A stretch of 64,000 nucleotides of DNA from positions 124,001-188,000 of the forward strand of contig JAXQJY010000027.1 in assembly GCA_037042185.1 (NCBI GenBank), given 5' to 3'. The notes below the pieces were generated by a model. That model ran no database searches. It saw only the letters and a program-made list of their open reading frames with translations, and was not told where the DNA came from. Below are positions 1 to 64,000 of this stretch, one piece after another (the first letter of the stretch is position 1; every line of letters starts with the position of its first letter). A program made the position numbers and the translations under genes. The DNA comes from Sordariomycetes sp. S80-01Y. Taxonomy: Eukaryota > Ascomycota > Sordariomycetes.

Positions 1-426
1 TAGCGACCGGTTACTAGGCTGGAGCCACCGAGAGAAGAGAAGAACACAGAACATGCTCGTGTTCCGAAGGCCCGGAGTGGATATAGGCCGAGCCTCCCGT
101 CATTAGGAATCTCGGCAACTTGCACCGCAGGTCAGTCATACTTCACGATATGAACCCGGATTGCTCGTACCATGGCTTGAGGACCTACCCCGCGGAGCCC
201 CCCCCAAACCCCACAAAGACCATCTCAGGATCGGAATCCGGGGAGCTTATCTTGAGAGACGATGTATCCAATAGTGCCATGGCTTTGATTGGCTCGGAAA
301 GGCATTGTGTCCGCTTCCTAAGCGTTCGGCTTCCTTATAATAATAGCTTGGTGAATCCTTCTGGCTTTTCTGTAGTCACACCTTGGGTTTCCTTCAGTAT
401 CCCAGCGAGTCGAAGCAATAGCCACG
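1..426. other. 5' flank of the transporter gene, no gene seen
   Basis: I see no convincing coding sequence. The open frames here have no family resemblance and run into the start of the carrier gene in another frame. The stretch probably holds the promoter and 5' leader of the carrier that starts at 427. No distinct operator was recognised. Confidence 0.5.
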
Positions 427-2083
427 ATGGGTGCAAAGCAGGAAGAAACGCAACAAAACTTTAGCGCTGCTGCAAGCGAGCTTGAGCACACAAACGACGC
501 TCAAGTTGTCTTCGAAGCTACCGATGAGGCTGAAGAGAGGCAGGTGGTGCGGAAGCTTGATCTTCATGTTCTACCTCTGATGGTCTTTGTCTATTTCTGC
601 ATGTGTAAGTCTACTCATTGCCGTGCCGAGGCAACCCCATAGCCGTCCAAGATGCAATGCGAGGCGAAGCAAACTGACCGTTTTAGACCTGGATAAACAG
701 TCCATCACATATGCTGCCATATTTGGCTTGCGCTCCGACCTGAATCTAGAAGGCGAAGAGTACAATTGGTGTGTTTCGATGTTCTACCTCGGTCAACTGT
801 TCTCCAACTGGCCCGCTGCTTACCTCCTCGGCCGACTGCCCTTAAAGAATTTCGTCGGCTGCACCATCGTCGTTTGGGGTGTTACCTGCGTATGCGTCGG
901 CTTGCCAAACAGCTTCTCCGGTCTGATGGCTGCTCGATTCTTCCTCGGTCTGACTGAGGGTGCCGTTTCACCCGCCTTTGTGATGTTGACCTCCGTCTGG
1001 TACAAGCGACGAGAGCATCCGGTTCGCGTTGCCGCTTGGGTGTCGATGAACGGCTTCGCGCAGATCATAAACGCCCTTCTCATGTTTGGGCTCGGGCGCG
1101 CAAATCTTGCTGTTGCCTCCTGGAGGGTACTCTTCTTCGTCATTGGAGGCCTGACCATCACCTCCGGAGTGTTGTTTTACTTCCTGCTACCCGGGGACAC
1201 CACAACGGCATGGTTCCTCACACCGCGCCAGAGAGAAATTGCCACGAGGCGGCTCGCGATAGACCGCGGCACGCGCGATCGGGCAGATTTCAACCGAAAG
1301 CAGTTCAACGAAACTTACAAGTCGCCCATCACCTGGCTCTACGTGTTAATGGCGCTTGGTATAACTCTGACGACCCCCATTATCAAGGCAAGCGGACATG
1401 GCCCCCTTTTTGACTCGATTTATTGTTAACAACGTTACTAGTTCTCCTCCATCGTTATCAACGGGTTTGGCTACGACAAATACACGACGATGCTTGTCGG
1501 TCTGCCCGGAGGCGCTGTCAACATCCTTACTACCTGGTTCGGCGCTTTTGTTCCTCGCCTTATCAAAGGAAAGTACAGCAGGGTTTGTACAGCTCTGTTC
1601 CTTTGCTGCATCCCGCTCCTCGGTGCGATACTGCTAGCGGTACTGCCCGCCTCTAGACCCTGGGGTATTGTGGTCTCAACTTGGATGGCGGGTGCCGTTA
1701 CATGCCTTCTCAGCAGCTGCTCGGCTCTCATGGCATCTAACGTGAAAGGTAACACAAAGAAATCTTCCACTACGACAATTTTCTTCGTGGCCTATTGCGT
1801 TGGATGCATCGTTTCACCTCAAGCCTGGACTGAGTCGAGCGCTCCACGATACTTCAAAGGTTGCATTCTGAGTATCACGTCTCTGATCTTCCTGATGATC
1901 GTTTTGATTGTGTACGCATTTCTTCTGGACCGAGAAAACCGTTTGAGGAACAAGAGAGTAGAGGAGGGCATGGTTGATTACGTGATGGATAACCAGGGAC
2001 GTGCTGGTGGTCTTCGGAGCGGCGTAGCCATCGATTCGGACCTGACTGATCGCCAGGACAAGGGTTTCCGATACACTCTCTGA
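427..2083 (+). CDS. MFS anion transporter, allantoate permease (Dal5/Tna1) group
   Basis: Predicted plasma-membrane carrier for an organic anion such as a carboxylate, allantoate or nicotinate; the substrate cannot be read from sequence. Exons are 427-604, 687-1387 and 1442-2083, giving 506 aa, a normal length for the group. The acidic cytosolic N-terminus leads into RKLDLHVLPLM, then LDKQSITYAAIFGL, the usual entry to helix 1. YNWCVSMFYLGQL and ARFFLGLTEGAVSPAF are typical Dal5 signatures. The C-terminus is hydrophilic, ending after LLDRENRLRNKR. The second intron has a GC donor: without it the frame hits a stop, and with it FSSIVINGFGYDKYTT joins on cleanly. The start at 427 puts the family's usual short charged tail before helix 1. 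It is the first of three same-strand genes with the E2 and E1 genes, 626 nt before E2. Family is sure, substrate unknown. Confidence 0.88.
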
Positions 2084-2709
2084 ACATCAATCATAATCAA
2101 ATCCTAACATCTGCCGGGTTGCTGAGGACTCTGCCCATTGCAAGCCTTGCTGGCGACCCTTAAGTACGGCCTTGGTGCATTAGTACACTTGATAGCGAAA
2201 TCATGCAGTAGACTTCATCCGGTATTTGAAGACTCCCTCTTGTTTTCTTCTTTCCTTCTTCTTTTTTCCTTTTACTGGTTTACGGTCGACTCGCTAGTGG
2301 GTAAGGATGCATTTTATTGCATCCTGATCATGTTCGTTCACCGTCTCCGGTGCTGGAAGGCCGAGACTTGATGCCTGAACTGTGCAGCGTCACAGTAGAA
2401 CTAGGAATGCTGCTTTGGATGCTTCTGAAATGCGCTGGAGATGAGGAATCAAAGTTCGTGTGAATCATCCATAAAAAGGCGGAATCGAACCACTGCAATG
2501 CCCCCTTTCGGAGAGTTTTTTGGGCCCACCCATCTCGGAAGACACATCCGAGAGGCCTTACATTCCATCGGCTCGCCTTTGCTGGTTTGTCGTCGCCCTT
2601 AATACAGGCTCGGAACAGTCTCTCTTCTGCCCAATGTTGCATCGCAAAGATAGCAAGTGGGTGAAAGGCACATCAGGTTGCTAGCTCTCTCCAAATCTCT
2701 GCGCGAAAG
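2084..2709. other. Spacer between carrier and E2 genes
   Basis: About 626 bp holding the 3' end of the carrier transcript and the promoter of the E2 gene. It includes a pyrimidine-rich tract near 2235-2285. No gene or clear operator was recognised. Confidence 0.5.
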
Positions 2710-4248
2710 ATGACCTCGATAGCACGACTTCGGCCGCTCCGGGCTGTCACTGAGGGCTCGCGACCCATTCTACCAGTCACACAAAGGCAACTTCACCATC
2801 GAAACATTCGAAGTCCAAAAACGCTATTCTATCATCCCTTCAGCAGCGGCCCGGCTCGCTATGCGGATCTGGTGGTCAAGGTTCCTCCGATGGCCGAGTC
2901 TATCAGTGAGGGCACAATAGCAACCATCCACAAGCAGATCGGAGATCACATTGAACCGGACGAAGAGCTCGCCAGTATTGAGACGGACAAGATCGACATA
3001 GCTGTCAACGCAGCCCAGGGTGGCGTTATTATTGAGCTGTTCGCCAAGGAAGGGGATGTGGTCACTGTCGGCCAGTCCATCGCTCGAATAGAAACCGGTT
3101 CTGCTGGCGCCTCTCAGTCGCCCAAATCACAATCACAAGATCAAGGCTCCAACAATACTACAAATGCCCCTAGGACTCCCCCAAGCGCAGCTTCTAGAGA
3201 AAGCAGAAGCGATTTAGACAAAGACCAGCCGATTGTAAAGCCGTCAGGCGACCAGACACCGGCAGCTTCAGGTAAATCTTCTACGTCGGAATCGACACAG
3301 AAGATACCCGAACACAATACAAGCCCACATCCAAAGCACGAGTCGGCCTTCCGAAGCGAACGCGTGGTAGGTCGTTCTTGATACCGAGCAACCCAGAGTT
3401 GCCATTAGACTGAACCAATAATTACTAACTGGTACGGTAGGAAAACCTGTCGCGCATGCGCAAGACGATTGCAACCCGCCTCAAACAGTCCCAAAACACT
3501 TGTGCTTCGTTGACCACGATTCAAGAGATTGATATGACGGCACTCATTCATTGGCGAGCCAAGTATAAGGAAGATGTGGCCAAGCGCCACGGTGTCAGAT
3601 TGGGCTACATGGGTGCCTTTGCTAAGGCCACAGCACGTGCTGCGAAACTAGTTCCTGAGATCAACGCCAGTATCGACACCGACCGAGAAAGCATCACTTT
3701 TCGAGACTATGTCGACATTAGCATCGCCGTGTCATCTCCCAAGGGCTTAGTTACGCCTGTTGTGAAAGACTGCGATAAGCTAAGCATTGTTGAGCTGGAG
3801 AAGCAGATTGCTATTGTGGCACAGAAGGTAAGACTCCTCTTCGCCAAGTCGTAATCTTCAAACTGTTGACTCCTTTGCCCAATGACCAGGCGCGAGACGC
3901 CAAATTGACCATGGACGACCTCACTGGAGGCAACTTTTCTATTAGCAACCCCGGTATTTTCAATTCTTTGTTTGGAACACCGGTAATAAACTACCCCCAA
4001 GCTGCGGTCTTCAACATGAACACCATAAAAGACCGTGTAGTAGCAATCAATGGAAAAGTAGAGATCCGACCGGTAAGCTTTTCCCTTTCTGCCTCAACGG
4101 CATTTGGCTAAGCTGACAATGATTTTGGCAGATGATGTATGTCACGGTCACATATGACCACCGATTGATTGACGGAAGAGAGGCTGTGTCATTTCTGAAT
4201 ATCGTCAAGAACTACATCGAAGACCCTGCTCGGATGCTTCTTGCGTAA
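2710..4248 (+). CDS. 2-oxoglutarate dehydrogenase-type E2 (dihydrolipoyl succinyltransferase paralogue)
   Basis: E2 core of a 2-oxo-acid dehydrogenase complex. It would move the acyl group from lipoyl-lysine to CoA in the mitochondrion. Exons are 2710-3366, 3441-3827, 3890-4072 and 4132-4248 (447 aa). A basic, Ser/Arg-rich N-terminus fits mitochondrial import. The lipoyl domain (about residues 55-130) carries [11 protein letters not shown] with the lipoylated Lys. A Ser/Pro/Gln-rich linker follows, then the catalytic domain from [17 protein letters not shown] to the active-site segment [10 protein letters not shown] (His about residue 418). As in eukaryotic DLST, no separate E1/E3-binding domain is visible. 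Several positions differ from the housekeeping sequence as I remember it, such as SNPGIFNS for SNGGVFGS. This and the accessory setting suggest a second copy. It lies 738 nt before an E1 gene on the same strand, so the two could form one complex using the cell's shared E3. Confidence 0.9.
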
Positions 4249-4986
4249 AGCCTAAGCTTGGTCAGGCCCATGAAAGGGCACCATTGGTAACTGGGCGCCG
4301 GCAGCTGTTATCGTAGCTTCTTTATAGCGCTGTTGGATCTGACATTGTGAATAAAGCCATACCCACTAATACCTTCATTCAAAACGTCAGAAATTGTGTC
4401 CTTGACAGTAAAGACCTGGTTCTTCGGTAGCAAAGTGCTTAATATGTAGCCACCTCAAGCGGAGCACCGGCACACATTGGATTCGTGGGACTGAGCATTG
4501 CTGGGACGCAATTCCAGTGTCCACTGTCTGCTTCTCCAACTTCAGCCGCTTTCACATGACCCGGGCATATCTGGCGCCAGCCCACAGAGCGGGGAATCAG
4601 AGGTCTCGGCTTCATTTTCCGTGGGTCATATCCATGTGCATTCACTACCCGAGAAACTTCCGGTCATTAAAGGGAGACTCGGATCCCGTGCGCGGATCGT
4701 ACTTTACTAGGATGAGTTTGCAGTAGGGGATATGCCATACCGGGAGCAGTGTGCCAGCCAAGATGGCCCCTCCGCTAGACTGCGTCGGCTGTAATATCCG
4801 TTCGGTTCTGATGTCCGTTCGGTTATGATTCTGGATCAATTCGCTGATATTGTCATTACTCTGTGGTTTTTGTTCCTATTGTACTGCAAAATTCATTGTT
4901 CCAAGGTACCGTGGCGCTGCCAGCCCATACCATTTAGTGCCCTGACTGATGAGCAGGCCAATTTGCAAATATCCGACGTTGTGAAG
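4249..4986. other. Spacer between E2 and E1 genes, promoter of E1
   Basis: Carries the E2 3' end and the E1 promoter, including a tandem CCG/CGG-type site at 4797-4824. An open frame runs into the E1 start from 4825 but has no targeting or family features, so the Met at 4987 was preferred. Confidence 0.5.
4797..4824. promoter_or_regulatory. Tandem TCCGTTCGGTT sites before the E1 gene
   Basis: TCCGTTCGGTT occurs at 4797-4807 and again at 4814-4824, a 17-bp period, about 165-190 nt before the E1 start codon. Each copy has CCG and CGG half-sites two bases apart, the kind of sequence bound by Zn2Cys6 regulators. Binding is inference. The core TTCGGTT also recurs in the array before the FAD monooxygenase gene. 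Confidence 0.45.
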
Positions 4987-7900
4987 ATGCATTCTGCGAG
5001 GAGAGCCCCGGTGGTGCGGGAAAGCTTGAGATCTCATTATAGCCGTACGCAAAATACCGGTTACCGCCGTCAGCTCTCTGTCACCCTGCCCTATGCTTCC
5101 GGGGGATCAAATATATCAGTATGGGGCCAAACGACGTTCGCATCTGCCGCCGACGCATTCAGTAGAAACGCTACCAGTGCCGTACAAGACCACCATGTTC
5201 AGGATATGGCTGTTCAGGCTCGCACTGCGGCTCAAGATGAGAGCACATCACTAGTAAGTTACCGCTTTCGCAAATCATTGGAGACGCTGGTACTGACTTT
5301 ATTCAGAATGTCGCCGAATCCTTTCTCCAGGGCGGCGCAGCCAATTACATTGACGAAATGTATATTTCATGGAAGCAAAATCCTGATTCAGTTCACGTCT
5401 CTTGGAGAACATATTTTCTAAACATGGAGGATCGATCACGGCCTGCATCTACGGCATTTCAGCCACCCCCAGGCCTGACATCGTCCCACGAGCCCCACGG
5501 CATGCCAGGGTTCGACTCCGGGCGGGAGGCAGAGATTCTGTTACATCTCAAAGTACAACAATTGGTACGAGCGTACCAGTCCCGGGGACACTACTACGCC
5601 AAGACTGATCCTTTGGAGCTTCGGCTGAACGCTGCCGACGTTCAACCCGGCCAGTCTGGCCTCGAGCGCCCTGTTGAGCTTGACCCATCTTACCACGGCT
5701 TTACTGAAAGGGACATGGATAGAAGTTTCAACCTTGGCCCTGGCATACTTCCTCGACATGCCACAAAGACCGGCGGGTCGATGAAACTGCGGGATATCAT
5801 AAAATCGTGTGAAAACACCTACTGCGGCAGCTATGGGGTGGAGTACTTGCATATTCCAGACCGCACCAAGTGCGATTGGCTCAGAGATCGACTCGAGATA
5901 CCTGAGCCCCTCAAATTCTCGCGGGAGGAGAAACGCCGAATCCTGGAAGGACTCATCTGGGCAACATCTTTCGAACGTTTTCTTGCCGCCAAATTTCCCA
6001 CCGAGAAACGCTTTGGTCTCGACGGCTCTGAAGGTCTCGTCCCTGGTGTCATGTCCCTAATTGACCATAGCGCCGATGCACACGGTATAGAAAATATCAC
6101 GATCGGCAGCTGTCATCGTGGGCGCCTGACAATGCTCGGAACCGTGTATGGGAAAACACCAGAAGCTATCTTTGCCGAATTCGCTGGCAGGGTCCGGTTC
6201 GACATGTTGCGAAATATGGCTGGTGATGTGAAGTACCACCTAGGACATGACGGCCAGCGAACTTCTCCAGGAGGGCGAACCGTCGACATTTCCGTTCTCG
6301 CCAACCCGTCACATCTCGAGGCAGTTGACCCCGTCGCAACGGGGAAAGCCTTTGCAGTTCAACGGTTGCACAGTGACCCAGAAAAGAACAGAAATATGTG
6401 TGTAACTCTTCACGGCGACGCCGCTGTTGCAGGTCAAGGCATCGTCTACGAGACGCTTGGCTTGTCGCGCTTGCCGGCTTACGACGTGGGCGGTACCGTG
6501 CGGCTTATTGTGAACAATCAAGTTGGTTTCACAACCGATGCACACTCTTCCAGATCGACAACATACGCGTCAGATATCGCCAAGGTAGTAGACGCACCCA
6601 TCTTTCATGTTAACGCCGATGACGTGGAGTCGGTGGTCTTCCTCTGCAAACTTGCTGCGGATTGGCGGGCCACCTTTCACAGTGACTGCGTCGTGGACAT
6701 TGTTTGCTATCGCAAATTTGGACACAACGAGTTTGACCAACCAAGTTTTACGCAGCCTCTAATGTACCAAAAGGTTTCTGCGCAGAAATCCTCGCAAGAC
6801 AAGTATGTGGAAAAGTTGGTGGCTGAGGGCTCTTTTACCCGCGAAGAGGTTTTAAGCTTGCGCGACAGCATATGGAGCCGACTCAACGAAATTTACGAGA
6901 GCAGCAAGGAACATGTTTCCCGGAGGGAGTATTTCACGCCAATATGGCAGAAGCTTAAGTCTCCAGAGACCTTGAAGGAAGAAACTCTGCCAGAAGTGAC
7001 CACGGCGGTTCGGGAATCTGTGCTCTATGAGGTGGGAGCCAAGGCACTAAGTGTCCCGAGTGGCTTCAACTTACATACCAATTTGGATCGCATCCTTACA
7101 GGCCGTAAGAACGCGCTGGAATCCGGAAGCGTGGATTGGTCGACTGCAGAAGCATTGGCTTTCGGAACTTTGTGTCTTGAGAAGCATTCTGTGCGTCTTA
7201 CGGGACAGGATGTTCAACGTGGGACCTTCTCACAACGTCACGCTGTCCTGCACGATCAAGAAACTGGCCAATCGTGGACACCTCTGAACAGTCTCGACCC
7301 AGGTCAGGCATATTTTGAGGTGCAAAACTCACCCCTTAGCGAATTTGGTGCTTTGGGCTTCGAGTACGGCGTCACCCTGGCAGACCCAAACTCGCTCGTC
7401 ATGTGGGAGGCGCAATTTGGGGACTTTGCGAATAACACGCAGGTCATCATCGACAACTTCATAGCCAGTGGAGAGACTAAATGGACAGACCGGTCTGGAC
7501 TTATCCTCTCTCTGCCTCACGGCTATGACGGACAGGGTGCCGAGCACTCCTCTGCTCGCATCGAAAGGTTTTTGATGCTCTGCTCGGAGGAGGGGAGGAC
7601 ATACCCATCGGCACCCGAGCGGGCACACCAAGATGCCAATATGGGGGTTGTTTACATGACGACCCCCGCCAATTACTTCCACGTGCTGCGCCGACAGATG
7701 CGGAGGGAATATCGGAAGCGTATGTGAATTCCCTTGAACATTCGACTCTGACACCCCTTTGTTTCTGTTGAAAACTTTTTAGCCTGATCTATTACCTTCC
7801 ACTTCGTCACTCTCGGAATCTATGCTGACGTTCAAATAGCTCTCGTGATCTTCTTCTCAAAGTCTCTGCTTCGCCACCCACTGACCCGGTCTAACATGGC

Positions 7901-8357
7901 CGCCTTCACCGAACCATCGACATTCCAGCCCGTCATAACCGACCCTGAACATGGCCTCTCCATTGATGATCTCGATTCAATAGACAGGGTAGTTGTGTGC
8001 TCCGGCCAAGTCTATGCTGCAATCCAGAAACACCGAGAAGCTGCGGGAATCCGAAATGTGGCTATTACGAGGATTGAGGAACTTCATCCGTTTCCCTGGA
8101 CTGAGGTGCAGTCCAACCTTGATCTATACAAGAACGCCAAAACGATTGTTTGGGCGCAAGAAGAACATTACAACGGCGGAGCTTGGCACTACATGCGTGA
8201 TCGTTTGGACACAGTCCTACGTGAAACAAGCCATGGTGGGCGCCGCCTTCTCTTTGCGGGCCGAGGCCCAAGCGCCAGTTCGGCGGCAGGGCTCAAAGAT
8301 ATCCATTGCGCTGAGGAGGAACAACTGTTGCATGGTGTTTTCCACTTTCAGGGGTAA
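4987..8357 (+). CDS. 2-oxoglutarate dehydrogenase-type E1 (thiamine diphosphate), diverged paralogue
   Basis: E1 of a 2-oxo-acid dehydrogenase complex: ThDP-dependent decarboxylation and transfer to lipoyl-E2, in mitochondria. Exons are 4987-5253, 5307-7719 and 7840-8357 (1065 aa, near the usual E1o length). After a basic, Ser/Arg-rich presequence comes NYIDEMYISWKQNPDSVHVSW, the N-terminal segment typical of E1o and lacking in DHTKD1-type E1. Then follow LVRAYQSRGHYYAKTDPL, GSCHRGRLTML (about residue 356), KYHLGHDGQR, VLANPSHLEAVDPV, the ThDP motif GDAAVAGQG to VNNQVGFTTD (about 459-490), FGHNEFDQPSFTQPLMY, WEAQFGDFANN and LPHGYDGQGAEHSSAR. The C-terminal domain has KSLLRHP and EEHYNGGAWHYM. 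The housekeeping enzyme, from memory, reads G-M-P-H-R-G-R-L-N where this one has G-S-C-H-R-G-R-L-T, and HNETDQ where this has HNEFDQ. It is therefore probably a second copy with altered substrate handling or inhibitor sensitivity. Directly downstream of the E2 gene. Confidence 0.92.
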
Positions 8358-10623
8358 ATACCAAACCGCATCCCATAACAAGCGTCAATCTCTCGCCATT
8401 GGTCTTCACTGTACCTTGTAGTTCCACTGCTCGTTGATTGGGTGTCAATGTAACCACTTCTTATTGTGTTTATCACTCTTCAGAAGTGAAAATGAAGAAA
8501 TAGTGATAGGAGATGCTTCTATCTCTTGCCGCTCCACCTTTCCGTATCAAAGATCGTCAGAAATATGGCCTTCTCGGTAAAGGATACGACTTCTTGCGAT
8601 TTATAGCGCGGTAGACTGACTATTTGCTCTACGAAATGTTGATCAGCAAGCGAATAGTCAGCGTAGCAGGACGCGGGATTCATTGATTTTAGCGGGACTT
8701 CATCGCGAGAGAAAAGGTTCATTTGTTCAGATGCCACTACGAAGGAGATTCTATGGCTTGGCCTGGCCTCAACTGGTGACGTCGACCTAGTTCTGTGTGG
8801 CCTTCCACTGGCATCTCCCTGGATTTCAGGACCCTGTGCCTCTAGATATCACGATGCTCTCAGAGCGCCCATATAATGCAGCTTAGCCCAAGGTTCAGAT
8901 ACGTCGCGTCCAACATCGCTAGTCTTCTGACCGTGTGGTTCTTTCGCATAGTCAGTCTATCCGCCATACCTTTTAAGGCCACGTCACTGACCACCAACCT
9001 TGAGAGCCTACAATAGCGATCAATTGTCACTGTATGACCTTCTATGGCCTTTTGACCGATCTTCAACTCTCTTCGCTTTCGTGACTCTGGAACCATTGCG
9101 TGGCTGGGTTCATGAAGCGTCGACCTACAGTCAGCACCATTGACAGCTGGGCTTTGAGGTTTTTCTCTTGCCATCCGTTTCGCCTGTAATTGGCACAGTC
9201 TCTTCCTCTTCAATCTTGTTGTCCTAGGTGGTTTATGGTTAGCACAGCAAGCCTGAAAGCCGCGGTCTAGTTTGACCTTAACAGTAGTCTACGGTTTGCT
9301 TGCCGATAAGTACTAGAATTGACTGTCCTTTCTCGCCCCAGCTTGATAAATCCCAAAGACAACTACGGGATGTGCGGTACTTACTTAGTCCTTGGGAGTA
9401 TTGACACGATGTAGACCGCTGCATCTGCTCATGTTACCATTGTAACCCGAAGTACATCTTGGAATTTAAGCGGGAAATACAAAGACAGCAACTATCTTCT
9501 ACGCAAGGCTTTTGCGTTCCCTCAATCGGAATGCTTCTTCCACATGTCGCTCGTCAAATACATTGAGGGAATTCTTCACATTAGCTTTTTGTATGCCCTT
9601 GAAATCCTTGCAGACTCGGACCTTGACCTAAATAAAGCAATGAGCTAGAATTAAATTCTTCATTTAAGTTCTTCATTTAAGATCTTAGTGTCTATAACAT
9701 AATTTGGCCCTGGCCGAGTCGTCAACGTTTTGTTTAACCGGGACCAATATCCCAGACCTCGAAACATGTTGTCTCCGCAGCAACCATGTTGATTAATTGG
9801 GGTCTTTGCTCCTCTTCCCATGGGTCTTGGCTTCTGATATAGTCAAGAAGTACGGTGACAAGTATCGCCGCCAAAAGTCGGTATGATTCCCTGCACTGTC
9901 CGCTTCACGTTTAACTGTTTGAGGACCGGCCGAATTCAGACGATGTCTCAGCGTTGGCCGAGGGACCACATTTACCCTGGATTCTATTGTCAGTTCTTTG
10001 GAACCAGCAGTATTTACTAAGTTGACTAGTCAGCCGGCGTTGATGGTGAATGTGGACAGAATTGTGTCCGGGTTGTGTATCCGAGACTGCTGTCCGAAGG
10101 CTCACCAGTAAGACCCACAGCATCGGAAATGGATCCCGGGGCGCTCGTTCCCGCTTGGCGGAGTAAGCAGTGGAGACGCGGGATGTAAGTCGGCTTTTTG
10201 ATCTATCTGGCATCGAAGAAACACCAGCATGCTGTGGCAGTGAAACCGGTGGTCAGCCATGATGCTGTAGTACGTGCTGTAACTCTTGATGATTGCCAGC
10301 TTATATCTGTTTCAACTCTTTGATATCAGAAAGCGGTAAGACTGTAACCTACTATGTCACGAAATCTTGATAAGACGCTCATGGCGGATAGTCTTTGTCC
10401 TCCCGGTATGCGCTGTGAGCGCGGATACAACAGTCCAGTACCAGGAAAACTGTGGTAAGGCGACTGTGGCTTGGGGTGCTTCGACCATGGCATGCCGATT
10501 GGTGGCGGCGTTCTGCCCCACGTGGAGTCCGGCAAAAGCTTCCGACGACAGGTTGCCGGATAGGTTTTCCAATCCTCATCCGTCTACCTGCTTAAACTAC
10601 CTATCTTTCTGGCACAGTAGAAT
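8358..10623. other. Gene-poor spacer, 2.27 kb
   Basis: I see no gene. Short open frames on the minus strand (8519-8737, 8860-9213, 9911-10213) and small overlapping frames at 10.3-10.6 kb have no recognisable family and no supporting exon structure. The last few hundred bases should hold the promoter of the regulator at 10624. It could contain decayed sequence I cannot identify. Confidence 0.5.
9656..9681. repeat. 13-bp direct duplication in an AT-rich patch
   Basis: TTCTTCATTTAAG is present twice back to back (9656-9668 and 9669-9681). It is probably a simple slippage duplication. No target-site or element structure surrounds it. Confidence 0.7.
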
Positions 10624-13324
10624 ATGAACATGCTTCCAGCTGAAAGCGGCGCTGTGCGCACGGGCTCCGGATGTGAACCGAGCCGGCCCAGACGCAACGA
10701 CGGCCCAGGTCCGCGCACGTCGACAGCGTGTCGAGTTTGCCGGGACAAAAAAGTCAAATGCTCTGGCACGCGACCATGCGTCTTTTGCGTCAAACGTGGT
10801 TTGGAATGCGTCTTTTCTCAGGTTACTAAGCGGCGCCTTTACTCGGTCACGTACGTAGTTCGCGGCCACGCGATTCACTGTGCCGTGTGGTTTTATTGAC
10901 ACGAGTAGCCACATACGCGAGCTGGAGGATAAAGTGGCACAATACGAGAACCAAGGCCGTAGGTAACAGCATCCTGTCCTAACGGAACTTTGATTGCTGA
11001 CTTGGACGTCCGGAGTGGTTCGAATAGGCTCTGAGCGACCAGCTTCCGCACACTACCAGTCGTCCCCAACAACCCTCACAGCCTTTTTATCTTTCAAAGG
11101 CCATGCTGGAGACGCACATGAGGACCGCGGGGGCCGGCTGCCACAGGAGCCGACCTCTGTACCTGAGGCTGCACATGATGCTGGTTCTCGACCTGGAACC
11201 GCTACTCCGCAGGTGGATCCTGCGGCAGGAGGTGAGAAATAAGAGATTCCCTCCGATTGTCAAAACGTACTGAATGTTCGCCTCGCCACTGTTCAGCCAT
11301 TGCACCGGCCGCGTCTCTCTCTTCTAGCGAAAAGTTCAGCTCTGAGCTCCGGACACTGTTGAGCGAGCGATCACATCCAGACTCCGGCCCGACATCTGCG
11401 CCGCCTGCCGACGGTACGCCAGTGTCATGTTCCCAGAGACGATCAAGATTCGAGAAGATAAGGTGCTGGCCCACGGAAGAAGACGCGCACAGTATGCTGA
11501 ACATTGTGGTTCTGAATGTGGGCGTATCACAGCATCTGTTTGACGTCAGGGTTTTCTTGGACAATTTATCGCATCTCTTCGACAATGACATAGATGACGG
11601 CGGAGTGCCCGAACTGTGGTACGCTGAGTGTCTCTTGGTTTTCGCGATCGGAAGGCTTCTTCAGGCGCGATGGGACGACGAGTCCAAACTACCGGGCGAT
11701 GACTTCTTCCACGATGCTCTGAGGCGAATGCCGGATCTCGGGGGCCTTCGGGAGCAGGGGCTTCTGGGGATCGAGCTCGCGGGACTATCTGCTCTCTACC
11801 TCCAGATAGTGGATCGAAAAGAGGATGCTTATCTATACGTTAGAAAGAAATTGCCTTCGCAAGATCGTAACCTAGGCCAGGTGGACTGACATTGCGCAGG
11901 CAAGCACAGCCCTCCGCTTAGCAATAAGCCTTGGCCTTCACAAATCTCGACCACTTCCAAGCTACAAACGGTCGGAAGCCGTGCACCGAAATCGGCTTTG
12001 GTGGACAATTTATATGCAGGAACGGCAAGTCATCCTTCAAACTTCCAGTTGCCGACACCTAACCGGCTACCAGAAGACTCGCCGCGGCTGTTGGTTTGCC
12101 AATGGCCATTTCCGATGCAGCCATCACTGCTCCTCTACCATCAGACCAGATTGGCTACCCGTCAGCTGCCTCCATTGCAGTCAATGTAAAGCTAGCTCAG
12201 GTGACTGGGCGTATCACAGCGAGTTAGTCAACACATATCTCTACGTGTCCATGCTTGACACTGATCAGTCCGCAAGCTATCTATTCACAAAATAGCGAGT
12301 CGGAGGCGACCTTCATTAAAGAAGTACAAAGCATCTTACACTCGCTCCGCAACATTGAAAGTGGAATGCACGCAGAAATTGCCGGGGGGCCACACCCTGT
12401 TGAGCTCCTCCTAATCGACGCACCGCTGTCGAGCTCGCAACTGTCGTCGGCAAGGACGACCGCATCCCTAAGTTTAACAATCTATCAGGTAGCTCTCTTC
12501 ACAGGCGAAACGGAATGACTCTACTAATGACACGCAGACTATCATCTATGCGGTGCGACCCATCCTGCTATACATGGCTCGGGGTAGTTTCCGTCGTGGG
12601 AGTGATCTATACACATCCATGAGTCCCACGCTTCGTCTTCTTGCAGACACTTGCGTTGAAGCCGCTCGTAAGAGCCTGGTTATTCTCCATGCTCTACGCA
12701 GACGGGATCTTATCGGTGAGTGTCTTCTCAATCCGTTTGCACTCGATCATGTAACTTCTGTACCGGGCTAACTCTGTTACTGCTCAAGCTAAGCATGCTT
12801 TTCTTGACCTGGACTGCATCTTTTCTGCCGGATTCATTTTCGTGCTCGCGGTCGCAGTCAACTCCGGTCACTCTCAGGCCTACGAGGGCATAGACAGCGC
12901 GCGAAGCATCCTAATGTTTCTCGCCAATCTAGGGAATCGAGCCGCGGCAAAACGCCTCAACGAGATCGACCAGATGTGTGCTAGCCTCGCCCTACAGACA
13001 GAGACACCTGATGTAAATGTTGGCCAATCCCACACGCTTATGCAGCCTTTCTCCTTCAATCCGATAGCCCAACGGACGGCTGGTGACGCATCCGCGTCTG
13101 CTACGGTACCCGAAACACCCAACCACGTAGTTTCTTACCACAGCCCAACTGGTCAGACTCTGTGCGAGACCTCAGACACTACAACGGCCGGCATACCAGA
13201 CTTGGCCGATATTGTCCTCGAAGGCGAAGATGATTTGTACTGGATGTACCACAATCCTTCGCTCGCTTTGACTGGCGTGGAACTGATAGATTGGGAGACT
13301 CTGGAAAATCAGAGGGGTGCTTAG
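10624..13324 (+). CDS. Zn2Cys6 transcription factor, 740 aa, nine exons
   Basis: Nuclear DNA-binding regulator. Exons are 10624-10850, 10909-10958, 11028-11231, 11297-11838, 11900-12024, 12074-12222, 12277-12488, 12538-12715 and 12789-13324; all phases agree. The zinc cluster runs from ACRVCRDKKVKC to the sixth Cys in CVKRGLEC (about residues 36-63, spacing C-x2-C-x6-C-x5-C-x2-C-x6-C). A short coiled linker HIRELEDKVAQYE follows. The fungal middle domain includes WPTEEDAHSMLN, YASTALRLAISLGLH and RLWWTIYMQERRLAAAVGLP. The intron at 12025-12073 uses a GC donor, and reading it this way restores the conserved R-R-L-A-A-A segment. The acidic C-terminal tail could activate transcription. It lies between the E1 gene and the FAD monooxygenase gene and could control either; the target is unknown. 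Confidence 0.85.
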
Positions 13325-14200
13325 TCTACCGAATTCAAAGCAACGACCACTTGGCGCTTGACTTCAGGCAGTTCGCTAATTCCATGCTTTCGCCTCTACC
13401 GCATTTCTAAGTGTACCATCCTTCATGTCTGCTAAATTACTCCCGTCGTGAGCTTTGGCGCAGTTCTTCTCCACCAATATCTCGGGGTTTCCTTCAGACG
13501 CTTCGGGAACAGACGACTTAACAGAGTGATATTTACCCGCGTATGGCAGAGAAGCTTGACGCCATGAGGTATCTTACAACCGGAAAACTGGGCTGGCCAT
13601 TCAAGAGGCGATTTTCTCTCGGCCACTCGGTACTGTGGCAATCTTCTTGTTCTGAGGGTTATAATCGATGAGAGTAAAAGTGGGAATAGCTGCAGCCCTT
13701 GTCGGAGATTTCGCCCACAGGAACTTGGGAAATCGGTTCAGTCGCAATCATGCCGGCTACGGCGGATGAGTGCCATCTCTGGCCGTTTTTGATACAGTTG
13801 AACGATCTCTGCTGAGGCCTTTTGATGTGAAGAAAAGACTGTCGTTGCCCGCCGATGACGTGATGCCAATCGCCCATTTGATCATTTGGTGAGACTTCAA
13901 TATAGCTACTGGAAATGACGGAATGAATACGGCCTGGGCAAGACGTGGGGGCCCGGAAGATTTCATCACGACTTGCGACCCCAAACTTCACGACTGATCC
14001 GGGTCGTCGGTTCGGCTCGGTTCGGTTCGATCTCCTCGGTTCGGAGTTTCCCAACACAACACAGTAGACTCAAATCGGGCAGGCAATCGTCATTTGTTCA
14101 GATGGACTTATTGCGAAATAAAACTGTTCCATGGGGCTGATGCAGTGCGAAACAACTATCTCACTGGCATGATCTGACCCGCCCACAGTGTTGGATAGTC
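13325..14200. other. Promoter region of the FAD monooxygenase gene
   Basis: 876 bp with no convincing gene. The minus-strand frame at 13659-14057 has no family resemblance. It contains a dense CGGTTCGG array at 14008-14044. Confidence 0.5.
14008..14044. promoter_or_regulatory. Array of four CGGTTCGG-like boxes
   Basis: CGGTTCGG occurs at 14008-14015, 14018-14025 and 14037-14044, with CGGTTCGA overlapping at 14023-14030, about 157-193 nt before the FAD monooxygenase start. Repeated CGG half-sites are typical targets of Zn2Cys6 proteins, three of which are encoded within 8 kb. The role is inferred from position and sequence type only. Confidence 0.45.
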
Positions 14201-15593
14201 ATGAGAACCGACCAACCTTTGCAATACGCCATTGTCGGCGGTGGCATCGCTGGTCTGACGCTGGCCATTGCCTTGCAGACTCGCGGTGTCTCAGTGCATA
14301 TCTACGAGCGAGCAGCCAAATTTGAAGAGATAGGCGCTGGCGTTTCCCTGTCACCAAATGCTCTCCAGGCTATGCAGATTTGTCACCCCGGAGTCTATGA
14401 AGCCTTCGAAAAGGTCTCGACGAGAAATATTTGGCCGTCAAAGCAGGACGTGTGGTTTGACTATTATGATGGGCAGAATGATGAAAAGAACGGCTCACGC
14501 AATAAACCAGCTTTTTCGATAAGGAACAGTCTAGGCCAACGAGGCGTGCACAGAGCACATTTCCTTGATCACCTAGTCAAATTGATACCAGACGGGATCG
14601 CTTCTTTCGGAAAGGCATTGGACAGATTTGAGGAGACCGACGATGGCTCCTACACCATCTTTTTTGGGGACAACTCAACCGTCAGAGCTGATGCCATCAT
14701 AGCCTGTGATGGCATCAAGTCAAGGGTGCGCCAGATGCTGTTTGGCGCTGATCATCCATGTGCGTTTCCTACGTATACACACAAGTATGCGTATAGGGCT
14801 CTTGTCCCGATGGAAGATGCTGTGGCTGCTGTTGGCGAGGAAAAGGCCCAGAATGCCTGTATGCACGTGGGTTCTCCATATGCTTGCGAGAGACTGTGAT
14901 GTTGACAGAACGCAGATGGGCAAAGGGGGCCATATGTTGACCTTTCCAGTCAATCACGGGCAGACGATGAATATCGTAGCGTTCCGCACTACAAAGAAGG
15001 ACTGGCCAGATCACTCGAGGTTGACGGCACCCGCTACTCGTGACGATGCACTCAGGGACTTCGAAGGCTTCGGTTACACCGTCACCAGATTGCTCGAGCT
15101 TTCGCAGGAGAAGCTCGACATTGTAAGTCGGCCGCTGTTTGATCTACGACTTCCTCCTCTAACGTGATATTTGAAGTGGGCCATATTTGACTTGGGTAAA
15201 CACCCCGTCCCTTCACTATGCAAGGGAGGTGTTTGTCTATCCGGCGACGCGGCCCATGCTACATCTCCACATCATGGAGCTGGTGCAGGATTCTGCATCG
15301 AAGACAGCGCGGTCCTAGCCGCACTTCTTTCCGATGATCGAGTCAAGAACCGCCAAGACATAAGGCAAGCGTTTGCGGCGTTTGATGCGGTACGACGGGA
15401 GAGGGTGACTTGGTTGGTGCAGAGCAGTTGTCACATCGGCAATGCGTACGAATGGCTTGCGCCCGACCTAGGAGATAATTTTGAAGCTATTGAGAGGGAC
15501 ATCAATCAACGCAATGCGATTATTGCGGATGTTGATGTACAGGGAATGTGCGATCAGGCCGTCGTAGAGTTACATAGACTGTTGTCAATTTAG
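14201..15593 (+). CDS. FAD-dependent monooxygenase, salicylate hydroxylase-like
   Basis: Class A flavoprotein hydroxylase using NAD(P)H and O2, usually on a phenolic or aromatic acid. Exons are 14201-14866, 14916-15122 and 15177-15593 (429 aa, the usual size). The Rossmann motif VGGGIAGLTLAIAL begins about residue 12, ending with the acidic IYERA. The DG-type segment is IACDGIKSRVR. The second FAD motif is CLSGDAAHATSPHHGAGAG near residue 315. Joining the first two exons gives ACMHMGKGGHMLTFPVNHG, a conserved stretch in fungal salicylate-hydroxylase-like enzymes, which supports the short first intron. It lies 325 nt before an alpha/beta hydrolase on the same strand and has the CGGTTCGG array in its promoter. 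The substrate is not proven; salicylate or a related hydroxybenzoate is the first guess. Confidence 0.88.
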
Positions 15594-15918
15594 TTTGTCA
15601 ATGCGCAATGACAGGGCTTCAAGGCCTTTGAAGCGATTTAAGCCCGCACATTTGTATTGGATATTCTAGCCTACAATCCTCGGCTTCGGATCAAGTGTCG
15701 GGTGGTTCTTCGGGTACATACCCCGCGGGGTAGACTAGCTCGATCGCTGCCTCTGGGGAGCCGACATGATGTCTCGGCTCCGCGGCTTGGCATCCCTGGA
15801 GTCATCCGAAGCTCTTCTACCCGCTGGACTATAAGATGGGCTTGGCCTATCCTCAAAGTGTCAGAAACTTACAACTAGCAATCATTGAACCTCCAATCTC
15901 GGAAGTATCAACCACTCC
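15594..15918. other. Spacer before the hydrolase gene
   Basis: 325 bp with no gene; presumably the terminator of the monooxygenase and the promoter of the hydrolase. A GC-rich patch around 15720-15800 is the only notable feature. Confidence 0.45.
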
Positions 15919-16650
15919 ATGGCCATAATGCACCCTTCGTCTTACACCATCATCTTTGTTCCCGGTGCTTGGCACAGTGCAAAAGTATTTGCCAAAGTAG
16001 GGGCAATACTGGATCATGCTGGCTATCAGACAGACTATGTTGAACTGGCTTCCTACGGCCCCAAGAAGCATCTCCCCAACTGGGATGCTGATGTCGAGCT
16101 CATCCAACAGCACATCACCAAGGCAGTTGAGTCCGGCAGAAAAGCCGTTCTGGTCGGGCATTCCTACGGTGGCATACCCGCCGCCGAAGCTATTCAGCCG
16201 TTTGGGTCCCATGGCGCTGTAGCACATCTCTTCCTATGCTGCTCTTTCATCATCCCAAAGGGTGCGACTCTGATCTCGGCATTCGGCGGCAACGACTTGC
16301 CCTGGTTCCGTGTTTCCGAAGACAAGCTTGAAGTCAATCCAGCCACGCCAGAAGACGTTTTCTACAATGGTCTGTCGCACGAGCAGATCGCAGACGCCAT
16401 GAATGATCTGAAGCCGCACAGCTATCAGGTCATGCACAGCCCCCTTACGTACGAGGGATGGAGACACGTGCCTACTACATACCTCTACTGTTCTCAAGAC
16501 GCTGCGATTCCCCCACATATTCAGAAGCTCATGGTGGAGGAGACGGCGAAGGGAGTCGATATCCGGACTGAGACATGTGAAGCAGGGCACAGTCCTATGA
16601 TCAATCGCGCGGAGGATGTCGCCGCTGCCATCAAGCGATCCTTGGGTTAA
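15919..16650 (+). CDS. Alpha/beta hydrolase (small esterase/carboxylesterase type)
   Basis: Single exon, 243 aa from 15919; a second Met at 15928 is equally possible because both precede the first beta-strand SSYTIIFVPGAWHSAKVF. The nucleophile elbow VLVGHSYGGIPAAE places the catalytic Ser near residue 80. The late segment GHSPMINRAEDV holds the catalytic His. The intact fold resembles the EstC-like or salicylate-esterase-like hydrolases of fungi and bacteria. It could release an aromatic acid or alcohol for the upstream FAD monooxygenase, an inference from its position 325 nt downstream on the same strand. It converges on the regulator at 16828 with a 177-bp gap. No signal peptide, so cytosolic. 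Confidence 0.85.
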   Translation: MAIMHPSSYTIIFVPGAWHSAKVFAKVGAILDHAGYQTDYVELASYGPKKHLPNWDADVELIQQHITKAVESGRKAVLVGHSYGGIPAAEAIQPFGSHGAVAHLFLCCSFIIPKGATLISAFGGNDLPWFRVSEDKLEVNPATPEDVFYNGLSHEQIADAMNDLKPHSYQVMHSPLTYEGWRHVPTTYLYCSQDAAIPPHIQKLMVEETAKGVDIRTETCEAGHSPMINRAEDVAAAIKRSLG

Positions 16651-16827
16651 ATGGATGTGAAATGGCTTCGTTGCTGGCTGTTATGTGTATTTTATTGATC
16701 GCCTTTTCAGGGACTTTGTACATGTGAATGGATCAGAAAACTCGCCTTGAGGTAGCCTCAAATTTATCCACCAAGGATGAATCCAATGACACTTTCTGCA
16801 AACTCTTGGATTACCCGAGCAATAGTT

Positions 16828-19076
16828 CTACGCAAAGAAATCTAGCCAGTCCCCGTAGTTAATGTCGCCGCCAAAGAAAACATCGCCGACTGCCGGATTC
16901 GAAGATACCCCACCCATGCCTGCATTCCCTGACACTTCCGCAGTGAAGTCAGACAGGAAGCCATCTTCCCCGTCCGCTGAAGTTGACAACGAGGTGAAAT
17001 TCTGATCATTATCTGTACGAAGAGTTGCGGGATTTGTTATGTGACGCCGGATCGCTTCAAGCATTTTAATAGCGTGTGACGCTGAATGGACCTGGTGCTT
17101 GAAGTGGTGCAGAATGGCGAGTACGCGAGTCCAGCAGGTTTCAAAAGTGCCATCTCGGCTTCCAGCGTTAAGAAGATCGCATTTCAGGGAAGCAAGAAGA
17201 ACGATGGCGGACGAAAATGTGACTGCTCATCGGTTAGCTGGCTGCGGGATCTGCTATGCGTGCGCGCGTGGATCGTACAGTATACAGCGTGCCATCCGGA
17301 GCTGCGGTATGGTGTACCGAGATTCTCGAATACAGCATCTACTAAGTGAATCGCGGTCTGCATACATAGCTCGCAGCCTCGAGTGACGACCACGTCATCC
17401 AAGTCTGTGCTGAAAGGAACGGACGATCCTTGCCGAGGTTCGTCTTGGTGTCTAGCAACCACGCCTAGTAACAGTGGTCTCAGGAGCAGTAGCCTGGCGA
17501 GGAGGAACCTAGTTCAAACAGTTAGTATCAAAGTCCATTATTAAGAATGATTGGCCTACCGGCAGTGCAACACTTCCCGTTGCAAGTTTATGTGACTTGA
17601 ATAGGAGGGGACATTATCCCTCTCTGAGGATTTTTGCAGATAGCTTGGAACACTAACCCAAACCGCTTGTAAGCGCCTTTCAAGATCCCAAACACCTTTG
17701 ACCAGGTCCAAGCTTGCCTCGCCGTCTTTCGGCGTTCGTCTTGACAAGAGATCGTGCTCGGAGAGGAGGTCCAGGACGTCGGCAAGAACTTCCATGAGTC
17801 GACAAGAAGAGACGAATAGTGCCAATCGCGACGGTACGTGACTGGGCTGCTCGACAGACCCAGCATTCTCCATTAAATTTTCGTCATCAATCATTGCTGG
17901 GAGTGCCAAAGTGTTGAGCTTTGGAATCATGGCCGGCCGACCGAAAGTCATTGCAAGAAGCCTGGCGTTGTTCAGAATTGAGCTTACGGTGATATGAGCA
18001 CCTCGGGAATCTTACCTGTCCAGGTTTACGCAGGTGTACCAAACTCGACGCGTCATCTCTCGTTCCGCCTGTGAGCTTGCCTTGGCTACTGTTTGCTCAA
18101 GATGCAACCCCAACCCTTGGGCCACGCGAATGGCAAGCCCAACGGAATTCCAGCAGCGGCTGGCGTGGGGAGTAGACTGGAGATATACCCCAGTTAATAG
18201 AAGTAACTGCACCACAGGAAAGGACCCTGAATCGAGGACGTCAAACGCGAAGAGCTGACGCGAGGTCTGATAGAATCCATTGGCGGCAGCCGTCTTCTCT
18301 TTGTCGGGAATCAAGTCACTGAATCTACAGCCAAGCGCAAATACCAGATTCAACGTTGACTGGAACATCGCATCTCCGATTTCTTCTTCCTGCGATGATT
18401 CCTGCCCTCGGCTTTCGTTCACCCAGAAGTCTTCGTACTGCCGCGTGAAAGAAGGCTTGTAGAGTACAGGAAAGATTGGGTGGATAAAATCCCAGTAGCA
18501 AGACACAAAGTTGTCGGCACTACGTCGTCGCGGTAGCAGAGACCAGCCATCCTTGCGCTCAGGCAGACGCTCCGGTACTGGGTACTTTGTGCTGCTTCTC
18601 GAAGCTGGTGTGACCCTGGGGCTGTCCCCGTTCTTGCCTTCAGACAGAAACCCCTGGAGGAATGCGACTGTCGACGAAGGACCATAGACAGACGCATCGT
18701 GGCGGCCAACAAACGTCCCAAGCCCGTCACCGTGTGCTGATGACCAAGGTCGGCGATCAACGGCAGCCTCATCATCGTCATCTGCTTCCTGCAGGACAGG
18801 TGTAGCTGGTGCAATTGCCTGCTCACTCAAAAGGTTCAATTGACCCTGAGGCGTAGTAGATTCGGGTGGTTGGACTCGCGTTTGGTCGTGGTTGATGTCC
18901 TGTTTCGCCAAGTACCTGCATTCTTGGGCGGCGCAGCGTCGCTCGCAAGCCCGACAGACTGGTCGCCGACCATCACATCGGGTCTTGCGGTTTCGGCAGA
19001 CATTGCAAGCCCCGTTGACGCGCAGACGTTTTCGGCTGGCTCTTGGCTGCTCGGCGAAGGAGTGCTGGGAACTCAT
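16828..19076 (-). CDS. Zn2Cys6 transcription factor, 695 aa
   Basis: Exons in transcription order are 19076-18016, 17961-17560, 17508-17279 and 17222-16828; phases agree and the frame is open. The zinc cluster GACNVCRNRKTRCDGRRPVC with RACERR lies at about residues 23-52, preceded by basic ASRKRLRV. The fungal transcription factor domain is recognisable from SCYWDFIHPIFPVLYKPSF through ALGCRFSDLIPD, SRCWNSVGLAIRVAQGLGLH and REMTRRVWYTCVNLDRLL to the C-terminal LHCRFLLARLLLL and SSAIVLLASLKCDLL. The tail is acidic and Gly/Asp-rich, ending YGDWLDFFA. It is divergent from the truncated P450 (471-bp gap) and convergent with the hydrolase, so those or the FAD monooxygenase are candidate targets. 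Confidence 0.88.
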
Positions 19077-19547
19077 TAGTACGAAGAACTAGCGACTCCC
19101 AAGGCTCGGACTCAGAGAATAAGCAATCGAAACAACTCACAGTGGCTTCTCGGCACCAACATGGAAAGCTTCGTGCGGGGTACATACACGAAGATCTGGG
19201 GGAGCCATAATGGCGGGATGAGCCCTGATTGGAGAAGCGGCCCGCGTCCAAACCTGGGGCTCAAAAGCCACTGTGCTTCAGGCCGATGGGTTGTGGCGCA
19301 CGTGTATTCATATCGATACATTGTCTATTTCAGTGTCGATAATCACATGAAGATCTAGCTTCATGATCAGCGCTCCCACTCATAAGTATACAGAAGTTAT
19401 CAGCTATTGATGCTTTCTCACCATATAGTGTGGCGTTTGGGTCTGTACCAGCTACCGGGTAGGCAAAGTGGGGTATGGGTTAGTTGTTACTAACAGTTAG
19501 GTAGCAAGTGCGAGAGTTGAGTAGTCGTTATACTTGAGTCCGAATGA
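19077..19547. other. Intergenic stretch between regulator and P450 fragment
   Basis: 471 bp between the regulator start and the P450 fragment. Nothing resembling the missing N-terminal half of the P450 was recognised here, so that part appears lost rather than simply interrupted. Confidence 0.45.
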
Positions 19548-20502
19548 TTGCCTTACCGCACGTCATTCCCATCTGTATCCAACTACATCACACAGCTGCC
19601 GAATAGCGCAGACTTGAAAGCACCGACTGCCGACCGCGTGGTGAATTTTCGTGGCATGGTGAGGACGGAGCGGCTCGGAGAAGTAGACTTCGCGCTGATA
19701 GAATCGGAATACGCGTGTACTGCTTTCAAAATAGCCTTGCCTGAGCTTCAGGATGATATTCGGCAGGCCTTGACAGAGAGTGGCGGTGACTTCACGGCCG
19801 CATCATTGCAAAACATGAAGAAGCTGGACAGTTTCCTCAAAGAAACCCTGCGATTTTATCCTCTGGCCGCTGGTAAGTCTTAAACGCTGCCAAATGCAAG
19901 AAGCGCTTAGCTCACTGGCTACCAGCATCCTTCCAACGCAAGGTTCTCAAACCCTTCACGCTCTTAGATGGCAAAACCACTCCTGCTGGAGTCATCATCG
20001 AAGCCCCCTCAGGCAGCATTTCTGCGGATAGCGAGATCTTCGACCGGGCCAACACATTCGACGCTCTTCGCTTCTACAACCTCCGCCAATCCAAGGGGAA
20101 CCAAAAGACCCACACCCGCGCGGCCGAGGTCATCGCAACCAGCCAATTCATCAGCGTCAGCGAGTCCAGTTTGGCCTTTGGCTACGGCCGCCATGCGTGC
20201 CCCGGAAGATTCTTCGCTGCCAACGAGATCAAAATGATTGTGGCCAACTTGCTGCTCCACTATGAGGTTCGGAATCCCGACGGCGTTACAGAGAGACATG
20301 CAAATGTCCGCAACGGCTCACAGGTAAGCCCAGGCTGGTCCCACAAGTCCACCCTTCTCGACTTGTCCTTCAATGCATGTGATGGTAAATCGCTGCTAAC
20401 CATGGCCTGCGATAGTTGGTGCCCGATCCGACCAAGACCATCATGGTTAGGAAGATGACGGAATCAAAAACCCCGGAGTCTCAGAAAGACGTGGAGGCCT
20501 AG
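19548..20502 (+). pseudogene. Truncated cytochrome P450, C-terminal half only
   Basis: Readable parts are 19548-19872, 19926-20323 and 20416-20502, joined by two normal introns; together about 270 codons against roughly 500-540 for a full P450. The K-helix ExxR lies in SFLKETLRFYPLAA. The PERF-like region is FDALRFYN, and the haem loop is FGYGRHACPGRFFAANEIK with the Cys ligand. The N-terminal membrane anchor and most of the I-helix region are absent, and the first 65 or so residues do not look like P450. The haem-side half is so clean that the loss may be recent. It resembles the complete P450 at 29.6-31.4 kb in the haem loop. Probably non-functional. An undetected distant upstream exon is possible but not seen. 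Confidence 0.8.
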
Positions 20503-21138
20503 TTCTCAGGTTGGCGGGCTTGCGCCTGATAAGATGATAGTCGTTTCTTTCCAGCCATCCGTAAATTATCATCGCCAGCAATCACAATGTTTTCGCATTC
20601 CTGTTCATTTACCAAAGTAGTTTACCAAGTCTCAAATTTTCGCAGCTTCAATCCATGTCTGCGTCACTGCCACCCATAGTATGCGGTGGCAATCACACGC
20701 AATCCTCGCGGCCAACGCAAGCATCGGCCAGAAGTCCGATCGCTCGGCACATAGCGTCACCAGGACTCACCAAATTTACTCGGGCGAAATTTCAATGGTC
20801 CAAGTCGTTGAGAACACGTGACAATCTACGACTGAGGAGAGGCTGGGGCTTACCAAATCGTGAGTGGTGACTGACTCACTTACCCTACAGCCAACTGTGC
20901 AAGGGATCATAACCCGAACACAGAAGTCACTAGTAAGCGAAACATTGTATAGAATCCTAGCAAGAATATTTTACTTGTATCGCACTTTTGAGCCTCGACG
21001 GTTTTCTTCCGCGGCGATTGGCCCCATGCAACCAAGCTCCCACCACAAGCACTCGTCTACACGCCACCCCAATCTGCTGTCTCCCGGTACGGCAGCCCGC
21101 GCTTAGATGCCCGCTGCTCTTTGTCGGAAGAGAGATCC
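20503..21138. other. Promoter region of the UPC2-like regulator
   Basis: 636 bp without a recognisable gene; it should carry the promoter of the regulator at 21139. The short open frames have no family resemblance. Confidence 0.45.
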
Positions 21139-22605
21139 ATGGCTACTCGGGTCACACGGCGCTCCCATGAAAAGTCCTACAATGGATGCATAGAATGCAA
21201 GCGCCGAAGAGTCAAGGTAAGGCACATGCACGTTGCTGCGTACAACTACCTATCTCGAACGAGATTGGACATGTTCACGTTTCCTTCATTTCCCCCCACC
21301 TGTCCCATCCAACTCGAACCTCATATTAACTGCAATCATCTCAGTGTGATGAAGCACGTCCGTCATGCTTCAACTGCTCTCGTCGGGGAATGGACTGTAG
21401 TCTGGTCACCTCGCCGCTGTCCTTGACACCCGATATTGACCCCGGCCGATATGCCTGCTCGGCCCCGTTCCCAAACATTGGAACCCCGTCTGGAACGGAA
21501 CCAGGTTCGTCTGCTTGCTACTGAAGCTACCCACTCTATTCGCTTAAGTCAAAACGCTCTCTGCTAACCCCACGTTCCCTCCGCAGTTGCGTTCTGGAAC
21601 CGCAGCCTAGAGTTGATGCACCACTACTCTACAGTCACTGCTGACACGCTCGCCGCACGTGTCGATATACGACACGTCTGGCGCACTGTCGTACCTGGGA
21701 TAGGGTACGAGTGGCCATTTGTTACCCACGGTATCCTCGCTATCTCGGCCTTGCATAAGGTCTACTTGCTGCCATCTCAGCGGGAGAGGTACATCGACAT
21801 TGCCACTTATTACCAGACGCTCGGAATGGAAGGCTTCCGCACCGCGCTGTCGAACGTTGATGATGCCAACTGGAAGCCCTCTTTCTGCTTCTCCTCTATT
21901 GTCGTCATGTGTGCCTGCTCCCTGCTGAAGCCTGGGACTCCGGAGCCGACACCGTCTGACACCAACTCTGTCTCAGAAGTCTTGAAGCTCTTCATTTTAG
22001 TACGTGGCCTTCGTACAACACTCCTGCCCTGTCAAGCGCAGCTTTCAGGCACGCAATTCACACCATGGACTTACGGTGTCTGGATTATTGGCGAAGATAT
22101 AGCTACTTTCGAGTATGTCCCCTGGCCACCACCCCAATCCGTCCACCGCCAAGTACTTACCACCGTGTTAAGGCCGGATCCCCCAGTGGAGAACTGTCCA
22201 CTCCCCCAATATATGTTTGCCGCCTTGCATCGCTTGTCAACCTTCTTCCACATAAACCTTCACGAGGCTATGCAGGACGACTACAAAGCTGCCGTTGCCA
22301 AACTCAGAAAGGCCGCTACTCTTATTGCGCACGCTGGAATTCACGTTGAAATCGGCATGTTGATGTTCTTCCCGTACGTCGTCCCCGAGAGCACTATCGG
22401 GGACATCCAGGCCGGCAGTCCGTATGCCATGATATTGTTGGCTTACTTTGCCCTGCTGCTGAGTGTTTTGGAACCAAGCTTCTGGTACATCCGAGGTTGG
22501 ACCAGGCAGTTGTTTGCGACCATTGAGACAGACTTAGAGGATTATCCTGGCCTTCAGGACATGGCCCGATGGCCAAGAGAACAAGCCTTTCAGACCCAAT
22601 TTTGA
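21139..22605 (+). CDS. Zn2Cys6 regulator, sterol-uptake-control (UPC2) type
   Basis: Exons are 21139-21216, 21345-21504 and 21587-22605, giving 418 aa. The DNA-binding cluster is split by the first intron: GCIECKRRRVK joins CDEARPSCFNC and SRRGMDC, near residues 15-44, with a basic HEKSY lead-in. The rest matches the compact UPC2-like architecture: FWNRSLELMHHYSTVTADTL, then WPFVTHGILAISALHK and a helical C-terminal half ending in the LEDYPGLQDMARWP segment. The length of about 400 aa is typical for this subgroup, which is much shorter than the usual 600-800. It lies between the P450 fragment and the decarboxylase gene. Its target is unknown and need not be sterol genes; many UPC2-like proteins sit in metabolic clusters. 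Confidence 0.85.
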
Positions 22606-24100
22606 CAGGTCACTGGGAGAGCAGGAATAGAATTGTAAGATGGCGAAGAAAGCCGCCCACTGCGGATATTTTCGGATGCAGCTTGGTCTCGGCCTTAAGA
22701 ACTGCTCTGTGGCCACTACGGATTCGCCGGCGAGCAGTCCGTGGGGTTTGGCTCTTGCCATCATTGTCACGTTGCAACTCGCCATTATTCACATTCAACT
22801 ATATAGAAAAACGCGGCGCTGCTCGAGCAAATCATGGATGGCATCACCAGCGGGAGAACGGGAGCGGGAATGACGGGAAACTTTCCAGCGCGGAGATCGC
22901 GACCCAGCCGGGCACGGCGGAGATGCGGAGGAAGGGATTCCTTAGGACCGTCTGGGCATATCAATACCTGCCTGGACCTATCTCATTCGGTATTGGCTAG
23001 CCATACGTCACATGGTGCTGCGACCAGAGATTACAGACCTTGCACTAAGCTGATTCGAAACTTGGCACCCCAATTCCCCAGCAGCTTGATGGTCACGCAA
23101 GCCCTCTGCAGAATCCGCAACGTTCCAAAAGTCTCTTCGAGCTCTAAATCGCTAGTGAAAAATATTCGATGACCGCAGAAGGGCACGTTGAAATCAACAT
23201 CGGCCATCGGCACTTGTGGGTGCCCCGCGGGGCTAGTGAAAGTATCGATAGTGCCCATACTGAATATATGCATGCCAGTAACGTCGACCGGCTTTTTCGA
23301 GGCTATCCGTCAGTTTGAAGGTACATAATAACCGTAAACTTGGAACGGCCAGCGGATAGTTGATAAGTTATTGCACGGGTCTAATTGGGACTTGGTGTCG
23401 ATTTCGGCCCTCTGCAGCTGCGGCTGCTTGGGCTCAGTTCCGACGGAAAACAATATTGAAACGAGAGAATTTTCAGCTTTAGTTTGGATTCTGTAGCGTA
23501 CATGGTGTGGGACGTATTTGAGAAGACCGACGATGTAGAGTGGCCACTGCTCCCAATCCTTGAGGGCCTTCCATAGCAGCATCGGGCCAACGGCCTGCCT
23601 ATTATTCATGTCGCCTTTGCTGGGGTCATCGCGCAAAAGACGGTTGACGATGAGGAGCTCGTGCTGGAGTCCTCCGCAAATTAAAAAATTGAGGCACGGG
23701 GTATGAAGCATTGTCTACCTGCTTCAATGGCTTACTTTGATATAATACTGCCCGCGAGCGTAGGCGCTTTATCGAAGACGCAAAGTTCAATTCCAGGATC
23801 TGAGCTTTGGATTTGAATCTAGTAGCATCTACTCACATACCGCATCAAAATTAATTGGGGTGAGGAGCCTTGAACAGCCTTTCACTATTAAAGCTAATGT
23901 GGAGAGTCTTGTGCTACTCTCGCTAGCCGGATATCCGAGATACAACAAGCTATCGGCAAACATACCAGACGATCGGCGCTCCACATACGACGATAGCATT
24001 CCAGCCAGAGGACTATTAATCCTTCCACCCCACGCATCTGGATAATGCTGTCAAGTTACTTCGTACATTGAGGACCAAACCTGGGAAAGGAATTGCGACA
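22606..24100. other. Gene-poor spacer with a transporter relic
   Basis: 1.5 kb between the UPC2-like regulator and the decarboxylase. Apart from the decayed transporter piece at 23330-23711 on the minus strand I see no gene. The last 200-300 bases should hold the decarboxylase promoter. Confidence 0.5.
23330..23711 (-). pseudogene. Relic of a Dal5-type MFS transporter
   Basis: The minus strand encodes VNRLLRDDPSKGDMNNRQAV followed by LWKALKDWEQWPLYIVGL. This is the central-loop-to-helix-7 segment of allantoate-permease-type carriers, where housekeeping copies read V-L-R-D-D-P-S-K-G-D-M-x-N-R-Q. Downstream the frame loses similarity within about 20 residues, although fragments in other frames still look like the next helix. 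No start, N-terminal half or C-terminal half was found. It is a fragment of a second carrier from the family of the gene at 427-2083, and shows gene loss in this region. Confidence 0.7.
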
Positions 24101-25104
24101 ATGGCACGACGTATTGATGTCCATCACCATTACATCCCCCCAGCCTACTTGCAAGGTGCGTTCATTACTACCGACGAACGATCGAGAGACTAAACAAAGC
24201 CACTGAAGCCCTCGAAGAGAATGGGGGCGATCCTTCGGGTTGGCCGACCCCAAATTGGTCTATTGATTCCGATAGAAAGATATGTCAAGATTGTGACATT
24301 GAAACGGCGTTCCTGTCAGTGACTGCCCCCGGTGCGGGAGTAGTCAAGGGAGTCAAGTCTGCCCGCCTCGCCAGAGATTGCAACGAATTCGGCAAATCTC
24401 TGAGGGACAAGAAACCTCAAAACTACGGATTTTTTGCTGCGCTTCCGGATATCCTTGATACTAAAGCAGCCCTGGAAGAAATTCGATATGCATTCGACGA
24501 ACTAAAGGCTGATGGTGTGACACTGTTTACCCGTTACGGAGACGGGAATTATTACCTCGGTCACCCAGATATCCAGCCAATTTGGGAGGAGCTGAATCGG
24601 CGCGCCGCGGTAGTTTTTGTTCACCCAACACATCCCGTGGACACCAATCTCGTCAACAAAACGCTCCCCCAACCAATGATTGACTATCCGCACGAGACAA
24701 CCCGCACAGCCGTTGATCTTATCACTACCGATGCTGCCCGCAAGTTCAACAAATGCAAGATCATATTGTCTCATGGTGGTGGCAATCTGCCCTACCTAGC
24801 CCGGCGTCCTGCTGTTATGTTGAAAGACCTCGGACTATCCGACATGACGCATGACCATTTCATGGAAAATGCGAGCATGTTCTATTACGACATGGCTCTG
24901 ACAGACTCAACGTTTGCCTTGCCTCTATTGAGAAAATTCGCCCATCCTAGTCATATTCTTTTCGGGAGCGATTTCCCTTATGCACCCGAGGCCACAGTCA
25001 AACGCTTTAGCATAGAGCTAAGCGACGCTACACTATCGGAGGAATATGGAAAGCAAATCAGTCGAACCAATGCCCTGAAGTTGTTTCCTCGGCTTTCTTC
25101 ATAG
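24101..25104 (+). CDS. Amidohydrolase-fold decarboxylase (ACMSD / aromatic acid decarboxylase type)
   Basis: Exons are 24101-24155 and 24200-25104 (319 aa, typical). The metal site begins at once: RIDVHHHYIPP gives the His-x-His pair (residues 8 and 10). VVFVHPTHP and IILSHGGGNLPYLARRP supply the later His, and FGSDFPYAPE the Asp. In fungi this family includes ACMSD-like enzymes and non-oxidative decarboxylases of 6-methylsalicylate or 2,3-/2,6-dihydroxybenzoate. The segment GGDPSGWPTPNWS followed by a TAPG motif is common in the fungal aromatic-acid members. Loss of CO2 from a hydroxybenzoate is therefore the best guess, and would link it to the salicylate-hydroxylase-like enzyme 8.5 kb upstream. 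The first intron is only 44 nt. Cytosolic. Confidence 0.85.
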
Positions 25105-27386
25105 ACACATGTTTCCTCGTTAGGTAGTCAGCAGACTGCTTGGACTACAAGGTTACTTTTCGAGAATGTGGGATTGTTTCGAAGCGTCAAGTGGGTTCCT
25201 CGACGACGCACGTTAGCTCGCGGAGCAAGGATCGAAAATCACACTTATTTTTAAAAGCTTGGTGCCTAATGATTCGTGTACTGAAGACATATGGCAATAT
25301 CAGGGAAATGCTTTTTATATTATCAGGGCAAGACAATAGATGGGGTTGACCAGTGCCGAGCGACGACTTTACAAGAGTTGGCCCTGCCCAGTCGAGACTT
25401 TGAAAAGCAACCGGAATCGAAACCATGGAATGAAGATCTTGTACGCTGACGAGTGGGACGCTTAGCCGGCGACATAGGGATTTGTACCATGGTCGCCGAA
25501 CTAGCCAGCTTCTGCCTACGGAGCCTCTTGGTAGTCGTTTTTCGAGGAGTTTCGCTCGAACAAGCACCGCAGACGTCTGTCAAAGCTCTGCTAAGATGTA
25601 GAAATTAAACGAGGATTGAATGCGTCTTTTCAAGGCTGAAAGTACAGAGTCTTCTTCGTCGGTCTGTCATTGCGGGAAACAAGGTCTCGTTACACCCCCA
25701 GTGTGTACGATGATGATGCTGTAGTCGAAATCCTCGCGTGGAATCATTCGTTGGCACACAGGTGAGGATGAGACTGAGAGGCCCAGGCCCCTCAGGGAAG
25801 GGATTGACGAGTAAATACTAGCAAGAGAAAGGATAGCCTGTCAAATAGCTGCAGCGAAGGTGAATATACTGAGATATGTGGCTTAATGCCTACTGGGTAG
25901 TCTTAAGTCCAGGCGCACTGGATCAGCCTCAAGCGAAGTACGGATTTGATCACGACTACCCAAGCAATCGCCTGCACCGGAGCATCAGAGGTCGTATCCA
26001 GGATGATTTCGCGAATGAAAAATGATATTGCCTGTTATTCCTCGAAAATCGCCGCGAATGCGCCCGGTTGCACCAGGGATCCGTATGTTATCCTTCCAGA
26101 TGACTACAAAACCTTTATCGTCGCAAATCTAAGAGGATATCATTGGTACCGAAGGCAGCGAAACCTGCGCCGATAATACCACCAACGGTGAAGCGGTTGG
26201 TCGGCGACGGGTGTACTGATATGAGTGATACCTTTGAAGGAAGTAGACGAGGCCAGTATAGTGCAGACTACACTAATTATGATAATAGTAGCGCCTTGTT
26301 GAAGTCCTCAACCTCAATAACAATGCTAGTAACACGACTATTAGGCTTTCTAATAACTTATTTTTGAAGAACTGGCGTGGTCTAAAAAAGTCCGGATAAC
26401 TGTGCTACTCGGTGCCTCTTTGCGTTAGCAAACAAGGCACGGCTACCAATAGTGCAGAGTAACGACCTGTTGAGTATGGCCTCAGAGACACGATTTGGCG
26501 GCTTTAGATCTTCAACCACGGCCAATCTGATCGCTTGAAAACCCCCGGGATACTCCAGTTGCTTCCTTCGATAAGTATCAATGTGGTGGCGCCTGGAAGC
26601 ATTTTCGAAACCGCAGTCAACTTTTGTCGAAAAATTGGCACGGTCCATGTAGCCGCGACCCAAATTTCCATTTCAGCACTATCATGAGGCGGGAGTGCCT
26701 CAAGAAAGTGGTTCGGGAGATATTTAAATCTTGCAGCACTGCAACTAGGGATGGTCCGCGGCCGGGAGGTCGAGAGCCCTGCATCTGACAATGATCCGGA
26801 CCCAGCTCACCTCGCCAGGACTCTACCCGTTTGAAGTACCCGTTTGAAGGGTGGCTCGCAAGCTTCTCCAATAAAATCAAGACTGAATGAGAACTCCGAA
26901 TTCAATCGAAGCACCTGTGTTTAAACTGTCGTGGGCGAGTTTAACGGAACCAAACTGGATGGCGCAGGCCGTGATGTCTCACATGCTCGCGTTACGTTTA
27001 TACTCCCGCATAGCCGACTTCGAGCATAAAATGGAGTAGACTTTCTGTTCCCAACAACGCGCGGGGCGGTCACGGATCTGGAAATTTCGTATTGCTCGCG
27101 TCCGAAACTGACAGCTTAGTGGGTGGACGGTGGGTCCCAACTGTCACGCTATGCCCTATTGGAAACGATAGATGGGAGAGCTGAATTCGAATGAGGCATG
27201 TCTGAAAAGTGCAGCAAGGCAGGATTGAGGCTGTAAATACTACTTACTGGGGTAATATGGGAACTGAGCCGCTAATATAAGACCACACCGTTCTTCCACG
27301 AACCACTCGCATTTATGAGGCTTTACTGCTTCGTGTATACTCTTCCCTAACCTAATATCATCCGTCGTGGTGAATCCGTACCGAGA
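25105..27386. other. Gene-poor spacer, 2.28 kb
   Basis: No gene supported. Minus-strand frames at 26382-26880 and a short stretch near 26120-26205 look weakly protein-like (Gly/Ala-rich GGIIGAGFAAFGTNDIL), but no family, start or splice structure could be assigned. They may be remnants. The final part is the promoter of the secreted-protein gene, with a short CT-rich tract before its ATG. Confidence 0.45.
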
Positions 27387-28796
27387 ATGAAGCTCTCCAT
27401 CTGCTGGCTGACTCTGCATCTGGCCATCTACTCCAGCCCAGCATCATGTCGAAGGGGCGGCGGAGGGCACTTCGATGGAGATGGAGCGGTAGGCAGCGGC
27501 AGCGATGACTCGGATGGCTCCTTGGTCCCTTCAGATGCCGAGCAGAAAAAGTTCAGCTTCGAGCCTACTTGCCATCAGGAGCCTTCTCAATGCTTCTGCT
27601 GGCTCTACCAACCACGCTTGCAGCTGTACGCGCTGCCGGGTCTTTACTACAACGGGACCCTGACGGTCACACACCGCGTCTCTGACAACTCTGCCTATGC
27701 CATGGAGGCCCTGGATGATGGCCTCGAGCTTGGCTCTGCATTCACCAATGACTCACATTGTCCTAGCGACGACGGTGCTGAAAAGACTTACAAGTACCCG
27801 GCCCTGTTCCACCTCGGTCCAAGGGGTAATAACGAAGATCCAAACCCGCTTCACTGGTCGCTCACGGGATTCCAGCACAGTTCCGTCCCAGGCTACGTGG
27901 ATCTCCTCCAACGCGTCGTGCACGTCCGATCGAGCGACTTCTTCGTCGAGAGGCCCTTTCGGCTCTTCGACTACTGGGATGAGGCCAACGCCAATGATAG
28001 GACATCCCCACGCCAGGAGATCCGCGACGAGAATACCACAGCATACTGGACCACATCCGTTGTCAAGGCCAAAAACGGGAAATTCTACTCTGCGCATGCC
28101 ACATATGACCACCAGACGCCCAACAATACTGCAGGAGGGGGTTACGCAAAGAGCCAGTACATTACCCTTAGCGAGACCTGCAAACTTGGTTTCACAACCA
28201 TCAACGATCGATTGGAAGCTCCTTTAGATCCTGACGGTGAAGACGATGAGAGCCGCATCTACAATACCACTGCGCTACCCACAGTGTGGCTGCAGCCAGT
28301 GGGCACAGAGATAACTATCGACGGGATTGGCAGTGATAAGCTCACGCTCGAACTGACCACTGATGTTGAGGATCGAGAAGAGATCATGCTGGCTTGGTCG
28401 AGCGTGAGGCGGGCGAACTGCGAGGGACCGCTGCCTTATGATGATGACTTTCAGCTCGCATATCCCGTGGCGGTTGTAGATTCAGACGGAGATAGTGTCG
28501 TAAGCGATGACCAGGACTCGGTCTGGAGCCTAAAACTATCGGTGCTCAAGCTCACCTTTGAAGGCTCCCTCGTGAGGGAGAACAGTACCGAGATTACGGG
28601 TTTGGCGGACGATGGCAGGATGCACTTTGCCGAGGGCTATGATTGGGAGGCCACTGAGAAGTCCTTGGGCTACCCATATACAGATGGGAGAGAAGATTCT
28701 CAATCAAGAGCCATTCAAGTAGAGACGAATTGTTCCCTGTTTGCCGGACTTCTTGCCGCTGTTGCTGGGATAGGGGTTTTGGCGATTTCTGCTTGA
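27387..28796 (+). CDS. Secreted, probably GPI-anchored protein of unknown function
   Basis: Intronless, 469 aa. I do not recognise the family. MKLSICWLTLHLAIYSSPASC is a likely signal peptide. A Gly/Asp/Ser-rich, low-complexity acidic segment follows (about residues 23-50). A Cys-containing start to the folded part is PTCHQEPSQCFCW. The body is rich in Asp/Asn/Thr with many N-x-S/T sequons (for example NGT, NDS, NTT, NST), as expected for an extracellular glycoprotein. The C-terminus ends in a hydrophobic run after a Cys-Ser (FAGLLAAVAGIGVLAISA) without a charged tail, typical of GPI attachment. No catalytic motif was seen. It could be a cell-wall or surface protein. It stands alone between two long spacers, so context says little. 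Confidence 0.75.
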   Translation: MKLSICWLTLHLAIYSSPASCRRGGGGHFDGDGAVGSGSDDSDGSLVPSDAEQKKFSFEPTCHQEPSQCFCWLYQPRLQLYALPGLYYNGTLTVTHRVSDNSAYAMEALDDGLELGSAFTNDSHCPSDDGAEKTYKYPALFHLGPRGNNEDPNPLHWSLTGFQHSSVPGYVDLLQRVVHVRSSDFFVERPFRLFDYWDEANANDRTSPRQEIRDENTTAYWTTSVVKAKNGKFYSAHATYDHQTPNNTAGGGYAKSQYITLSETCKLGFTTINDRLEAPLDPDGEDDESRIYNTTALPTVWLQPVGTEITIDGIGSDKLTLELTTDVEDREEIMLAWSSVRRANCEGPLPYDDDFQLAYPVAVVDSDGDSVVSDDQDSVWSLKLSVLKLTFEGSLVRENSTEITGLADDGRMHFAEGYDWEATEKSLGYPYTDGREDSQSRAIQVETNCSLFAGLLAAVAGIGVLAISA

Positions 28797-29564
28797 GACG
28801 CGTATACTTGTCACCTGAATGATAGGCTGCATCTTCGGACGATACTGAGCACCAGCCGATGATTTGGATAATAGTAAATAATAAGAGTTCGCCCACTCTT
28901 TTCTTAATCCAGCACATCGATGACCTAACATGGTATTCTTATTGAACTGTGAATCCTTGGCGACGTGGACCTTCAGTTGATGGAAAAGCCTAAAGTCCTA
29001 CACACCCTGGTATCTATTTTGTCCGGGATTCAGCACTGAATTCTTCAAGGGTCTACGTAAGTTCTACAGACCTTTTGCTCTTTGCCAATATCTCGCGGTC
29101 ATCCGGGGTTTTTGAATCGGGTCGTTCTGTATACAAAATTGCTGGCAATGCGGCCACTTTTGAAAAGGTTCTGCTACACGGAAACGACTCAGCGGGCATT
29201 ATATTAGTTCCCCGCAAGCGGTTCTACTTCTTTCAAAACTGATCATTGTCGGACTTCTTTGGGGCTGTATCCTCATATCGGTCAGAGCCTCATTAAATGA
29301 AGATACGTACTCATGATGTTTCAGTCTATGGCTATTTATATAAGATGCCAGATTGTATAAGACTTGCTGAGATCTCGGCCTATGTATCACTTTCATTTTC
29401 TTCTCTTTGAGAGTCAAGCTAAGCACTACTCCGTGTACTAGATATCCGGTTACGATGCTTTTTTTCCCACGTGCATGATGTCGAAGCATGCTTCCTTCCC
29501 TTCTAACACTATCCCTTCAGTCCCTCGCTGCGGATACATAAGATTGTGTCAGCAGCAAACGTCT
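28797..29564. other. Spacer between two 3' ends
   Basis: 768 bp between the secreted-protein gene (+) and the P450 gene (-), whose 3' ends face each other. No gene or structured repeat recognised. Confidence 0.5.
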
Positions 29565-31381
29565 CTAATGAACCGCGACAGCGGAGAGGTCTAATTCTTC
29601 AGTGCGTCTGCGCATGATGAGTTTTGCGGCCGGGTTCAGACTGTACGCCATGCCATGAGCCACGGGATCATACACCGAACCCTCGGGAAGCTTCCAATCG
29701 TACTTGAGAATCAAGTGACAAAGAGCAATCTTGACCTCATTTGAAGCAAAGAACCGCCCTGGGCATGCATGCACACCATGGCCAAATCCAAGATGGTTCT
29801 GACCAGTGCTGACAAGATGGGCCATGTGGTCTTGACCAGTCGTTTCACGCAACCGCAGGAAGCGGTAACCGTCAAATTTCTTGGCGTTGTTGTAGTATTG
29901 GTCACTCCACATGTGAGTCAGATCGATTGCCACTTTGCTGCCTCTTTTGACAGTCATGCCATTGGGCAGGACCACGTCTTCCAAAGCCATCCTCTTCCAG
30001 GCTATGATATTGTGAGATAAAGCCTGACGTAGAGAACTATTGATCTTGCTTACCTAAATTAATGGGCTTAAGCCTTTGCGTCTCCTTGAAGATGCTATCC
30101 ATCAGTTTAAGGTCGTAGAGTGCGGTTTTCTTCAACCCTTCAGCACTCAGCACACGGACCACTTCTTCGCGCAGCGGCTGAAACAGTTCAGGATGCTTTG
30201 CAATATTGATCATAGCTGATGCGAGAAGATCTGTGGTCGTGTGTATCGCAACTAATGAAAGCGTGACTTGACAATCTGCTGGAGGGCGCTTGGAACCCGC
30301 TTGCGCGAACCATTCAATTGAGTCGTCGAAAGGAGACTGCTGTCCTCGAGCAAGGGCTTCAGCCTTGATTTTCTCACGGCGCTCAACGTGCGGCTGAAGA
30401 TGTTCACGCGTAGCTTGGAGTGCTTTTCGCACCTCCCAACAGCATGGCAAAAACCAGTGCACAAACGGACGCGTCCAGCGAGGGTATTCGCGCAAAACGT
30501 CGGCGGCTGCGAAAAGCTTCAATGTATAGTTCGCGGAAGCTTTGTTCCACTGCTCATCTCTGCAGAGCTCTTCTCCCATAAAAACCCGAGAAGACATACG
30601 AGAAACGATAGTCATGATGTCTTCTTGGAGGTTAACAGCATGCCAGCCTGCGTGGTACCTCAGTCGCTCTGAAAATTAGGAACATCAGGGTAAGTCCAGT
30701 CTCTTACCTGGAGATTCCGTGAGTGTTTGTTGTATAACTAAAGCAGCCTCTTCCGACAAAGGGCCCGTGACCTTGGCTGGCGAGATTTAGTATGTTGTGA
30801 ATGGATGTAGAACATGGTTTTCCATACTTAATGCCTTGGTGAGATATCTTGTCACTACTTTCGGCAGTATTAGGTCATTCATCAAGCTGTCGAAGCCAGG
30901 CACATAAGCATGCGAGTCCTAAATCTGAGTCAGCCACAGTCTGTTTAATACAAAGCTCGACGGGACTAACATCGCTTGAGGATTCTGAAAAATCGAATCG
31001 CTTGTCACTGCGTATATCTTCGACACTTTCCACGGGCAGCATCGTTAACTGGCCCCAATCGCAAAATAACTCATACGGACTGGCGGGAAATAGGGATCGC
31101 CCTTTCGTGAGCAAGTCCATGCTGTTTCTCATGAAAACTCGGCCCCGCGTTAAATTGGTAAACTCCCATGACTTCTTGGGGTTAAGCTCTGGGAGCCCGT
31201 GACCCTTGTTTCGAGCTCGAAAGAGAATGAGGCCAAGAATTGTTAGAATCCCATAGGTAATGAGATTAACAGCGCCAGCTGAACCGTAGTAAAGACCCCA
31301 TGATAGTGTACCTTGGCCCGGAGTACCAATCACCTGCGTGGCTGTCTGTTCCATTCTTCGATAGTAGTCACTAATGCTCAT
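29565..31381 (-). CDS. Cytochrome P450 monooxygenase, complete, 540 aa
   Basis: Exons in transcription order are 31381-30971, 30918-30828, 30776-30708, 30668-30054 and 30001-29565. An N-terminal hydrophobic anchor INLITYGILTILGLILF-like segment (about residues 35-55) implies ER membrane location. RGRVFMRNSMDLLTKG and AYVPGFDSLMNDLILPKVVT are typical of the fungal ent-kaurene-oxidase-like group. The I-helix carries AIHTTTDLLASAMINIAKHP, the K-helix ExxR is KETQR, the PERF-like motif is FDGYRF, and the haem loop is FGHGVHACPGRFFASNEVK (Cys about 475). The third intron is only 39 nt (30669-30707), short even for fungi, but it is needed for both phase and the conserved sequence around it. The substrate is unknown. 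It lies 1.3 kb from the acetate-type carrier gene. Related in the haem loop to the truncated P450 at 19.5 kb. Confidence 0.87.
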
Positions 31382-32682
31382 GCTGACTTAGCAGGTCAAT
31401 GTGTTTCGATGGTCCATATAGAGGTTGGTTGGATTCACTGCCATTTATAGTCGAGCCCAGCCGTCTAATGGCACCTCCCGGATCCCCAAACTTTCCGCCT
31501 TGCCGAGATCGTCAAATGCTAGAACTTTAATTGGTTTTGATGTGGATACTTCGGAGGCGCTGGTGGAGTTGTGCCGATCGGAGCAGTACCATCGTACATT
31601 AGTCCGGTGTTTGGCTCGGCAGATGCTGTGGAGCAGTTGCTTGAGAACGCCTTCGTCCTCGTGTCAGCATGTCTCATACAAACGAAACCTACACTCTGAT
31701 GAGTCGCAAATTCAAACGACAGATGTAAATAGTTAGCTCATCGGGCTCGCACCTCAATACCCAGCGAGGATACGTGCGAAAGCGCCTATGAAGACGGTGA
31801 AATGAGCCAAGCTCGGGTGGTTACATACTGGTCTTCTGCACAGCGCCCTCCCGCTGTGGGCCTGTGTTTTGCATTATTACTCGGGCCTCTTCTCGGACTC
31901 TCGGATCGGTCCGCGACGGGCCATCGGTAATACCGCATCACCGATATGACACATCTTACACCAGATCTGTGCTAGTTCATTGGATAGCATCATAGTTCTT
32001 TGCGTCCACGAGGGCTTCTCAGACCCGACTAGGTGACCGACGGAGCAACACGAGTTGGCGCAGATCACGGTCTTAGTAATAGATACAGGAGATTCGTAGA
32101 GCAGGTGGTCATCCAAGCGTGATTCGTACTGGTAAGGCAAGCCATGATGCTCTAAGAGACCTGGCATGTTTCCCTCCGGATGGCGGAGTTCAACGTGTAC
32201 TTAACGGTATGGAACGGCGCGTGAGAAATACAAGAATAACCAAGCTAGGTAGCTGAGGTTAACTACCGAAGGATATAAATATGACCTAGCCGTCATTGAC
32301 TGTCACGGGCTGTAGCCAACGTGCTCCTTTTACAGCAGGAAGAAGAGTTCATCCCGCGCCGTGCATGCCCGATGCGGCGAGGAACCCCTTCATTCGCAGC
32401 GAAGTCGCAATTTCCCTTCTTTGTCCCTTCATCTCTAGACTCATTTGAGCTACCCTATGGTTGAACAAGATTGAGACTAGCCCTCAGCAGGTAGCCTGAC
32501 TAAGCCTTCTCATTATTTTCTTTCGCCTCGCATCTCTCGTTTGGCACAATAATGGCCTGCCTCTGGTCTACTAAGTCGTAGGCTGCGAGCGTGTCTTACG
32601 ATTGATGTAGAGACCCTCCGAATACGTGGCGCTCTCGTCTTCCCAAGATTAGTCCCGCTTATAAGCCACATGCTTCAACCAT
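31382..32682. other. Spacer with a possible enzyme relic
   Basis: 1.3 kb between the P450 start and the 3' end of the carrier. A possible adenylating-enzyme fragment lies at 31550-31699. The minus-strand frame at 31877-32167 has no recognisable family. Otherwise nothing was seen. Confidence 0.45.
31550..31699 (+). pseudogene. Possible fragment of an AMP-binding (acyl-CoA synthetase-like) enzyme
   Basis: The frame reads YFGGAGGVVPIGAVPSYISP followed by SADAVEQLLENAFVLVSA. It resembles the early part of acyl-CoA ligases where a Gly-Gly-Val-x-x-Pro-I segment precedes a predicted helix and strand. No neighbouring part of such an enzyme was found, so this is weak. A clearer fragment of that superfamily lies 11 kb downstream at 42451-42639. 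Confidence 0.28.
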
Positions 32683-33847
32683 TTAACACTCTCCATCCGG
32701 CGCAGCGCGTGGTTCCAGCTTATCCAGCCTGCCTTTGACAATCTTGCTTAAATCTCCAACAGGAAGCGACAACGGAAAATCAACAGAAGCTAGCATGAGA
32801 GCAGCGAAGAGGTACCACCCGACAAGAGCCGTAACAAACAGGACTGCGCCAGCAGTCTATACGATGGTCAGCGGCGATCCACATTTGGACGTGGCAAGGC
32901 TCCTATAGTAGTTACTTACAACCGTCAGTGTATTGGCGATCTCTGCATTGCCAACAAGGTCGTCTGCCATCTTCCAATAGGCACCAGCGAGGAGCTGAAG
33001 AGCAGTGGAAAGCAAAAGGAAAATGACTACAAAGAGTACATTTGTCCGAAGCGCGCATACCATAAACATTAAGCACAGCAGCGCCATGAAGACGAACCAA
33101 AACGCTGTCGACTTGGGTTAAACCTGTACACCTCTTGGATGGGGCTGCGCAATGCACAGTGTGTATTTGTGCATCTCACTCACCCAAAGTGGCGGTGAAG
33201 CCGCTAGCTTGGAGGCCCTGTGCCTCAGACGTAGCATCAGCTGGAGCATACGGGGCGTAGGCATTAAAAGCTGGGGTCAACGTCGCAGCATAGCTGAGCC
33301 AGAACCCACCAAAGCAACAAAACACAACAGATGGGAATGTGTTGCCAATGATCCACTCAAAGACTCCACCCAGTATTCCTGTGAGACCTCCCATGAAGTA
33401 GTAAACACCGCTGAACCCTTCTTGTTAGTAGTTGACATGAATATACTGATGGAGAAAACAACCCACTTCAAAGCCACACCGCTGCCTGACGCTCCACGCC
33501 ATCCCATGAGGTTACAAGCAAGCGGCGTAATCGACACCACGAAGCCAAGAAGGGTGCTATCAAGGTGAGGTGTCAGAGAATAATTTGGACACGTTGGGAG
33601 AGAATGAGTAGGAGGGGATCCAGACTGCAGAATATTCGTACATTGGTGTAGGGTTGCCAAAGGTCTTTGCACGACCATCCTTCATGGGCTTCTGCGGCGA
33701 GAGGTAAAGCTTTTCGAATAGCTCCGAGGTGATGACAACGCTACCAGCCGAACGCACTTGGTTGATCGCGTCCTTGTAGTCGCCATTGGTGTCAGGGCCG
33801 GAGTCTTTGTAGGGACTTTGATCGGGTTCGTCTCTGAATGAAGCCAT
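32683..33847 (-). CDS. GPR1/FUN34/YaaH-family acetate (monocarboxylate) transporter
   Basis: Plasma-membrane carrier or channel for acetate or related small acids. Exons in order are 33847-33642, 33556-33467, 33410-33184, 33104-32920 and 32856-32683; all phases join (293 aa, usual size). A hydrophilic N-terminus leads to GNPTPITLLGFVVSITPLAC, the family's NPAPLGL-type signature at the start of helix 1. Then come LMGWRGASGSG, NGVYYFMGGLTGILGGVFEW, IIGNTFPSVVFCCFGGFWLS and later helices including MALLCLMFMVCALRTNVLFV and LLAGAYWKMA. The C-terminal segment SVDFPLSLPVGDLS is also typical. Six membrane helices are expected. It may import acetate or export acids made nearby (the nitrilase makes a carboxylate), but this is context only. 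Its promoter spacer carries three copies of the GCRRTATCCTATCY motif. Confidence 0.9.
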
Positions 33848-35233
33848 TTTGCCGAATTAAACCGTTGGAGTGGTTTTGCTGGAACTTAACGTCACGCTGT
33901 GTAAAGTATGTGTAGGAAGCACACGAGAATGAATTGAGTCTAAAAGACCGTTTGATTTGTGGATGGGGAGGGGGACGCGATCCCTATAAGCTCCTTGGAC
34001 ATCATCCCAACGTCCAACTGCCTTCGGCAGGAATAACATGACTTGCCTCGCCGCTGCAGGTTTACCTTCCTGCTAAATGACCCCTATAGGGTTAGTTTAG
34101 GAGTGGGCTTCTCGTGTGGATGTTGGTTCTGAGGTGCAATGACATCTGTCGGCAACATCAATGCAGTCGATACAGAGACACTCACGGTTCCTGTGGATAA
34201 AATAGTTTAGCGTGAAAGTTGAAGCCGACGTGGCCGATAAATCGATGGTAATCCCTAGAATCCCTGCGGATAGGCGGTATCCTATCTGGAAATCGGTACG
34301 GCCACCACGCAGAATGAGATGCGCTGTCCCTTTTATTTTGGCTAGGTTCTTAGCGGGAAAGCAGTGTCCTATCCGGTAGCACGATCGCCTTCTCCGCAGA
34401 TCGAGATCCGTCATCACGTATGTTCATTGGCTAGGTTTCTCCGGAGACGCAATATCCTATCTGCACATCGGGTCACAAGAATCTGGGGAAAGAAGAGCCC
34501 TTGCCCTCTTAGGAGATGTCTCACGCCAGGTCGGCATTTTACGTACAAGTTCAAGCTTGGCATTGAATTGCCGTTGCGGGCGCGCTTGAATGCCGTGTCG
34601 CTTACGGGTCGTCTCCAGAATTTCTCCCAACATAATCAGGGTCTGTCGGCAGTGGCTTCGTCAGGCTGTGGTGATGGTCATCCCGTAATGCCGATGAAGC
34701 ATTTTCTGATGATGCGAATTGCTGCAACGAGATGTAGCACAGAAATGAAGAAGTCACCAAAGCCGCCCTACTCGCTCCTGAGAACGGGCTATGAAAGCAT
34801 CTTAGGCATCTCAATCTTCACAGCATGTAACTAAGAGCACTGACTGCGTTCCCAACTCAGGGGTGCAGGAATCATTTGGCTGGCATAGAAATAAATGCCC
34901 ATGTGGAGAATACCTTTACACAGAACAGTAAAGGCTTTTAGAGCAGATGCTAATAAACGAAGGCAGGTACTTAATTCACTTTGGTCTCCGGCTAATGTAC
35001 CTATTCTGCTGGAACTAGGCGTCGTCCCTACCTTGACTGGATTAATATATGAGGTACACGTATTCCACACATAAGACTGTGATGATAATAGTTTATTTCC
35101 GAATCAGACGTTCCATTGCTCAGCTTCACATTGGCCGGAGTACATGCTAGAACCTTTCTCAATTTCTGATTGATGTACACGCCTTCATTACTAGAGACAT
35201 CCCTTCACCATCGCCTTTGGCCAGGCTTGGCCC
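33848..35233. other. Promoter spacer of the acetate-type carrier, with degenerate repeats
   Basis: 1.39 kb between the carrier start (-) and the 3' end of the regulator at 35234 (-). No gene supported. It holds three copies of a TATCCTATC-centred motif at 87-88 bp spacing (34274-34462). Confidence 0.5.
34268..34462. repeat. Three degenerate about 87-bp tandem units centred on TATCCTATC
   Basis: GCGGTATCCTATCT (34274-34287), GCAGTGTCCTATCC (34361-34374) and GCAATATCCTATCT (34449-34462) are spaced 87 and 88 bp apart. Flanking bases partly agree too: GGCTAGGTT occurs before the second and third copies, and CAGA-GAGAT-like matches follow the first and second. The first copy includes GGATA-5-TATCC as an inverted repeat (34268-34282). 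It may be a decayed tandem repeat or a regulatory array. The same 14-mer recurs exactly in the nitrilase/aldoxime dehydratase promoter. Confidence 0.55.
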
Positions 35234-37958
35234 TCAGGTATGACTGGTACCTCTGTCACCGATCTCAAACCCCGTGAGCAGCTGATCATAGCCGCTATCA
35301 GCCAGCCAGTCTTTGACCATGTCGTTCATCTCCGCCTCTGTTTCTGATGCTGAGAACAAGAAGGGCAACGGGCTCGCGGGCACTTGTAGCTGAGGATCGT
35401 GAGATAGTAACGGGTGCCCCTGCGCGTCAAAAAAAGCAGGCAAATTGAACTCGCCGTAATCAAACGAAGCTGAAGCAGCGATATAATCATCTTGCCTAAT
35501 ATCGGCATCTCGAAAATCGCTTTCGTAGCTCCCTGTTGCTGCCGCATGCGAGGTCTCTCCCTCCCGATGATCGTGGTGATTTTTAAGCTGCGAGATGTCG
35601 CCGCACCCGTACCAATCCGAAGCTAACATGTGCACACCTCTGAGAGATCTATCGGCCCAGGCGCACCAGGGTTTGCGCAGGTCCCTGAGTGCGTTGGCAC
35701 ACGTTTGAAGATGGTGTATGGCTTGATTGCACTTCGGGTTCGCGGGATGAGCATCGATCAGGTGAATTACGGCGGCCGCCAATGAAAGGTGTACCGCGGC
35801 AATGGGGATTTGGCGCTACTCGCATCATACGTCAACACGTCTGCTGTCTCTGCACATTCATACGGTCGGAGGCTACGATAAGAGAGAGGACATCCCACGT
35901 ACCAAGGTGTAGTGCTGCTTGTACGCGTGCATCAGCTTGGAGATCTGCGTTGCAGATTGGCGGCATATCTCCATGTGCTGGTTAAGATACGCAGCCTCAG
36001 GGATATGAGTAGCATCCCTGGTGGCAGAGCTGTCGCTGGTCGGCCCCCTGCCTTGCTTACTCCGGAGCAAGGGTCTGTGAAGAAGAATCAGGTGCGTATG
36101 GTATTGGATACTGAGCCAGGTGTGTAAGCAGGAGTGCGTAGGAGCAAAACCGCAAACAAGGCAAAGAAAAAAAAAGCTTACTGAGATAAGTAGATATGAG
36201 GCAATGTAGGTCTTTTCGTCGACGGCGGTAGGCGCAAGTACGTTGGCAATGCATTGTAGTATGCTCGCAGCTCCAAGTCTGCTTTGCTGACAGCGGCTTC
36301 AATCTCCTTGAATGTGAGTTTACTGTTTGGGGCATATCTATGGAAGTGGACTAGTCAGCCTCTTGAATCCGCTCGCTCGCTCGGTCAAGTCGTAGCCGAA
36401 GAGATGTTTTATCACTTACATCATTTCGAGTGTTTCGCAGGCAATTGCCATGCATTCGGAAACAAAATGAGCAGTCGATGCAATGCGTGAGTGAGCGCCG
36501 AGGGATATGGTCTGGTTCGACCCGTCCGTCTTCGGCACCCATGGACTATACTCGTCATCTCCATCTATAGTCGGCTTTGCGCACGTAACGCCTGATCTCT
36601 GTATACTGCTGGGACGACCAAGACCACAAGCAAAGAGTCTATCAATGAATCCTCGTTAGCTTACATTATTGTTGAAAGTTAGTCCCATGAGTGAACGGAA
36701 GGGATTCATTACTTATCCACAACGAAGCATCCCCACCAAGTAACCTTCCTGACCTCAGCCTCGTCTTCAGTGATGAGACCGGCTTTTACCCACGCAGAGC
36801 AGTCCATGTGTAGGCCCAAATTATGGGCCATTCTTGTTGCGTTTCCTTTCATTATAGTCAGCGCGGGAACACTTGCGGCCTGGTATCTCAACTGTCATAT
36901 GCACCGTGCTGGAAGCGCTACTAACCACAATACAGCCAGCCCAAGGCCTCTTTGCCATCTGACATGATGCGGAGGGCCAGAATAGCCGCTGCCTGGACGG
37001 TTGTGACGGAGGGTGCTTCGCTTTCGTAGAGAAGTAGTATCTTGGCTTGTTCGCAAAAGGCGTTACCTGACGTGCTGAGGTCGTTTACATCGGTCCGTAA
37101 CTCGATGCGATCTGAGTAACGGGCAGAGATGGCGAAGATGGCGGAAATAAGTAAGGGTGAGCAGTAGCGTCCATCGTCTAGGCCACGACGACTTCTTAAG
37201 AACGCACCCTTGTGCACGATGTAGTTCCAAGGATTCTGCCACCTCCAGTACAGATCTAGCAGGTGATCCTCGAGCTCGGTCGATACGGAGATGAGCTTCC
37301 CGAGCTGTGCTGCTGAGGCCAGACCTTGGGCTTGCATTTTAGCCCATGGATCCTGCCCTGGAGTGGAACGAGTAGGCTGTCTTGGCAGGTTGAAGGAGCT
37401 CTGAGATCCAAAGTAGTGTAGCTGTCCATCGTCGACGACAGCAAGGCGCCCGACGAGGCCAGTCAGCTCAGACAACGGATCATGATCGTCGCTCCCATCA
37501 CGATCGCTGCCGGCGTCGCTTCCCTCGCCGCCCTTGTCGCGAATCTCCGGTACAATCTCCCCCAAAGTACTCGAGGTCCCAAAGGACATCAACTGAGATT
37601 CCAGGCACCGGATGCGAGCTTGTAGGGACTCGACATACTTCTTGCTAGGAGGTCTTGAAAAGTCCTGCATTAGTAAGACTCATCGGTGCACGCAGAGCAC
37701 ACGATTTCCGAGTGCGTCGAGGGACCGACTCACCTGCGTTTGTTCTCAGTGTGCTGATAGACGCACTCAGTCTTTCTCTTCACGCAAGAGCTACAAACAG
37801 GCTCCGTCCCGTCGCACTAGTGAATGCGTTAGAAGCGCAATATAAGATATGTTAGGGAAATAGAGGGCAGCCCCGGATTTGAGTGTACTCACCCGCATGC
37901 GTTTTGCGCGACAAGCCACACAAGCGACGGATACCCGCTGTCTGGTAGCTGGTTTCAT
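35234..37958 (-). CDS. Zn2Cys6 transcription factor, 724 aa, eight exons
   Basis: Exons in order are 37958-37893, 37816-37734, 37653-36926, 36845-36713, 36638-36420, 36337-36182, 36110-35903 and 35815-35234; every junction keeps frame. The zinc cluster is split by the first intron: ACVACRAKRMR joins CDGTEPVCSSC and VKRKTEC (residues 12-41). PPSKKYVESLQARIRCLESQ is the usual linker coiled coil. The middle domain has HLLDLYWRWQNPWNYIVHKG, LLISAIFAISARYSD, LGWLYCGNATRMAHNLGLH and VTWWGCFVVDKLFACGLGRP. HTHLILLHRPLL follows. The tail is acidic. This is the classic nitrate/xylanase-regulator-like fungal architecture, but the target cannot be named. It is the nearest intact regulator to the nitrilase and aldoxime dehydratase genes, whose other neighbouring regulator (42.8 kb) is broken, so it is the best candidate for controlling them. 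Confidence 0.88.
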
Positions 37959-38864
37959 CTTGCAGCAACTCTTGGCGTTTGGCGGAACCGACTCAATCGT
38001 CGAGCATGCCGCAGGCGAAAAGGCAAACGAAATGGAGTCTGGTGGCTAGGGTAGTCGCTGAGTGTTCTGTCCCCCCGCCTCAGCACTGACACGGGACCTT
38101 GCCCACGCAACTTTGGTTGTCCGTTGTCTGGCTGATTACCACGGTGGGGTACTACCGCCTAGTGAGGTTAGGTGCGAATTCCAGCCGTGGAGGCAGTGCT
38201 CACGGCACATATACCCCGCAATAGTATGTGTCAAAATGCCACCCCCAGCTGGAGAGAAGCTCTTAGCGAGGCATCTCTTACTTACACTTTGGAGCTATGT
38301 AAAACATCGATACGTATGCTGTCAGGCGCGCTGGCTTCATCAGTGCAATACCCCTTGACCGTGGCGATGCCGAGGTTCACAACGAGAGATAAGAAAGCTG
38401 GCTAGCCATATCGGCGTCTGCGCTAAGGTCTGCGCACTAGTGGGTGCTCGAAAGACCCACCTTGTTCTGCCGGTCCCTTGATTAGACTGGAGGAGACGAG
38501 TCATCGTATACGAGTCGTCGTAGCAATCACATGCCCTAGTGCCATATCGGAACTTATTCTTACTGTGTATCAGTGAAGCGAGTGCGCACTGCGACAATCA
38601 TTGATACAAAGTTTCTTTGGCAGATGAGTTCTACTTGATTGTTTGAATAGTATTTATGCACGGACACATCATCATATATTTGGCGCTTAGTCGACCTTGG
38701 ATGAAGAAGCGGGGCTAATTAAGCAAAGAATTGAACCCGAAAGATCATCTCCTAGTCCATCTGTGGCAGCTCCTTGACATGAAATCCCACATGAAACCAC
38801 CCTGGTTCCATGTTCACTTCGATACTGAACCAATCCTCCTTTGCATGGAATTACACGAGCGAAC
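37959..38864. other. Spacer between regulator promoter and nitrilase 3' end
   Basis: 906 bp with no supported gene. It should contain the promoter of the regulator (starting at 37958, minus strand) and the 3' end of the nitrilase transcript. Confidence 0.5.
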
Positions 38865-40018
38865 TTAGGGTTCGTTGGCGTAGTGAACAGGGCGGGCCGG
38901 GTACTTGTTCACACGTAGGCTCAGCTGATCGGGGCGGCAGTAGTGTCCGACGACGTCAAGACATTGCTTGGCAAGTCGCTTCAGAGACAGGTCAACTTCG
39001 GCAACGAGTATACCCTCCTCGCTGGGATCCAGACGCTCCACAAGCTCGTCACCCCATGGGCTGTAAATCATGCTGAAACCCCCACCGTGCTCGGGGCAGT
39101 TGGCATACGCAAACTCGTCGACTCGGCATCGTTTGAGACTCTCCTTGGGAAGAACCTGGGTGGCAACAGCGACGAAGCAGGCACCTTCAAGGGCGACGAT
39201 CTGAGAGAAGCGAAGGCACATTTCGTCGGTGATATTGGCCGGCCATGTGGGATCAGGCTTCCCGTCCTTAATAGGCGTTGGCCAGATAGGAGGCCAGCTT
39301 GCAACGTGCACGTCAACGTTTTGCTCGTACTCGTAGTAGCGAAGGAGAGTTTGAGTATGCTCCCAGCAGTTGAGGCCTGCAACCCGGACGTCCGGGAACT
39401 TGGTGCTGGGCACCACGGTCTGGAGAGACTCGCCCTGGCCGTCACCCCAGTAGGCTCGCTCAACGTGAGTAGGCTTGATCTTACGGCGATGGTGAACAAT
39501 GACTCCGTTCTCGTCGATGAAGGACTGCGAAAGGTTGCCAACTGTCAGACTTATATGTTGTGATAAGAAGCTGTTGAAGAACAGGGGCAATTCTATACCT
39601 GAGCGATGTAGAGGGTGCTCTTGTGCCGCTCGCTGTAGCCTAGAACAACGAAAACACCAGCCTCTTTGACGGCGGCGCATATGCGCTTCATATCGGGCGA
39701 GTCCATCTCCATGGAGTTGCGGAAGTACTCGTCCATGAACCTCCCGTTGTCAATAGGATTCTGGGCCCAGATGCTCCTTACCCAGCCAGTGTTAGCTAAA
39801 CAGGTTTGCAAAAGCATACGTGAGGCAGAAAGAAAAGCCATGGTATCTTACCATGGATATCCGGGAATGAAAACCTCGGGGAATCCAACAACCTGAGCTC
39901 CCTTTGCTGCGGCTTGCTCGATAAGACTGATGGATTTGTTGACACCTCCCTCGAGGTCGTTCCACGCAGGCTCAGCTTGGATCGCCGCGACCTTGAGCTT
40001 CTGACCGGTGGTGGACAT
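38865..40018 (-). CDS. Nitrilase (arylacetonitrilase-like)
   Basis: Hydrolyses a nitrile to the carboxylic acid and ammonia. Exons in order are 40018-39852, 39776-39599 and 39524-38865 (334 aa, typical). The catalytic triad is visible: Glu48 in [12 protein letters not shown], Lys130 in [12 protein letters not shown], and the nucleophile Cys168 in VAGLNCWEH. Other conserved parts are VGNKS-like [27 protein letters not shown] and [10 protein letters not shown]. The C-terminal [20 protein letters not shown] and the final His/Arg-rich tail fit fungal arylacetonitrilases, which form helical oligomers. The first intron ends in an AAG acceptor and the second at CAG before SFIDENG. It is transcribed away from the aldoxime dehydratase gene from a shared 837-bp promoter, which strongly suggests that the nitrile made by that enzyme is its substrate. 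Intact. Confidence 0.92.
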
Positions 40019-40855
40019 GATGGTGTTCTTGGAATAAATTTTGCGTTGTAAGAGCGACTTTAAGGGATGCTAGGGGAGGTGAGATTTTAAGGTCGTTTGC
40101 TTTGGATGCTCGTTGAACTGATGATGGTCTGAGTGTCCGTCGACGGCCTTTTGAACACTTCGAGGAACGACTTCCGAATCTCCATACATCGTCGATAACT
40201 ATGGTCGCACCAATCAATACCACTCTAATCAACCCGGCTCAGCAGTTACCCGCCATGCCAAGAGTTGGTGACCCCGATCTTGATTGTTGGCTGAGCATCA
40301 TCCTACCTTGTCAATCTTCCTGCCTAGTCGCCCCAACCAAACCTGTCATTATCCCCTATGAACTCGGTCGGCTGGGCAATACCCTATCGGGTGACGTATA
40401 ATCCGCATGTGTGGTTGTCTTATTTTGGCACAGAACCCATCGATGGCGGTCCATTTTCGCTTGAGCCGTATGTGGTCTAGTGGACTTTCCCCGGCTCAGC
40501 ATTAGCCAATCTCCCCTGCTATCAACCACGGCAAGGCAATATCCTATCTCTTATCGGCGTTGATCTAGTCTGCGGGGTATCGTGGAGAGGTTCGCCTTCG
40601 TGATCGGTGGGGCATTTGCTAACGAATGGCAGTCTCAGTAAAAGCAATCTTTCGATGACTTAGAGAGCTTTTGACCACAAGCCGCGCTTCAAACTCTGGC
40701 AGAAGTACAATGTATAAGAAGGAATGTTTTCCCCTTTAGTTTACGATCATACAGCAAACCGCGATCTTGCAGTACACTGTGCTGCTTGGCACTTTCCATA
40801 ACTCTCATAACATAACCCGGCTTCCTATTATTCTGCCTCGCTGCTGGTCTTGACC
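40019..40855. promoter_or_regulatory. Bidirectional promoter of the nitrilase and aldoxime dehydratase genes
   Basis: 837 bp between the two start codons. It contains GCAATACCCTATCG (40376-40389) and GCAATATCCTATCT (40536-40549); the latter is identical to 34449-34462 before the acetate-type carrier. A CGGCTCAGCA element recurs near 40228 and 40491. TCGGTCGG near 40365 is a further CGG-type candidate site. Co-regulation of the two genes is inferred from the head-to-head layout. Confidence 0.6.
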
Positions 40856-41950
40856 ATGGCTCAAATTGAATCATCCATTGCTCCTCACCTTCGGACGGAC
40901 AGAACCGTCCCGGGGAACACACCCGAAGGCTTCACCCCCCCGTTTGAGATTTACGCATCTCGCTACCCTCCCTCGATGAAAGAGTTTGCTTTTGCAATCA
41001 TCGGCGTTCAATACTCCTCGCCAGAATTGAACGACGGAGCCGCTATGGAGAAAATCATCTCCTTCACCAGCTCAACAGCGGTTCCCGTTCAACTCCGACC
41101 CACGTTAGAAGAGGTTGCCGCAGTAACAGATAATCGAGGCTACTACAATATTTCGATGCTGGCATACTGGCCCGATAGGAAGACGTGGGACCAATGGTCT
41201 GAAGAGACTGGATTCAGAGAATGGTGGTCAGCCTTAGACCCAGGCACGCAGCGGAACGGCTGGTTTCTAGAGGTCTTCTTTCCGACCATGGATCGCTACG
41301 AGACAATCCTCACAGACACCGTTATGCGCGAAGGCGCGTCTTTCATGAGGGACGGTGTTAGCGGTCCCGTCCTTGAACATGGTTATTGGGGAAGCATGCG
41401 GGACCGGTTCCCAATTGCGCAAAATGACGAGCTCATTGGCGAAAAGGCCTTTTTACAACCTGGCGGGCCAAAGCGCTTAGAGACACTCACATCCAGGATC
41501 CGCGTGCCTGGAAAGAGGAATCTCGCGGTAATTCGCTCTGGCCAGGACTGGAAGGAGACACTCCCTAAAGAGCGAGACTTATACCTCAACATGATGCGCC
41601 CCGCTTTGCAAAAGGGAATGGACTTTCTACGCGATCATGGAGATGAAGTTGGCTGTTATAGTAACCGCTTCATGGACATTGTTGGCCCCAAGGGCGAAAC
41701 TGGGAAAGATCGCAGCTTTGGCCTTGGATACTTTGATGATCTCGCCTCTCTGGAGGCGTGGAGCAAGTCGCACCCTACCCATGTCGAGATTTTTGCGGTA
41801 TTCATGAAGTATGTGAAGGAAATGGAGAACAACCTTAGCCTGCACCTTTACCACGAGGTATCCGTCCTCGAGTCAGGTCAGCAACTTTTCGAATATGTCT
41901 CTTGCCATGCCAATACCGGCATGCTTTCATCAATACGCGATGACTGCTAG
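40856..41950 (+). CDS. oxd: Aldoxime dehydratase (haem), phenylacetaldoxime dehydratase-like
   Basis: Dehydrates an aldoxime to a nitrile on a haem iron. Single exon, 364 aa, starting at the Met of MAQIESSIAPHL. The family opening is present: GNTPEGFTPPFEIYASRYP, then FAIIGVQYSS. YWPDRKTWDQW and NGWFLEVFFPTMDRYETI follow. YWGSMRDR carries the conserved Arg (182), AVIRSGQDW the conserved Ser (228), HPTH the proximal haem His (309), and LHLYHE the distal catalytic His (330). These correspond, from memory, to R178, S219, H299 and H320 of the Rhodococcus enzyme. All key residues are kept, so it should be active. The divergent nitrilase would turn the product nitrile into an acid. Haem enzymes of this type act in the cytosol, and no targeting signal is seen. 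Confidence 0.92.
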   Translation: MAQIESSIAPHLRTDRTVPGNTPEGFTPPFEIYASRYPPSMKEFAFAIIGVQYSSPELNDGAAMEKIISFTSSTAVPVQLRPTLEEVAAVTDNRGYYNISMLAYWPDRKTWDQWSEETGFREWWSALDPGTQRNGWFLEVFFPTMDRYETILTDTVMREGASFMRDGVSGPVLEHGYWGSMRDRFPIAQNDELIGEKAFLQPGGPKRLETLTSRIRVPGKRNLAVIRSGQDWKETLPKERDLYLNMMRPALQKGMDFLRDHGDEVGCYSNRFMDIVGPKGETGKDRSFGLGYFDDLASLEAWSKSHPTHVEIFAVFMKYVKEMENNLSLHLYHEVSVLESGQQLFEYVSCHANTGMLSSIRDDC

Positions 41951-42450
41951 ACCTGAGGAAGTATGCACTGGCGAATTAAGAACAAAAACAAGCTTTATTC
42001 TGTTCTACTTCGAGATCTGTAGTCAAGGACGGCATTTTGAGTTGAGGATTTGTGAACAGTTTTGACTGGGCTTGGTAAGGTCGTGTTGTTAACCATACTC
42101 GTACCTAGAAGCCTTGATCCCCTCATTCTTTCCATTGGTGTCACGTATTTATCTCTTTGCATGAGTCGCATAAACAACACGATGCTCGGTAGGGAAAGCC
42201 ATGAAACTGGTTATCCGCAGACGTCGTGCGCTGTCCGCCACCTGTCTTTCGCTGTTTTGGGCTTTAAGACCAGCTTCTGGCACGGCAGCACAGTGGTTTT
42301 CCCTCTCACGCTTCAATGTATGTCAAGCAAACGATCGAGTCGGTTTTATGAGTGAAAATAACGCCCTCCCGGAGTACTGACAATTTATGGGGCCGAGGTC
42401 GGGGCTGTGAAAGCCAGTACGCGCAGACTACCATATAGCGAACTGGTTGA

Positions 42451-42639
42451 GCGTCCGGCGCGCCTATCCCAGCTTCGCTTATGGCTCGTCTAGTGAAAGA
42501 AATGGTCATCAAAGGCATGTTCGTTGGCTACGGAATGACCGAGACCTACCCTGGGTTAGCGTCAATCCTACAGCACATGCCCATGGGGTCGGATAGTGCC
42601 TATCCGGCAACGCGGGGTAGTGGTTCACGGATCCCCTAA
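42451..42639 (+). pseudogene. Relic of an AMP-binding acyl-CoA synthetase/ligase
   Basis: The frame reads ASGAPIPASLMARLVKEMV and then GMFVGYGMTETYPGLASILQ. This is the A4-A5 stretch of the adenylate-forming superfamily (Ser-Gly-Ala-x-Pro ... Gly-Tyr-Gly-Met-Thr-Glu-Thr), with the spacing of acyl-CoA and 4-coumarate-CoA ligases. A stop precedes it at 42448 and another follows at 42637, and no other part of the enzyme was found nearby, so only about 60 codons remain. An acid-activating enzyme would fit next to a nitrilase, whose product is a carboxylic acid. Confidence 0.7.
42591..42605. repeat. Perfect GGATAG-TGC-CTATCC palindrome
   Basis: Six-base arms with a three-base spacer, inside the acyl-CoA synthetase relic and about 230 nt before the decaying regulator. 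The half-site CTATCC is shared with the TATCCTATCY motif found before the acetate-type carrier and in the nitrilase/aldoxime dehydratase promoter. It could be chance inside old coding sequence. Confidence 0.4.
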
Positions 42640-42835
42640 TATGGAACTGGAGATACCAAATTGCAACATGCCCTCCACCGTCCCAACCTCGGACGGAGGC
42701 TGTGCCGGCCGTAAGAGTGAGAATTACGTTCCTCTAGCGCTCGAATTCGGTGCTCTCATCTATGTGCGCTTCTCCTTCCCATCATGTTTCGCACTGGATT
42801 GTCCAAAAAGAATTTCTTGTTGCAGTAAGTCAACA

Positions 42836-45367
42836 ATGCCCGCATCGCAGCACCCAACACGGGGCAGCCCAACCCCTTACATGTCGAACAAACCCCCGCT
42901 GTCTCCGTTGAGGAAACGTGGAAGTAATCAGGACGCCATGCCCTCCGCGATCCGGCGCATTCGCCAAGCATATACCAATTGCCGGTAAGTGTAGATCAGA
43001 ACATGGGATGTGGCTGCGGGCGGTCACGGTGAAAGCCTCTTCTAATGATCTCTCAATCAGACATCGCAAGACCAAATGCTCTGGAGACCACCCTGAGTGT
43101 ATCAATTGCCAACGTGGTGGCCGTGAGTGCCATTATGAGCCCTATCCCAGCATCGTTACTTCCAATACCCGTCCATCAACCGACATCGCGGAGGATGACG
43201 GGTCGATGGCGGCCAACAACAATGTTGGTGGCTCTTCACAAGTCGCTGTTAGTCTAAGCAACAAATCATTATGTCAATTACAAGATTTTCATGCTTATCC
43301 CTTCTAGTCGGATATTATACGAAGAATCAGAAAAATTGAGTCCCAGATTGCCAACCTCAATAGACGTGGGGTGGCCGTAGCGAGGTCAGGGCATCTTAGT
43401 AGGATACCACGGGGACTTCGCTGATTCCATTTTAGTGATTCAGGCCACCATCAGTCTCTCTTGGAAGATTTTCTTATGTCCGGTGTCATCGCTTCACCTT
43501 CAAGCCAACCGTCATCCAGCAGTCTACCAGTTTCAGATCGCCGGGCTTCGAGCTCCACCGAAAGATCGCCAAACAGCAGCAAGCAACACGAAATGTGCGT
43601 TTCCCTCGATCCTACCACGGAGCTCTCAAGCTTCGTGCATTCCGCGTTCGAGTTATGGGTTCTAGCTTGGTCGGCTTAGGTCTTTCACTACCATGCCGCC
43701 GCCGTCCGTTGTGCAGTCCCTTGTCGACACCTACTTTCTTCATGTGCATAGTCAGCCGTGTTCCTATTTTTATGAGCCAAGATTCCGCGACCGGTTGAAA
43801 AATGGTCTGTTGGAAAGATGTCTCATATTATCGGTCTTGGCTTCTGCGGTTAGATTCTCGAACAACGAATATTTCGAGGGCGTGGTGCAGCAAGCCACTG
43901 ACGGATATGCTAAGGAGGCTTGGCTCGCAGTGCTCAACGACCACATCACAGCCGAAAATAGTCCAAAACTGCATGTTGCCCAGACTGCCAACATACTGGC
44001 CGTTGTAGACTTCACAAGTAAGCACAAATCGATGGGTATCTAGAAATTTGGTTAATGAACGGATATCGCCAGGTGGCCGAACAAGTTCGGGATGGCTGAA
44101 GATAGGCCTTGCTGTTCACATCGCGCAAGATTTGCAGCTTATGCAAGAGCCAGAGGTCTCGTCAACTATCGTCGAGCAGGAGGAAGCAAGGCGTTCCTTT
44201 TGGTCTATTTATCTACTCGACAAGCTTATATCATGCGGTAGAGGGCGCCCCTTAGCCATCTCGGACGAGGATTGCAACGTGCAGCTACCTGGCAGCGACG
44301 AGACCTTTCAGGATGTTGTCCTAAAGCGGAGGGAAACATTACACGACCTTCTTTATTGGAGTACGGGCCCTGAGATTCAAACCAGCAATTTTGGACTCAG
44401 CATTGTGGCTTCGTCTATATTCGGCCGGTGCAGTCGCTACGTCTTCTACTGACGCGAAGGCGGTGATGAAAACCCGCCATGGGACTCTCGGTCGGAATAC
44501 GCGTCGTTAGAATCCGCCCTCCTCTTGGTGGATCATAATTTGGCTGCTGGCACGTCGAGTATAGCGGACATTGTCCGCCGCTACCGGACCGCAGATGGTA
44601 GTCTTGCTCATCAGGAGATTGGCCATGTCATCTTCGCCCACGTTATGTTCCATCTCACACACTGCCTCCTTAATCATCCATTCTTGGTTCGACTACAGCT
44701 TCGTGGGTTGAGGTGTAAAGCTCCCCCAAGCTATATATCACAGGTGCGACAAAAGTGTACCGAGCACGCTCAAAAGCTCGCAAACTTCATGGACGGCGCG
44801 ACAGCGGCAGGATGCCAGGTGACGGCATCGTTCTACGCTTACGCCGCATGCGTTGCAGGAAGCATCCTGTCACTAATGACACATTACAGTCCTGAAGGGG
44901 TGGCCATCTTCAACTCGCAGCTACACGAAGGACTGCATCAAGTCGTGGATATCTTGGAGAGATTGGGGTCAATATGGGAAACTGCCTCCAAAATGGTAAT
45001 TGTCGTGGACAAACGCTTTCTGAGAAATCGAGTTTTCTGACTTGCCTGGCTATAGCACCTCCAGCTCACACTGTTTGATGCGAACCGACATGGGCTGTCT
45101 GCGGTCACGAACTTCAACGCCGAGTCTGAGCTCGATGCAGCTCACGAGGAGTTTTTATGGTTGCTGCTTGACTACAACGCCCTGTGTGGCAGCTCCAGCG
45201 TACAACCAGCTTTTGGCTCATCCTTAGTCAATGGGGCTTTCGATGCCTCGAGTATGATGAATTTTGGCCTGGACCTTCAAGTACATAGCGATTTCTCGTC
45301 AGCGCCAGTTGAGGGCCAGATTCACCAATTCCCTGTTCTAGGTTTTGGAGGGGGTTCTACTTTCTAA
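42836..45367 (+). pseudogene. Decaying Zn2Cys6 transcription factor
   Basis: Readable exons are 42836-42984, 43061-43241, 43308-43384, 43436-44017, 44073-44995 and 45056-45367. The architecture is that of a roughly 730-aa regulator: zinc cluster HRKTKCSGDHPECINC with QRGGREC, a linker helix DIIRRIRKIESQIANLN, HSAFELWVL, MPPPSVVQSLVDTYFLHVHS, ARRSFWSIYLLDKLISCGRG, then HFLTHCLL-like helices and a hydrophobic C-terminus. Three faults are visible. The first zinc Cys is Tyr (AYTNC where relatives have ACTNC; a TGT-to-TAT transition). The frame must shift by one base near 43664, because the reading moves from WVL to LGRLRSFTTMPP with no possible intron. An in-frame TGA stands at 44450-44452 where relatives have Arg (CGA to TGA would be one transition). 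It was therefore probably functional until recently. A sequencing error could explain one fault but hardly all three. Confidence 0.78.
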
Positions 45368-46804
45368 TTCTATGGTTTGATGGCTATGTACACAATTCAG
45401 CACTCCTTACTTTCTTTGCCGCACCTTTGTAAGCCCGAGGAAGCTGGTTTGCTAAAATTCGGCCTTAGAATGCACAAAACTGCGTGGTGCTAAAACCTAG
45501 AAGACTGACAAGTTCATTAATTTATTAGTTCTCTGGGCACGGCTCATGCCGGCCGGGCAAGTGAAAGACGACCGTTTGAGTGTAAACAATGGTGCGGTGG
45601 AGATCATCTGATCCTGATATGATTGTCTCACCTCAAAATCCGCGTCTACTTTCTGGGAGACACGGCGGAGGAGGTATGACCCAAACTTGTGTCTGAGTTC
45701 CGCCGACGACCGCATCTCTGCTTGGCCGTATGTGCATATGAAGAACATGGTGCGTTGATGCTGTCGTGGTATCACATCCGAGAGTGTTGGGAGTGGTAAG
45801 GATGATGCCCTGTAACTCTGCCGTATACGCTGTTGGTACAGCCCCTGCGGGCGCATATCTCGTCCAGGACTCCCGAGTTATAGTGCAGACGGCGGTGGTC
45901 CTCAGGTGGTGCTTCATTTTCACCTCGTGTGCCCATGTTGTCCGAGTTCCGTTTCATGCAGTCTAAGAAAAGCTGAATTTGAGAACTCTTCGATTGAGGT
46001 CCTTGGACCTTGTTAGCAGGGGGGTGTGATTGAGGGGGCTTCCCTCCGGTACTTCAGGAGTTGCACTTTGTTTGATTATCAGAGTGTGCTCTGCAGTCTC
46101 ACAGGGACTGTAACTTGCTGATGCCTTCAGCCCCCCTTTGGGCATAAAGGGCTATTCTGTGAGCCTTGATGCCCAGGGCCGGCTCCTTGAGCCAGACCAG
46201 GTGCCATTCCAGTTCTTGGCCGCTACATAAAGTCCTTCGTTCGTCCAGATCCGACCTCTCAAATCCCACGTCAAAAACGCTGACTAAGGCTCTAACCTAA
46301 CGAATACACGGTCTAAGGGTGATCTGCACGTAGCACTGGTTGCTGCGATCGGGAGGTAAATTGGGGCCGCAGAAGATAATGGTCGCGCAACGTAGATAAT
46401 ATAGGCCACAACTAGATTCGTTACTAGGAAGACGAGTTTTGGCCGAAGGCCGATGCATGCTGGACACATAGCGGCGAGTTTGGCGAGCCTGAGCATTACG
46501 ACTTCGATGATATGTCGCATCAAGTTGCATCACTCGTTCTACTTACCTTGCTGAGCAGGCTGGTCTGATTAACCTCGAAAGGAAGCCGCTTCTCAAATAA
46601 ATGCTTCTTTTTGTGGGGAGGTTGACGCCGTTCCAGAATATTCGACACATAAAAGCGAGTAAAGGTATGCCCTAAGTTTGACCAAAGTAATTTGACTTGG
46701 CTTCTCAGCATGCCCTGTGGTGCCTATGGCTTGCGACTATGAAAATCCTCAGAGGGTGGTGTCGTTACTCGTTCGAGGCCAATAGCCGCCAGCAAGATCT
46801 CTGC
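45368..46804. other. Gene-poor spacer, 1.44 kb
   Basis: Lies between the 3' ends of the decaying regulator (+) and the flavin monooxygenase (-). Short open frames at 45.5-46.7 kb on the minus strand and 45.8 kb on the plus strand show no family resemblance. No repeats or RNA genes were recognised. Confidence 0.5.
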
Positions 46805-48690
46805 TTATCCTAAAAGCTGCCCAAAATAATATGCGGCAGCCTCGTAAAAGCGCGGAAGCAGTGACAAATGGCGTTCAGTCTGCAACAAGGCGACTCCTGA
46901 TAGAGCAAGCGCGAGAATGCCGTGCTGGTGAATCTTTCTCTCGATCGTGTTCAAGAACCAGAGACTGGAACCGCCGTTCTTAAGGAAAGCCTTGCGATCT
47001 GGGAACAGGGTTGCGACCCAAAACTCAATAGCTAAGCCAGGCCATGAGGCGACATTCCGGCCGAACTCTCCAATGTACCAGTTGCTGCATCTTCCAGCAA
47101 ACACGCTGGATTGTAGCTTCAACTGTATAGCATTTGTGGAATGGTTCTCCACAGACTCCTTGACTTCGATGACGGAGGCCTGGTCGTCGATAATAGGTTT
47201 GACCAAAGCCTTGGCCGCGTAGCCAACTTGAACCTCGCATGCGTAGAGCGCCGAGTTATTGGCAGGGAAGGTATTGGGACCAAAGCTAAGTCCCTAGATT
47301 AGCAAATACTCTTCATGCGACCAATAGGGTTGAACATACAGGATGGCGAAGTTTGGGAAGTTGTGAACGAAGGTGCCCAGGTAAGCCTGCGCGCCGCGGC
47401 TCTCTCTCCATTGCTGGTCGAGCGTGTTGCCGTCTGCGCCGACAATTTTCATCGGAGTGAGGAACTCGGTGACCTTGAACCCAGTCGCCAACACAACCAT
47501 GTCGTACTCATCTACTCGCCCTGAAGAGCTGACGATGCCGTTCTCCATCATCCGCTCGATGCCTTCCGGGATTAGCTCCACATTATCCCGGTGCAGGCTC
47601 TCGAGATAACCAGGATCAGCGATTTTTCTCTTGCAGCCGAGCTCAAAGTCGGGAACTAGGGTGTCGTGGTATCTCTGAGGAGCCTGGCTGTAAATGTACT
47701 GGCGAGCTGTTTCTTCCTCTCGTAGCCTTTGAGCCACGCCAGCTTCGGATCCCCTATATGAATACGATTGCTTGTCGATGCTCCAGAAAATGCTCCACCG
47801 GTGAAGGCGCATGAGCCAGGGGACTGTTCTGAAGCAAAACTTCTCGACGGCGTTGAATTGTCGATTGGGTCTGGCGTGATACCACTGGGGACTTCGTGCA
47901 TACTGCTTGACGGATGCAGCTCGCTGAGCTAAAGCGGGAATGACTTGTACTGCACTGCAGCCACTCCCAATTACTGCCTTATAGTGGTAGTTAGTAGTCT
48001 GTGTGATTTCTCTTCTGCTGGGATGTCCTGTCTTACCACTCTCTTGCCATCGTAATTGGCGCCGTGATTCCATCGGGCTGTGTGGAACATCGGACCGCTG
48101 AAGGTTTCCATCCCAGGAAAGTGAACCTGTTGAAAAGTTTAGACAGCGTTTAGAGCTGGGTTAACCGCATTGTACGAACCTCTCTTGGCATGGAAATGCC
48201 ACCGACAGCCGAAATGAACATGGTTGCCTTTCGTGTGAAGATGATATCAGTGGCAAGGTCCTTTAGTGTTACGTGCCATTGAGCCTCAGAATTGTTCCAA
48301 CTTGCACCCAAGCACTCAATTGACGTGTTGATGTGAGGACGCAGCTGGAACTTATCCACGGTATCTTCAATATATTGCAAGATCTCCTTCTGCTCAGCAA
48401 GCTGCTTGGACCAATTCGGATTGAGGTTGAAGCTGAACGAGTACAGGTGGGAGTGCACATCACAGCCGCTACAGTCTTGAGTCAGCAAATTGATGGGGCT
48501 AGAGAGGTTCCCGTCCCCGGGAAGTTGGACTTGCGCACCACCCAGGGTAGTTGTTTGCTCTCCAAGTCCCTCCAACACCGTCCATCTTATCGTAAATGGT
48601 AAAGTCGGTGAAATTGAGTTCATTTTTAAGCTTGTGTCCCATTGCGATGCCCGAAGGCCCGGCGCCGATTATAATGGCCGAGGGAGTCAT
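46805..48690 (-). CDS. Class B flavin-containing monooxygenase (Baeyer-Villiger type)
   Basis: FAD/NADPH oxygenase. Exons in order are 48690-48539, 48468-48180, 48126-48037, 47977-47340 and 47285-46805 (549 aa). The FAD Rossmann motif [14 protein letters not shown] starts at about residue 5. Then come [18 protein letters not shown] and [12 protein letters not shown]. The BVMO fingerprint is [12 protein letters not shown] (156-167), matching F-x-G-x3-H-x3-W but with Asn where Pro or Asp is usual. The NADPH motif [11 protein letters not shown] and the later VVLATGFKV and [10 protein letters not shown] are also present. The last intron ends at an alternative AG that restores NFAILFGPNTFP. It could insert oxygen into a ketone or oxidise N or S. 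N-oxidation of an amine to an oxime, which would feed the aldoxime pathway 5 kb away, is an attractive but unsupported idea. It is 450 bp from an SDR gene on the same strand. Confidence 0.88.
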
Positions 48691-49140
48691 ACTCGCTGTT
48701 GGTTCTTTGTGGCTAGGGCGGAGTGGAAGTAGTTCTCTCTGATGTTGCAAATTGGGAAAGACTTTGCTACAGTTAGAAAACAAACAGAAAGGAAACACAA
48801 AGAACAATGAATAGCAAAGAAAAAAGGTCGTTTCCAGTCGTGTGGGTGAACCTTGCTCCCTGACATTTGATGTAAGGGGCCGCTACATCATCACTCAGCG
48901 GCGGAAAAGGTCCACCAGCGCTTCCACTGTCTTGGATAGCCCAGCACGTATTCGGGATCTAGATTCCGACAAGGTCAGCGACACACCGGAAAACATCTGA
49001 GGAACCGTCGTGCGCAATGCTCAAGTCACGGATCGGGCTGAATTTGACTCGGGCTACGTAACAGGACAATATGTGATGTATCATGGTTGTTAAATCATTC
49101 CATCTATTGAAAATTGATTTCTTTACGGTTTTAGTGTTGA
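48691..49140. other. Promoter region of the flavin monooxygenase
   Basis: 450 bp between the monooxygenase start and the 3' end of the SDR gene, both on the minus strand. An A-rich stretch around 48776-48826 is the only composition feature. No gene recognised. Confidence 0.45.
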
Positions 49141-50055
49141 CTATTGATAGAACAGCGAAGCACCCCCGTCGACAATCAAGTTCTGCCCTGAGACATATTG
49201 AGCCATATCACTCAAGAAGAAGACTACGGGTTTTGCAATATCGTCCGGCACTCCAAGTCGTCCTAGTGGAACTCTCTCCTCCATTGCCGTTCGCTTTGGG
49301 CCGCTTAGGTCTTGTCTGTTCATCGCTGTCTCGACTGTTCCCGGGCTCACGCAGTTGAACCGAATACCGTGCTTCCCCTGCTCGACGGCGCAGCTCACAT
49401 TCAGCCCCAATACGGCTGCCTTTGTCGCGGCGTAATGCGCCAGCCGGCTAGACCCCATAGTCGCAGTGACGGATGCAATAGAAACGACGCAGCCTCCTTT
49501 ACCTTGGAGAATCATCTGCTGAACGACGGCTTGCGTGATAGAGAATTGTCCGCCATAGTTCACGTCCATGTGGCGCTTGACTTGATGAGGCGTGACATTG
49601 GAGAAGTTCTCAAACTGACACATCCCAGCGTTGTGAACAATGCCGCTGATCTCACCGAAAGATGTGAGCGCTGCCCTGATGATTCTTCATAAGTCGGTCA
49701 GCTGCTACGCGATCTTCGATTGAGAAAACAAAGAAGAGCCTCACGTGTTTCCAGCATCTTCGTCAGTGACATCCGCTGCAACCTCAGCAACTCGAGGACA
49801 CGGTACATCTGGCCCGTATAGATTTTCCAGCTCCTTTCGAAGTGTCTGGATGTCGGTCGATGATTGCGCATCACCTATGTGATGGAGCACTAGCCTCGCT
49901 CCCTCACGTGCGCATTCGATGGCAGTAGAACGCCCAATCCCCGAGCTGCTGCCTGTGATGCTGTATGTGTTAATTTGAGAGAGAAATGCCGTCGCCACTC
50001 GAGGAACGAGGAACGCTGGGACTCACACGATAACTTTGCCTTCTAGCACGCCCAT
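49141..50055 (-). CDS. Short-chain dehydrogenase/reductase, classical, 262 aa
   Basis: NAD(P)-dependent oxidoreductase of unknown substrate. Exons in order are 50055-50027, 49960-49745 and 49684-49141. The first exon ends in VIV and joins ITGSSSGIGRSTAIECA, giving the TGxxxGxG cofactor motif at once. VHNAG is the NAG motif. The catalytic residues are Ser in SIASVTATMGSS and Tyr/Lys in HYAATKAAV. FNCVSPGTVETAMN and DGGASLFYQ close the fold. The third exon was opened at an AAG acceptor (TIIRAALTSFG) because the alternative CAG a few bases on would delete part of a helix; this boundary is the least certain. It lies beside the flavin monooxygenase on the same strand and may supply or use its ketone or alcohol. 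Confidence 0.85.
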
Positions 50056-50815
50056 TGTGCCGTACATGTGTGCCGTACACGTGTGCTCTCAAGGTTTGTG
50101 AGCGCGATTGCAAACGTTGAACAACTGCGATCAGAGATCAACCAAGGAGAGACCACGAACATTTTGGAGCACAAGTACACGACACCCGCAGCTTCAGCTG
50201 TTGATGCAGAGTGGAACATAAAGGATACACGTCATCATTTTTGAAATTCCGAGATGTGGTCAATGCAGCCCACAGCTCATCTCGCACACTAAAAGCATCC
50301 ATTTGGTTAGGTTGCGGGTCAACCCTGGAAGGCTTTGGAGATGAAAGGGATCCTTATTGAAAGCTTCAGGTGCTGGTGGGTCTGCTACTGGAATTCGGAA
50401 TCCGAGCGCCACAACGATACCATACGCGTCTGATTTTGTGAACCGGGTTCCTCCGCTTTCAGTCCTAAGTATTGAACGAATGATGTCGGTCCCTCGTTTG
50501 ACCTAAGGGAGAATGCCTGTGGGCACCAGTCGCCATGGGGAGCCCCATGGGGTACACTGCACCCCACACCCATAGCTACCACGTAAGTTCATGATGCAGT
50601 GATGCTTACTTCCTATGGCCAGATCAATCGCAATTGTCTTTTTTTAATCCAGCGGAATCGAGTATCCGGATCTAGCGCAATCAACAATAGTGTCCCTTTG
50701 TGGCTGCCGTGAACCATGGCGGGTCGAGGCCGCCAGGATAAGTACATAGTCCACGCAGGCGCGCAACTCTTGTTCTTCTTCAGAAAACAAAGCTTAACAT
50801 AACTCAATTACTAAA
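50056..50815. other. Divergent promoter of the SDR and sugar carrier genes
   Basis: 760 bp between the starts of the SDR (-) and the sugar carrier (+). No gene supported. GGGGAGCCCCATGGGG-like GC-rich palindromic sequence lies near 50536-50552 and might be a binding site, but this is not established. Confidence 0.45.
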
Positions 50816-52327
50816 ATGTGGCCAGCCACTGCTCAAGGGGCCTCTCTGAGAGCTTACATCACTTTCACATCCGGAGCAGGGTTCGCCCTCTTTGGCTACG
50901 ATCAAGGGGTCTTCGGCGCGGTACTAGGAAACCCTTCCTTTGTCGATACATTCAACAATCCCGACCCAGCCCTTCAAGGCCATATTACCGCCATATATGA
51001 CGTCGGATGCTTCTTTGGAGCAATCGCAACGATGATTTGGGGAGCTAGGGTGGGAAGTCGCAATACTATCCTGATCGGCTGCGTAATCTTGGTCATGGGA
51101 GCCGTACTCCAAGCTGCATCTTACGGCGTCCCTCAGATGATAGTCGGCAGACTACTCGCAGGTCTTGGAAATGGCATGAATACCGCGGCAATCCCAGTCT
51201 GGCAATCCGAAGTGGCACCAGCACATCACAGGGGGCGCCTCATTGTCATCCAGCTGGCCCTGAACCAGGTCGGAAATGTCACTTCTCAGTGGCTAAATTA
51301 CGGAATGAAATTTCTGGATACCAATAGCGTGTCGTGGAGATTTCCGCTGGCCTTCCAATGTTTCTTTGCCTTGTTGACTATGGCCTTTGTTCCATGGCTC
51401 CCAGATTCCCCACGCTGGCTGGCCATGAGAGGCCGAAATAATGACGCCTATCACGCTATCAAACGGCTCCATGGTCCGGAATACCCAGAGAGCGAGGTGC
51501 AGAATTCTTATCAGACCATCATTGACAACGCACGGTATGAGATGGAACAAGGCCCTATCACCATCAGAAGCCTCTTGAGAAACGACAGACTCCAGACAAC
51601 TCGCCGTATCTTGCTAGGAGCAGGGACTCAGCTCATGCAGCAGTGGAGCGGGATCAACGCCATCATCTACTATCTGCCTATTGTCTTCGCATCTCTTGGT
51701 ATCAGTCGCAACCTATCGCTAATTCTCTCCGCTTGCAACGCCATGAACCTACTATTTTCCACAGTCATAAGCACCACCTACATCGAGAGGCTTGGACGGA
51801 AACGGGTCATGCTTTTGGGTGCGTTGGGCCAATCCATTTGCTTCTGCCTCGTCACTATAGGGCTGGCCAGGGGCGGCTCACAGTGGTCCTCGGTTGCTGT
51901 GGCATTCGTCTTCGGCTATATCACCGTTTTTGGCCTCTCCTGGATTGCAGTGCCCTGGATGTATCCTGCCGAGGTGAACACGCAGCGTATGCGCATACCC
52001 GGAGCAGGTATTGCCACCGCTACTAACTGGATCAATAACTATGTGGTGGTTCTGGTGACGCCTATAGGGATTGCTAACATCAGTTGGAGGTATTATCTGG
52101 TCTACGCCATTCTAAATGCATGTTTCGTTGTAGTGGTAGCTGTGTTCTATGTGGAGACTGCAAGACTCACACTGGAAGAGATCGACAGAACTTTTGAAGA
52201 GAAGTTCTGGAAGAACAAAGATGGCGAGGGTGACACAAAAGAGGAGAAAGCATCCGATCACGACGACCAAAATACTAAGGAGGGTGCTTTCTCCTCCCAT
52301 CGCAATGTGCGCGAGGCCGGAGCCTAA
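50816..52327 (+). CDS. MFS sugar transporter (sugar porter family)
   Basis: Intronless, 503 aa. Predicted 12-helix plasma-membrane proton symporter for a hexose, pentose or polyol. Family signatures are present in order: FGYDQGVFGAVLGNPSF in helix 1, GRLLAGLGNGMNTAAIPVWQ, EVAPAHHRGRL, LPDSPRWLAMRGR after helix 6, GTQLMQQWSGINAIIYYLP in helix 7, ERLGRKRVMLLG, VPWMYPAEVNTQRMRIPGAG, and VETARLTLEEID near the end (usually PET-x-x). The C-terminal tail is charged, Lys/Glu/Asp-rich. It heads a group with a regulator, polyol dehydrogenase, transketolase and SDR, which points to pentose or sugar-alcohol uptake. A near-perfect hairpin lies 58 bp after its stop. Confidence 0.92.
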   Translation: MWPATAQGASLRAYITFTSGAGFALFGYDQGVFGAVLGNPSFVDTFNNPDPALQGHITAIYDVGCFFGAIATMIWGARVGSRNTILIGCVILVMGAVLQAASYGVPQMIVGRLLAGLGNGMNTAAIPVWQSEVAPAHHRGRLIVIQLALNQVGNVTSQWLNYGMKFLDTNSVSWRFPLAFQCFFALLTMAFVPWLPDSPRWLAMRGRNNDAYHAIKRLHGPEYPESEVQNSYQTIIDNARYEMEQGPITIRSLLRNDRLQTTRRILLGAGTQLMQQWSGINAIIYYLPIVFASLGISRNLSLILSACNAMNLLFSTVISTTYIERLGRKRVMLLGALGQSICFCLVTIGLARGGSQWSSVAVAFVFGYITVFGLSWIAVPWMYPAEVNTQRMRIPGAGIATATNWINNYVVVLVTPIGIANISWRYYLVYAILNACFVVVVAVFYVETARLTLEEIDRTFEEKFWKNKDGEGDTKEEKASDHDDQNTKEGAFSSHRNVREAGA

Positions 52328-54987
52328 GGTAGTGTTGGGATGAGGTAGTAGTGACGGATTCATTGAATCGTACGCAGCAACCGAGAAATTTGGTATTGAA
52401 ATTCAACACCAAATTTCATTAATCAGTATATGGAAGATCTGTGTGTTCTGTATTTGTCCCATTGAGAGCAGGCGGTAGGGTTGGGTGGGCTATAGGGAAC
52501 GCCACCCTCCTGCCGGTGATATAAACACTTACGCTCAACCCACTCTCATGTTCCAGAGTACGCAGAAGAGTCCAGTAAAGGAATCGGGTCGCAAGTTAAG
52601 GAATCCGGATAACTTTCAGTCGCGAAACTATGCATTAAGCCCAAGCATTCAGCCGTCATACCAACTGGATCTACTGGGCCGCTTGGGAAACTCGGGCACA
52701 CTGTTGCCACTTTACCCAGCAATACCGAATAGCTGGCGTTAGCGATTCTCTACAGCCTCATCCTCCGAATCGAATTCGATTTAGGCCGCGACGGGACCAC
52801 AGATGTCTTGATTGATATCCCTATATCGGTGGTGACTCCATAGGAGGGTGGGGGCTCGTAGGAAGGCCCTTTACCTAGTCAGATCTTACCGCAATTCAAG
52901 AACAGAGCACATTTTCTGCACGCGTCCTGCACAAGATGATCAGCTTTGGGAACCGCTTCCTGGTGGATGAGGGGCCTCTGCGTGGATGGCCCTTCGAAGC
53001 TAGGTCCCATTCTTAGCGCTTTGATCTGATTCAAAAGCTTCGCCGTGAAAACATTCGGCACTTTACACCGCATTTAAAGTCATTTGGCACGTCTGAATAC
53101 TGTCAGCTTGCTCTATAGGGCCCATTCTAATGGCAGCTGATCTGGAGACTGTCAAATCATTCCAGAGGACTCTCCCAAACACATGTTTGGCCGGAATCCC
53201 GGAGAGTTGAAGGCCATTGATCCTGCAAGTGCTAAATCCAGGTCTGCATAACCGAAAACAATAAAATCGGTGTTCCCGCCCGTTTCGAGCTAAGCCGCTT
53301 CGAAAGTTCCGTAGTAAGCGTAGCCAATATCTTACCGACATTAGAGTATCCCGGAAAACCGAGCTTGGTGGTGGGCTGAGAGGTTGCTCAGTCCCCAGGG
53401 ATGCAATCTCGAGTAAGGTGCACTTGGAAGACGAGTTGGTGGAGCGCCTAATTTAACAGTCCGCTCAACAAGCGCAAGGGCCAAGTGTGGCGTTTCACTC
53501 GGTAGTTTCGTGACGAGCGAGTATCTTGCGGCGAACCATTAGCAGTTTTGCTGATGTTAATGGCTGCAGGGTATTCCATCCAGCCGGAAAGGGCGCCATT
53601 CATGACACAACGATCGCACAAACCAATAAGATCGTTTCAATTCCATACTTGTGTTGTAATAATGTCGCAGAGAATGACTGGTAGCTGAAACGTCAAGCTA
53701 CTTCCGCTTCGACTTTAGCATACCTTTTGCCATTTTCGGGTCGGAGAATGTTTACCACTGCAACAGGGCGACTTAGCTGAAGCTATGGGAACAGAACCAT
53801 TCTCATCCAGATGTAACATGCAGAGTCCAGTAGTGCGCCGGGGTGTGATCTCGCAATCCCGACGTGGTCAATCGTTACACAAGAGGCGAGGCCAGGAACT
53901 ACAAACAGACCCCGTAGATCTTGTGCTTTGTAGATGTTCCATGCATTGTTGGTTTGTTAAAGGGTTACACGGAAATACGGCCCAGGTCGTAAGGTAAGTA
54001 GAGGAGGCCAATAAGTTCCTCGAAGCGATTCGTCTGCGAAGCTGTTTGATTTCCGGCTCATGGGGAATTCCAATGAAACCCCGTACGAGCCTAAAAAGGG
54101 CAGCCACGTGAAAGTGGAGCAGCGTGCTCAATTTGTCGTGCCTGGGACACTCTGTCGGAAACTGTATTCCGGCAATCATTCCAGCCAGCTGACCCCTTCC
54201 CCCCTTACTCAATCTCGACAGATGGTTTGTGACAACAGGCACAGGTCGTTCTCTGTAAAATTTCGGATCTGTACTTCCTACATGATAGGAAAAATAGATG
54301 ACCAGTTTATTATTCGTAGAACCTTGTGTTATAAGTGCGAGGCTCGGTAGTCAGCACAGGCGAGTACTAAATCTAAAAGAACTGGTAGGTACTGTACTGT
54401 ACAGGAATTGAGTGACAATTATTATATTGATAGAGTCCTGTAGCTGAGCTATAGTTCATGGAGGTTGACGACTCGCAAGTCCCATACACCAGTAATCAGT
54501 GTTCCGGAACGATATGCTGGAGTATCATTCTATCCTGGAACGCGTTGATGTGGGCCCAGGCAGTTCATGGGACATAAATCACCAGCGGTTCGGACGCAGG
54601 GATGTAACGATTATACGAGTGCTGCCGGAGAAGAGAAGGAAAAACGGAAAAGATAACAAGGTCTCGATCTCTTTGTACAGAAGACTCCCAAACCTTGTAC
54701 AACTGCTTTGCCAGTTTTCACGGAGGTGCAAAACTTTCAAACTTCTAGTTTCTCCATGTCTTGCAATGAAACTAGTGACCGTGTGCGCGGTGAAGAACAG
54801 GGCGGCTGGAGCACAAGGCTTGTGAATATTCGGATGGAAGTTGGCTCTTGCGCGCTAGTCAGTTAGCAGTTTTGGATTGTACATTATGTATCTAAAGAGG
54901 GTGACGTCAGCAACCGCAACCCCCACGATCGTACTGCTCCAAACACCCAAATCCACCATGCAATGATCTCAGTTCACACGGTCAGAT
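52328..54987. other. Gene-poor spacer, 2.66 kb
   Basis: Holds the 3' region of the sugar carrier and the promoter of the regulator at 54988. Minus-strand frames at 52.9-53.3 and 53.9-54.2 kb and plus-strand frames at 53.8-54.8 kb show no family resemblance. An inverted repeat lies at 52385-52417. No transposon ends were recognised. Confidence 0.5.
52385..52417. repeat. 33-bp near-perfect inverted repeat after the sugar carrier stop
   Basis: GAAATTTGGTATTGAA (52385-52400), one central base, then TTCAACACCAAATTTC (52402-52417). The 16-base arms pair except at one position. It sits 58 bp past the carrier stop codon, so it may fold in the 3' UTR, mark the transcript end, or be a small palindromic insertion. 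No target duplication was seen around it. Confidence 0.65.
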
Positions 54988-57716
54988 ATGCTCGAATCGA
55001 CGAAGAATTCTGTTCGAGGTCGACGTCACGTAACCACGGCCTGTAGACCGTGCCGCGATGATAAGATCAGAGTACGCTCCATTAGCCAACATACCAGCAG
55101 CCCCGTGACTGACGCAAGGCCCAGTGCGACGGAGAGTCCCCTAGTTGCGGTCAATGTTCTTCGAAGCAACGGGACTGCACGTACTCAGGTCTGGTAGACA
55201 GGAGAAAGTGAGTAGCTGGCCCTTCCTCTTCTTTTCTGAACACTGGGTCGGAACTCTAACACCTCCGCTTTGACCATAGACTCTCCAACCGGAAAACGGT
55301 GCAGATCTTCTCACGTCGTGTCCGCCAGCTCGAACAATTCATCGCGTCGCAGCAGCTGACTGTGCCGGACCCTTATGAAGATGACTCCGAAACGCTTGCT
55401 CAACTAAGCGCATTGTTCATGCCGGACGAACAACCGGCATCTCCACAGAAGAACGCTGGTCATGAGCAAATTCAAGATCCTTCAGTGGAAACGCCATCCT
55501 GGCCAAGTGATTCTCGTTCCATGCCAGGACCTGCTGTCTTGCCCCCCACGCTTGGCGCGTCTGTTAACTCTCAGCCAGACACCACATCTCTTCCGTTTCT
55601 TGACGCTGCCGAGAGCATGACCATTCTGCAACCGGACCCCAGCATCCCATCATGGTCCACTGACGATCCCGTTGACGCTGATTGGGTCTGGACGATGGCG
55701 ACGATGCCTCAATTTGGGGTAGAGCTGGAATCTGCGCCCGAGCTGTTTCATAGTTCGTACGCGGATGATGACGTCCCAATACCGCCAAGGGAGGAGGGCA
55801 ACTCCTTGGATTTCGCCTCCCCTCCTACACCCAGGGAGGACGGTTCTGGCGAAGACGAAGACAATCATTCTGCAGTTTCGAATCAACTGTCAGCCCGGCT
55901 CGGTACTCTGCTTCTCACTAGCTGCGGCGAGTCTCACTATTACGGCTCTACATCGAATTTCAACCTCGTGCCGCACAAATCAATCGAAACAGGTCGACAG
56001 CAGCCCTATTATTCCTCACAGCAAGCTCAGGAGAGGCTAAGACTCTGTGAACTGGACCAGCCCATTGCTACAGAGCTAGTAAACCATCTTCTGAATCTCT
56101 ATTTTACCTGGCATGACCCGAGCCTGCACGTTGTCGATTGGGACCTCTTTACTAAGGATCGTTCAAGATTCGAGTCAGGGGAAGCAGATACCGCTTTCTT
56201 TTCGCCAATTTTGATCAACGCCATGTATGTAACTATCTATCCTGGAATCTCAACCCTCCAACTCTGGTACCAAGACTGACCTCCATCCAGGTGCGCCGTC
56301 GGGGCCGACTTTGAACCGCAACGAGACCCTTCGTATTCCGGTCCTTTGTCGGAACTTTTCGCGAAAAGAGCGGTAGCACTTTTGGATCTCGAGCTGGGAC
56401 GCCCTCGAATTTCTACGATTCAAGCTTTGGCCATTCTCAGCAGTCACGAGATAGCCCATGCGCGGGACACACGCGCGTGGCTGTTCAGCGGTATGCTTCA
56501 GGCCCGCTGGAGAAGGATTTCGAAGCTCTCAAACCTCTAATATTTGACTTTAGGCATGTCTATAAGGCTAGGTCTGGACTTTGGACTTCACGTCAGTACT
56601 CAACCTTACATCAATGCCGGCGAGATGACGGTCGAAGACGCCAGAGGCCGAAGCGTAGCTTTTTGGGGTAGTTTCGCCACAGACAGGTATGTGTCCCAGC
56701 CCAACGCTCGACTAGATGAGAATTCGTGACTCATCCTTCTGGTAGAATGTGGGGACTGTACCTCGGCCGACCACTGAACAACTTCAGCAAAGCTATCTCT
56801 GTCGAGAGACCCATGTTCTTTCACACAGGAAACAACGAAGCATCATGGCAACCTTATGGATCACCCAACTCGGCATCAGCTCCCCAGAGACTTGTAGATA
56901 AACAGGTAACTTTGATGGAGCACTGGATCGAGCTATCCGAAATCATGTCCACGTTGGAAAGCTCCTTGTGAGTTCAAGCACTAAGAACGCAATTCCAGTG
57001 ATTGACATCGCGCCTGCTAGATATTTCCAGATCGATGCCTCTAATACGGAACTGCAAAGACTCGCTCACGACACATTTGAGCGCCTCTTGGCTTGGAAGT
57101 CGAATCTCTCGCCGGACGTCAATATTGATCTTAACGCACCTATGCCGGAAGCATGCTTGCCCCATCTCATCATTCTGCAGTAGGTGCTCTTATCATCTCC
57201 CCGGTTATAGCATTCACGAACCTAATCTTTACTTGCGGTAGTATGGTCTATGCATATCTCGTCATTGTGCTGCATCGACCATTCGTAGCGAAACATTATA
57301 TTCAACCCTCCCCGTTAGTCGGCCAAGGACACGTGCACGCACGCGCCATGTGCATCAAAGCTGCTCTAGAGATTGCCGAGTTACTTAGGTGGTACGAAAA
57401 GCAGCACACCCTCAGCCGAGCAAACATCCTTGTAGTGCAGATCGTATTCAGTGCGGCTTTAATCTTAGTCTACGCCACAGTCTGCCAGAGCGATCCGGTA
57501 TCCCACCAAGAACTATTTACGAATCTCGAAATTTGCAGTCAAGCGCTCGCAACGCTAGGGGATACCTTTGAGAATGCCTCGAGAGCCCTCGAAGTGCTTC
57601 TGCGCGTTAAACGCATCTGGCAAGCTCGACTACTCAGTGCGCCAACGGGTTCGAAGCGTTCGCGGCCGTCCTACCCAGACAGAGAGAACGTCAAGCGCCG
57701 CAGCGATGTCTGGTGA
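54988..57716 (+). CDS. Zn2Cys6 transcription factor, 766 aa, eight exons
   Basis: Exons are 54988-55071, 55125-55207, 55280-56224, 56291-56490, 56554-56686, 56746-56967, 57021-57179 and 57242-57716; all phases agree. The zinc cluster spans the first intron: TTACRPCRDDKIR joins CDGESPSCGQC and SSKQRDC (residues 19-46). FSRRVRQLEQFIASQ is the linker coil. A long Pro/Ser/Asp-rich region precedes the middle domain (LVNHLLNLYFTWHDPSLHVV, RISTIQALAILSSHE, GMSIRLGLDFGLH, FWGSFATDRMWGLYLGRP, VYAYLVIVLHRPFV). A basic C-terminus ends the protein. The layout is that of the nitrate/xylanase/arabinolytic-regulator type. Lying between the sugar carrier and the polyol dehydrogenase, it is the natural candidate regulator of that cluster. 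It converges on the dehydrogenase gene with a 182-bp gap. Intact. Confidence 0.87.
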
Positions 57717-57898
57717 ACCTTCACCCGCACATTCCTTGTCTTGGCATGGTTTTGAGTCCAATTATTCCTAAGATGGAGGGGTTTTGTTGCTCACACTGAT
57801 TCGCTGGATGAAGAAAGGGTCTGCTGCCAGAAGGTTGTGTATTCTATTTGCACCCGACAATGGAAAGGTTTGAGCTTGAAGTATTCGGTAATTCTGGC

Positions 57899-59261
57899 TC
57901 AGTCTGTCTCCACAACAACCTTGATCACTATCTTATCATTTTCGTCACTAGTCCGGGCGGCGAGACTAAATGCTTCTGGAACTTTCTCGAGGCCTCGAAG
58001 TGAATGGGTGAGGAGGTGCTTCAAATTTGGCACAGCCTCACCCGATCCTGCCTTTTGCATCATTGATATAGCTTCAGGATAACAATTTGCATAGCGCCAC
58101 ACACCGATAAGATCGACCTCGCGGAGAGCCGCAGCCGAGAGCGGCAGTGTCTGGACAGGTGTGCCCATCCCTACCAGCAAAATCTTGCCCCCGCTTTGGG
58201 TTGCCTTGATGACGGAAGAGTATTAGTATATCTGCTGTGAGAAGCACGGGCGGGACCTACGTGTATCGCGATCCTGACGCAAGACTCAACTCCTGTGCAT
58301 TCGAAAGTGCGGGAGAATCGTTCCTGGAAATTGAGTGCCACCAGCTTAGCCGCGTCATCTTTGGCAGTTTCTAAGCCTTCATCGATGTTATCTGCTCGGC
58401 GTGGCTGCAGCAGGACTACCTCGTCAGTAAATTTGTGCTTCTTGGCAAACTCCAGGCGGCTCCCTGCAATATCGGCCATCACAATCTTGCCGTAGTTCGC
58501 GTTCCGAGCGGCAGCAGCGCAGAGCAGGCCCACGGCCCCTGTGCCGATGATGAGGCAGCTAGATTCCGCTCTCGCCTCAGCTTTTCGAACGGAGTGTATG
58601 GCGACGGCCAGGGGCTCCAACAGCGCTCCTTCAGCGTAGGAAAGCGAGTCTGGAAGCCTTAAAGAGCTCAGGGATCAGCACCGCGTCTCGATACTCTATT
58701 GCCAAGTCAATGGGATGAGGACTGAGCGTACTTACTTATGAACCCATTTTGCTGGATGGTTGAATCGTTCTTGCAAGGTGCCTTGAAAGTGAGGAAACGC
58801 AGTGGCACTACTTCGGAAGCGCATCTTCTCGCAAATATTGTAGTTCCCGTCACGGCACAGGGTGCAATGATCGCAGGGAACGCCGACCTCAACTGCAACC
58901 CGGTCTCCCACAGCCAATCCATGAGTGGCGGCGACGCCTTCTCCCAGAGCCATGATCTGGCCGGCACACTCGTGGCCCTGGGATAGGGGCTCTCGAATCT
59001 GGATATCGCCGTTGCGATAATGGGTGTAGTAATGAACGTCGGAACCACATAGTGTAGTGGCCTTCATAGCAATCTGTACATCTCCATTTCCCGGTAATTC
59101 AATATTTTTGGAAATCTGAAACAGATGTATTGTCAGTGAGATCCAGCACAGCAGACTTGGTCAGGAGAGCAAGCGGGAGATCCTACCAGTCGTAGGTCTT
59201 TGGGTCCATAGAGCACCTGCGCCTTGACTACTTGAGTGTCAGAGGTGCCTGAGGATGTCAT
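57899..59261 (-). CDS. Zinc-dependent polyol dehydrogenase (sorbitol/xylitol dehydrogenase-like)
   Basis: Medium-chain dehydrogenase, likely interconverting a sugar alcohol and a ketose with NAD. Exons in order are 59261-59187, 59115-58736, 58657-58261 and 58204-57899 (385 aa). Catalytic zinc ligands lie in TLCGSDVHYYTHYRNGD and LSQGHECAGQIMALGEGV. The structural zinc is bound by the four Cys of PCDHCTLCRDGNYNIC. The cofactor site is LIIGTGAVGLLCAAAA, with Asp at the end of the second strand (VMADIAGSRLEF), which favours NAD over NADP. LLEPLAVAIHSVRKA is the usual interdomain segment. YTHYRNGD and a Glu in the zinc region fit xylitol/L-arabinitol dehydrogenases, but exact substrate specificity cannot be assigned. 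Part of the putative pentose/polyol cluster. Confidence 0.88.
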
Positions 59262-60309
59262 TTTTGCTGGTTTGAATACGCGAAAACACTTTCACAGTAA
59301 AAAAAGGTTAACCGACTCTTTTCCCCTCCGTCGCAGTGGCGTCTGTTGTCACGATCAGGGTCGCTGAATCTGCGTTACCCGAAGCCTATAATCCGAGCGA
59401 AGATGCTAGACAGATATTGAGAAGAATGTTCTCTGTAGTGAGTGGTACTAGAGCTACTTGAAAGCTTCAAGCTGCAGATGGTAGCGGAAACCATATCCCG
59501 ATGCTGAAATGTCACCAACGAACAGATGACCCAATCTTTAGGTAAGGAGCTGTGGAAAACGGGCAGCGCTGACTAAAACAGACCACATAAAACCCGGGTT
59601 GAGTTAAACCTGAATATGGAAGCTCCGGCGCCGGGCCTGGGGCTTGGGACGTGGCACGCGGCACCTGGAGAGGTCTAGAAAGCAGGCTCCCGTTCCATCA
59701 AGATTAGCTACCGTCACATTGACTGCGCGAATTCTGCTATGACAATAATGGGGATGTTGACCAAGATACAGTGTAGGCGATCGATTCGGGTGTCGCGGGA
59801 ATAGAAAATCCAGTCTTTTGTTCACTGTAAAGATCTGGTGCACGTTTTTATCAAGGTGCGTAATGCACTATATATGAGCTTGAGATACCCAGGAGTCGAA
59901 TGCGTCGATCTCTTGCTTGTGCACCGGTCTGTTATCACAGCTCGATGGACATGTAAATCTTACCCTTCATGCATGCGAGCGTCGAGGATGTAGAGATGCT
60001 TGGAAAAGGTACACGGGACCATGGGTCCGGTCTGTTACGCGTGTCTGGCCATCGTAGTGGACGTTGAGTCTTCGGACCAGCGCGGTGGCACCGGCCAGAG
60101 CGAAGAGTCGTCCGGGGCTTGGGGTCGACTGTAGCAACGCAAATCTTCTGTCTCACTAAATTACGGTTGGGGTTGACACTCTCTAGGGCTCATCTCCATC
60201 GCAGACACAGATATCATATATTCAACCTCGTTAACTTAGCCCTCTCGTATGCAGTCCAGTTGCTTTAGCCGCAAGCTTCTATCATAAGCTCCAAAGCATA
60301 AGAAATCGC
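59262..60309. other. Spacer between polyol dehydrogenase promoter and transketolase 3' end
   Basis: 1.05 kb; both flanking genes are on the minus strand. No gene supported; the frames at 59604-59843 and 59935-60156 have no family resemblance. It should contain the dehydrogenase promoter. Confidence 0.5.
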
Positions 60310-62678
60310 CTAAAGTTGCCTCCATCCGGACTGTCTGGCTGATTTCCCATTGAGCCATTCCAAATATTTCTTAACTTTCTTCTCGATACCTTTTGCATCA
60401 AGTCCAAAGCGCTCGTAGTTGCTCTCGTTGGATGCAGAATATCCGTAGGTTGTCATCCCAATACTGGCTGTCACGTATCTGGACCACACAGTAGCGACGT
60501 ATTCCTCCGCACTGACTATAGGCCTTCCATCCCGTGGGAAGATGGTCGCTTTATAATCCTCATCTTGCATCTCAAAGAGGTCCAAGCATGGAGCGCTGAC
60601 AACTCTTGTTGGTATCGCCTGATCCGAGAGACGCTTGGCGGCTGCAACAGCATAGTGCAAGTTGGATCCAGCTCCCGCGAGTGTGAGCCTGTAGTTAGGT
60701 GGCTCGAGTACTGCGTATGCTCCACGCGCAACCTTGCTACGATCTGTGCTGGGCACGTCGCCGACGGGGTCGCGGGCGATGGAGAGCATGCACGGGGATT
60801 TGGTGGCTTCAAGAGCATACATCCAGGCGCCGATTAGCTCTTCAGCATCGCAAGGGCGTATGTAGCGAAGATTCGGCATGGCCCGGTAGAGAGAGTCAAC
60901 CTCTACAGGTTGGTGAGTCGGTCCATTTTGACCCTCCTCTTTTACTTATTTAGCTTGATGCGTTCTCTTGGTAGATTTCCACTTACGGAAAGAGTCGTGA
61001 GTCGCAATGTGAATGACCTGAAGATCACTGAGAGCTCCCATACGGACTCCAGGGGCGGCCTACAGCTTGCGGTCAACAAAGGCCCAATAGCGACAACGAG
61101 TCCAAAGGCGCTTACATAGAGATAGAACATTAGAAATGTTGCAGTGATCGGCAAAAATGTCCCTGGATGGTACGCTGCCATGCCGTTTGCAACAGACGCC
61201 ATGGCATGTTCTCGGATTCCATTGCGCAAGTAGCGCCCCTTGTACCCGGCTGCGGGCAAGAAGACATCCGACTCAGAGTAGGATATCTTGTTCGAATTCA
61301 CAAGGTCCGCACCTCCTCCGCAGAGAGACGGCACAGTCTCCCAAAGTTTCTCCAAAATAATGCCGTTGGCCTCACGAGTGGCCTTACCAGCGAACCGACT
61401 GCTATCCATGGTTGAGAGAAGAGCCAATCCGGCTTCTTGGCTAGGAGCCATCCGCCTCGATAGTTCCCTTGATAGCTCCGGGTATTTTGAAGTGTAAAGG
61501 TCCAACATAAAGTTCCACCGACGCTGGAGATCTATCCCGTGGGTACGCTGCTCGCGGAAGAAGTCAAGTACACCACTTGGCACTTGGTGTGTAGAATCCG
61601 GACTCATGTTGGCCTTCATTTTGGATCTTCTGAGGCTTTCTGAATCAATGCTTCCATGATGGGCTTTGTATGTCCCAGCGACAGCTGTGTCGATACCGAT
61701 GACTGTTCGAATATTTATGAAGACCGGTTTACTCGATGATCTTTTGGCCAAACGGAGGGCGGCCTCGATGCCCTCGACATCGTACCTACCATCCTCGACA
61801 TCAATGACCTCCCAACCCTGAGACCGCATTTTTGAGTTGATGTCTTCGGAGTTAATCCAGCTTAAGGGCCCGTCGCAGGTAACGGCATTGTTGTCGTAAA
61901 GAAGAACCAAGTTAGACAGTTTCAACTGTCCAGCAAGCGAGATTGCTAATCCAAATGTAAGCAAACTTAAGCATATCACGGGCAGATTGGCAAAGCCATA
62001 CCTTCAAGGGCAACGCCCTCCATCAGGCAGCCGTCTCCCGTCATGCACCAAATCGTGGACTGAATAATTTCGAACGCTGGTCTGTTGAAGTTCGCCGCGA
62101 GATTCTTGGAGGCTATTGCGAGCCCCACCGCATTCGCGATACCTTGTCCTAAAGGGCCTGTGGTCACTTCCACGCCTGGGATCTGGATCTCTGGATGCGC
62201 ATGGCAGATTGTATGAAATCCGTTCTCTTTAGCAGATCCGTAGCCTTTAAGCTCGTTCATAGTCCAGACATCGTAGCCCACTAGGTGGTTCATGATGTAT
62301 AAGAAGATGCTCGCATGCCCTGATAGATCGGTCAATTAGTACATGATGGCAAGGGTGTTTTTTGAACCTCCTACCGTTTGACAGAACGAATCGGTCCCTA
62401 TCGAACCATTCAGGATCGGCAGGGTTGTAACGCATGGCATACTTCCAGAGCGCCACGCCAATTGCAGCCATCCCCAACGCCGAGCCTCCATGGCCACCGC
62501 CAAACTGAGTACAGAGATCAAGAGCAAGGTTCCGAACAGCCAGAACGGCTTGATCATCGCGCTTTCTCTTCAAATTAGGATCATCCTCCATGTCGTACTG
62601 TGGATCGAGCCTATTTTTGGGAGGAGTGTCAACGGACACTCCAGCTTCGTTGCTCTTGTCATTCGGTGTAGAAGCCAT
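60310..62678 (-). CDS. Transketolase / dihydroxyacetone synthase
   Basis: ThDP enzyme moving two-carbon units between ketoses and aldehydes. Exons in order are 62678-62375, 62319-62002, 61945-61116, 61059-60987 and 60938-60310 (717 aa; dihydroxyacetone synthases are about 700-710 and ordinary transketolases about 680). Motifs in order are GGGHGGSALGMAAIGVALW, FVLSNGHASIFLYIM, GPLGQGIANAVGLAIA, TGDGCLMEGVALE (ThDP), KAHHGS, YLRNGIREHAMASVANG, HIATHDSFQEGQNGPTHQPV and RYIRPCDAEELIGAW. The N-terminal extension of about 45 residues and HDSF-Q-E-G-Q-N-G resemble the dihydroxyacetone-synthase branch. The protein ends WRQL; RQL is only distantly like a peroxisomal targeting tripeptide, so location is open. 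With the polyol dehydrogenase and SDR it would process xylulose-type ketoses, normally after phosphorylation by a kinase not seen here. Confidence 0.9.
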
Positions 62679-63159
62679 GATCGCTTGAATACCGTAACAT
62701 CAGTGCAGTGTCGAGACACGCAACTTGACAGGTTGTTTGTGGCATTGCCGCTATAGTATTTGCCCGTGCTTTTCCTCAACACGATCGGAATCCGAGAGCC
62801 GCTGGTCGGGGTCGGGAGTCACGGAATATAGATTCCGCATACTTCACGAAACCCACAATGCCGTGCCCGCCGGGCATCTGCTAGTCTTCCTGTGATTGGA
62901 CCATGAGTCGATTCACTTCTCAAATCCGGCATTTCCCAGAGGGCTTGCATGTCTCGGAAACAGTCGTCTGGATTCTATTCAAATCAGGACCCCTTAACTT
63001 AGATCTGGCCCAGTGTCAGCTCATACGTCCGGCACCTGTGCGACGTACTATGCAACATTCGCCTTTCTTGTTTCACGCATCTCTGCTATCCCAACCCTCT
63101 AGGCCTCCCCACCATTTGCTACTCTCATCAGTCCTTGACTAAACCCGGCCACCGCTGCC
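62679..63159. other. Divergent promoter of transketolase and SDR genes
   Basis: 481 bp between the starts of the transketolase (-) and the SDR (+). Head-to-head layout suggests shared regulation. No clear operator was identified. Confidence 0.45.
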
Positions 63160-64000
63160 ATGGTTGCTCTGTCGCTCGAATATGCTGCTAGCAACTATTT
63201 GTCCCGCACTGTCCCGGACCTCTTTTCGTTGAAAGATCGCGTCACAGTCATCACTGGAGGGGCACGCGGGATCGGCTTAGCTTTTGGGTTCGCTTGCGCC
63301 GAAGTTGGCAGCCATATTGCAGTTATTGACCGCAGTGACGTGCCGCACGAACACTTCTACCGGCTCCAAAAGGAGTATGGAGTTACTGTGAAGTTGTACA
63401 AGTACGTGCAATACTGACATGAGACATTTCGGGGACGAAATACTGCCAGCAGTCGCTCATTAGATTAGGAAGCTAACACCCGGACCATAGGAGTGATGTA
63501 ACGAACCATTCGGCTCTTGAGGAAACTTTCGGCAATATCGTCAAAGATTTCGGGAGAATAGATGGGTTGTGAGTAATGGGCCGAGCATCCACCGTGCTCC
63601 CTACTCGCTAACTAAAGTGCCTGGTTCCTAGAATTACGGCCGCTGGCATTTGTCCGGATCAAAACTTCCTCGACCGCAAACCTGACGACGTAGCTCGCTG
63701 CTTTGCCATCAACTCTTTGGGAACCTACTATTCTGCACAGCTGGCTGCGCGACAGATAGTCAAGCAAGACTCGGGCCTGGATAAGCCCAGAGGTGGCTCG
63801 TTAATTTTCGTCGCTTCCATTGCTGCGCGCATGGCCAGCAAGATGCAGTATACCAGTGATTACTGCTCCAGCAAGGGCGCAGTCACAGCACTTTCGGTGC
63901 AATTGAGCTGCGAGCTCGCGCAGCACAACATCCGTGTCAACACCATTTCTCCCGGGTATGCTTTACAAGACCTGTGCTCGAGCCCCTCTAGAGTTGGACC
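63160..64000 (+). CDS. Short-chain dehydrogenase, D-arabinitol/mannitol dehydrogenase-like, cut by window end
   Basis: NAD(P)-dependent polyol/ketose oxidoreductase. Exons seen are 63160-63401, 63491-63568 and 63632-63955; a donor at 63956 opens an intron that runs past the window, so the C-terminus is missing. The N-terminus LSRTVPDLFSLKDRVTVITG and GGARGIGLAFGFA carry the TGxxxGxG motif. AAGICP replaces the usual NAG. SIAARMASKMQYTSDYCSSK supplies the catalytic Ser, Tyr and Lys. NIRVNTISPG is the conserved stretch just before the break. This sequence type is common in fungal D-arabinitol 2-dehydrogenase, L-xylulose reductase and mannitol dehydrogenase families, matching its place beside transketolase. 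About 215 residues are visible of an expected 270-310. Confidence 0.85.

Follow-up and report, generated by a model that had tools for sequence, protein, structure and literature searches.

A second, anciently diverged pair of 2-oxoglutarate dehydrogenase-type E1 and E2 genes in a possible accessory metabolic cluster of Sordariomycetes sp. S80-01Y

The mitochondrial 2-oxoglutarate dehydrogenase (OGDH) complex of fungi (KGD1, KGD2, LPD1 and Kgd4) shares with the locus described here the E1 and E2 families, the domain layout, the lipoyl domain, intron positions and the lack of a detected E3-binding domain in E2. The locus differs from that complex in that its E1 and E2 genes are adjacent, are about 57% identical to the housekeeping genes in their catalytic parts, have a lower GC3 and probably have a regulator of their own; moreover, they are linked to an MFS gene and to the relic of a mitochondrial carrier gene, and no E3 gene was found alongside. 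DHTKD1, the 2-oxoadipate dehydrogenase, is also a paralogous E1 that works with the E2 of the OGDH complex (E2o), whereas the E1 of this locus has none of the four DHTKD1-type specificity residues. Fungal biosynthetic clusters may contain duplicated-target self-resistance genes (IMPDH, DHAD, GAPDH), which resemble the present genes in being divergent second housekeeping copies in an accessory locus; here, however, no core biosynthetic gene was found nearby and more than one mitochondrial function is duplicated. To our knowledge, there is no fungal metabolic cluster in which an entire central step of mitochondrial metabolism is duplicated along with its transport, and none containing an OGDH E1/E2 pair was among the open-access papers listed. 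The itaconate clusters (cadA, mttA, mfsA; adi1, tad1, mtt1, itp1) join an enzyme, a mitochondrial carrier and a plasma-membrane MFS protein around a TCA-derived acid (PMC9367143, excerpt). The same make-up is seen here, apart from a broken carrier gene and an enzyme that belongs to the 2-oxo acid dehydrogenase complexes. Mitochondrial carriers have also been described as serving fungal catabolic pathways in Candida (PMC5144973, excerpt).

The window (the whole stretch of 64,000 nucleotides that was analysed) corresponds to positions 124001-188000 of contig C10, in a genome of 30.9 Mb in 16 contigs. Its start lies 124 kb from a contig end. A subtelomeric position found no support; no TTAGGG array of the kind seen at ends of contigs C3, C9 and C13 was found on C10. 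The E2 gene (2710-4248, + strand) consists of four exons (2710-3366, 3441-3827, 3890-4072 and 4132-4248) that splice into a single open frame without stops and encode a dihydrolipoyllysine succinyltransferase-type protein of 447 amino acids. The E1 gene (4987-8357, + strand) has three exons (4987-5253, 5307-7719 and 7840-8357), also without stops after splicing, and encodes a 2-oxoglutarate dehydrogenase-type protein of 1065 amino acids. The introns used in both genes have GT-AG ends. Intact E2 and E1 genes in tandem on one strand had been described in an earlier note on this DNA, and both the arrangement and its coordinates are borne out.

Both proteins were assigned by profile searches. E2 scored 444 bits against the NCBIfam equivalog model TIGR01347 (sucB; cut-off 378.65) and missed a second sucB equivalog model, NF004309 (PRK05704), with 419.5 against 449 bits. 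Pfam recognized the lipoyl domain (PF00364) and the acyltransferase domain (PF00198) and reported no E3-binding domain at E 0.01; eukaryotic E2o has been described without such a domain (PMC9974300, excerpt). The large exon of E1 alone reached 913 bits with TIGR00239 (cut-off 770), its last exon matched the same model, and the Pfam domains PF16078, PF00676, PF02779 and PF16870 were found in this protein. At such scores, chance is not an issue for the E1 and E2 matches. A pattern scan revealed no viral relatives of E1. Mitochondrial presequences are Arg-rich with few acidic residues; both N-termini, read by eye, have this composition, and E1 and E2 are probably mitochondrial.

The pair is not the housekeeping one, because KGD1 and KGD2 were located on contigs other than C10. 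A genome-wide family search for the C-terminal domain of the OGDH E1 gave only two places (2/2 candidates scored), the window and C2:160756, where the gene reads as KGD1 and is 52-54% identical to the window E1 by tblastn. KGD2 was located at C7:7414-8853, less than 6 kb from two predicted histone genes (read from the predicted proteins). The possibility that the window genes are merely linked housekeeping copies was thereby ruled out. The earlier note had proposed a second E1/E2 pair, to be abandoned if the genome contained no other E1o/E2o copies and these fell in the vertical clade of the species; other copies were found, and the proposal is not refuted.

Over the span of PDB 8i0k, the window E1 is 56.8% identical to the KGD1 of the same genome (408/718), 45.4% to 8i0k and 47% (median) to bacterial E1 proteins (16 of 80). 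For E2, the comparison of catalytic domains gave 57.5% identity between the window protein and its own KGD2 and 58.8% between the window protein and the KGD2 of Chaetomium (7q5q), these two KGD2 proteins being 90.8% identical to each other. In trees of 19 rows, the window E1 grouped with its own KGD1 (100/99; 16 of the 80 bacteria) and the window E2 with the two fungal KGD2 proteins (94/95, just under the program's star; 14 of the 67 bacteria). The window rows were flagged in both trees as long branches whose place is unsure, and hence the time of the duplication is fixed no closer than "old or fast". One intron of E1 falls in exactly the same alignment column as in the housekeeping gene; in E2 one does so and another lies within one column. 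The grouping with fungal proteins and the common introns indicate that the pair derives from fungal genes and not from bacteria. A bacterial origin was rejected, with tree and introns fungal and the best bacterial segment (80 loci kept of 591 relatives) only 45% identical, against 57% for the own KGD1. The window E1 and E2 are old fungal paralogues of KGD1 and KGD2, with 57% identity in their catalytic parts.

One question is which substrate the paralogues would use. A less likely rival reading is that their specificity has shifted, so that E1 accepts a 2-oxo diacid similar but not identical to 2-oxoglutarate and E2 makes a non-succinyl acyl-CoA, in a pathway that degrades or builds some unknown compound. 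On the E1 side this would fit a Ser next to the first substrate histidine (E. coli position 258), where the own KGD1, 8i0k and 80/80 bacteria have Met, and a Thr at E. coli position 265, where the others have Asn or Ser. However, the histidines at E. coli positions 260 and 298 (numbering counted from the alignment), which we take to be the substrate histidines, are both kept. At the four positions where 2-oxoadipate dehydrogenase (OADH) differs from OGDH (PMC7340257, excerpt), the window E1 has F, Y, F and E, the OGDH state in all four, as do the own KGD1, 8i0k and 16/16 aligned bacteria (every fifth of the 80). None of the DHTKD1/OADH residues Tyr190, Ser263, Tyr370 and Asp707 is present, and a DHTKD1-type 2-oxoadipate dehydrogenase was ruled out at these positions. 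The substrate is thus likely to be 2-oxoglutarate or a closely related compound. The motif GDAAFAAQG of the own housekeeping KGD1 was seen to contain Ala where all 80 bacterial E1 proteins have Gly (GDAAFAGQG); the window E1 keeps the Gly.

In E2, the catalytic Asp, His, Arg and Asp of DHRxxDG are kept by alignment (YDHRLIDG), corresponding to Asp374, His375, Arg376 and Asp379 of E. coli E2o (PMC5986005, excerpt). Also retained, two residues ahead of the catalytic His, is the Tyr that in OdhA helps to hold the succinyl carboxylate (PMC10415282, excerpt); this speaks against a shift. Before the catalytic motif, however, the window E2 reads SNPGIFNS...FNMN, where its own KGD2, that of Chaetomium, 9njt and 6h05 read SNGG..GS...LGxH; the conserved stretch SNGGVxGS...LGxH is defined by the alignments of this study and not by a published criterion. 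PG thus replaces GG and N replaces the His of LGxHAIK, and at each of the changed positions 66/67 bacteria have the usual residue (G, G and H). This His is position 348 of the E. coli protein, counted back from His375, and may have a role in acyl choice. The literature search returned no paper on E2o His348, and the residue is absent from the available text of PMC8146983 and PMC5986005. These changes in a near-invariant stretch sit ill with plain succinyl transfer, and a shifted acyl group in E2 appears possible. By a scan test, the substitutions are not significantly clustered in E1 (p 0.64) or in E2 (p 0.15), which counts against the shift, and clustering was dropped as proof of a new specificity.

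The gene preceding the pair, which the earlier note had read as a Dal5-type carrier, is an MFS transporter gene of the anion:cation symporter type (427-2083, + strand; exons 427-604, 687-1342 and 1442-2083). PF07690 was above its cut-off in 581-1426 and below it in 1442-2080 (25.7 against 33.4 bits). The best NCBIfam model for the large exon was TIGR00893 (family 2.A.1.14, which we take to be the family of Dal5), whose score of 149 bits is far under the full-length cut-off of 395 because only one exon was given.

A new element is a mitochondrial carrier gene that once belonged to the module and is now broken. It lies at C10:122780-123757 (122780-123672 in the narrower delimitation; - strand), 0.2-1.2 kb to the left of the window and divergent from the MFS gene. 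PF00153 was matched in two pieces, and the reading frame is interrupted by three in-frame stops and by one frameshift or more. The relic is 44% and 52% identical, over two aligned parts, to an intact paralogue at C10:2215843, presumably the fungal oxoglutarate/malate carrier. A 107-amino acid piece of it gave four matches in the genome including itself, the next best being the same paralogue (49%) and the other two reaching 28-32%. The carrier, E2 and E1 are thus all paralogues that differ to about the same degree from the corresponding intact or housekeeping gene. With the carrier broken, the module is incomplete as it stands and may be decaying.

A further reading is that the locus is the remnant of a set of genes, formerly useful or acquired by transfer, that is losing its function, the carrier being already dead and E1 and E2 due to follow. 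In addition to the broken carrier, this would agree with the change of 20 out of 87 otherwise conserved E2 positions and with the GC3 of the window pair, which is below that of the housekeeping copies (0.56 against 0.78, and 0.54 against 0.69). However, no frameshift or stop occurs over the 1065 codons of E1 and the 447 codons of E2, their introns are of the GT-AG type and both proteins retain those catalytic residues that were checked. Decay of the whole set is considered unlikely.

The comparison with the housekeeping genes by codon position gave identities of 36% (E1) and 33% (E2) at third positions and of 74% and 68% at second positions; dS is without value because it is saturated. Where a residue is common to 95% or more of the bacteria and to the own KGD protein, the window genes kept it at 230/257 positions in E1 and 67/87 in E2 (80 bacterial E1 and 67 bacterial E2 proteins, taken from the same 80 loci). 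The codon-position pattern and the conserved positions kept point to long purifying selection. We regard this as the mark of long past selection, stronger on E1 than on E2; it does not imply selection at present.

The regulation of these genes was approached through their promoters. CGG-N9-CCG is a form typical of Zn2Cys6 sites, and a motif scan located one putative site between the broken carrier and MFS genes (113-127), one upstream of E2 (2536-2550, within the palindrome TCTCGG-N9-CCGAGA) and three upstream of E1, namely 4607-4621 and the tandem sites 4786-4800 and 4803-4817 (4786-4817 together), which are not mutually independent. Three other sites (starting at 10069, 10124 and 10530, within 10069-10544) precede a Zn2Cys6 transcription factor gene (10624-13324, + strand), recognized by PF00172 in 10624-10848 and by a three-frame reading; its model is provisional in structure, end and integrity. 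When the three promoters were put through 3000 dinucleotide shuffles, all of them shared a spacing between 0 and 20 in 51 cases, and 2 of these also reached five sites. This comparison is to be read with the fact that the motif was found by looking at the sequence and that, of the five promoter sites, those at 4786 and 4803 are in tandem. In 2000 mononucleotide shuffles, 3.2% had a common spacing from 6 to 20 in all three promoters, and for the E1 and E2 promoters alone some common spacing appeared in 25%. The density was five sites in 2.0 kb of promoters against six in 43.8 kb of other sequence free of predicted genes (within a 114-kb stretch), and the sites to the right of the cluster are scattered. 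The longer form TCTCGG-N9-CCG matched 446 times in the genome (1 per 69 kb); its reversed control matched 441 times. Locally it occurs at four sites in window positions 110-10086 and at one more at 17322, but this density is no independent test because the form was derived from these very sites. The E1/E2 pair is probably co-regulated with the carrier and MFS genes, and the case for a co-regulated cluster is moderate.

Taken together, these data lead us to favour, with about even confidence, an accessory metabolic cluster centred on a second mitochondrial OGDH complex of ancient divergence, with an MFS transporter, a former carrier and probably its own switch. According to this model, the MFS protein would move a C5-type dicarboxylate or a 2-oxo acid across the plasma membrane, and a dedicated oxoglutarate/malate-type carrier, whose gene is broken in this strain, would have moved the substrate into mitochondria. 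With thiamine diphosphate as cofactor, E1 would decarboxylate 2-oxoglutarate or a closely related 2-oxo diacid, E2 would transfer the acyl group to CoA, and the single shared E3 (LPD1, via Kgd4) would reoxidise the lipoyl arm. Genome family searches found no second E3 or Kgd4 in the cluster; Kgd4 gave one match in the genome, and a single LPD1 was recognized by reading three E3-family genes. The neighbouring Zn2Cys6 factor would probably switch the genes together via the CGG-N9-CCG sites. A bolder version, in which the cluster comprises a regulator of its own as well as a transporter, a mitochondrial carrier and a dedicated 2-oxo acid dehydrogenase complex, and the changed E2 acyl site makes a non-succinyl acyl-CoA for a novel pathway, seems doubtful at present. 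The broken carrier is a warning that this strain may be losing the function of the cluster. If active, the cluster would offer either a further entry to the TCA cycle under its own control or a new way of forming an acyl-CoA, as well as natural E1 and E2 changes for the study of substrate and partner choice in these complexes.

The earlier note had also considered the pair as a resistant stand-in, that is, an inhibitor-insensitive OGDH protecting the producer of an OGDH inhibitor. A divergent second copy of a housekeeping target next to an MFS gene, with substitutions near the E1 active site, would fit such self-resistance. Ketosynthase and condensation domains were the core types searched for genome-wide. 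Among the ketosynthase matches listed (29/29 candidates scored; the list is a lower bound), the nearest on C10 is at 1217616, about 1.1 Mb away, and none of the condensation-domain matches listed, at least 79 (78/126 candidates scored), is on C10. Self-resistance becomes less likely because no PKS or NRPS core domain was among the matches listed within 1 Mb on the contig. It is further at odds with the duplication of more than one mitochondrial 2-oxoglutarate function instead of a single target, and no fungal case was found in the open-access literature, where related matches concern Streptomyces and Amycolatopsis. This explanation is not supported and we consider it very unlikely; taken as a whole, the interpretation given in the earlier note is partly supported, and the accessory cluster round a second OGDH complex is the reading we retain.

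The genes to the right of the cluster encode an FAD monooxygenase, a hydrolase, a P450, an amidohydrolase, a nitrilase and an aldoxime dehydratase, and look catabolic. At window positions 38865-41950, a nitrilase-type gene (- strand) and a haem aldoxime dehydratase gene (+ strand) are adjacent and divergent and might form a pair leading from aldoxime to nitrile to acid. A transketolase-like gene lies between alcohol dehydrogenase-like and short-chain dehydrogenase genes at 57899-63991 and, with the sugar transporter at 50816, may belong to a sugar cluster. To the left of the window, C10:87897-91418 contains a protein-arginine deiminase gene (PF03068), here in a fungus, and at C10:105374-112479 two Tautomerase_3 genes are interleaved with two genes of the metallo-beta-lactamase fold, resembling a duplicated catabolic unit. 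Elsewhere in the genome, stop-free NRPS open frames of 21803, 18091, 15043, 14448 and 10670 codons were observed on contigs C6, C15, C14, C11 and C9, respectively.
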